The translations under genes were made by a program, and so were the position numbers. Below, piece after piece: positions 1 through 64,000 of a stretch of 64,000 bases of DNA. Under the pieces are notes generated by a model, which worked only from the letters and a program-made list of their open reading frames with translations, was not told where the DNA came from and did not search any database. Source of the DNA: Sipunculus nudus. Taxonomy: Eukaryota; Annelida; Sipuncula; Golfingiida; Sipunculidae. The DNA is taken from NCBI GenBank assembly GCA_026874595.1, contig CM049315.1, positions 19,675,664 through 19,739,663 on the forward strand, written 5' to 3'. Positions within the stretch are counted from its first letter, which is position 1; the number at the start of each line of letters is the position of its first letter.

Positions 1-203
1 TTTGTAATATGCTTTTTAAAGAGATGTTTGGACATGGCTTGTGTACAGATAGATTCTTTACAGAAAACTAATCAATTCCATGAATGGGAAAGAATATTTG
101 ACTAATTTGTACATTAAAGATACACATAAATTGACATAGGAAAACGTTTATGCTTTCAGATTATCTTTTCAATCACCCCCTATTTTACGTTACATATTTG
201 ATA

Positions 204-206
<3 letters not shown>

Positions 207-267
<61 letters not shown>

Positions 268-286
268 AATATATATATATATAAAT
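207..286 (+). repeat. (TA)n microsatellite
   Basis: Imperfect (TA)n with TAA/TTA interruptions. Confidence 0.95.
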
Positions 287-1111
287 TATATATTAAATTA
301 AGGTAAGTTGCCAGGAAAGAACGAAATAAGTGCATAACAAAGCACATGGAGGTAAATGCGAATTCCAAATTATTTAAAATAATTTTTCATTTTTATTAAA
401 TTCAATAATTGAGAAACAATTTGTTTTACCATTCAAACGTTGAGGGAGCAGATTTTATTTCTAATTCATGCAGGCCTGGATGGAATGGACTGCCTGTAGA
501 GTTTGTGAACGTATTTTTGAGTTTGGTGATCGAACTTTTACCACATAGATGAGGAAATTTAGACCTAATAAGACACAGCCATGATAACATGACACTCAGG
601 CCTTCTGAAATAAACTGATAGGGGCCGGCCTAAGGTACTCAAAAATCGACGTTTGGAGTGGCAGGCTGCCGCTAAATAAAACATAGATCCAGAACTTCCA
701 TGACAAGAACCGAAGTTTTACAACCTTCGCGGGGTATGTGACCAATTAACATGTTGTCTAAATAGGTTGGCAACATTAATATGATATTTGCATTTTTAAG
801 AATACATTCATTTTCACAATAAACGAAAAATCAACAATTTATATATATATTTTTATGTTACCAAATACACTGAACTTCATCGAAGGGACGGGTTGTGAAG
901 AAAAAAGAAATTTTCTCTGATACTGATATCACTGAATTTATATGTTTTGGGTTCTTTCTTAATTATTTAGTTTTACCGAAGTCATAACCTTCTTTGACCT
1001 ACGAGGGTGTGACACCAAACTACGAGGCCTTCCAATCCATATGGCCAGGCACCATATACATGCAGCAGGCTGCGTCCTACGCTGATATGATGTTTAATTT
1101 ATACTAATATT
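287..1111. other. 5' flank, no feature recognised
   Basis: AT-rich; no convincing exon on either strand. Confidence 0.5.
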
Positions 1112-1556
1112 GAGGTTGGCTTTTTGTGCGAATTCGCGATATTCGCGAAGGGAAAATTATCGCGAAAATAAAATCCACGTGAACACAACGCCGCATCTGC
1201 ACATATGAACTGTAATTTAATTATCCCATATCCTCAATGGCGTCTATTGTATATTGTGTCGGTAGCGTCAATATTAGCACACACAGTATGTTACCCGTAA
1301 TATAAAGAGTGGTTGTTTAAATAATATCAATTCTTTTGTATATTTATTACATTTACATGAAAGATATCCCACCTGTGTTTTGTTTGTGCAATTGTTAAGA
1401 TGTTGCGTACATATAAGTTAATTGATATAATAATGCTCATGTAAATTGTGTAATGCTGTATGGTATATCGCGAAAATGAAACAATCTATGATGTAAAACT
1501 ATGAAGCGAAAATCGCGGATATTAAACCTCGTGAATATAAAACCAGCCATAGTAGC
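1112..1556. mobile_element. Possible MITE with CGCGAA/TTCGCG subterminal motifs
   Basis: The left part has GCGAATTCGCGATATTCGCG and ATCGCGAAAATAAAATCCACG; the right part has TATCGCGAAAATGAAAC and AAAATCGCGGATATTAAACC. The ends GGTTGGCTTTTT and, inverted, GGCTGGTTTTA are similar. Boundaries are uncertain and no target duplication was resolved. Confidence 0.45.
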
Positions 1557-2156
1557 TTGTAATCTCAACATTCAGGTTAAAACGATTTATTCATAGAAGA
1601 AAAAAAAATCTAGTACATGTAAATAATTTAAAAAGAGGGGTCGTTCAGACTCGGTTCAGTGCAAGTCTTATTTAGCAGAGTATAGGGTTTGTCCGCCTGA
1701 TGGCGATATGTTATGTGTAAGACCCCCATGGTCGGTCTGTCTGTCAGAAACTTTACGGACAAAGTATTGGTCGAATGTTGCTTGACACTTAATGGAGATA
1801 TATATATCGCCGAGTACTTCTGATTAAGCGTCTTCATTACTGAAAAGGGTGATTTCGCCCAAAGCTTAGCTCTTCAAATTTGTTCTTATATCGTTTTTAA
1901 TCAACGTAAAATTATTGGGAAATACAGAATGTATGATGATTTTTTTGTTGTTGGGTGCTTTGATGTTTGTCATCGCATACAACTAATATGTATTAAAAGT
2001 AAAGGACCTGTAATTTTGCAAATTCAGTTCTCTTTTGTTTGCTTTTTTCTTCGAGATAGAGAATCGATTACTACATCGAATACATCCCTTCTGTAAAGAT
2101 TGGGAAATGGCGTACATATCAATATTTATGAAGATATATATATATATATATATATA

Positions 2157-4215
2157 TGTTGGAGCCCGTTTGCGGATCTGGCCCATCTACCGGTGGGCTT
2201 GGCCAATATGAGTATCCGTTATTGGGCTGCCCATCTGCAGATGGGCAGCCCAATAACGGATTTGATACCATGCACTTTCTGGCCCATCTGCAGATGGGCT
2301 TGGCCCAATAACCAATTTTAGTTTTTGTTAGTAATACGTTATTATTTTATTATCTTGATGACTTTTATACTCAGACAAACATTTCTCAGAACTTAAATGT
2401 GTTAAGCGAAACTTAATTCACTATCACAGCCTTACATCAATAATTTTATCATAAAAATTACATAGATGTGCATAGAAAACTACATAGATGTGCATACAGT
2501 GTTACAATATACCCTGTTAAATAACTTTTTACACACAATTCTTAATTAGTCTACATTGCATTCGTGTGTTGTTAAGAGTTTAATGAGGTTCACTTTTTAC
2601 CAAAGAGTAATAACAACTGTTGCGAAAAAATCTCATTTACATTACCACATAGATGTGACTTCACGGTACATACAATTTACTAAAGAGAAATTATATGTGG
2701 TACAAATCAGTTTCTCATATTCATTTTTAATATCCACATATATATCAAGGTTACCACATACATTTTGACAATAGAATAGTGTAATATATGTAGCAAACAC
2801 TCTCTCATGAGTCATTTGATCTCAGAGTCAATCACAATCATGCACTTTCACCAAAATAACACATCTTGATACAGTTTCTTTTGGAGAAGTGTCTTATTGA
2901 TAAGCTCTCTACTTAGCATTCGTACAGAATTGTTGGTGGTCCTGGTGATGAGAGCAACAGGGAAGTCGGACAGTACTCCTTTTTTCAGGTGATCACAGAG
3001 ATGATACCGAGGTTAAATGTAGTTTTGGCTGCAGGGGTCATTGCCGGAGAGTAGTGTCTTTGCAAAGAAAGGCCAGACCAAAAACGCCACAGAATAAATT
3101 TAAACAAAACGATAGGGTTATGTTTTACATATCTTTCACAGTAACATAGTAAGGTTTATTTTATTTTTAATATATAAAAATTTATTAGATACAACTGATA
3201 AATAAATAGATCTCTGAAACAAGCAGTCATCACGATGTTTTATATATAAATATGTTTTAATATATAAAATATAAATATAAATATAAAATTTTAATTATGA
3301 CAAGACCCCTTATAAACCATTTTAAATAAATATAATTATACTTTATACTCAGAAGATAAATAATGAAGAGATAAATTTAATACGATAAAACTACCAAAAT
3401 TCGTAGTTAATACTGACATATTAATAATTTCGGTCTGTGTGGGATACTGTTATCGAATAAAAATTTAGCTCAGCTTACTAGGAACTATTCTAAACTTATT
3501 TATAGACCCTGTTAGGATTCGGGACAATAAACATATATGTAAAATAAATCTATATTATATAAATTGAATAAATTATGATTATACAGTGATTTAAATGGTA
3601 CTCTATTTTGATAGAGTTGTACCTTTTTTGTCTAAAAGGCCATATACTATTTCATGTCATATAACCGAGTGTACTTTCATTGGTACGGATACAGGTGTGT
3701 GCTCTGTGAGTGCTTTCTAGTTAACTTGGTTATCACTAACACCATGATAACACTTAAGGGTAAACGCATTTAGGTATGACCAATTCACCAACTTAATATC
3801 GGATACACCTTACATGATAAATGAAGCACTAACATGGGCAAAGGTCTTTCGATATCCTGCATGGCCCACCTCCCTCTCGCGGATGTTCTTGGCGACGTAA
3901 AACAGACTATATCAACAGGGACTACCCGTAAATACTTGACCTCTTCTCCGAGCCTTTGCTTCAGAGGGAATAACAAGTGTGTTGGACACCCCAAGAGCAG
4001 GCAAATCCATATAAGTTCTGAGAAATGTTTGTCTGAGTACAAAGTCATCATGATAATAAAAAAAATAACGTAAAACTAATAAAACTAATATCGGTTATTG
4101 GGCCAAGCCCATCTGCAGACGGGCCAGAAAGTGCATGGTATCAAATCCGTTAACGGATCCTCAAATGGGCCAAGCCCATCGGCAGATGGGCCAGATCCGC
4201 AGACAGGCTCCAACA
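2157..4215. mobile_element. 2.06-kb foldback element with long terminal inverted repeats
   Basis: Sequence from TGTTGGAGCC at 2157 to about 2395 is repeated inverted from about 4012 to GGCTCCAACA ending 4215. Shared blocks include TGCGGATCTGGCCCATC, CCATGCACTTTCTGGCCC and CAGACAAACATTTCTCAGAA. Both ends abut (TA)n, suggesting insertion into a TA target. The interior (2396-4011) has no convincing coding sequence and is AT-rich. Superfamily not assigned. Confidence 0.75.
2214..2261. repeat. Perfect 48-bp palindrome
   Basis: From ATCCGTTATTGGGCTGCC to its exact complement ending CAATAACGGAT, centred on CTGCAG with no spacer. It lies in the left arm of the foldback element; the right arm has a shorter, disrupted form near 4150. 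The core GCCCATCTGCAGATGGGC recurs at about 2282-2299. Confidence 0.95.
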
Positions 4216-5040
4216 TATATATATAGGTCTGCTAGGGTGCGCTCTATTACAAACATGTTTACGGAGATATATAATTGGTCTTCTCGGCATTTATAAGTTT
4301 TAACATTATTTAAAAGATCTAATTTGACAGAATCCATGCAGACCAAATCAATGACCCTGTCGAAACCAAGTTTTATATTCAGTGTCAATTCTCTATTGAA
4401 CGTATACCTTTATACTCACGCAAGGAATTAACTCATGCTATATAAAATGGAAATTGTTTGGCTTTGTCAGTGGAGACTCAAGTTCAAAGGTACAGCTCTT
4501 CGATGAAGTATTATCATTTAAGGATAGCACATGATTATACATTCCTGCGAAGGACCGGACATTTAGACTTTGAAGTGTTTGACATAGAATCACCGACAGA
4601 GGAAACCCGCACCTCATCCGTGCTCTGACATATGTCCCCAAATCCTTTAGTATCTGTGAAACCAATGGACACTTTATGAAACAGAGGGTTATCCAGGACA
4701 TTTATGACCTGTGTGTTATATTTAACTCACAGCGTGACCAAATATATACGAGAACTGCATGCTTGACAGTCAAATGATAATATGTAGATCCTTTGCAAAT
4801 ATACAGAGTGATCGCGCTGGGTATAGCCATATCGATGTATCGATACTAATTGCCGTATCGTGGTGCAGAGGAGTTTAATTCTGACAATTATTCTTACGAC
4901 TAGCTAGTTCCACAGGTAAACGCAAGCAAGTGTGGCCAATTTGTCTTAAAACATATTTAAAATATGGTTATTTCATACTTTGTTTGCAATATGAAAATAT
5001 AAAGTAATCATTGTTGTGTAAATATGTATATGATTTTCTT

Positions 5041-5100
<60 letters not shown>

Positions 5101-5943
5101 TGTTGATAATTAAGAAACAATTTCTTTCTTTTTTCTCAAGCTAATCTTGCAGAGTTGAGGGAATTTATGAAAAAAACGGGCATTATATATATAACACGTA
5201 TTAAAGTTGAACATTTTTCATTTTGGTTGTTGTTAAAAATTAACATTCAGACAAATATAAAGTTTCTACACGTAACTCGGCATAGGAATGACCCAATAAT
5301 ACATCTATTATCAAGAAAACGGCCATTTTGAGATTTTCACATTATTTGGCTATTTTCATTATTTATCTTTATTGAAAATAGAGCAATAATTATTATAATA
5401 TATACATGTAATTGGACAAGGAATGGCTGACCGATAGTTCGATCAAAGGTTGGAGTTTATGTAACACTAGCACTAGCAGCAGAAAATAAACTTTCTGGTA
5501 ATCCTGAGCACAACATGATATTAAAGTAAAAGGCGTCTATTATTCTACAACAGTTAAAACTTAAACATGACATACCCTTTTTAACGACCGAATTTAGACC
5601 TGCAAGCTGGTTTATTATATTAATTGTATATACTTTTATTAAATATCCCAACTTTTCTCTACAAAACAAATATGACCAGTACAGTACTGAAAAATAGCTG
5701 AATTTTGATTCACAGTTTATTGACCGATCAGGTATAATTCAGTGTTGTTGTATTGTTAAATATGTTAAATATGTATATTATATTAATATATGATACTCAT
5801 ATCCAGATTCAGCTTCAAGCGGATTCCAACCCAATGATGCCGGTTAGAGTCGTGACCCCTTTTTCCTTTTCATCACCGACATAAGATGAACAACAAAGGC
5901 ACACTAAAGTAATCATACTCTATATAAGTTCAAAAGGTGTACG
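4216..5943. other. 5' flank, only (TA)n
   Basis: Apart from the microsatellite at 5043, nothing supports a gene; open frames are under 90 codons and unrelated to known families. Confidence 0.5.
5043..5098 (+). repeat. (TA)n microsatellite
   Basis: 56 bp of uninterrupted TA. Confidence 0.98.
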
Positions 5944-6200
5944 AAGGGGCGTAAATATAGGGGTTGGGGTATATACCCCCCACCACTTTCTCACAGAATA
6001 ATATTTCTACATTGAAAATGAAATCTATAAAATATAAAAATTCGGTTTCATTTCTGAGTTTAAAATGAAATATTATAAATGTAAACCTGGTTTAGAATTA
6101 ACCTATAGCGAAAACAAAACACTTCATTTATTTAAACCTTTTACTTCGAGTCCTCCCCCCCCCCCCCCCCAACCCTTGAAGATAAAGTGACGCCACTGGG
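5944..6200. mobile_element. Short MITE-like element with GGCGT...GGGTTGGGG ends
   Basis: Left end GGGGCGTAAATATAGGGGTT; right end inverted reads GGCGTCACTTTATCTTCAAGGGTTGGGG in part (no more than the shared GGCGT and GGGTTGGGG are needed). The interior after the poly-C/G arm (AGAATAATATTTCTACATTG) resembles the element at 44558, so this is a dispersed family. A 16-C run is at 6155-6170. Confidence 0.6.
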
Positions 6201-6720
6201 TGTGAGAGGACACAACCTGTAGGCCTTATATTGATATACAGTTCTATTGAGATAAGTCGATTTGATAACGTATCAGTGTTTTAGAATAAAAACATACCAG
6301 CCATGGTCTATTACGTCATTCAATTTGTGAGATAAGGATTCCGTTTGCACTTTTATATTTAATATAGTCACGAACTTCGGCCCGCAGCCTCTGACCTCAC
6401 TCATATATTAAGCTTCTACTACAGTACACACATATATGCCTTCCCACGGCATAAGGCCTATATGGCATAAACTTGGATTTATCTCTGCACAGAGAGCGGT
6501 GGCTGAGCCTCACTAGTATTTGGCCAACCAAGGGCCACGTAAAGCTGCAGTGAGATCAGACTGGCTGTCTCGCATCATCTTACTTCAAGCATAATTACAA
6601 AGAGACACTTTTCTATTTGGATTTAACTGAAAAATCAAAGGAATTACGTAATCGGTTCAGAACTGAGACATAAAATAAGCAAAAATTTTCTAATAGTAAT
6701 TGGGCACCTTGCAAGATGTG

Positions 6721-6860
6721 GTATAAACCCCCCCCCCCCCCCCCCCCGAGCTTGTATACCCACTTTCTCGACCGAATAAATCTTGGGAAATTTAAAATTA
6801 ATAAATAAAAAATGCCGTTTTCTTCTCTACTTTTGCTTGCGAGGTACAATGAAAAGTGTA
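6721..6860. mobile_element. Fragment of the same MITE family
   Basis: Has a 20-C run (6728-6747) followed by TACCCACTTTCTCGACCGAATAAA in altered form of the family interior seen at 5985-6005. One end only; probably truncated. Confidence 0.35.
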
Positions 6861-7193
6861 TGTTGCATGCTAATTCTTTAATAATACCCCACAATGCACC
6901 ATTTCAATTTTAAATTTAAAACGTTTCTACACCATGGGCGGAACATCTCCCGTATCCTACTCCTTGGTCGATTGACACCTCGCCTCTACCGCTTCAAGGT
7001 ATCGCTAAATGAGCCCTCTCCCACTTAAGAATGTATTTTCTGTCTACCCTGAAAAAAATGTGACACGAATTCACCATAATAACACATACTATAATCTTTC
7101 GTTTCTCCGTTTCCCCGAACCAGATACCAAGGAAGACTTCCATAAAGGAACACTTGATTATTCAAGGATATTATCCTAAGGTAACATTCCAGA

Positions 7194-7556
7194 TATACGT
7201 ATGCAGTACGTATGTGTATTCGGTACGTATGCGTATGCAGCTATAGAAAACGAACGTCTGATTCCGTTAATAAGTACACGCATGCGTATGCGGTACATAT
7301 GGTACAGCACCACTGAATTACAGAAGTCATCTGAAACAGGAATACCCCATGACGGACGTCAAAGTGTGGATTACCCGTCCGTCACCATGCGTATGCGTTT
7401 TCAATCGCTATCGGGGCGGCCAAAACGTGCTGCATACGCAAACGTATATATACGCATATACTTATTAATGTAATCACCCCAAAAGAATATGATGTATCAG
7501 ATTCCTAGCTGCATACACATACGTCCCGCATACGCATAGATGCAAAGCCAGCTTTA
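7194..7556. mobile_element. Inverted-repeat element rich in TACGTATGCG motifs
   Basis: The left side has TACGTATGCAGTACGTATG and GGTACGTATGCGTATGCAG; the right side has, inverted, ATGCGTATGCGGGACGTATG and GTGTATGCAGC. At least eight GCGTATGC-like palindromic motifs cluster in 360 bp. A 90-codon open frame across it is judged spurious. Likely non-autonomous DNA transposon; ends approximate. Confidence 0.5.
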
Positions 7557-8721
7557 GTTGAATCCATGGAATTGAGTCTGACGTGCGTTTTGGCCCCTAG
7601 CCGTTTTTTTTAATTTTTTGGGTTATTTGAGTTGGTTAAATTATTAATTGCTCCCCCCCTCTCCCTCCCCCCTTCTTACCCCCCCCCCCCATTAACATCG
7701 ATACACAAATCTCTTTCACAAAAGCCTCGAAGGTTTTACAACCTTTAAGTGTTCCATATCAGAATGGACCACTTCGCAGTCAATGGGCGAAGGTGCATAC
7801 ATGTGTATAGTATCACACAGCTACACATAGTTACAAAGTGTAACAAAGAAGCAATTGTATTGGCCACTTGATGTTAATCAAGGTACATAGGTGCAAGGGC
7901 ACAAGTACTCATGCATATATCAGAAAAACTAGTCAATGCAAATTCAGTGACTGTCTGATTTAATGAAACACCGGTTTAATGAAATAGACGTGCGCCTTTT
8001 ACCTGAGCTGGTTGTTAAACGCTTAAAACGACCTGTAAACACTAGTGAAAGGTTATCTTGCGAGGGGGGGGGGGACAAAATAAACTTAAGTGCACTTAGT
8101 AGAACACGTGGTCACACATCTCTTAATTTGCATGGGGAAAGTCTCTTGACATTTTTGAAGGGCTTCAAGTATACATGGAGATACCTCGATGATTGAAATA
8201 TTGGCGTATTTTCACTCAGGTACCAAGTACTGATATGGAACATATCCGTGCACAACCATTCAACACGAATGTATATGGAACTGTATGCTCTATATGTATG
8301 TAAAGAAAAAGGTATGACCGAAGGCCTGACGCCGCAACGCTTGCACATACTTTGTGGTCTCTCAAATATGCGTAGGTTGCTGTGTATTCAAGCGTATACC
8401 TAGAATGGCCAACGATGCGGCAGCTTCTTGATCATGCATATTCATGAGTTGGAGACCCATTTTGGTCATCTAGATAGCCCATAGCAAGGACGTTGTGTAC
8501 ACCTGTAGTCGGTGGTACAGCTGTACAACTGTCTATAACGTGTGTTTTTGGAAAGGCCTGCGCTTCTGTAGAAGGAGAGGCCATTCACTGATAAACTAGC
8601 AAAATTAGAACTGCTAGTTTATAGTCAGTTTTTCGTTTATTAAATATTTCATAATAACGAGCCATCAATAGGCATTATACACAAGGATTTTAAATAGGAT
8701 CCATTAAAACTTGACAGAATC
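7557..8721. other. Immediate upstream region of the SLC6 gene
   Basis: Contains C/T-rich and poly-C runs (7650-7690), a G-run near 8065 and the hairpin at 8591. Promoter and any 5' UTR exon presumably lie here or further upstream but cannot be placed. Confidence 0.4.
8591..8622 (+). promoter_or_regulatory. Hairpin 100 bp upstream of the start codon
   Basis: ATAAACTAGCA (8591-8601) and TGCTAGTTTAT (8612-8622) form a perfect 11-bp stem with a 10-nt loop. It could lie in the 5' UTR or promoter. No clear TATA box or initiator could be assigned nearby. Confidence 0.4.
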
Positions 8722-8854
8722 ATGACGGAGGAACCAAAAAGGGAGAGAGAAACTTGGAACAACAAGTTGGACTTTCTTCTTGCTTGTATTGGTTTTTCCG
8801 TAGGGCTGGGGAACGTCTGGAGATTTCCATACCTGTGCTACAAAAATGGTGGAG
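8722..8854 (+). CDS. SLC6 transporter coding exon 1 (start codon, TM1)
   Basis: Encodes residues 1-44 plus the first base of Gly45. The short N-terminus ([18 protein letters not shown]) leads into TM1, with the unwound GLGN motif, Arg34 of the outer gate, and YKNGG at the exon end. The ATG was chosen because it is the first in-frame Met before the conserved W-x-x-K-x-D-F-x-L segment and has A at -3. Family N-termini vary, so an upstream coding exon is possible but not needed. The donor is GTAGGT at 8855. Ser26 takes the place of the usual Ala at the Na1 backbone site (LeuT Ala22), which is compatible because the carbonyl does the binding. Intron 1 that follows is 24.3 kb, far longer than any other intron here. 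Confidence 0.95.
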
Positions 8855-11800
8855 GTAGGTCACTTAAGTGCATTGTTTATAGGATCTATTAGATTTTAAA
8901 AATCAGTATCTGGCTTTACTTTTTAAAGGTCGGAACCATACTGACATAAAAGGACAAATTTATCTTTATCAGAAAAGGATGGTGATCACAATATTACACA
9001 TTCTGTACTGGGATGATCGAGCTGTGATAAGAGTGTCACTGAAAGTGAATATATATTATAGTATATATAAGTAGAATCCAACACTTATAATTAAAAAAAC
9101 CCCAGATAATTCATAATCAGTTTTAAAATGCACTCGCAAGTGCGGGTGCACGGAATATTAAGATATCAAGTAAATTAAATGTGACTTTAACATCCTAAAA
9201 TTACATAAAAAAAATACTTCTACACTGAAAACAATAAGAGATGATAATGTCTGCATGCCATGTCCCCTGTGATCTGCCTATTAACCTTATAGAACCACCT
9301 ATAAAATTATGTAACCCCTGTAAATTTAGTCTTGCGTCTGCTCTTAGTGGTGACCTTTTAGAATCAACAGGATACATATCGACACATCATCAGTGAATTT
9401 AAAGCAAAATCAATTGATGCCACAAGAGTAAAGATGAGGGATTCCCCATTTTAAAGAGTGGAAGGGTTTCACTTTTGCCCCCTTTTTTTGCACAGTCGCT
9501 GCAAATGACATGACGTGTAGAACTATAACCCTTTATCGCAAGAAGACACATTTGCAAAGATTCACCGCATGCACGGTCGGCCTTGCACTCAACAAACCAC
9601 GCATGCCACATCATGTTTACATGGCAGAAGAATTGTTGCGTGATTCATTTATCAGCCATACACATTTCTCTTTTACTGCACGACACCTCCCTTGGTAACC
9701 TATTTCACAACAAACTGTTTGCACTTATTCTGTTGGGAGAAAATCCCATTTATGCCCAGCATTACCAATAGCTGAAATGTTTGCATATCCCGTTTGAACT
9801 TGCATTTAGAGTAAATATTAATCTTACACCAGTATACAATTAGACAACGCAAACACTTTTTTTATTATGGTGCATTACAATTTAAATTTTATATAGTAAA
9901 TAATCATTCTTTCCTGATGAGAGTGCAATAATACTTCGATCACACGCACATCTTTGTTTGTGTGTGTGTGTGGGGGGGGGGGGGGGGTAAAGGGTCGTGT
10001 TAATGGGGCGGCCGAAAGGGTGGGAGAGTGGTCGTTTTAGAAAGTTACGACCACCAGTGAAATGATCGTCGTGTAACAGTGATGGTAAGGTGGGGTACCA
10101 CTAATAACATGCCATTGAATGGAACCCTTAAAATATGTGATGCTTAGAATATCACAATGTCGAATAATTAATATGTGTGTTGTTCACCTCAAAATACACG
10201 CTTGAAAACACTAGCTTGATTCATTCGAGACCCAGTCGGTTAGGTGCTCGGATGCTGTCATTATGAAACTCATTGAAGCAAGTGCACAAAATTCGGTAAA
10301 CACAAGGACTTGTGGGGCTCCCGTATTCGGTGCATGACGGTCTGTCAAGGTATACGACAGAAAATGTGGACGGGAAAGATTTGTAAACCCGGGAGAGTCG
10401 CCTATACGAATCCACACTATTTTTAAATTCAACAAACACTTTTATACTTTGGACATAGAATGTAATATTCTAATTTTTCGATTCTGTTGGGGTAAATTTA
10501 TTTTTCCACATTGTTTATTTCTGCTTTTTTTTACACACAATAATTAATCAATTTCACGTTAAATGGAATTTTAAACTATTGGTTTATTGTTTCTGCCGTA
10601 TCAGCATGCGATAGTGTTTTTGATGGTTTTCGTTGATTATGTAATGCCATAAAAAATGACACATCTGTACCATCGGGCTTTTGAATCTATCTACGAGTTC
10701 TCCCAAGATGTCGAAGGTGAAAGCTGTTGTCCCAGACACTGGTGTAATGCCTGAAAGTGAATTCTTTTTATAAAAATCACCAAGAGAGTTCTGGTAGTGG
10801 TAGAGAAGGAAACAAATACATCAACATCTGATAGACTAGTTGACTAGTTCTGACGTCACGGCAACAGACAAATAGAAATGCTGTTTTGTAGCCACTGCAT
10901 TTTAGAAAATTTTGCAGCAGCCATCTATTTAGAGCAAGGACACATGAATCAATTCAGACGAAGCAATCGCACCAGATACTGAAAATGCGATGTAGAGTTG
11001 ACTGGCCTCGACGTAAAGATGGTACGATATACCATCCTCCTGATTTAACGTCTGCTAAATTTGTGTAAAGGAAAACAGCGAGTTACCTATAACCTGAGGC
11101 CTTCGGAACTCAGTCCTTGAGGGGGCATGGCTTAGAAAACTTTCCATCTACACAAACTACTGTACCAAAGATCGACCCCTAAGATAAGACACGAACCAAT
11201 CCAACGCAACCCCTGGAATTCCCACGGCGCTAAGGCGATTTATGAGATTTGTATGGTCCACAGTGTTAAATGCTTCACTGAAGCACAAAAGTACCATGAA
11301 GACACACTTATTATTATTATGATTATTATTATTATAATATAGGATTTTAACACTTTATTCATGAAATACCCAAAAATAAAAAAAAAAGTATAAGTATACT
11401 TAATCGTAATCTCTGTATAAAACACTAGGGTCGAAATCGTCCCAACCTGTTTTATCAATCTTACCAGTATAACAACAAAATGGAGGCATAGAGAATAAAA
11501 AAAATGTTTAGTTTAGTGGCATGGCGGAAGTGAAATTGAGGCGTTAAGTTTAAAATGGTTAAACTAGAGTTACATAACAGGGTTTCCAAAACAAAAGAAT
11601 AATATATATAAAGGAAGCTTTCACTGGTCAAATTGCGGTAACTCTCCTCTTGTTGTTAAGGGTACTACTTCAGTTCATTAAGGACGGTGACATCACACGT
11701 TGGCACCTGGGCACATTGTGTAACAGGGACCTGTTAACACCGCACCTTTCCGATGGGTAGTCTGTAATGAGGTTGAATAACACAATAGACAAAGCATATC

Positions 11801-26149: not shown

Positions 26150-29100
26150 GACATTTGGTCTACTTTATAACTATGAAATCGGCGAGACCGCGGATTGTAT
26201 ATTTATAATCAGAAGTGTAATTGTTTCTTAATGAGGTTTATTGAGGCGATATCAACAAAATATTCGTACTAATTTAGCTGGATATATTGTTACTGTGCTA
26301 AAGGGTTATCGTCGGCCATAACTAGACAGCGAACCTGAAATATAGGGCTTGTCCTCATGGTCACTGGGATACCATTTGTAATGAGCAAGTACGATCCGCG
26401 CGACACCTGGCGCCAGTTTTCTTATGTAAGATTAAAGTGTAGTTCTTATGAGAATAAGCCAAAGACCAGAAGACTTGAGCCTCAGTTTACGGACTAAATT
26501 TTTATCGGCTACCGTTGGAAGTTTTGAATCCTTAACTTCAGCTTAATTTATTTTATTGAAATATATTCGCGATCAGTTTCTTGTGTTTAAAAACCAGAGC
26601 ATATGAACGAGCTCGGTTGTCTATTGGCGAACTCAGTGACCTAAACTCGGGGTCACGTGCTAACAACAGTATGAACATTTGGAATGCACGCAATTTTCGT
26701 TGCAATGCTTTCTTTAACAACATCAAGACACTGAGCAGCCAGCCATACAGTAGATAAAAGGACCACATAGCAGATCTAGTGAAACCGAGCTGTATACATA
26801 CATCCGTAAAGGTTGCCGATTATAACACTTGTTGTGCAAATGTGCAGCAAAATCAGGTGTCCTTAGTTAAGGTGCAATGGGCCACAATGACACTTATATA
26901 AATAGATTTTCTACTCTACAGTAGTTGCACTGATAAAAAGCATTTGTTAACATGTCCTTGAAAGATCTAAGCACTTTCATGAGAATTATCCTCTATAAAC
27001 TTACTGTATTTAATAAGTAAATAGCGTGGCTGTGACAGATTGTGACATACTTAAAGATGGGAGGAGACTCCTTCAGTACAGTGATTTCTTGTTCACTATT
27101 GCCATCATAAGAATTCACACAAGTACCTTCACTACATTTGCGTTACTTTAATGTACACGTATTGACGTGTGTAAGTACCTTCACGACATTTGCGTTACTT
27201 TAAGTACACATATTGATGTGTGTAAGTTCCTTCGCGACATTTGTGTTACTTCAATGTACATGTATTGACGTGTGTAAGTATCTTCACGACATTTACGTAC
27301 GTTACCTAAATGTACATGTATTAATGTGTGTTGCTGTTTCATATGCTTGTGTGTCTTTATATATTAATGTTATGCATTTCACCTTATACTATATATTCGG
27401 ATTTATTGTCTGACATGTGAGACACAACACGAAAGCAATTAAATGTGTTTAAATATTAAGTTTTAATTAAAACACACGTCACTGTCAGACTGATATAAAC
27501 GATGCACTGGTGTTTCGCATGTTTCACTTTATTTCTCCTTATTACATGAATATGTTATTACTATCAAAGTTGTTTGTGCATGTTTGTGCTAGAATTTCTT
27601 GTACATTTTTCGACATATCTAGAACTTTGACACATTGGTACAAAAGATAGCGCTTACATTGATAATTAGTTTTTTTTATGAAATGCCAAACAATATTTGG
27701 TCTTTATTGTTAATTAACTACCGGCGGCTTTATTTATGCAAATAAACAAAAAAATTATAAATTGTATGGATAGTACTTAAATGTAATTATGGTTATTGAA
27801 TTTCTACTGCGTACTTAAAACTTTTGAGTATATGCCTGCAGGTGCAATTTTCGCGAAGAAATTTCTATTCTATTTAACAAGTATAACGTTAGAGGGAAGA
27901 AACACTTTTGAAATATAAGAGTGTAATTAAGAGTGCGTCGTTTAAAAAAGATGAGCTTAGTCCATGCCTTTTATTAACATTTACATGAGTATAGTTATAG
28001 GAATGCAAAGTGTGTTGCCATGTTGTATTTCAAGCGTGAAACTAAAAGCGCTCAGGGTGTACAGAGGCATCTCGTATCATGTTATTCATTAAACGAGCGG
28101 CTGTCAAACCAGGCACGTCAAGACTTTACTTCTGGCATGACGGCGATGGCACAGGAAAAACACAAACAGATCCTTCATTCATAACACACGCGCGGCTGCC
28201 AAACCATGTCCGTAAAAGGTTATACGTTTCATTACCAAAACCGAACAAAGAACACATGTATAAAGTATTGTGACATCTCCTTCAGACGAGAGTACATAAA
28301 TTTCATTGTAAATGTGAATAAAGCGGTGCGGTGGAAAACATAAGCTATTCTTTCTTATTCGTTAAAGACCTAAATGGACGTGTCTTAAAGTAAAATTACA
28401 GAGTAGGAAACATTTAAATGTTTATAATTCCTTTTATTTGGCCTATAGAAGTTATACCTCAAATTTGTTGTACATGTATTTGCAAAATTTGATTTAAAAT
28501 CAGGACTTGGACAAAAAAGGTACAGTCTCATTTCACTTATAATAATTTATATATTACTGTTTAAAGCGAACAGACAATGTAGAGTTTACCAGGAGACAAA
28601 ATTAATGAGGATTTTTATTTTGTTGACGCTTGTTCGGTTCTTGACGTAAGATGATTTAGACGTAACCTAATGATCTGTCAGTTATATATAAAAACCTAAA
28701 ATACCATGGCCTTCACTGTATGCTTTTTTGTGTTTCTTTTATCTTTTCTTTGAAGTGGTAAGATATATCACAAAACAAGGGTGTACTTGAAATAAAATTC
28801 TTGAACACACACGTATAATTAAATATAGATAAATATTTGCTTGAAATATTTATTCTCTGAATTCTTTAATCAGGTAAATTATATGTCTCATGTGTATATT
28901 GTTTCTATTCACATTTCTTACCATATATTTCTTTGACAATGCTATAATTGATTATTGTTAGTATTCCCTGTTGACAATCTTTCTGTCTCTAACTTGAGTT
29001 CCACCTTTCTATAAGCTCGCCAGGCACTACATGTGGTTACTGACCTGAGCCGACATAAAATATACCGTGAGTGTATGTTATAAAGTCGGGTTTACAAAGT

Positions 29101-32100
29101 TTATCTCCATGCCTATACATGATTAAATTTTTTTTTCATATCAGCAAGATCAAGATAATGGGGCATAGTAGTTAATTACGCATGAATTTTATTGAAAATA
29201 TGCTGTCTTGACTTCAAAACGTAAAAAAATACATGATTGTTAGTAAATAAGTTGGTTTTCGTCAGTCCGGCATATTATCATTACTTAATCAAGTCGTTAA
29301 TCAGATCATATATAGAGATATCATTGAGATATTGTCTCATCTGTTCATCTGTATATAATTCACTCACTGTTGGAATTTTTTGGGTCAACTCACTCTAAAA
29401 CACGGAGAAAACATGTACGTCTTAGTTGTTTCTTATCAGTTTGAAGATCTGTTTCGCTCAGCTGATGAGTTACACCTGTCTACCCAAATAAAATGGCTGT
29501 TATATTAATGACCCTAGAAATCATCAGTTACAGTAATGCTTCAGTGAGCAGGCACTTTCTACTGCGCTCAGTAACACTGAAGTTTAGTACGGTGTTATCG
29601 TTATAAATAATCAGTAACATAAACATCTTAACGTGTTATTCCTTAATTATTCATTGCTTTCGTAATTCGTTTTTATCCATTTTTTCATGACCTAGATAGT
29701 CCAGGCTATATCTTCAGGCCTTGATCGTATTATGTTTATGAAGTGGCATTCCTCACACGGTGTCAACATCTCTTTAAACATCTCTTGCAAACTTGTACTT
29801 CTGCTCAAGTCCACTGAAAATATTTCTACATGCATTATGTACTTGGCAGATTCAGAGGTATTTGAACTTGTACTCAATGAAGACCCCTATGGTTCACTTA
29901 CACAGGGGCGGATCCAGGATTTAGGAAAAGGGGGGTCCAACCCAGGAGACCAATGAAAATCCTATAAAAAGGTCATCAGATCTGGAAAAGGGGTGGTCCA
30001 GGCCGCAAAATTACGTCTAAAACCCCCTAAAAGAGGTTGCTTCGGATGAAAAGGGGGGGGGGGGGGGTGTCCAGGGGGTCCGGACCCCCTGGACCCCCCC
30101 CCCCCCCGACCCGCTTCTGCTTACATGAGGACCATTATAGACCTTCGCCACTGTATTTAAACATTATGTACGTATTTACTGCAGTGTTTGTAAGAGAATA
30201 TCAAAAAAGAATCTAAGGTACTATTAGCAGAAAACATAATATATTCACTGAAAGCGATGTCCTTTGAAAGATTTGAATAAATAAACGATGCGTGATAGTG
30301 TTCTCATAGTTTGGGGTATTTTATATTCTTAAGATATTGTAACTATGGCAACTGTAATTTATGGCAACATATTGGCCTATTGGTCCATCATTTGTTTGTT
30401 AAAATCGGTTTTCACTATAAATTTCAAATGTTTAATTTTCATTGGGTTCACTGTTATAAGCTTGTAGAAGTTAGTAGGAATAATTTTATTCAGAGCTTAA
30501 TTGTATTGTTCTTTTAATATGATCAAACCTGAATAAGTAGATGAGAATGAAAATAATCACGTGATCCACCAGTTCACAGGTAGCTAATTAAAGGATAAAA
30601 GTGTGAATCCATGTAATGCAGATCTTTTATCAGTGTGAACCATTTAACTAAGTGCACACAGTTGATATAGACGTCACATAGCACAGAGGCATCATTAGCA
30701 CCTAAACCGGTGCAAAAAGGCCACTTTGAGCAAAATAAACAGCAAAACACGTCGCCTTTTAATCAGGGTATATAGCGCTTTTTACAGTCGGTCTGAGCGT
30801 TTCCTCATTCCTGTTACGGAAATACGTGTAAAAACTCAAGATATTATATGCATTTTGAACTTGAAATTGCATGCTGTAGAATTTATTTCTCAGAAACTTA
30901 GATTGTCATAAAATTGTTAAATATTTGAAATTTCGATTCGAATATTTTTGGTCTGTTATGGCAGTCATTGAGTAAGACATTCCTATTTTCTTCAACAAAA
31001 TAAAAGAAACACTATATATAAATGCAAACTCTGACGCTCGATTTTCCTAAATTGGAATAAGTTCACCACAGGCAAAATTCCAGCCACCATGGTTACAATC
31101 TTCACCACAGTTGTAACTGGGTTAATTAAACTGTGATATATTATCATGACTCTTCTTTGAATCTCATTAACATAGAAATTTGGATAATTATATCCGTCAT
31201 TGGATTGTTTTTTTTTAAATTATTTTACATGGTTCATAGTTTGTGGACAATAGCGGCACATAAAAAAAACTAAAGTGAAACTGCTGAAAGTAAAACTTAA
31301 TTTATGCAATATACATGAAATGAATATTTAAAACAAATCACTAGCAGATCTGACTGTTTTCTACTGTAAAGGAACGTTCATGATGGCTTGTGGGACTTTG
31401 TGTTTACTTTTTTAACTAGGTTTTGTTTTTCTTTGCCTGACTTTGCTTTCTGATTCGAAGGAGCATTCTTTGTGCCGTATCTGATCTGCGTGGTCGTTGG
31501 AGGTATTCCTCTGACGTTGTTTTTTTTCAGGAGCGTTCTTGTGCCGTATCTGCTCTGCGTGGTCGTTGGAGGTATTCTTAAGATGTTGTGTTTTCTGTTT
31601 TTTCAGAAGCGTTCTTAGTTCATTATCTGATCTGCGTGGTTATTGGGGACATTCCTCTTATGCCCTTCTCACACTGGCGTGAAATGACGCGGGCCTAGTG
31701 GCGCTAACTTCAACGCCAGTTATCCCAAGGGGTTAACCCGGGTCATCGCCAGTAACCTCACTACTCTCCCGGTCTATGCCAAGTTTTGGGAATGTTCAAA
31801 AAGTTTCACTTTTAGCGCCTAAAGGCGCATGTCAACGCCAATCATTTTGTGTCATCGCCTATCTTCGCAGGTCAACGCCTAAAAAAAAAACAGGCTAAAT
31901 CCTCCAACGTGTCTTCGTCGTACGTGTCCAAGGACTAATCCCACCCAACAGGCAAAACAAATGACATCGCAAGCAATAGAAAACAGCAAAAAAATGACAA
32001 TATGTATTATAAGCGCCAGACGCCGATCTGAATTTGCGCAGACGATCGCGTATGCGCGAGCGCTAACATTAACCCCTGCCAACGCCTATAAACGCGAGTC

Positions 32101-35100
32101 ATAGCATTCAATCTTATGGTATGCGTTGACAGGCGTTCGCTGGCGTTAAAAAAGAAGGCGAGTCAACGTGGATTAACTCCATATTATGCGATGACTGGCG
32201 CAAATTTAGGCTTTGACCCACGTTGACTTACGTAAATTAATGCCAGTCATCCCCAACCAACACTATGACTACTTTCCATGGCGTAATAAACGGCGCTAAC
32301 TGTGAGATAACAGGCGTTGAAGTCAGCGCCACTAGGCGCGCGTCATTTCACGCCAGTGTGAGTAGGGCATTACGTTGTGTTTTCTGTTTTTCAGGAGCGT
32401 TCTTGGTGCCGTATCTGATTTGCGTGGTTACTGGGGGCATTCCTCTTACGTTCTGTTTTCTGCTTTTAAAAGGCGTTATGGTGCCGTATCTGATCTGCGT
32501 GGTTATTGGGGCATTCCTCTCACGTTGTGTTTTCTGTTTTTCAGGGGCGTTCTTGGTGCCGTATCTGAATCTGGGTGGTTATTCGGGGCATTCCTCTTAC
32601 GTTCTGTTTTCTGCTTTTCAGGAGCGTTCTTGGTGCCGTATAAGATCTGCGTGGTTATTGGGGGCATTCCTCTTACGTTCTGTTTTCTGCTTTTCAGAGG
32701 CGTTCTTGGTGCCGTATCTGATCTGCGTGGTTATTGGGGGCATTCCTCTCACGTTATGTTTTCTGCTTTTCAGGGGCGTTCTTGGTGCCGTATCTGATCT
32801 GCGTTGTTATTGGGGGCATTCCTCTTACGTTGTGTATTCTGTTTTTCAGGGGCGTTCTTGGTGCCGTATATGATCTGCGTGGTTATTGGGGGCATTCCTC
32901 TTCCGTTATGTATTCTGTTTTTCAGGAGCGTTCTTGGTGCCGTATCTGATCTGCATGGTTATTGGGGGCATTCCTCTTACGTTATGTTTTCTGTTTTACA
33001 GAGGCGTTCTTGGTGCCGTATCTGATCTGCGTTGTTATTGGGGGCATTCCTCTTACGTTGTGTATTCTGTTTTCAGGGGCGTTCTTGGTGCAGTATCTGA
33101 CCTGCATGGTTATTGGGGGCATTCCTCTTACGTTATGTTTTCTGTTTTTCAGGGGCGTTCTTGGTGCCGTATCTGATCTGCGTGGTTATTGGGGGTATTC
33201 CTCTCTTCTTTATCGAGGTCGCCCTGGGACAGTTCATGTCAGAAGGCGGCATCAAGGCATGGAACCTCGTACCTGTCTTCCAGGGTTTGTCCATCACTAA
33301 CATAATGGTTAATCCGATAAAAATAAGGGTAGGTTGTTAATATACAGCCCTCCCGTTTACCCCTACAGGAGCTGAAAACAGACAACTCGAATAAGATTTT
33401 AACGCTAACATTTTACAAACCAGTAGTCTTAATTTCTTTAAAATAATAATGCAAATTTACAGAGTACTTTATATTTTTTTATAAGTGTTCTTACATGATT
33501 TTCTCTATAAATATAATAGGTTGTTTTTTTTTCTATGTTTTTGGTCCAAAATATTGATGAATTTGTTGTTGTTTTATCATTATTGAAAGGTAAATTAATC
33601 TGATGGAATCATTGGAATAAGATCATGACACTTTATATTAAATACTTGCTTGGTTTGTATATTTTCACCAATGAATCCAGTATGGGCCTGTTTTAATAAG
33701 TATAAAAGAATAAGAATTAGGCGTATGGGATAAATCATTTTACAATAAGCCTTACATTTTCTGAAGATGCTTTAGCGTTAGAATATCAATTGGTATGACA
33801 GCAAATATTTCAGGGAATCGTATACGTTCATTGTTTCAGTGTGTAAACATGTAAAGTTGGACCAGGAAATTAACTTTTGTTACAAATGCTTTAAGTAGAA
33901 CTGTTTCATGTTGATATTTCATTATAGTCAACGGTCATATTATTTGGCATCGTTCTTACTAAAGAAACTTGTTGAGGGTTATTTGTTGTTAATTTCTCCT
34001 TAAATCGCTATTTGATTTTTTTTAAGAGAAGGGCAATTTAATATGGAAAAAAAATCAATAAATATTTTGTAGAACAAAGCTTATTTCAACGAATTAAAAA
34101 TATTTACTTGAAACGGTATATAGATAAATGAAACAAGTATTCAGCTGGTACAGCGTTAAGTTGATCACATTAGACTATAGTTCATCGCTGTCAAATAACT
34201 TTACCATCTAAAATGAGTCGTAGCTTTATCAGAATGTAATTCCATTTCTAGGTATCGGATTTGCCACGACGGTGATCGTGTTTTTCCTGAACTGTTACTA
34301 CAATGTCATTTTGGCCTGGGCGTTCCATTACTTCGGGTCGTCCTTCACCTCCGAGTTGCCCTGGATCAAATGCGGTAACTGGTGGAACACAGACGCGTGT
34401 ACAGATTTCACGCAGAAAGGCAACGCCACAAACGTCACAGGTCTGATGACTACCGTCGCTACTGCCGCCGCTACCAACGCCAGCAATGTTACCAAACGCC
34501 TCGACGCTACGACTGAGTACTGGGAGTGAGTACCTTAAGTTTAACCACAACATTAGCGACACCTGTCTGTCAAGGTTGACAATGAATATTCGGGTTCATT
34601 ATATCGACAAGCAAGGATATAATTTGTTATATAACAAATGTTTAAACATAATAAACTTTCTTTCTCATTATTGGCTTGGTTCTAGTCGGAAAAAGGGTGG
34701 CTGCAAACTGCGAAATAATGATTTTCTCGATATTTTCTCGAATAACAACATTTGTTTTGGGCATCATCATCGATACTCGTGTCTGTGTATTGATAAATAT
34801 ATTAGTGTGATACATCGTTGTATCACACTGACGATACATCGTTGTATCACGCTGACGATTCATTGTTGTATCACACTGACGGTACATCGTTGTACCACGT
34901 TGACGATACATCGTTGTATCACGCTGACGATACATCGTTGTATCACAATGATGATACATCGTTGTATCACGCTGACGATACATCGTATCATGCTGATGAT
35001 ACATCGATGTATCACGCTGACGCTACATCGTTGTATCACACTGACGATACATCGTTGTATTACGCTGACGATACATCGTTGTATCACACTGACGATACAT

Positions 35101-36052
35101 CGTTGAATCAAGCTGATGATACATGTACTGAAAGTATGGCACTACTGTTTATGTGAGAGCATCATTTTACTGTTCAGTCAACTTTGAGTCATTACCTTTT
35201 AATGAAATCAGGTTCTACATTGCTTCATAATTCATGGAAAGCCTTCTGTCAAAGGACATGTAGTTAACGACATATAGGGAAATCCACCTCCCGCGATACT
35301 GCATCTTTTAAGTGGCCTGTCAGTTTGTTTTGTTGACCGAGCTCCTTCGTTGCATCTTAGCAGGAGCAGTCTAATTCACTACAATCACAAACTGAAGAGT
35401 TTCAAATGTTTCACATATTTTCCTCAAGCATATGATGATGGGAGGAATGATTTCGATTCTGAGCTGTTCTACCAGCATATACATGTTATAAGAAGATGCG
35501 TATGAAGAACAAGCACAGTGCGCATGCTCATGGAATAGGATTAAGAATTGTCATTGAAAAAAATAACGTTTTCAATAACAATATCTGACATAAGATGGTA
35601 TTAAAACGAGTTTAAGAGATTAAATTCAAATGAAATGAGTCATTCATAAACATATTCAGTACTAAACACCAGAGAAAATCAAAGTGTCATTTTTTACCAA
35701 CAGTTACTTTTCATTCACTCATGTTTCTGCTGGCCAGTCATTTCAAGGTGGGACTCACAAAGGTAAAAAGAATGTGACTTAGGAAATAAATACGGCGCCG
35801 CACAACCCCTTGAGCAACGGATGTGACAGGGGTTTCCACAGCTGCTCTCTAATTTACAGCATGGCAGTTGGCACGGCGGTCTGTGTCAAGGGGCCTTTTA
35901 ACTACGCCATTATAACAGGGGCATAGCCAGGATTGAGGGAGGGGAGGGGGCCATGATCAGTGGCGGATCCAGAAATTCGAAAACGGGGGGGGGGGGGGGG
36001 GGGGGGCGCTAATATGTGTGAAATGGCACTATGAAAACTGTTATATATACAA

Positions 36053-36090
<38 letters not shown>

Positions 36091-36838
36091 TATTATTATT
36101 ATTATTACTATACGTTATATATTTTAGTGTATGAAAATATATATATTTTTTTTATTTTCAATTATGAACCAATTATGAACCAATTTTTTAAATATACAAT
36201 GTAAAGAGGACATTTTGAGGCAATTTTCACAAAAATATGAGGATGTTCTGTTCCCTTATGTCTTTGCGTTATGTAGTCAAACTGTAGAGAGGTTCGATAT
36301 TTAATATTTATATTGCTTCAAAATCAGAATATAAAATTTCAGTCATTTCCAAACAAGTCAATGGCGCATAGGCGCAATTACTTTTGTAACTTGCAAAATA
36401 TTATCTTTCAAATGTAATGCTCGTAGTGAAATAACTCATAAGTTAAATTCTTATGTTAAACTTTGCATTTAACCGGGTTCCGTGGTCTCGACAGCACACA
36501 GGACTCTTAAGAGCACAGATCGCGAGTTCGAGTACCGGTATCACCAGGGGAGCCGTGAGACTGTTCATGGTCGACCACAACCAGGGCCCGGTGCTCGATC
36601 GATCTGCAGTTGTTCTGCAGCTGTTCATAAATATCCTTATACTCAACTTATAAATTTGAAAGTAATAAACTGCAGATAACTTAAATAAAGTCAAATTGCT
36701 TATTAATAATTAGAAATATGAAAAACTAAAAATCGCGAAAATCGGAAATTAGATAAATGAGAGATACTGCAGCTCGACGGGGGGCCGCGCGCCGAAGGCG
36801 CCCCCTCTGGATCCTCCACTGATAGCAAAGGCAATTTA

Positions 36839-36887
<49 letters not shown>

Positions 36888-39736
36888 TATAAGATTAAGT
36901 GAAATTCCGAGAAGACGGCGAGTACTGGATGCGACCGGGGGGGGGGGGGGCTGTCAGCACAGTTATCATACAAGAGACTAATTGTGTCAGAGCACTGATA
37001 AACATTATTTATTTTACATTGATTGTACAATTAGTTACAATAACTAGTACGAGGCACTGTCCATGGCTCGGATGTTGGCGCTCGGTAAGACACACCTTAG
37101 TCCACTAATAAACAATCTGTTATGTTGTACAGGAACAAGGTTTTGGGCATATCGTCCGGCATTGATGACGTAGGCACCATCAAGTGGGACCTTGCTCTGT
37201 GTTTGGTCGCCGCCTGGATTGTCGTCTATCTATGTATCTGTAAGGGCATCAGGACTTCAGGAAAGGTACAGTCAACCCACCTGATTTATCAGATAAGACC
37301 GAGAACATTTATCTGTTACTTAAGTTTTAAAAAAAAGTGTGGTCGGAGCAGGCCTTCTCGGCAAAACCACACTCACAACATCTGTTGGCGACGATTGGCA
37401 CTTATTCCTCCGGTCCGTTTTACCAGAAAAGAAAGATAGCATTTTTTATAAACAAATAAATGGTTAATGTATGAGTTTCGTTTTTCTTATAAAATATCCA
37501 TCAATTCAATGAATTGCATATACTTGTTGAAATGGTTTGAATTATAACAGTTTTTCAATCCTCCTGGAAACAACTTCGATTGTTCGACTGAGTTCCTTCT
37601 CAAAATAAGATTTGTTTTAATACAACACCAGATAATTTGTAGTCAAACGCTCTTTGTGATTTGGTATTAAAAACCAAAGTAAAAGAAGGAAAGATGGACA
37701 GTTTTAGATAAACATAGGTATACACAATAAAAATAATGCGGCTTATAGATATTAATTTATGTTTATAGCATTCATTCTCTCCACCAGGTGATGTACGTGA
37801 CTGCCACCAGCCCCTACATTTTCATGACTATCTTATTAATACGTGGATGTCTCCTAGATGGCGCTAGAGACGGTATCATCTACTACGTATACCCAGAAAT
37901 TAACAAGCTCAGAAACATGCAGGTACATCCAGTCACAATTATTGTATTTTATACTTCAGAACAGGGGCGTCATTTTCGTTTGCAGTATATGTATGTGTTT
38001 GTGAAGACATAGGTTTTTCTTTTTTCTAGGATAGGTCTGTTGTCTTTAGTAAGAGGATTAATTATATGTAAATGGCGGTGTACCAATTATTCGACATGCC
38101 ACCTGTGGCATCCTGATTTTAGTGTGTACCGTAATGGCAGCCCCCGTGAGCTGTCTCAAGAAACTTAGAGAAATAAACCTGTCAAGATTCGATAAGGGCG
38201 TGAGGATGCGATACAAAAGTTTGGTGGAAAGGGGAGGTGTATCGGCATTTAAAGCGGGATAGCGCATTTTTATGAACCACGCCCAAATCCTCTAACTACA
38301 GTACGAGCATTAAGTCTTCTGGTTTTCACGTTTTATATGCACGGGGCCAGGAATAGTTCAGAAAGCATAACCATCAACTTTCTGCTCCTTAGTCCACTAC
38401 AACGCTCGGCCACTTAGTTTACTGAGTGGTTGTTGAATATAGAGAATGAGTTTGAATTAAGAGAAGTGCACCTGGTTGACAAGATCAATTATTTTCTTCA
38501 GAGTCTGACTGTCATCTCTCGTTATCAGAAAAATGATCATTTACACTTTGCATTAAATTTTGAAATGAAGAATCCATGCATTGTATTAATTCAAAAGAAA
38601 ACATAAGATTTATTTTTGCTTAGTTTCAATATTTAATTAGGAGAATAAATATAAGGTTAAAATGGGATGTAAAAATATGGATACGAAATAAAAATTCATC
38701 CTCTTCGAAATACTCAACAATGTGTCATCAAGAAGAGGCTCTTGTGCATGTCGCGGCAGGAACATCAGCAATTCTAGATAAATATAAGGGGGGTTAACTA
38801 TTCAGAATTTATAAAAATGTTATAAAAAGCGAGTTGTGTTTAAATATTATTACATACGTTTCGCTGTTTAGCTTTTGGTCTAGTATATGAATCCGAGTTT
38901 TGTGTTTTACAATAATGTTAAGCCGTAAACATTCACGAGATTTTCCAGCTAAAAAAAGAACTCTCATAGACAAGTTGTAGCGAGATGTTATATATAAGCC
39001 TGTTGGACTTATTGTTTATCTGCATGTATTATTTCACTAGGAGAAATCCATACGCCATAGTTCACGTTATGCATTCTATAATTATCAGAATAAATCCTAC
39101 ATTTTCCACTTGTATTATTAATTTTGCAATGGTGGCCACTGATGATATGATTTTAAACAGCATAGGGGGTTGTTGAGGTATAAGGACAAAATTTTGAAAC
39201 TTTGTTAGGTTCTGTCCCCGTTGATTATGTTTATTCGACCAATCTATGGGACCAATCTATGTTTGTGGTTTTAACAACTTTCCTACAGGTGTGGGTGGAC
39301 GCTGGTACCCAGATCTTCTTCTCATACTCGATATCTCTTGGGGCGCTGACGGCACTCGGCAGCTACAACAAATTTAAACATAATTCTTACAGGTGAGGCA
39401 ACAAGTTTAGTGGCAAGAGCTGACACTAGGTGGCGCTGGCACCAAACATAAGACCTTCCAGTCAGTACATGGGGGATACACAGTAATGACTATAAAAATG
39501 ACTATATATATAAGGATGCCTTGCGACAACAACTATTCATTTTACAATTTACATGTAAATGTGACTTTTGCCTTTGAACGTTGTACAGGATTTGCATACA
39601 CGCCCGCACACACATATTATTATTGTAATACATTTTTTTACCTGTATGCTAATTGCTAATGGAAGCTTGATAACAGACTTTCGCTTAACAAAGATGCCCG
39701 TCGTACTTAGAAAAACTCAGTGCATTCATCAAACCA

Positions 39737-39790
<54 letters not shown>

Positions 39791-40043
39791 GGTTTAAGTA
39801 TTTTTCTGATTTTAGGGATTCCATCATTTTTGCGGTGGCTAACAGCGGGACCAGTATTTTCGCGGGGTTTGTGATCTTCTCCGTCCTCGGTCACATGGCC
39901 AAGCAGCAGGGGGTCAAGGTCTCCGAGGTCGCCGAGTCTGGTAGGAAGTTGTCTAACTCAAAACACTAAATCACAGGTTATTTGGTATTTTAAGTAAAAG
40001 CTTGTCTTATCTGTTGTACAATATATATATATATATTATATAT

Positions 40044-40125
<82 letters not shown>

Positions 40126-40233
40126 CGGTGGAACTTCTGTAACATGAAAACATTTGGAAATCGAATATTTATTACCGGACGTGTGATGGGGTGTGGGTCC
40201 TTTTGTTAAAATGGACGATGGTCTGGAAGTGTA

Positions 40234-40313
<80 letters not shown>

Positions 40314-41652
40314 ACACACAACTATACATGTACAGGACATTATTATATTCAAACAAATTTCCCTCATATTCTTTTACTTATTAAATTGTAAGTTACTGCA
40401 AGGGTGAAACATAATTTTGTAACCTGGCGAGGATTCGACCTCTGACCCTTATGACTTATGCCATGTAGGTCCAGGGCTCGCTTTCATCGCCTATCCTAAG
40501 GCTGTGGCCGTGATGCCTATCGCCCCCTTGTGGTCGGTTTTCTTCTTTCTGATGATCATCCTGCTCGGTCTTGACAGCCAGGTAAGCTTCTTTCTTATGA
40601 GATAAAATACGTTAATTATTATTTACGGTAATATCTTTTTTTCTTTCTTTCTTTTATTAACATTCCCCGATAATTTACGGTAATATACTACTTTCGTATC
40701 AGCGCCATCTGTTTCTCAGTCATAGAACTTTTTCGAAAAAAAAAAATTTTACATCCGTTTTTTTACAGCTGTCCAGTTTGGTTAAAAGTACCATGCAATT
40801 TAGCCATCATTAAGCAGTCTTTATTTGTTTCACTGACTGAATAGTTATATGTCACTATGTCACTGGCGAGGAGGACTTACCATTCATTATACCACCATAT
40901 TGTAGCCACCTAATAATTCTGATTCAATGTTATTGTGTATTACGTTTTTATAGAATGAGATAAAATGTAAAATCTATGCTTTCACTGTCTGCTTGTAGTA
41001 TATCCACTCCAAATGGTATTCCCAATGCAATTAATAAAACTAGAAATAATTGAGTAGATGCTTTTACACATTCTTATACATTTCCTTTTGCTAAATCATA
41101 ATAAGAACTTCATGTACATGTAGAATATTCTTTTATTTTTAAGCTTTAGCACGGGACAAGGAATGCTTGAGAAAATATTACAAGTAATCAAGATTTCATA
41201 GCAAATCTTATAGTGTTTCCTGAGACTTTTTCAGACCTATCATGGTATATTTTCTCAACCACCGATTTACCGTCCCATACCAGAATACATAAGCGTTTGT
41301 TTGTTGTAGTTTGTGGGAGTGGAGGGGTTGGTGACGGCTTTCCAGGATTTCTTCCCCTCTCTCAGGAAGACACCAAACAGGGAGATCTTTGTCGGGGTCA
41401 TGTGTCTCATTATGTGCGGCATTGGTCTGAGCATGGTCACTAACGTAAGTATAAACAGTAAGGTCACGTGGCCAGGTCACAGCCTGCTGATTATTTTTTT
41501 ATTATAATAACATTATAACTCTTAATAATATATGTAATATTAAAAATTCCAGATTAATTCGAACTGCATTCTGGGCTTTTATTTAAAAGAAAGAAACATG
41601 ATTTCATATGCATAATGCATTTATTTATTGTGAATAACATAAATTACACACA

Positions 41653-41716
<64 letters not shown>

Positions 41717-41948
41717 GCTGTTGTTTCTTTATATTAGTGTTATGGTTATAATTACATCATTCCAATATTGCACCGATTGTAATAAGATGATATATTAAAA
41801 AAGTACATTCTTTAGCAGTGATAATACGGAGAGCAGAATTTTTTTTTATGTTTGCATCATCGTTTAACGTCACCAAGAACCTTTATATTATTATTGTACT
41901 CACCATCATTACTGAAATTTATATATCAATACCAAACAGTATGGACGA

Positions 41949-41999
<51 letters not shown>

Positions 42000-43843
42000 A
42001 ATAATATTTTTATTTTTATTTTTTATGATTATTAGTGTTATAATAATTATTATCACTATTATATTATTTACAGGCCGGGATGTACGTGTTCCAGCTCTTT
42101 GACTACTACTCAGGGAGCCGTATTATATTGTTAGTGGCCTTCTTCGAGTTGGTGGCCATTGCCTATGTCTACGGTGAGTCCAGAGGTTCATCTCTAAAAC
42201 ATTGGCAGCTCTGCTGGCGGTGATGCCTGTCAGGGTCATTTCCACAGGAGTTTGACACACCGAGGAACGATATTAGAAGCACCAATGGGCCTATCCCCCT
42301 GTTACCTAACTTACCAACCTCCCCATCAATTAAACATATGGTTCCTTTACTTTTACTGCTTATTCACCTAATTATGCTATAATCACCTCTAAATAAGAGC
42401 CAGAGTGGAAGCGGCCAAGTGGATAGATTGAAAAGTTGTTTTTAGCTTTATTTAGAGATGATTGTAGCACATTTTAGGTGGACAAGCAGTGCGAGAAAGG
42501 GAACCATGTTAAATAAGTGGTAAGGTGACGGGGGAATGGGCCATCCAATCTCCCGCCAAAGGTCGTTATATCTACGCTTGTGCTTGTGATTCCGAGTCAG
42601 TGTGTGTGTGTGTATATGTGTGAGTCGGGGGGAGGGCATTATACATGGTGTGTAATTTCGCTCACCCGGTACCATTGGTCATTGCCATGTCATTTAAAAA
42701 TTAGAAAAGTCGTGCCTTCAGAATATAATTAATATGATTTACATAGTTCTGTTGGCTGATGATATGGATGTATGGCTGAGGATAATGCATCGCTGGACGG
42801 GTTTAAATAGTCAGTATTGACCCCCAGTTTTGCTCAGAATTTTTGCAAGAAATAATATGGCAATAATATAATATTCACATATAAATGACAATTTATGACA
42901 AATTCGGGAAACATATCTTCGAACACCAGCTCCATAATGACGCTGGCATACCTTCAGTTTGTTTCAACAATGTATAACCCGAATCTCTGTGACAAATCGC
43001 GCACTCTCCGGGTGCAAATGTCACATGTCAACTATGAATGAACTTAATCATACGACTGTGCAAGGATTTGTCTATTAGTATGGAATTTTTTTCCGGGGAT
43101 GTATTTTTCATGTTTTCACAAAGAAGGATGGAAAACATTCGTTAAAGAAAACAATTTCGCCTGGAAAACACAGTGCATAATACCAGCCCAGATTACTTGA
43201 AGGACCACCTGATTAGATAGTGTCGAATAGCAACTACTAGTATTCCTCTAGGTATAATGAAGCGCATTATTATGGTGTGGAGATCGGTGGATATATAATA
43301 GATGAATACTTATTGTAAAATCCACAAAACCACGGGAGAAAAACATTAACCAGATATTTAATATTAAGGTATATTTATCAAAATTCCTATAAAAACTTAA
43401 AACCTTGTTTTAGATATGATTATCCAGTCAAACAATTAAAATATGTAAAACAAAAAACGATAATAGCTATCACGCTGGATGGACCAACGAAATCATTATC
43501 ATTATATACAGTACCAAGGGCAGATCAAGGAGGGGAGGACTGAGGGGGGCTCACCGAAGGTTTCCTAAAAGATTCCATTAATTTACCATTGACAGTACTG
43601 CATTTCGATCAGAGTGATGACTTGCTACATTATCATGTATAAAATATCGTCTTTTCAGGCGTGAACCGTTTCTATGACAACCTCCAGATGATGTTTGGCT
43701 TCAGGATCAATCCTTTCATGAAGTGGATGTGGTTGGTGGCGTCTCCTATCTTTTGTCTGGTAAACTATTTACCCTTGTTCTTATAATGTTGAATTGAAGC
43801 TCTCTTTGTTTGGATTTCGGATATATGTTAAATGTACAAATTC

Positions 43844-43889
<46 letters not shown>

Positions 43890-46800
43890 ACTCCATTCCT
43901 AAGATTCAAGTTTAATCTTCGCGGTTGAAAGTCGTGTAATCAAATCACCACGCTACAGCTTAATTCGCTGAACCTTCAATGATAGTTATGAAACGGATGT
44001 ATTTCTTTTAATATACCGGATGATTTCAAGACCTGGTGCCCGTATCTAATCCACGAGTCAAGCAGACTCTGCCATAACAACATTTGAATGATATATGCAT
44101 ATTTTATCCTTTGTGTCGAAAGTCCTATCCTTCTGTTATAAACATATTAATCTGCCGGCTCCACGAACTTGCGAGACACCACGACACGTGCAGGTGGGTC
44201 GCTTTTCTTGGTTGCGTTTATGCAATGGCCTTTATGAAACTGACAAATATAATTAACACCGCCATAACTCTTGCTGGGCAGTGGTCATCGAGAAAAACAG
44301 GAAACAACTCCCAATGCCAAGTTATTAGCGAAACTCAAGGTGTCGACATACTGTTAATAGATAATTGTTGTTTTCCGCTCTCACTTTGTTCGCTGATGAA
44401 ACGTTAACATTGTGTGAAGGAATATGACATTTTTGTGTATTTAGTAGTGTCAAGTAATTAGCGAAAGATTTCGACATATTGCCATTAGATAACTGTTGTT
44501 TCCCGCCCTGGCTTTGTTCGCTAATGAAGTGGGAACATTATGGGAACCATACTTCCAGGGGCGTCAATACAAGGGGTGATGGGGGTATACCCCCCCCCCC
44601 CCCCAACTTTTCAGCAAGGGGATGGTCGATGATGACAGAAAGATCTTTAAAAAATAAAATTAATATTCTGAGACATCATAAAGAGAGAGAAAAAAGGAAA
44701 AGAGAGAGAGAAAAAAAAAAGGGGATGGTCAATGTAATCATCCCCCTACTGTTCATAGAATAATATTGATATATTGAAATTGAAATATATCAATAATTTA
44801 GAAATAGACTTTGGTTCAATTTATGAGTTTATTATGAACTAGAATAAATTTTAAAACCACATATTTAACTGTAATATATAATTGTTATGTATCCCACAGA
44901 CAAAAAGTATATTCATGGTTGTGTGTATGTGTGTGTAGCTGTCTCAACTTTAATAACCGTCGCACAGCACGCTTGTAAAGTTGGGTTAAAGACCATTTAT
45001 ATAGGACTGGACCCCCCCCCCCCCCATTTTCCGGACCTGCATGGACATTTTTTTATTAGGTTTTATCATGAGTCCTCAAGGGTTGGACCCCTCCTTTTCC
45101 TAAATCCTGGATCCGCCGCTGCATTTGTATTTTATTATTTCTCTCGTCTTTATGAAAGGTTATAAACAATAAGTACCCAATGTCGTTTTAACTATCTGAC
45201 TGTAATTATGCGACATTTACCACTAAAAGCAAAGTTTTCACGTGCTACTTTATATTGAGGTGTAGCAAGAAAATAACAAGTATTATTTCGTACAAAATAT
45301 GAAATAAACTATTAGTTATAACTGATTACGAATTCTCCCCAAACCATGATGGCACCGGCTAATTTTAGAAATCATTTTTATACAGAAACCCTATTCTATG
45401 GAACGCATTGAATGTCCCTATAAGAGAAATTGCTTCTCTTTAAAGTCCTTAAAATGATCACTTGATTAGTTGAAACCTCCTTTGTGTCTTAATGCTACTT
45501 AATCTTAATATATATATTTAATATATACTACTTAATTTTAATATATATATATATATTTACACAAACCTTCAGCCCGCAAACACCCGCCCCAAAGTTGTGA
45601 AAACCCGCCCCGCACCTATAAAGAATGAATCGACCCGCACCCGCCCCGCACATTTAGCTTTCAGCCCGCAACCGCCCCGCCCTGCCCCGCATTTTTACCA
45701 AAAAGTCAGCCCGCATTTAACACGCAAATAAACATATAAGGGACTACCAAAAAGATAGCCAACTAAAAAATATATATCGTTTATTGTCATATATTTTAAC
45801 GAATGAATATATTTTTCAGTAGATAGCATTATCATATTTTGCTGATGGTATGACTTTTTCCATTATTTCGCTTGTGAGGACGGAGTGTCATAGAATTACC
45901 ATTTTTATTTATAATAATTATCACTTACCAAAAATACAATTATTTACTGCTATGTAAGTGGAACTGTCATCAACTTGGACACACTATTCAATTATTACCT
46001 TTGTGTCCCCTTAAAGTGTTTAAAGTAATTATAAATTCAACATATCCAGATATTTAGCTAGCTGCATAATTTGCATTTAAACACATTTTCCATGCATACT
46101 AGTATGCTGCTGTACGGAAATATAAAATAAAACGAAATAATAAAACAATCAATTTCGGTTACGTTTGTATGCCTAGAGTTACACTGCTCTACACTAGCTG
46201 CATTAGCTGGAGGACAGCACTTGCTCACCACAGTTGACATCTTTTATTTGACAAGGAGGTTAAATCTGTTAAGTGATTATCAGCTAATTAGTTGAAAGGG
46301 GAAGGTATGGAACCGCAGGGGGAGTCAGTTCTATGTCATGGTTGTATACAATAGAATAGATATCAAATGAGCGCCATGATCTTTATCTCATTCTGCTTTA
46401 ATACATGCAGTCCTTTAAACTATCCAGTCCCTCTTTGGCTCATCCATGATTAGCACACCTCAGTCTTTGTGAGTTATCTAAAGCTATATTCAGCTGGTGA
46501 CAGAGCCAGATGCAGCCAAAATCACAATGTTATGCAATGTCTGAGACTGGATACAAGTATATAGGCCTACAATCCTGAAGGGTCTTAATATTTATTTATT
46601 TAAATATTTTATCTATTTAATAGATAAATAAATAAACAAATAATAGATTAGCAGCTGGTATGGTTCAGAGTAGCAGTTAACTTTTGTGATCGTTTATAAA
46701 TATTTTCAAACCAGGAGATAGGCAAGCGTATTTACCTTCGATGTTGTTGAACCATTGCACAATATCCAAAAAGAAAATTTGATTTCCCTCACAAAATATA

Positions 46801-48100
46801 CTCTGCACTGCTGAAAATGCTTAATTTTGTATTTTTGTTTGTTTCAGACCATCTTTATCATGAGTGCCATTAACTACTCTGAGCTTTCGTATGAGCGGCC
46901 CAGTGGCGAATACATCTACCCGCAATGGGCCATTGGAATCGGATGGGCCCTCGCCTGTCTCTCCGCTATCTTCATCCCCCTGGTGGCGATAGTGAAAGTT
47001 ATACTGGTGTGCGCCAGAGGCCAGGTATGACATAGCCGGGGGGGGGGGGGGGGGGGGGGATATTTATATACCAAAGAATTGCCCTAATTTGGGCCAACAA
47101 AACCCATTTGTTGCGTACGTCAAAGTCGTCCTTATATGTCCCCTGGCTTTACCATTGGCATTATTCAAGACATGGGCAACTGAACACATGGCTTATTTTA
47201 CTTGCTTTAGACATTTGTTGTTCCTATTTATAGAGATGCTGATTGAAGTGAAGGTTAAAGTGTTATCATACCCTTGTGCTCCCCGTATAGCAAAATCCTG
47301 GGTCCCCCCCCCGTAATAATGTTACACGGGTTTTGTTTACTCATGTAATGGAATGATATTAATTTCATGTATTAAAATGAAGGATGTGGTTGTCGCAAAA
47401 TGCTTTACTAGGTTGGTTTGCGTCCGTATTGACCTTATCGGGCTAGATTAATGAGATTAGAATTACATTCAGTGGGTATCACTGGACTCATTATGATGTC
47501 ATAATTTGCTCCCCTGCTTCATTTGGGTAGATATGGCCCGGACGAAAAAATAAAATAGTAACAAGTTTAACATTTAATCATTGAATTGGAAAAGATGACT
47601 GAGCTTTTGCCCTTTACTAGCTCTTCTCTCAATTGTAAAAATTTACACCATTTAAATTCGATAGCGAATTTCAGCATTGACGTGGTATAAAATAGATGAC
47701 ATCTGCCATTTAAGATATGTAGGTGTGTTCCTGAGAATTAAAGTATCATTATTTTGTCCAGAGTCAATCGTGTATACACTGTATTTTTTCTATAAGGTAT
47801 ATACCATAGAGCTAATTTTTTTAAAGACAAACTGAAGATTCGTGGAATGTCGTAAAATTGATTTTTATTTACGGCATTTTGAAAATTATTTCATATGGGA
47901 GGAAGCAGAATTGATTGACATTTTTATTAACCTTTGACTTGTCATTTCAGCCATGGAAAGCTCTCATAACACCCGAAGGACTGAAGGAGCATCAACTGAG
48001 ACCGCAGGATTATGGAGAACAAGGGATCTTTACTAACATAGAAAACCAGAATAGGGACACGGCATACCAAAACAAAGCATTCGATGAAAAACAAATGTAG
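8722..48100 (+). CDS. SLC6A-like: SLC6 family Na+/Cl--dependent transporter (GABA/taurine/creatine-like), 13 coding exons, whole gene span
   Basis: Joined exons: 8722-8854, 33153-33284, 34252-34525, 37133-37265, 37788-37922, 39289-39392, 39816-39940, 40469-40581, 41310-41444, 42074-42173, 43659-43759, 46848-47024, 47951-48100. Total 1,812 nt, 603 residues and a stop; all introns are GT-AG and phases agree, so the model is internally consistent and of usual SLC6 length. The product should be a plasma-membrane symporter of 12 helices with cytosolic ends. Seen: TM1 [11 protein letters not shown] (27-37), extracellular-gate Arg34 and Asp438, Cl- site Tyr51, Gln277, Ser281, Asn313 and Ser317, Na2 residues Asp381 and Ser382, EL2 Cys129/Cys138, sequons at Asn146, 149, 164 and 167. 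Gly28 replaces the Asp of monoamine transporters, and motifs such as ENKVL and FVGVEG fit the taurine/creatine/GABA branch (family knowledge). The substrate is unresolved. Any untranslated first exon upstream is not visible. Confidence 0.96.
8855..14229 (+). other. Intron 1, 5' part
   Basis: Starts at GTAGGT. Holds a (TG)n-G15 tract (9960-9987), the GGATCC fragment at 12098 and (TTA) units near 11310; otherwise unremarkable AT-rich sequence. Confidence 0.6.
12098..12160 (+). mobile_element. Fragment of the GGCGGATCC repeat family
   Basis: GGGCGGATCCATAAAGGGTT precedes a run of about 20 G (12119-12138) and GTCC. This matches the left end of the elements at 29904 and 45122. Only the terminal part is recognisable. 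Confidence 0.45.
14230..15434. mobile_element. 1.2-kb non-autonomous DNA transposon with CCCCGTCACA ends
   Basis: Left end AAAACCCCCGTCACAAAAG; right end inverted TATCCCCGTCACACTTATTC. TAACGGT flanks both sides (14223-14229 and 15435-15441) as a possible 7-bp target duplication. The inverted similarity continues loosely (GGCGGAATGAGCCGGA against TTCGGAATC...CAGCCGGA). The left half is built from repeated GCATTCTAAT/GCATTCGA words. Open frames inside are short and unrelated to known transposases. Superfamily unassigned. Confidence 0.6.
16148..16489. mobile_element. 340-bp inverted-repeat element
   Basis: The left arm (16148-16216) and right arm (about 16415-16489) are inverted copies about 70 bp long with several mismatches; both share TTTCATTCGACACAC and GCTCCCA(C/T)GGGG. 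The 200-bp interior has no gene. No target duplication identified. Confidence 0.6.
17320..17940 (+). repeat. Five degenerate tandem copies of a ~123-bp unit
   Basis: Units marked by ATTGT(T/G/A)(G)GTGG near 17350, 17469, 17590, 17722 and 17846, each followed by GT..ACGA.AA, CAGATATGTAT and TTTCAGGC(T)GATAT. Divergence is high, so it is old. Within intron 1. Confidence 0.8.
17941..18260 (+). repeat. Degenerate short repeats with TGAACTCTTGACCTG
   Basis: GAGTGAATTCTTGACCTG, GTGAACTCTTGACCTG and GAGTGAACTCTTGACCTG occur at about 18030, 18063 and 18099, then related pieces (ATTGACCTGTTG...AAATCTG) up to 18250. Continues the 17320 repeat cluster. Confidence 0.6.
18720..19203 (+). repeat. Two degenerate tandem copies of a ~300-bp repeat
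   Basis: Both copies contain ATATGAGTCATGTGAC, AACATTTG and CCTGTAACTCGGC (about 18770-18900 and 19075-19200). A further tail with CCTGTCGTTTTTGAGATAGT and ACGACGGACGACGGACGAC follows at 19695-19760, after the SINE-like sequence, suggesting the SINE split the repeat. Confidence 0.65.
19204..19550 (+). mobile_element. SINE-like element with a tRNA-Leu(CAA)-like head
   Basis: TGGCTAAGGGG (about 19211) matches a pol III A box and GAGTTCGAATCTC (about 19255) a B box. Between them CAGGACTCAAAG looks like a Leu CAA anticodon arm with a longer variable arm. The acceptor stem does not pair, so this is not a working tRNA. A GC-richer body of about 270 bp follows. Target duplications not resolved; the 3' limit is approximate. 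Confidence 0.55.
19590..19800 (+). repeat. Tail of the intron-1 repeat cluster with GACGGACGACGG
   Basis: Contains ACTAGTTCCTGTCGTTTTT, a copy of wording seen near 18810 and 19125, then three tandem GGACGAC motifs. Similar GGACGGACGACGG endings occur near 63030. Confidence 0.5.
23437..23480 (+). repeat. (GA)n-(GACA)n microsatellite
   Basis: (GA) units followed by GACAGACA repeats in intron 1. Confidence 0.95.
23962..24020 (+). repeat. (TA)n microsatellite
   Basis: 59 bp of TA in intron 1. Confidence 0.98.
25981..26146 (+). repeat. Compound (TA)n/(CATA)n tract
   Basis: TA blocks at both ends with CATACATA and TATTAAATATACA words between; spurious Tyr/Ile-rich frame. Confidence 0.95.
27119..27333 (+). 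repeat. Four-copy ~54-bp minisatellite
   Basis: Units begin (A/T)AAGT(A/T)CCTTC.C.ACATTTGCGTTAC at about 27120, 27173, 27226 and 27280 and include TGTACA(C/T)(G/A)TATTGA(C/T)GTGTG. In intron 1. Confidence 0.85.
27334..29903 (+). other. Intron 1, no feature recognised
   Basis: AT-rich; no repeat or exon noted. Confidence 0.5.
29904..30119 (+). mobile_element. GGCGGATCC-family repeat with G15/C14 hairpin
   Basis: Starts GGGGCGGATCCAGGATTTAG, then GGGGGGTCCAACCC. The same order of words is present inverted at 45010-45122, showing a dispersed family. The 3' part has G15 (30053-30067), a perfect 26-bp palindrome (30069-30094) and a C run to 30107. Non-coding. Confidence 0.7.
30120..31460 (+). 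other. Intron 1 before the acceptor array
   Basis: AT-rich; nothing recognised until the first exon-2-like copy at 31461. Confidence 0.5.
31461..33204 (+). repeat. 14-copy, 76-bp tandem array of the intron-1 acceptor plus start of exon 2
   Basis: Exon-like starts are seen at 31461, 31531, 31607, 32395, 32471, 32545, 32622, 32698, 32774, 32850, 32926, 33002, 33077 and 33153. Each unit is 52 nt homologous to the first 52 nt of exon 2 plus about 24 nt of pyrimidine-rich intron end with AG. Spacing is 74-77 bp (70 for the first), except across the inserted MITE between copies 3 and 4, where removing 712 bp gives 76. The outer left copies are most divergent; copy 2 has a 1-nt deletion and copy 5 has CAG changed to AAA. 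No unit has its own 5' splice donor. The array is within intron 1, and only the last copy continues into unique exon 2. Confidence 0.95.
31661..32369. mobile_element. 709-bp MITE with TTA target-site duplication (PIF/Harbinger-like)
   Basis: The left end is TGCCCTTCTCACACTGGCG and the reverse complement of the right end is TGCCCTACTCACACTGGCG; the inverted similarity extends for about 55 bp. The flanks carry TTA at 31658-31660 and 32370-32372, a single TTA in the uninterrupted repeat unit, so the insertion event is directly visible. Subterminal motifs GTCA(A/T)CGCC recur in both halves. A 3-bp TTA duplication is typical of PIF/Harbinger elements. No transposase frame is present. Confidence 0.85.
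33153..33284 (+). CDS. SLC6 transporter coding exon 2 (TM2, Cl- site Tyr)
   Basis: Completes Gly45 and encodes residues 46-88 plus the first base of Gly89. It holds GAFLVPY with Tyr51 (the Cl--site Tyr, LeuT Tyr47), TM2, the conserved E-x-x-L-G-Q-F motif (66-72) and the first cytosolic loop. The acceptor is TTTTTCAG at 33145-33152 and the donor is GTTTGT, a weak non-consensus site at +3. The first 52 nt (33153-33204) are the last copy of a 76-bp tandem array; only from 33205 is the exon unique. Choosing this last acceptor is required: it alone joins exon 1 in frame to the family-conserved sequence. Confidence 0.95.
33285..34251 (+). other. Intron 2
   Basis: 967 bp, GTTTGT to CTAG, AT-rich, no repeats of note. 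Confidence 0.85.
34252..34525 (+). CDS. SLC6 transporter coding exon 3 (TM3 and extracellular loop 2)
   Basis: Encodes residues 90-179 with split codons Gly89 and Glu180. TM3 contains [10 protein letters not shown], whose Tyr105 matches the substrate-site Tyr of LeuT (Tyr108). The large second extracellular loop has Cys129 and Cys138 at the family's spacing for a disulfide, then a Thr/Ala/Asn-rich stretch with four N-x-S/T sequons (146, 149, 164, 167). The loop ends in EYW, the usual approach to TM4. Acceptor TTTCTAG, donor GTGAGT. Reading past the donor joins a long open frame through a 24-bp minisatellite, which is an artefact and not coding. Confidence 0.95.
34809..35125 (+). repeat. 24-bp minisatellite of hairpin units in intron 3
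   Basis: About 13 copies of GATACATCGTTGTATCACGC plus TGAC; each contains GATACA...TGTATC, a 6-bp stem with a 4-nt loop. One unit lost TTG. Because the period is a multiple of three, all frames on both strands look open (up to 206 codons); these are artefacts. Confidence 0.95.
35958..36821. mobile_element. 864-bp inverted-repeat element of the GGATCC group containing a tRNA-like sequence
   Basis: Left end CAGTGGCGGATCCAGA, right end inverted CAGTGGAGGATCCAGA. A run of 22 G follows the left end (35985-36006) and a GC-rich CGCGCCGAAGGCGCC hairpin lies by the right end. The interior holds (TA)n, (TTA)n and the tRNA-like stretch at 36475. Confidence 0.65.
36475..36660 (+). mobile_element. Degenerate tRNA-like (SINE-type) sequence
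   Basis: GGACTCTTAAGAGC resembles a Leu TAA anticodon arm, and GCGAGTTCGAGTACC resembles a B box; the A box is poor. It is nested inside the inverted-repeat element at 35958-36821. Probably a decayed SINE head. Confidence 0.35.
36843..36885 (+). repeat. (TA)n microsatellite
   Basis: 43 bp of TA in intron 3, followed at 36937-36950 by a G14 run. Confidence 0.97.
37133..37265 (+). CDS. SLC6 transporter coding exon 4 (TM4)
   Basis: Completes Glu180 and encodes residues 181-224. It starts with [10 protein letters not shown], continues with [10 protein letters not shown] at the start of TM4 and ends in KGIRTSGK before TM5. This W-D/E-L-A-L-C-L and KG(I/V)(R/K)(T/S)(S/T)GK pattern is typical of the GABA/taurine/creatine subgroup. 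Acceptor GTACAG, donor GTACAG. The exon ends on a codon boundary. Confidence 0.95.
37788..37922 (+). CDS. SLC6 transporter coding exon 5 (TM5, extracellular loop 3)
   Basis: Encodes residues 225-269 (45 whole codons). V-x-Y-x-T-A-T begins TM5 and I-R-G-C-L-L ends it, followed by the loop-3 segment [10 protein letters not shown] that precedes TM6 in this subfamily. The acceptor CCACCAG uses the AG at 37786-37787; the donor is GTACAT after CAG. Confidence 0.94.
37923..39288 (+). other. Intron 5
   Basis: 1,366 bp, GT-AG, nothing recognised inside. Confidence 0.85.
39289..39392 (+). CDS. SLC6 transporter coding exon 6 (TM6, ion and substrate site)
   Basis: Encodes residues 270-303 plus two bases of Arg304. 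[12 protein letters not shown] carries Gln277 and Ser281, equivalents of LeuT Gln250 and Thr254 in the Cl-/Na1 region. The unwound [12 protein letters not shown] segment is characteristic of the taurine/creatine/GABA branch. Acceptor CTACAG, donor GTGAGG. Confidence 0.95.
39739..39788 (+). repeat. (CT)n microsatellite before exon 7
   Basis: About 50 bp of CT ending 27 nt before the exon 7 acceptor. Confidence 0.97.
39816..39940 (+). CDS. SLC6 transporter coding exon 7 (TM7)
   Basis: Completes Arg304 and encodes residues 305-345 plus one base of Gly346. NSGTS (313-317) provides Asn313 (Na1) and Ser317, the residue that lets eukaryotic members bind Cl- where LeuT has Glu290. It ends with SEVAES before loop 4. 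Acceptor TTTTAG, donor GTAGGA. A long (CT)n tract (39739-39788) lies just upstream of the acceptor and may act as an extended polypyrimidine tract. Confidence 0.95.
40021..40121 (+). repeat. (TA)n microsatellite, intron 7 block 1
   Basis: About 100 bp of TA with two interruptions. Confidence 0.98.
40238..40309 (+). repeat. (TA)n microsatellite, intron 7 block 2
   Basis: About 70 bp of TA, 116 bp after block 1. Confidence 0.98.
40469..40581 (+). CDS. SLC6 transporter coding exon 8 (loop 4, TM8, Na2 site)
   Basis: Completes Gly346 and encodes residues 347-383. [12 protein letters not shown] is the conserved loop-4 hairpin, and TM8 runs to LLGLDSQ with Asp381 and Ser382, the Na2 residues (LeuT Thr354/Ser355). 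Acceptor ATGTAG, donor GTAAGC. The upstream intron 7 contains two long (TA)n blocks. Confidence 0.95.
41310..41444 (+). CDS. SLC6 transporter coding exon 9 (end of TM8, TM9)
   Basis: Encodes residues 384-428 (45 whole codons). [16 protein letters not shown] finishes TM8 and its cytosolic loop, and [17 protein letters not shown] is TM9. The segment before TM10 reads MVTN where the family usually has VTE/VTD followed by Gly-Gly. Acceptor TTGTAG, donor GTAAGT. Confidence 0.94.
41654..41727 (+). repeat. (TTA)n-(TTG)n microsatellite, intron 9
   Basis: Abrupt switch from TTA to TTG units at about 41695. Confidence 0.97.
41950..41998 (+). repeat. (TTA)n microsatellite, intron 9
   Basis: About 16 units, 75 bp before the exon 10 acceptor. 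Confidence 0.97.
42074..42173 (+). CDS. SLC6 transporter coding exon 10 (TM10, outer-gate Asp)
   Basis: Encodes residues 429-461 plus one base of Gly462. [12 protein letters not shown] includes Asp438, partner of Arg34 in the extracellular gate (LeuT Asp404). The next residues are S-G-S-R where most relatives have S-A-S-G, putting Arg444 early in TM10; this is unusual but supported by an open frame and consensus splice sites (TTTACAG and GTGAGT). Long (TTA)n and (TTG)n arrays lie in the preceding intron. Confidence 0.94.
42174..43658 (+). other. Intron 10
   Basis: 1,485 bp, GTGAGT to TTTCAG; short (GT)n near 42600, otherwise nothing recognised. Confidence 0.85.
43659..43759 (+). CDS. SLC6 transporter coding exon 11 (start of TM11)
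   Basis: Completes Gly462 and encodes residues 463-495. [23 protein letters not shown] (residue range 462-484, shown only to locate it) matches the G-x-x-R-F-x-D-N-x-x-M-x-G pattern of the TM10-TM11 loop. TM11 starts at about 483. Acceptor TTTCAG, donor GTAAAC. Confidence 0.93.
43847..43885 (+). repeat. (TA)n microsatellite, intron 11
   Basis: 39 bp of TA. Confidence 0.97.
44317..44547 (+). repeat. Tandem duplication, ~131-bp period, in intron 11
   Basis: The two copies share AAGT(T/A)ATTAGCGAAA, TCGACATA, TTAGATAA(T/C)TGTTGTTT and GCTTTGTTCGCTAATGAA-like words (about 44319 and 44450). Not coding. Confidence 0.75.
44558..44860 (+). mobile_element. Copy of the GGCGT MITE family, probably truncated
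   Basis: Left end CAGGGGCGTCAATACAAGGG, then GTATACCCCC with a C15 run (44590-44604). Interior AGAATAATATTGATATATTG matches that at 5998. A purine-rich GAGA tract is at 44683-44720. The right terminus was not found. Confidence 0.5.
45010..45122 (-). mobile_element. GGCGGATCC-family repeat, inverted orientation
   Basis: On the minus strand reads GGCGGATCCAGGATTTAGGA then GGGGTCCAACCC and a poly-G tract (C15 on the plus strand at 45012-45026), matching 29904-30060. Confidence 0.65.
45568..45725 (+). repeat. C-rich CCCGC(A/C)-repeat island in intron 11
   Basis: Irregular repeats of AACCCGCCCCGCAC and CAGCCCGCA in an otherwise AT-rich intron; strongly C-rich on the plus strand. Flanked by (TA)n on the left. 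No open frame of interest. Confidence 0.7.
45726..46847 (+). other. Intron 11, 3' part
   Basis: AT-rich with a (TTTA)/(TAAA) inverted pair near 46590-46645; no exon. Confidence 0.6.
46848..47024 (+). CDS. SLC6 transporter coding exon 12 (TM11 end, TM12)
   Basis: Encodes residues 496-554 (59 whole codons). It completes TM11, then an outer loop with the family motif Y-x-Y-P-x-W-(A/G)-x-x-(I/L)-G-W, then TM12 (about 525-548). Acceptor TTTCAG, donor GTATGA. The donor is followed within 14 nt by a run of 22 G. Confidence 0.95.
47038..47059 (+). repeat. G22 homopolymer at the start of intron 12
   Basis: Uninterrupted G run beginning 14 nt after the exon 12 donor (GTATGA at 47025). Confidence 0.97.
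47951..48100 (+). CDS. SLC6 transporter coding exon 13 (C-terminal tail, stop)
   Basis: Encodes residues 555-603 and [19 protein letters not shown] matches the start of the cytosolic tail, where relatives read W-x-x-(A/L)-x-x-P. The rest is polar and rich in Gln, Asn and Glu, ending DEKQM. No classical PDZ-binding C-terminus is seen. Acceptor CATTTCAG. Confidence 0.94.
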   Translation, partial: PWKALITPEGLKEHQLRPQDYGEQGIFTNIENQNRDTAYQNKAFDEKQM

Positions 48101-48342
48101 GCTCGTTGTTAGATGTAGGACTCTTCATACACAGCATAACCAAGGCTGTAACATAAATTGTTGTAACCTATGTAATTTTACGTGGATTTTTACATGTATA
48201 GTATGGTAATCTCTCAGAATAATCTTTTTTTTTTGTTCTTCGAGGAAAAACATGTTTTTTTGTTAAATGAACTTGCGATGAATTCTCAGGATAGTGTAAA
48301 ATTATAAATTCATATAACTTGTTTGCTCTAAATAGATGTCCT

Positions 48343-48514
48343 ACTTTATATTTCCGGTAACCTCACAAAGTTCTACAAAATGTTAAAATGAATGCGTCTT
48401 TAGTCGGGTCTTGTTTGTTCATTTGGATACTTTATATTTCCGGTAACTTCACATATTTCTACAGAACGTTAAAATGGATGCGTCTTAAGTCGGGTCTTTT
48501 ATGTTCATTTGGAT
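48343..48514 (+). repeat. 86-bp tandem duplication in the 3' UTR
   Basis: Two adjacent copies begin with ACTTTATATTTCCGGTAAC at 48343 and 48429 and share most of their 86 bp, including AATG(A/G)ATGCGTCTT. Function unknown. Confidence 0.85.
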
Positions 48515-48975
48515 GTTCGAGTTCTAAGTGCACATGCCAAGAAATCATGAACAACACGTGTTTAAAGTCTATATTTACATGTATCTGTAATATGTTATTG
48601 AAAATCTTAAATGAAGCTCAAGAGGCCCTCTGTCGGAATACAACTACAACTGTATTTTCGGACTGCAAGCGTTACTGGCACGAACTAAGCTCGTGCTTCG
48701 TTATATACTCCCTTGGAAGCTATACTGAGGCCCACTTGAGCACTATTTTTAAAACCTGTACTTACTCAAGGATGACACGTGCGTGTTGAGCGTTTGAACG
48801 AGATTAACTGGTAATATCTGTGCCTCAAGGTTAGGTACGCCGGGCATTTTGTTGTTTCACCTGTTACAACCTCGGCGTTTGAAACTTACCTTTGATAGGT
48901 ATACCTGCAGTACCATTATATTTCACTCATTGTTTACTCTACACAGTGTTAGGTTTTGTTATACCTTTATATTTT

Positions 48976-48996
48976 AATAAATTACTCTAGAATAAA
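48976..48996 (+). terminator. Candidate polyadenylation signals
   Basis: AATAAA occurs at 48976-48981 and again at 48991-48996, followed by a T/G-rich stretch suited to a downstream element. These are about 880 nt after the stop codon. Confidence 0.55.
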
Positions 48997-51900
48997 AATT
49001 TTTCCTCGTGTTTTCGTCATTCAGATTTTTTGCCTTCTTAATGACATCTTCAGCATAGGGGAATATAAAAAGTATATCCACAAAAGGGTATCAATGCTGT
49101 TTTGTTTCCTTCTAATTTGACATGTCTGTGTACGGCTGCACGGATGTAATATGTACTCAGTATATACTGCGCATGGTCATGAGTGCATTAATCCATATCA
49201 TACACAGCATATAGGTATTCATGATAAAAAATTATAATAAAACTGGGACAAATTATTTGATCTTTTTTTAAAATAACAAATCAACATAATACAGCATTAT
49301 TTAGTTTGACCAGTTTGGACTCGATTGCCATTATATTGGAGATTGAAAGATATTAATGAATATGAATGACTGGTAACTTAGTGTGTTATTTAATGGAATG
49401 GTGTCGAAGGTTGTGAAGGTGTCCTAAAACTTGATTCAGCTTGATTCAGACAAGAGGACCATAACTAAATGAGAGTCAAACTTTTTGGGGTTTTTTAAAG
49501 GTTGCTGTTTAAAAAGCGGCTTCCGCCAGGAATAATATATGACAATTGTAGAAGAAAATTGCTGCTTGTTAAATTGACGACTGGGGTGTATGTAATATGA
49601 CTGTGAAGAATTATTGAAGTTGGTTAATTGTATACAGGTGATACGTCCTTCCTCTGAGAAACCATTCCTTAGTCTTGGATATGGAGCTGTCGCAGAATTG
49701 ATATATTTTCGGATAATGTTACTCACTTGAAGTTGCCATCGCGGGTATGATTTGTCATATGGGTGAGCTATGTGCGAAAGACCTATTTCGCTGTTTGTAT
49801 AGTTGGCGATTGTTTTGGATGATAAACGACTTCTTTCACGTGGAAGTCTGGTTTACTTTATGAGGGTGGATTTCGGGTCCCTATTCCTGACGTAGTGGCA
49901 GGTATTTGTTTAGCATTATTGCCGCCACTAGGACGGTATGCGCCCATTTCCGTTCGCGTGTTTGTGTGTCTTTTTTATTATTTATAACTCACGCAGTTAT
50001 GATCGGGATCTCATGAAATTTTCAGGGCATTTCCGGGATTGACAAATGAAGATTTTTTGTGTGGATCCTGCACATAACCCGGATTCAGGTACGTTATCAA
50101 GAAATATTCACAACCTCGGAATATGGGCAGAAAAAGTGAAAGCACACACGGTTTTAGGATCATCCACAATTGTCCCCCTCCCCTCCCCCCCCCAAAAAAA
50201 ACACGCATGCACACATGACGGAAGCTTGCATTCCTCAGAATGCAGTGTTCTAGTTATCTGTGGATCTATTTAACAGGTGCATTTTTATTTGTGGATAAAA
50301 AACAGGTACGTAATTCACAGTGCTGATAGGCAATGGCTGCACGTGTGGTCCTCTCACATTAATGATTTTAACGTAACATCATTCGGACATGGTCCATTTA
50401 AAAATTCAAACATGATTCAATGGTTTCGTTGCACTATAAAGAGTACAAATCAATCTGAAATATGCCCATATTTTCCTGATAAATATAGAATAATTTTATT
50501 TTACACAAGTAAAGTATTTTATATTACATGATTAATTAATATTAATATATTATTTCAAATGTAAATGTGCCTTTACAGTTGGCATATAAGTTTAGATGGC
50601 AATAAATATTGTAAACGGGTGCACATAGAGGCGGACCTACCTGTCTGGCCATTAAAGCTTGCTTCATTGACGAAGCGGTTGGTACGCTGCCCTTGTATGC
50701 CACCGATATGGGTTCTACTCGGGATCAACCCTATACTATATTTTTCCCTGATAAAATACACTCATGACCACGTGACGTATTACCCTTTGGATATCCACAA
50801 GAGTTAAAATTCTGCTCCTCCAAGTTTCTTAGCACGAAAAGTACTTGTTTCTGCTCACAATAGATATTTGTTATATCGGCTTAAATGGTTAATACATTTC
50901 ATTTTGGGACAAAAGCAAAGGCAATTATAAAAACAAAGAAATAAAAGAATAAATGAATAAAATTTATATGTCACTGTAGTCAATTTTAATAAAGATAGAA
51001 TATGGTCATAAATAAATATTTCCTGAAATACAATAAAAAGACAGACGCAAAACTGTTTTGATTAGATTTGTGTTGTATAGCTTAAGATAAGGCTCTTGGA
51101 TGAGCTTAATAATGAAATCATTTCAATCCAGCCGTCACGATGCTCAAATGACTACATGCATTTTGTATTATAAATCATTCCTAGCTTGTCATGAAATACG
51201 TGCAGTTTAGAGAACTATGTAAGAGATTATAATATTGATCTTAAGTGTACTGTAATGGTTTCAAAGATTACCTTTGGCTGCAATCAGGAAGCGAACTTAC
51301 GTACAGTATGATACAGTTCATGGGCTTTCAAATGAACTATCAAAATTTAAAAATAAAAAATTGGTTTAATTTAGTTTACTTTCGTGGATTTGGGACAAAA
51401 ATAAAAGCATTAGAATTGGTTTATAATATGTAGGTTGGTGGAGATGAAGGGAAGAAAAAAAGCACTGGAAATGATGAAAAAAATGTAATTTGTAATTATT
51501 ACTGTTAAAACCATCTCATGTTTTGTAGCAAATATACAGGTGTTTACTCCGACGTTTTTTGCCTATTCATTAGCATTAATAATGCCACTGCAACCCTGGT
51601 CGAGATTTGAGCTCTATGGCTGAGAACTCACAGTCAGCGACCGGAATTAATGGTAGTGTTGTCATGACAATCATGTGTACCGCCTATGTCACATCTAATT
51701 AGAGCTGTTAGATTCCGTGACTTGTAATGCTCTATCGCCCGGGGAACCAAGCAATTAATATATACATGTATAACCATGTTATATATATAACCTCCGTGGC
51801 AAAACCAATTAAGCCTAAACAGTCATTGATGTAGCATGATTTGAAGTTTAAGGGAGTGATTGAGTTTTGAACAGACTGGGTTGTAAGCCTTTTCACTACG

Positions 51901-53365
51901 TGCACTATATTTTATTTAACCGTTTATATACGTTGTTGGCCGTCATCATATTATATCACCAGCCATCCACAATACAAGCAATATTGATACTCGAGAGTCG
52001 ATTTTGAATTAACACAACAGTAACGCCAAGAACAGGATGTTGGCATGTCCCTTTCAAAATATCGGTGCAAACAGACGCAGGTTTAAGCTATCCTTCAGTT
52101 TCCTACATTACAGAATAATAATATTTTAATGATATAAATATTTCCATATAAGCCATATATGTACAGGTTATTAATAGAGAGATTTTCAATTCCTGGTTTC
52201 TTCTAATGAATAATATTACCAATCGGTGAGCATTCCAATTTTACAGTTAGACCAACAAAGGGCGTGTCATTTACGTGATCATCCTTTCTTTCACTTTTTT
52301 CTTTTTTTTTCAATCTGCTCCATTTTCTTCTGTCGGTAGCTCTGTCTATTTAACATTTTCTTAAACTCTGTCCACTCTCTTTTGGAAAATGAAGATGGTG
52401 GGACCGCTTGTATTAAGTCAGAGTCAACCTTGTAATAGTTCGGCCCCTCCGCCATTTATTACCACTAATTAATCATTTAATTATCACAAGAGATCACGAT
52501 AATCATAAAGAGTACAATATTAATGAATCAGATATTGACATAAAATGTAATCAAGATATTGATCTTTGTTTCTTTCTGGAATTTTGATAACATCGAGTCC
52601 TGGGAATCACATCACAACCAGCCATCCCCTCGTTACTACAGACTGAATAATTAAAGGAATTATACTTTTCTTTTCATAACTCAGTGTCCCCTTTCGGGTA
52701 TCGGTATTCACTGCCACTGAAAATTTAACGTTTGTCCAGGTTGCATGAAGCATATATCAGTGCATACCAGAATAATTCACATACAGGTGTAAAGCATCCG
52801 AGCTTGTCCACTGGGTTTGGTTCTCCGGCACTTAATTTAAAATAAAACCTCTGCAAAGGATCAGGATATGTCGGGGCATATAACAGGCTCCTAATGTAAG
52901 TTATCTGAACGATACTTCAGCCGCCATCTCTTAATTTTTGACATTTCCCCTAGTTTCGGCATGCATGGACACGATTATCAGTGCATGATTACATTGGATT
53001 TCAACTGCAAACCAGTTGTCGAAGCAGTTGAAAAGTCGGTTGACATATTCATGAGCGGGTATGTAGTCACACCCACGCCTTTTTTTAACTTAGAGAAGGA
53101 ATCGTTGCAGTTATTTGGTCTTTAATAAACAGATGATGTCTGCGATGAGCCTAAAGAACCTTTATTTAAGACATACAGCTTTTGCGGCTGCCACCGGAGA
53201 AATTTTACAAACCATGAATTCTTGACGTTGCATCAATCAAATCTTAAAGCTTTAAGCTTATAATATCTATATCTTCATCATATCTCCTTTTTGGACCTAA
53301 TACATTAACATTCCCTAAGCTGTCTTCCAAGCCTTCTTCGCTGCAGAAAGAGCGGCCAGCTATAT

Positions 53366-53413
53366 GGTAAGGGTTCCAGACGCCCCTTACCGGGGCGCTT
53401 GAGCGGAACCTTA
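53366..53413. repeat. Nested, mutually exclusive hairpins
   Basis: GGTAAGGG can pair with CCCTTACC (53366-53391), or TAAGGGTTCC with GGAACCTTA (53368-53413) enclosing a CGCCCC/GGGGCG stem. Confidence 0.6.
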
Positions 53414-55612
53414 TCCTATTTTAAGGTATCTTTTCGGTTCACAGGTATCACTTCTGCGCCCGTCAGTCAGCACTGCCTGCATAGAACAAAGCAGCCTTTA
53501 AAGATTCGATGCGTGGTTTAGTTGGAATACAGTTATTGTCAAGGGTTGAACGCGTGGAATAATGGTGGGTGTCTTTATTTATGCATTTATAAGTTAAAAT
53601 AGATAAAAGGTAAAAATATCACTGCTCGATTGTCATCAAACGAATCTCTATGATTAATTCCAGACTACAGTGACTACTTCGTGACAGGTCGTAATTTCTT
53701 GTTATAATCCTCGCCGCCCGACAGTGACACTGGCTTCATATGACTCTTTCAGTAGTCATTTCCCTTTCAATAGTCATAAAGCGGAATGGACGGGAAAACT
53801 AAAACAAAAGATTCGGGAAATTTCTATCATATCTAAATTGGGTCCAGAAAAACGTGATTTGATCTTATTGCATCGGTGCTTAGAAGATCTTAAAATAAAA
53901 ATAAACTTTATTTACTTATTTTAAATAATAAGTAAAACAAGGAGACAAGCAATCAATATATATACCATTTGATGCAGTTCTGTCATGGGAAAGTAATAAT
54001 AATTTACGGGATGAAATTTACGATGAAATTATAATCAGATGCATTGTCAGTTGATGTTATGAATGGCTATACTTATAAACGAAAGGGGTATTTCTTAAGG
54101 GATTTTCTTAATTTTTGGCGTCGGGCCTCGCTAACAGGGCTGTCATGTCTCTAAATAGCCGTTCATCTTAATTGGATCCGATTGGACGATGGCGTGCAGC
54201 GTATAAGGATGTCCTGCAAGGAAAGAAATCCGTATACTCTGTTAATCCGGAGGTCATAGTTGGCTTTTATAAAGTACCCTAGCTGCGACAGCCCTCGCGA
54301 GCAATTTGCAAAATTATTTTTGGGATTCATGAAGCGAGAAAGGTAATATAATTTGCTCCAGAAGTTATCGGTCATTAAATATGTTATTATTTTACAAAGT
54401 CATGTGACACTGAGGATAACGCAATTACTCAAAAGGAATCCTGAAGCAAACACTATAAAAAACAAAGAAATACCGTCTGATCTCCTGATGTTGCGAGGTC
54501 AAGGTCAATGATGCCTTGTGACAGATCTTAATTTGCTTTGTTACCATGAATATGACAGGAAATGTAAAATATTTCTTAGTGTTAGCTGAATGACATCATC
54601 CAGCGCCGTCACTTCAAGAGGAGTTTCTGGAAAGCTGTAATGTGTAGTATGTTCGATTAAACATGTTTAATACTTATCGCCGTTGTCACATACCGAACAG
54701 ATACAAGAACATTTCCTAATTAACATAAAAATAGCATGGATGTTGTTATGCATACATACATTTTCAAAACATATTCAGTGCGTTCGACTGAGGGGTCGAC
54801 AATATAGAGTACAATTCACGCTATTAAAAGCCTAAATTGAGATATTATCTTCCATTATTTTATAAAGATTATTTTAAAGAGTAAATAAATGACATTCAAT
54901 AATCAAAATGGCTACGTTTATGAGTTTATAATTGAGTGTATTTAATGCACTTAACTGTACGTAACACTAATTATAAGGCAAATGAGGTCAAGTAAAATTC
55001 GTGGTTGGATTTAAATAATGGCTGAATGGACTACAGCAAAGAGCTTCATACTGCAGGTGGGCTTCGTCCTTCTGGGAATAACAAGAAAAAAAAATACAAT
55101 TAATTTTACTTCACTTTTGACCATATAAAAAATTCTCTGTACCAAGTGTGATATTGCAACAAAGCTATGAATGCTCTTTTTGAAAAAAAAGTTCATATTG
55201 TAACAAATTATATAATTTACTTTTGAAAAACCTTTGTCAATATTAATATATCTGTAATGTTCTGTCATTGAGTAGATAAAGAACAAAACGATTTTCTCTT
55301 AATCAGATTGAACTTTGGCCTCCAAACGTCTGCTATCTCAATTCATCCAGATCCAGAAAAGAGATTAAACAGACGGTGATTATTGCCACACCCCTTTTCT
55401 GGGTGACCCTTTTTGTCTTTTAGGGACATTCTTTTATGACCATTAACCCATGCAAGCACACATAAAAGAGATACAGTCTAACCCGCACATTAAAGATATT
55501 ATGCAACAAACATTTGGTCATGAATGTCATAGTAGTTGAATAAAAGCCATAGCAAATTGCACAATGTCCTCCAAATGAATGAATTCACTGGTTTGCGTAC
55601 GTTCTAGAACAC

Positions 55613-55658
55613 CCATATGTATCCTGGTTACCCTGGCTTTTACACGGGATACATATGG
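55613..55658. repeat. 12-bp inverted repeat
   Basis: CCATATGTATCC at 55613-55624 and its exact complement GGATACATATGG at 55647-55658. Confidence 0.85.
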
Positions 55659-56090
55659 CACTTCTCCTTAGATACCGTCAAATTACCGTACCCCCAAGGG
55701 CATGCTGTGGGCGTATGGCACCATTCTCAACCTATCATTTTACAGAATACCCTGACTGTCAGTCATGCACCAAATAAATAAATGAGCCTTTTTTCGGAGT
55801 GTGATGTAATTGATTCCTGACACCTGCCGGTCTTTGATGTGTGGACGGTGCCATGAAATTAACTAGCTCGCTCTTCTTAATCTACCAGAAAGTGAATACC
55901 GACGTCTATCAGTGGTAAAAAATCAAAAAAGGCTGGACCCAAACACATTCCCATATTTTAAGGTATCTAATTTGGGCATGCATGAAAATTGCTATTTCGT
56001 AAACACTTAGCATTGTGCTTCTATCCATATACATATAAAATGGCTTATTTCAACCCCCCCCCCCTTTTTCTCTCTCTGAGTTCTTCTGTA

Positions 56091-56092
<2 letters not shown>

Positions 56093-56133
<41 letters not shown>
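56093..56133 (+). repeat. (TA)n microsatellite
   Basis: 41 bp of TA, preceded by a C11 and CT-rich tract (56053-56078). Confidence 0.97.
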
Positions 56134-56135
<2 letters not shown>

Positions 56136-57301
56136 TGAATATGCTTGCTCAAAGTTTGATTAAGAGCGCCTTGCGGCATATTTATTTGATGCAAAGATGG
56201 TTTTAGTTACCATGACAACGAAGTGCACAATCGGTTCTGTGCTCCGAACTTGGTATTGTATGACATGAGTCATTATTTGTCACTGTCTCAATGTTAATAC
56301 ACTTATTGATTCTACAAGTTTACGCCAGTTATCGTGTCGGCTCTAACCAACACATACACGCACATCTACGCACCCCTATTCCAACTGAAGACAAAGGTCC
56401 TCCATTGAACTTAAAGCAAGAAATCCGCTTATTTCCATTTCCTTCATAACAATTATAGGGAAACACCTTCAAGTGGAACTGAACGGAAATATCTATAACT
56501 GTAGTTGAAAGAATGGCCTTTAATCAAAGGGAAAGAAAACGTCGCTCCGAAAAAAATATTCTAGTATTTTGAAGTTCATGCGATTTGACGATGCTATAAC
56601 CAACCTCATTGAACAGGGAATTAAATAAACGTATGAAATTTGAGTTTATCATGGATTTTCGAATTTACTTTGAACTAGAAAATCCAGAATCCATAACAAT
56701 TACTTATACCCTAGCCACGCCCGTTGCTTCTTTATTTGATCTTGCGTGTCACCATGGTCACTTATGCTTGGTACTATGCGCTCACAAGACAGGCTGGGAA
56801 GCAAGTTACGATCCTGTTCCCAAAACCCTTACCAGGTATCCTGCTGATAACTTATGTATTTAACAAAGCAAATCGTGCCCGTTTTTTTTACTCATTTGAC
56901 ACGCTATATATACACCTGTTCACATTACACTTTCTGTGATCGGATTGGCTTGTATATTGGTTGTGGAGACTGTAGAGACATTTCCCCCCCAAACACTGCC
57001 TACGTTCAAATATCAGATATCAGAATTCCGCACCATTTGTCCGAGGCTCACACACAACCGTGAGAGAGTCCGAGCAATCTTGAAAAAAAGAACTTCAGCG
57101 GATGACCTTGGGAGAAGATCATTGTAAAAAAATATCAGGTCCAAAAATAAAAATGTTATCTGTTACTATATTACCTCACCCGAAGGTCATTTATTTTTAG
57201 ATTTAACAATGGCGGAATAAAGAAACCAAATCGATCAATGTTTTTTTGCACTCTGAGAGGCCTCAAAAAGCCCCAACTCCCTTAAAATGACCCAAATATT
57301 G

Positions 57302-57353
<52 letters not shown>
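57302..57353 (+). repeat. (AC)n-(AT)n compound microsatellite
   Basis: AC units to 57323, then AT units. Confidence 0.97.
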
Positions 57354-57356
<3 letters not shown>

Positions 57357-57649
57357 AACTCATCAACCCCTATAAGCCTTCAAATGAGTCGAATAAAGTC
57401 CCTCTTCTGAATGATGATAAAGCTGGCTGGAATAAACCGTAAAGCTGGCTGTATAAAGTTTGAAGCATCCCAATATACACTGACCGTTTCCCCTTATGAA
57501 TGCTGCCCTTTCCAGACTAATATATGTTTATATTCTACATCGGTGGCGTCGCTAGTCATTACAGGTATATACGTATATTTATCAGTCGGGCTAGAGTTTA
57601 TTGAAGGGTACATTTAAATTGAAATAAGGTTTGTTTGACGGTACTAAAA

Positions 57650-58760
57650 CCTTTAGAATGAAGCCACTGAGGACGATTTTGGAGGCTTTAATCCACACCT
57701 AAAATTTCAAAGAAATTCATCGGTTGCTGTTAGCGATATTACTCACTCATTTATCTCTAGAGTGAAATGGGGCAATAATGGTGCATAATACGCTTGTGGT
57801 ATGTCTTTTGTGACCTCTGACCTCATTAATTTTAAATATGTGGGGGTTTTGCAGAAATTTTATTTCGTTGAGAAATTCTCTTGTATTATATTAATAATGA
57901 GCTTCATGAAAATCAATCAAAATTTTGGTTAGCCATCACGACGTCACCAAAGTCTGGAGACCTCTAACTTAGGTGATATAACATTGGTTTATATTTCTGT
58001 TGAGTTTCATCAAAATTCTTCATGTTCCTTGTAAGTTATCGCGACCACGCCACAAAGTTCCCTTGTAACCTCTGACCTCATTAAATATGCGTGGATCATG
58101 CCTATAATCTAATTCGGGCGAAATAACCTATTGATAAGTAGCTTTGGCGAGTCCCGTGAAAATCATGCCTAGCCCTGGTAAGTAATCTCGGCAACAATAA
58201 TTTAACGGACGGGCGAAACCACAAAGTATAGCTTGGTGATATATATTATATTATATTTATATAATATATATTTCATATTAAATTTAATATGCGTTAATTT
58301 TGCCGAGAATTTAATTCAGGTGAGAAACTCTATTGGTTAATTTTATAATGACTTTCATGAAAATCCATCAGCTTTTTGTTACCCATCACGGCACAAACCC
58401 AAGTCTGGTGACTTCTGGCCTCATTAAATATCCACGGATTCTGCTAAGAATCGGACTCAGGCGAGATGAGATAAAATATTTGTTAGTAGTTCTGGTGAGT
58501 TTCGTGAAAATCCATCGAAGCCCGAGTTATGATATGTCGGGGACGCTCAAGTTGACGAACGGACGCAAAACACCGCCACGAAGTAGTCCGGTGCCATCTA
58601 ACCTCATTATCATGCGTGGATGTTGCCTATAATAAAACTAGGGAGACATAATCTATTGGTAAGTAGTTTTAGTAAGTTTCCTGAAAATCCATCTCGGCCC
58701 CGACAAGTAATTGCATCGACACTAAAGGTTAGCAGACGACCGTGTGTGTATACCTTAATA
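57650..58760 (+). repeat. Five degenerate copies of a ~130-240-bp repeat
   Basis: Recurring order: (C/T)CTGACCTCATTAA, CGTGGAT..TGCC, ATTCAGG(T)GAGA, TATTGGTTA, CATGAAAATCCATC. Copies start near 57815, 58068, 58285, 58418 and 58598. Related tail words ACGGACG(G)GCGAAACC at 58200 and 58560. Confidence 0.7.
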
Positions 58761-59173
58761 TGTCCCGTTTATGACGGCCTTATGAAAAATGAAAAAGGGT
58801 GGTACATAGCGCCAACTATCTTGAGTACAAGAAAAGCTATCTTAGACCTTTGATCATGCCATCTTAACAGCGATACATCGACCAGTCCTTAAGAAGTCTA
58901 TGTGCCGAGGTCATTCTCTGAAAGGTTTTAAATAACTACTTACTAATATGAATAATTTGAAAAGAATCTGCCAAAAACTGCCAAAAAAGGCAGTACTTCT
59001 ATATAAGATAATGTTTTCCCCAGGATCTTTTGTCATACTTTTTTCCCCAAAGAGTTCATCCTGCCTTCCTTGAGATATTTAACATTTATATAAACACTGA
59101 GGGTCTAGGTCGCATTCATAGTTTAAATACGCTTTGTACTCTCATCCATATCAAGGCATGCGAGGTTTGAAAA

Positions 59174-59708
59174 ACAAGGGACCCATGGGTCACGGCGCTC
59201 AGCTGATCATGATGTATCATAAATGTATCACCATTGTGATACTATGTTGAGTAGATAAAGCTTAGAATATCATGGTCATGTTGGGCTTTTATAAAGGAAT
59301 ATAATTTAATATGTGAGTAAATGATATATGAAATAACCTGACTGATGGATTAATATGGAGTAAAATATAGTGGTTTATTTTTTATTTATTTGGGAGAGGT
59401 CGAAAAAAGCAATTTATTTAAGCAAATATGAATGCAATGACAGTATGCTAAACAGTGGTATAATGATGATAAGGCTATTTGTTGAAGGATCTATAGTGTA
59501 TGGAAAACTGCAAGAGTTCAATTTGACACTCGGATACAAGGTTATGATTAACTATGCTGATGAGGGGATTTATGAATTTGTGACTGTATGACATAATATC
59601 TTGACAAGATCGGTCTTGACAAGGTACATTATTTTGATGCCCCTCACATCTACATATTACACAATATTGACATAATTTCTGGCATGTACATAAGTACCTA
59701 TGGACAAA
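59174..59708 (+). repeat. Direct repeat, left copy (535 bp)
   Basis: Begins ACAAGGGACCCATGGGTCAC and ends with TTTCTGGCATGTACATA(A/G). The partner is 3,917 bp to the right at 63091. Open frames within it are short. Confidence 0.8.
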
Positions 59709-60449
59709 TGGTCAACAATACTGAACCACCTGGAAGGTTAAAATCTAAAAAAATATAATGAAATGTAGATAATGTTTGAGAGGAAGAGGTAATCTGGGCC
59801 ATGGTTGGTTTATTTGATTGAAGAAAATGTTGCAAATAATATTTGAGACCTGACCATGCCTTTCCATTGGTTACCTTTTTGATAAGCATTCCACAGGTGC
59901 AATGACTTAAAGGGGGGGGGGGGTTGTGTTATGATCAGAGTTACAATGCCTCTGTCTCTCTGTCTCTCTGTAGATATTTTCTTTAATTATTAAATTTTAT
60001 GCTATAGCCATAGAACTATTGTTCACAGTGCCAAGGAGCAAAGTCTCAGTGGGATGAAGAAGGGGATGGTGAGAGTTACAACACCCTTGCATATACATAC
60101 AGGATATGAAATTTAATTCAACAGTGCTTATAAAGAAAAAGTTTATTCACGAACATTAAATATTTAAAACAGACAGAAAGATGGAGAAACAAAGCAAATA
60201 ATTTTTTCCCCATTCTACTAAGCCAAGAAAAAATTAACAATATTTGCATTTATTCCTTTTTTTCATTACATAGTTTTAATCCAAGTTTCCGAATGTTACT
60301 ATAAATTTACAGTATAACATACATGTGATTGTTAATACTAGTATTTCAGTTGATTCACATTTCTAAATTGCATCAACATTTATAGCTAATGTATCTAGTT
60401 TATAGTACATGTCAACAGAATGGAATGGAGGGAGGAAGGTAGGCAATTA

Positions 60450-60516
60450 GGGAGAGAGAGAGAGTGAGAGAGAGAGAGAAAGAGAGAAAGAAAGATGGAG
60501 AAAGAAAGAGAAAAAG

Positions 60517-60570
<54 letters not shown>

Positions 60571-60600
60571 CAAGACTGCCAGAGAAAGAGAGAAAGAGAG
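60450..60600 (+). repeat. (GA)n purine tract
   Basis: Long imperfect (GA)n and GAAA tract, longest perfect part about 60522-60559. It yields spurious Ser/Leu-rich and Arg/Glu-rich open frames. Confidence 0.95.
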
Positions 60601-60704
60601 GCTCTCTGGTAATTACTTCCTGACCCAGCCTGACCCAGACACTCACAGTGGCAGTAGGTCAGACCTGAAGGTGTTATGTAACTGCCCAGTACACTGCGTT
60701 TATA

Positions 60705-63060
60705 CTGATCTGATATAAACAATGAAGACATGGTACCTGGAAACTTGAATGAAATCTACAGTTTTTGATCAATTGGTTTCATATTTAAGATTTTAACAGA
60801 TGAAATGTTAATGTGTACATGCTGTGAAAATTTAATCCACAGCACTAACAGGAAAAAATTGAATATTTATATCTTTTTAAATGGTATCAGGAAAAAAAGA
60901 AAAGTATTCTCAGCTATAAAACTAATACATGTGTTAAAATAAATCCAAGGATCAAAACACCCAATATATTATACCAGGAACAAACTGGAGTTGGGAATGT
61001 TTAATTTTATGAACTGAAATAAAGGACCAGCAATATAAATTTTGATTATTTAGCCAGTATCATGTAACAACTAATACAACCATGAGTTATAAGTCAAATT
61101 AAAATCTTTAATGAGCACTTGTCTGAGTAATATTTTAAATTTTTGACATATTTATTTATTATTCTAATTTTGTAATAAATATAAACCAACAAGTTAAACA
61201 CCTGGAAAAGACCTGGAAATTTAGATTAATTTAATATAATCAACTGCATTCTTGTCTATCATTATCTTGCTTCATATAATCCCTAATAGTAAACAATTTA
61301 TTTTAATTATTAATTTTTCATTTTTAATGGTTGAAATGAAAAATACCCAATGGTGACTTCATGGTATCATTTGAAATATAATTTTGGCCATCCATGGAAG
61401 ATCCATAAATGATCAGTAATTGCAAGGTAATCCCCTGTAACTCATTAATCATAAATTCCTTTTCCATTTATTTTTTTTTAAGTTCTTATCATAAACCAAG
61501 AATTAAAAAAAAAAAGTTTATTGTTATGTTTATGGCCTAAACAAATACCAGTGGAGGGGGTTGGACAGTTAGATCCAGTTGAAGCCACCCAAGAGCTGGC
61601 TGGCTGCAGAGTGCCTTGATTGAAGCATGCATAATTGGCCTGAAAGGTCAATGTGGGGACATAAAAGAAGGGCTTCAGTACAGCCAAGGAGTGATATGGT
61701 CTCATAAAAACTTTCATAAAAGCTAGTTTTTGACCAATTCTTTTTCTAACTTCAGAATTTAGAAGCTAAAATCCTTACGTGTGCAAGATATGAAAATTAA
61801 ATCAACAGTGCTAACAGGGAAAAAATATGCCATGGCCAAAGTTGGGCAAAATTTAAGGTACTGATTTTATATTTATGCTAATAACTTATAAAATTTGAAA
61901 AATTCAGAACTAATTTTGGGAATACAATTGAATCTTGAATAAATAATGTTATATCCCTGGCAAAAAATCTCTTCCTTCAGCAATTTTCATGTAAAGAGAG
62001 TAAATCTATTTCTATTTTTTTACAAATTGGGCCTAGAACTTAAAACAGTTACACAATACTGACATCATTTCTGGCATATGCATAGCGAATGTATAGAAAA
62101 TTATGTATATTATATATGATCAAAGTCAGATCAGTGGTTTTGATATTAGGCAATCTTAGAGTGTAACAATGGGTTTTTAATGGAAAAATGAAGTTTTTTC
62201 TTAATATCTCGAAAGAATGCAGTCCTAGTGACCAAACTTTTAGTATGGTAGAGGATTTGGGGGACATCTAACTGTATCCAAAATTTATTCAAACTTAGAG
62301 CTGAAGCTGGGGAGCTGAGCTCTAGTAAACTGCATAACACTAGCTTGATGTAAACAATATGTGACATGGTGCTTGAAAACTTGAATAAAATCTACAGTTT
62401 TTGATCAACTGATTTCAAATTTTTTGTTTTAACAGTTGAAATGGTAACAAAAACATGCTTTGAAAATTAAATCCTCAGCAGTTACAGGAAAAAAATGTGC
62501 CATGGTCAAACTTGGGCAAAATTTAAGGTACCAATTTTATATTTTTGCCAATATTTAAAAAAAAATTAACAGATTATGATCTAATTTTTGGTATACAATT
62601 AAATTTTGATTATTTAAAGTAGTACTACTGAAAAAAAGTTCCTACCTTTGACACTTTTGGTCTTAAGTGACCAAATATCTTTCCTCATTTTTTTAAAAAG
62701 TCCATTATGTTTGGGTCCATAACTTTTTTAAATTAAATAATACTGACTTAATTTCTGGCATGTACATAGGAACCATATAGAGGAATATTTATGGTAAAAA
62801 TGAAGAAAACCAGATGAGTGGTTTTGATATTAGCCAGTCCTGAAGTGTGAAAATAGATTTCTAATAAAAACTTGAGGTTTTTCCTTAATATCTCGAAGGA
62901 AGGAAGTTATATTTACCCAATTTTTGGCATGGTAGGAGATTTTGGGGACATCTAAATGTATTCCGAATTTCAGATTCGTAGGTCCAATGGTGTCGAAACG
63001 TGCCAGTCTTACGGAAGGACATCTGGACAGACGGACGACGGACAATGGACCACGACTATA
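60705..63060 (+). repeat. Degenerate ~670-bp tandem repeat units
   Basis: Word sets ACAGTTTTTGATCAA (60757, 62395; related 61725), GAAAATTAAATC.(C)AGC, GGGCAAAATTTAAGGTAC (61845, 62515) and TTAATATCTCGAA (62200, 62885) show two full tandem units (about 61690-62345 and 62345-63060) and a partial copy at 60705-60900. Ends in GACGGACGACGGAC at 63033. Confidence 0.75.
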
Positions 63061-63090
63061 GCTCAGATGACTTATAGTCAGCTGAGCTAA

Positions 63091-63622
63091 ACAAGGGACC
63101 CATGGGTCACGGCGCTCAGCTGATCATGATTGGACTATAAATGTTTCTCCACTGTGATACTATATCAAGTCGATAAAGCTTATGAATATCATGGACATGT
63201 TGGGCTATTATAAAGGAATTTAATGTAATATGTGAGTAAATGATAAATGAAATTACCTGACTGATGGATTAATAGAGTCAAATATAGTGGTTTATTTTTT
63301 ATTTATTTAGGAGGGGTTGAAAATTGTGATATATTTGAGCAAATATGAATGCAGTGACAGCAGTAATAAGCAGTAGTAGAATGATGATAAGGCTATTTGT
63401 TGAAGGATCTAAAGTGTATAGTAGTCTGCAAGCTTTCAATTTGACAGATATGATGTTGTGATTAACTATGCTGATGAAGTGATTCATGAATTTGTGACTG
63501 TATGACACAATATCTCTTTAGTCTTGACAAGGTACATTATTGTGATACCCACTATCATCTATGTCTACATATTAAACAATACTGACATAATTTCTGGCAT
63601 GTACATAGGTACCTATAGACGA
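63091..63622 (+). repeat. Direct repeat, right copy
   Basis: Partner of 59174-59708, same start ACAAGGGACCCATGGGTCAC and same end wording, with scattered indels. Sits directly after the GACGGACGACGG motif and the palindromic TAGTCAGCTGAGCTA. Confidence 0.8.
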
Positions 63623-64000
63623 ATAGTTATACAAAATATTAAAGTATGAATATATCTGATTCATCTTGTTCTTGCTTACTGAGGCTGACTTAGGGATTGG
63701 GTTCGGAGAAGGGAAAAGTGAGGGCAGCACGAAGGTGGATGTAGAAATATTCTATTGTAATGTTTTTCATTTATATAAGAATATGAAAAGCTAAGAGGAA
63801 AGGGGCCCTCCTACTTGGTTACAGTAAAGTTCTAAATATATGATTGCAATTAATACTCTGACAAGACTGTCATGAAGAAAAAAAGTAAAAGTTTTGAGAA
63901 ACTGTGATGCATATGAAAATTTACAGATGGACAGGCAAGTTGACAGAATGGACTAATACCTTTATTTCACTTTCAAGGGAATAATGCATTTAAGTTTATA

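Follow-up and report, generated by a model that had tools for sequence, protein, structure and literature searches.

Which of several competing 3′ splice sites is used when the end of an intron, together with the start of the following exon, is repeated many times in tandem? An SLC6 gene on the forward strand of the window, by which we mean the entire 64,000-nucleotide stretch analysed here, raises this question. As we argue below, the repeat is very probably a boundary minisatellite, or ‘mirage’, whose upstream copies are unselected decoys, with the last acceptor chosen through exon definition.

An array at an exon boundary of an intact gene

The encoded protein belongs to the SLC6/SNF transporters, as an earlier note on this DNA had proposed: the SNF family (PF00209) matches residues 9-547 of 603, that is, most of the protein, with 729.5 bits, and the best solved match is a creatine transporter (661.6 bits). 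The gene is intact, and its 13 exons, 603 codons and consistently GT-AG introns exclude a pseudogene. With the coding part of exon 1 ending at 8854, the length of intron 1 comes to 24.3 kb. Scanning the window for Rfam families and tRNAs gave no matches. The features are as follows (a slash marks an exon-intron boundary).

8722..8854, + strand: coding part of SLC6 exon 1, ending GGAG/GTAGGT, phase 1
31437..31660, + strand: units U01-U03, the most diverged; acceptors 31459, 31529, 31605
31661..32369, + strand: TIR element TGCCC...GGGCA, 709 bp, inside the array, flanked by a duplicated TTA target (31658-31660 and 32370-32372)
32370..33128, + strand: ten decoy acceptors (units U04-U13), with about 52 nt of exon-2-like sequence after each
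33129..33152, + strand: U14, the predicted true acceptor of intron 1, with a branch-like CTTAC at the unit junction, a pyrimidine tract and CAG
33153..33284, + strand: exon 2, 132 nt, with donor GTTTGT at 33285
34252..48100, + strand: exons 3-13, all introns GT-AG
34252-34525, 37133-37265, 37788-37922, 39289-39392, + strand: exons 3-6
39816-39940, 40469-40581, 41310-41444, 42074-42173, + strand: exons 7-10
43659-43759, 46848-47024, 47951-48100, + strand: exons 11-13

Fourteen tandem units of about 76 bp occupy positions 31437-33204, each joining about 24 nt of the end of intron 1 to 52 nt of the start of exon 2; the repeated unit thus contains both an intron end and an exon start, as in a mirage. 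The amplification of a 76-bp boundary unit in about 14 copies, reported in the earlier note, is confirmed by these 14 units, in each of which an AG and an exon start were located. The A of each AG lies at 31459, 31529, 31605, 32393, 32471, 32543 and 32620 (U01-U07) and at 32696, 32772, 32848, 32924, 33000, 33075 and 33151 (U08-U14), with successive spacings of 70, 76, 788, 78, 72, 77, 76, 76, 76, 76, 76, 75 and 76. TRF finds a period of 76 with 11 copies at 32370-33204 and a period of 69 with 2 copies at 31459-31594; the score of the former, 1353, rules out a chance repeat. A dispersed repeat is ruled out as well, because the last unit plus the remainder of exon 2, used as query against the genome, matched this locus alone, in 14 pieces.

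The long spacing between U03 and U04 falls from 788 to 76 once the TIR element and one TTA are removed. This element, whose 68-nt arms are 93% complementary and which is flanked by TTA/TAA, is a member of a dispersed family with 147 matching pieces in the genome, from 40 scored candidates. It entered after the array had formed. The ladder previously placed at 31461..33204 therefore exists, but it is not unbroken, being split by the 709-bp element and its TTA duplication.

Acceptor choice and reading frame

Of the 14 copies, the last alone runs on into the remainder of exon 2, so it has to be the functional one. When exon 1 was joined in silico to each of the 13 upstream acceptors, a premature stop resulted in all 13 cases; only the last acceptor continues into the full frame of 603 codons. 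The reading frame points to the last acceptor as the one used, and a transcript spliced to a decoy would terminate prematurely and probably be degraded by NMD. The earlier description of a ladder of competing acceptors, as opposed to cassette exons, agrees with this outcome. Cassette or mutually exclusive exons are ruled out by the absence of good donors and by the broken frame, and recursive splice sites (AG/GT) are ruled out in the window, the units reading AG/GG, AG/GA, AG/AA, AG/AG and AG/GC.

An AG at or adjoining the boundary is found in 13/13 upstream copies, a count that weighs against reading them as tolerated decoys. The boundary of U05 reads TTTTAAAAG/GCG, which is out of register, so that nine of the ten units U04-U13 are counted in register. 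Ten of the 13 decoys also possess a branch-like yTnAy word of their own; as in mirages, many units have retained splice signals. Pyrimidine counts out of 20 are 13-17 in the decoys versus 11-16 in the gene's 12 real acceptors, and because these ranges overlap, strength does not separate the two classes. The peptide is less well kept: GAFLVPY is exact in six of the 13 upstream copies (U04, U06, U07, U09, U10 and U11), U08 and U12 read EAFLVPY, and the remaining five are altered or frameshifted. The claim that at least ten copies combine a plausible acceptor with GAFLVPY thus holds for the acceptor and fails for the peptide.

The array had also been said to conflict with first-AG scanning. This is imprecise: AG scanning begins at a chosen branch site, and since most decoys contain a branch-like word of their own, the choice lies among whole 3′ splice sites. 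The last of these is most likely used because exon 2 would be defined backwards from its single good donor, which lies 132 nt from the last acceptor versus 208, 283, 359 ... 1824 nt from the others.

A functional role for the ladder must also be weighed. Decoys could divert some transcripts to unproductive splicing, through premature stops and NMD, or help to capture exon 2 after a 24-kb intron, and the array would be kept for this purpose. The resemblance of decoy pyrimidine tracts to the real acceptor, and the stop that every decoy produces, are compatible with such a role; we nevertheless consider it unlikely, for reasons that emerge from the comparisons of units and of genes below.

The units might alternatively be raw material for a new intron, a decoy exon piece turning into an exon; for the same type of structure in amphioxus globins, a model in which introns are gained from mirages has been proposed (PMC3087553). 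The statement that no unit has a donor is correct for good donors, but a weak ATG/GTTATT in U11 and U13 scores 6/9 on a crude consensus count, equal to the real exon-2 donor AGG/GTTTGT. Even so, no exon is usable at present, since a U13 piece ending at ATG/GTTATT leaves about 44 nt to the last acceptor. The position of the exon-2 intron, moreover, is common to the five SLC6 paralogs read. We regard this alternative as highly improbable.

Sequence change within the array

Mean divergence is 0.195 between U01-U03 and U04-U14 versus 0.084 within U04-U14; that is, the interior is homogenised and the upstream edge units are diverged, as expected of a mirage and much as described for the amphioxus array BflGb6 (PMC3087553). 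At the 3′ edge, U14 stands 0.054-0.097 from U04-U13, a divergence no greater than that of the interior. No two units within U04-U14 are identical, the pairs differing by 0.042-0.139. Such differences bear on whether a single boundary copy was wrongly multiplied during assembly: tandem repeats are sometimes misassembled, and the BflGb6 mirage itself had an aberrantly assembled draft version (PMC3087553), but an artefact would have to account for the distinct units, for a transposon with its target duplication inside the array and for arrays of different unit lengths in other genes. We therefore give it very little weight.

In the exon part of the ten decoys U04-U13 there are 6 synonymous and 14 nonsynonymous differences, for an expected neutral synonymous share of 0.28-0.31. 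These changes look neutral, and coding selection on the ten decoys is ruled out. Moreover, the last 12 intron bases of these decoys are not less variable (7/119) than the exon part (24/478). Both results argue against a ladder maintained for its function. In U01-U03, differences from the consensus are mainly synonymous (13/21, p 0.003; 10/17, p 0.014, when changes shared by U01 and U02 are counted once, by hand); in our reading, the functional copy changed once those units had budded off.

These patterns suggest a simple history. A segment of about 76 bp, with one end near the branch site in intron 1 and the other around codon 17 in exon 2, would have been duplicated in tandem; the array would then have grown and been partly homogenised, presumably by unequal exchange or conversion, and would later have been split by the transposon.

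Arrays in other SLC6 genes

We covered 40 of 52 exon-2 places. At most 800 nt were read upstream of each; the stretch was 709 nt at locus L060, 614 at L061 and 230 at L062. Acceptor arrays occur at the same exon-2 boundary in 5/40 genes (the window gene and 39 paralogs), with unit lengths of 76, 53, 55, 64 and 25/155; the other 35 acceptors have no array within the stretch read. Five further hits of the exon-2 search are decoys in the window. The four additional arrays refute the notion that partial exon-2 duplicates are confined to the window, short decoys having escaped that search. Because units at L060 and L070 were picked by an intact TAG, their AG counts carry no meaning.

A second sample comprised 112 SLC6 exon hits at 31 loci (tblastn, E 1e-4; two decoy hits of L037 removed, one overlapping pair at L039): 15 of exon 2 and 97 others, including 14 first coding exons. 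Four more boundary arrays, one of them at a donor, were found among these hits, and random placement gives 4.46 +/- 1.79; thus boundary arrays occur at about the rate expected by chance placement.

Arrays are commoner at exon-2 acceptors, with 5/40 versus 3/97 at those of other exon hits (Fisher p 0.047), or 5/40 versus 2/96 (p 0.023) without L037, which had been chosen for its tandem hits. Likewise, in 39 exon-2 segments (L062 dropped), 5 of 7 arrays fall on the acceptor versus 2.98 expected (p 0.048). These enrichment tests were framed after the data were seen, and L060 and L063, which lie in one gene cluster, may share one array origin. Such an excess may be a sign of a hot spot or of selection.

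For a functional ladder, the recurrence at one boundary with such varied unit lengths, and the over-representation of exon 2, are favourable; the 35 acceptors lacking an array and the near-random rate at other exons are not. It is doubtful that ladders arose several times at the intron-1/exon-2 boundary of SLC6 paralogs and were kept as a sequence-encoded splicing attenuator, in which competing acceptors tune the productive share. The arrays are most likely tolerated minisatellites, with exon definition presumably picking the last acceptor.

Relation to known mirages and host lineage

The earlier note was aware of no gene for which an acceptor array of this sort had been reported, yet amphioxus mirages are of the same kind. 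In the globin gene BflGb6, the 3′ end of an intron and the 5′ part of exon 2 are tandemly duplicated, the same repeat content as here, in units of 150-160 bp, with six and three units in two haplotypes (PMC3087553). BflGb6 and BflGb9 also share with our array a minisatellite-like character, many units with splice signals and a boundary unit outside the interior homogenisation (PMC3087553). The SLC6 array differs from BflGb6 in its 76-bp unit, its 13 decoys plus real site and its transposon. Mirages of the BflGb6 type are reportedly spliced normally (PMC3087553), which is a further point against a functional ladder. Similar short tandem duplications across splice sites are reported in amphioxus Adh3, TnC and PGBD5; Adh3 units measure 10-72 bp, and the Adh and TnC mirages are said to yield no aberrant mRNAs (PMC3087553, PMC3902484). 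Unlike these, the present array lies in another gene and probably another lineage. Human internal tandem repeats in segmental-duplication genes are likewise of minisatellite scale, some at exon-intron boundaries, and change gene structure; the excerpted account deals with repeats within exons and with novel introns and describes no long acceptor ladder (PMC2812944).

In the papers cited here, mirages are described from cephalochordates, a host range that forms no part of their structural definition. As to the present host, searches of the genome for the GFP family and for the molluscan haemocyanin beta-sandwich gave no match, and as the control was silent as well in each case, absence is not proven. 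Ten Antp-like homeodomains lie in one orientation at 56.36-58.77 Mb of C12, just two of them posterior-like. Lophotrochozoan Hox clusters have 11 genes and that of amphioxus 15; the layout, the one informative clue to the host, resembles the former rather than the latter and speaks, indirectly, against amphioxus.

What is new, then, is that acceptor arrays recur in SLC6 genes of a host whose Hox layout argues against amphioxus, and this recurrence among paralogs suggests that mirages are not peculiar to lancelets. The 14-step ladder amounts to a natural experiment in how an acceptor is chosen, with strength nearly constant and position and exon length as the main variables; should the last site prove to be used every time, exon definition from the donor would outweigh transcription order. 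The paralog arrays, of varied age and unit length, form a set in which one could follow how such arrays are tolerated, how they turn over and whether introns may be born from them.

An acceptor array within an intact SLC6 gene

The window lies at 19.676-19.740 Mb on contig 10 of an assembly of 1.43 Gb in 153 contigs. The product of its SLC6 gene belongs to the SNF family (PF00209, 729.5 bits), with the creatine transporter as its best solved match (661.6 bits). Intron 1 is 24.3 kb long, and its final 1.7 kb is occupied by an array of 14 units (U01-U14, of which U14 holds the real exon-2 acceptor and the others are decoys), each composed of about 24 nt of the end of intron 1 and about 52 nt of the start of exon 2.

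Features of the window SLC6 gene
8722-48100, plus strand: intact SLC6 gene; 13 coding exons, 603 codons, GT-AG at every intron
17486-17875: intronic minisatellite, 127 bp, 3.1 copies
27121-27331: intronic minisatellite, 52 bp, 4.0 copies
31459-31594: upstream block of the array, 2.0 copies (TRF)
31661-32369: TIR element TGCCC...GGGCA flanked by TTA, 709 bp, between U03 and U04; inverted ends of 68 nt, 93% complementary
32370-33204: main block of the array, period 76 bp, 11.0 copies (TRF)
33153-33284, plus strand: exon 2, 132 nt; of the 14 units, only U14 runs on into its remainder
34809-35124: intronic minisatellite, 24 bp, 13.3 copies

The earlier note had proposed about 14 tandem 76-bp copies of an acceptor plus exon-2 start, and this is borne out both by TRF and by a search of the genome in which U14 and the remainder of exon 2 served as query and all 14 matching pieces fell at this locus. 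The array is a real, large mirage, that is, a tandem minisatellite across an intron/exon boundary, within an intact gene. It is of a kind already known, so the note's further statement that no gene with such an array had been described does not hold: mirages are reported from amphioxus globin genes such as BflGb6 (PMC3087553), one paper adds TnC and PGBD5 to the genes with mirages (PMC3902484), and another places some human-gene tandem repeats at exon-intron boundaries (PMC2812944). Our search of the open-access literature met no boundary array of comparable length outside cephalochordates, which does not prove absence; within that literature, the host lineage is probably one without described mirages. 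What goes beyond one more mirage is recurrence at the same boundary among SLC6 paralogs and, probably, in such a lineage.

Choice among the acceptors

An AG lies at or adjoining the boundary in all 13 decoys, with U05 out of register. The decoys have 13-17 pyrimidines in the 20 nt before the AG, versus 11-16 in the gene's 12 real acceptors, and 10 of the 13, as well as the real unit, contain a branch-like yTnAy word; in most cases this is CTTAC or CTCAC, located at the junction between units with its first base 24 nt ahead of the AG. The claim that the units lack donors stands for good donors, which we sought in all units and did not find, but by a crude count over 9 positions the best donor-like site, ATG|GTTATT in U11 and U13, is level with the donor of exon 2 itself. 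The strength of the individual acceptors is thus unlikely to decide which one is used. When the 13 decoys are spliced to exon 1 in silico, every one leads to a premature stop, and only U14 gives the full protein; decoy use would lengthen exon 2 to 208-1824 nt, versus 132 nt with U14. The simplest selector of U14 would be a short exon measured back from its donor.

History of the array

Units U04-U14 differ pairwise by 4.2-13.9%, and U01-U03 differ from the remaining units by 19.5% on average. Divergence rises with distance along the array over all 14 units (Mantel r 0.37, p 0.0036); within U04-U14 the relation is not clear (r 0.16, p 0.15). Once the 709-bp element and one TTA are removed, the U03-U04 step is a normal 76 bp, and thus the element was inserted after the array had formed. 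Its dispersed relatives number at least 147 matching pieces in the genome, from 40 scored candidates; TTA or TAA occupies the three bases to the left in 10 of 10 copies read and to the right in 8 of 11, and such ends resemble those of PIF/Harbinger-type elements.

The exon parts of the ten decoys U04-U13 show 20 differences from the consensus, 6 of them synonymous, which matches an absence of coding constraint (neutral expectation for the synonymous share, 0.28-0.31). In U01-U03 the synonymous share is 13 of 21, in a sample made smaller by shared changes; this suggests that the functional copy kept evolving under selection after those units had been left behind. Variable positions in U04-U13 are more frequent in the intron part (19/240) than in the exon part (20/500), a pattern that does not speak for selection on decoy splice sites. 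The likeliest reading of the array is a minisatellite that the gene tolerates, with the final copy serving as the working acceptor.

Boundary arrays in other SLC6 loci

The genome holds 52 SLC6 exon-2 places, the window included, and 5 of the 40 examined carry acceptor arrays at this boundary.

Boundary arrays at SLC6 loci (L, locus; C, contig)
Exon 2 acceptor, window: 76-bp unit
Exon 2 acceptor, L060, C16:35.266 Mb: 53 bp, 6.6 copies
Exon 2 acceptor, L063, C16:35.239 Mb: 55 bp, 6.9 copies
Exon 2 acceptor, L070, C1:110.213 Mb, minus strand: 64 bp, 11.8 copies
Exon 2 acceptor, L075, C17:59.834 Mb, minus strand: 155-bp period composed of pieces of 25 bp
Exon 4 acceptor, L040: 120 bp, 6.0 copies
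Exon 4 acceptor, L054: 47 bp, 7.9 copies
Exon 8 acceptor, L037, C16:60.0919-60.0923 Mb, minus strand: 117 bp, 3.3 copies, 3 acceptors
Exon 8 donor, L041, C9:65.9936-65.9940 Mb, minus strand: 121-126 bp, 2.8-2.9 copies

Arrays occur at 5/40 exon-2 acceptors versus 3/97 other exon hits (p 0.047), or 2/96 without the pre-selected L037 (p 0.023), and in 39 exon-2 segments 5 of 7 arrays sit on the acceptor (p 0.048). Exon-2 acceptors are thus somewhat over-represented among boundary arrays, in tests framed post hoc and with L060 and L063 possibly sharing an origin. When 40 merged arrays were placed at random within 31 SLC6 loci, 4.46 +/- 1.79 exons acquired boundary arrays, against 4 observed among 112 exon hits; boundary arrays are therefore about as common as minisatellite density predicts and seem largely tolerated.

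The real exon 2 of L070 is adjoined by four identical 64-bp decoy units, and farther upstream the array shows a higher-order period of 191 bp, a layout that suggests recent turnover. At L075, pieces such as GTGTGTTATGTCATCTTTATTACAG recur ahead of exon 2, with a repeated AG|GTGTGT that resembles recursive splice sites. The L037 unit is divisible by three and its array is open, so that use of an upstream acceptor would add in-frame copies of TM8; the window array, in contrast, would not stay in frame. At L041 the end of exon 8 is present in three copies on the donor side, bearing GAGGTACGTC or AAGGTACGTC.

Other observations

Among the contigs that came up in the analysis, C1-C17 are of chromosome size. 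A set of 17 would suit several molluscs, but Asymmetron likewise has 17 chromosome pairs, so the count does not discriminate. Four small contigs of the source genome G000 (C131, C102, C133 and C122) carry long open SNF frames of 422-505 aa, possibly from bacterial contaminants or symbionts. GFP is present in Asymmetron and Branchiostoma (PMC4911609); a GFP search of the source genome gave no match, and its control was equally silent.

By its Hox layout, the source genome is probably not that of an amphioxus. Contig C12 carries ten Antp-like homeodomains in a single orientation at 56.36-58.77 Mb, a count from which very diverged genes could be missing. Three are 71-76% identical to Antp (anterior-like), five 90-93% and two 54-60% (posterior-like). 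Lophotrochozoan Hox clusters have 11 genes and that of amphioxus 15; the C12 cluster resembles the former, unlike the latter.
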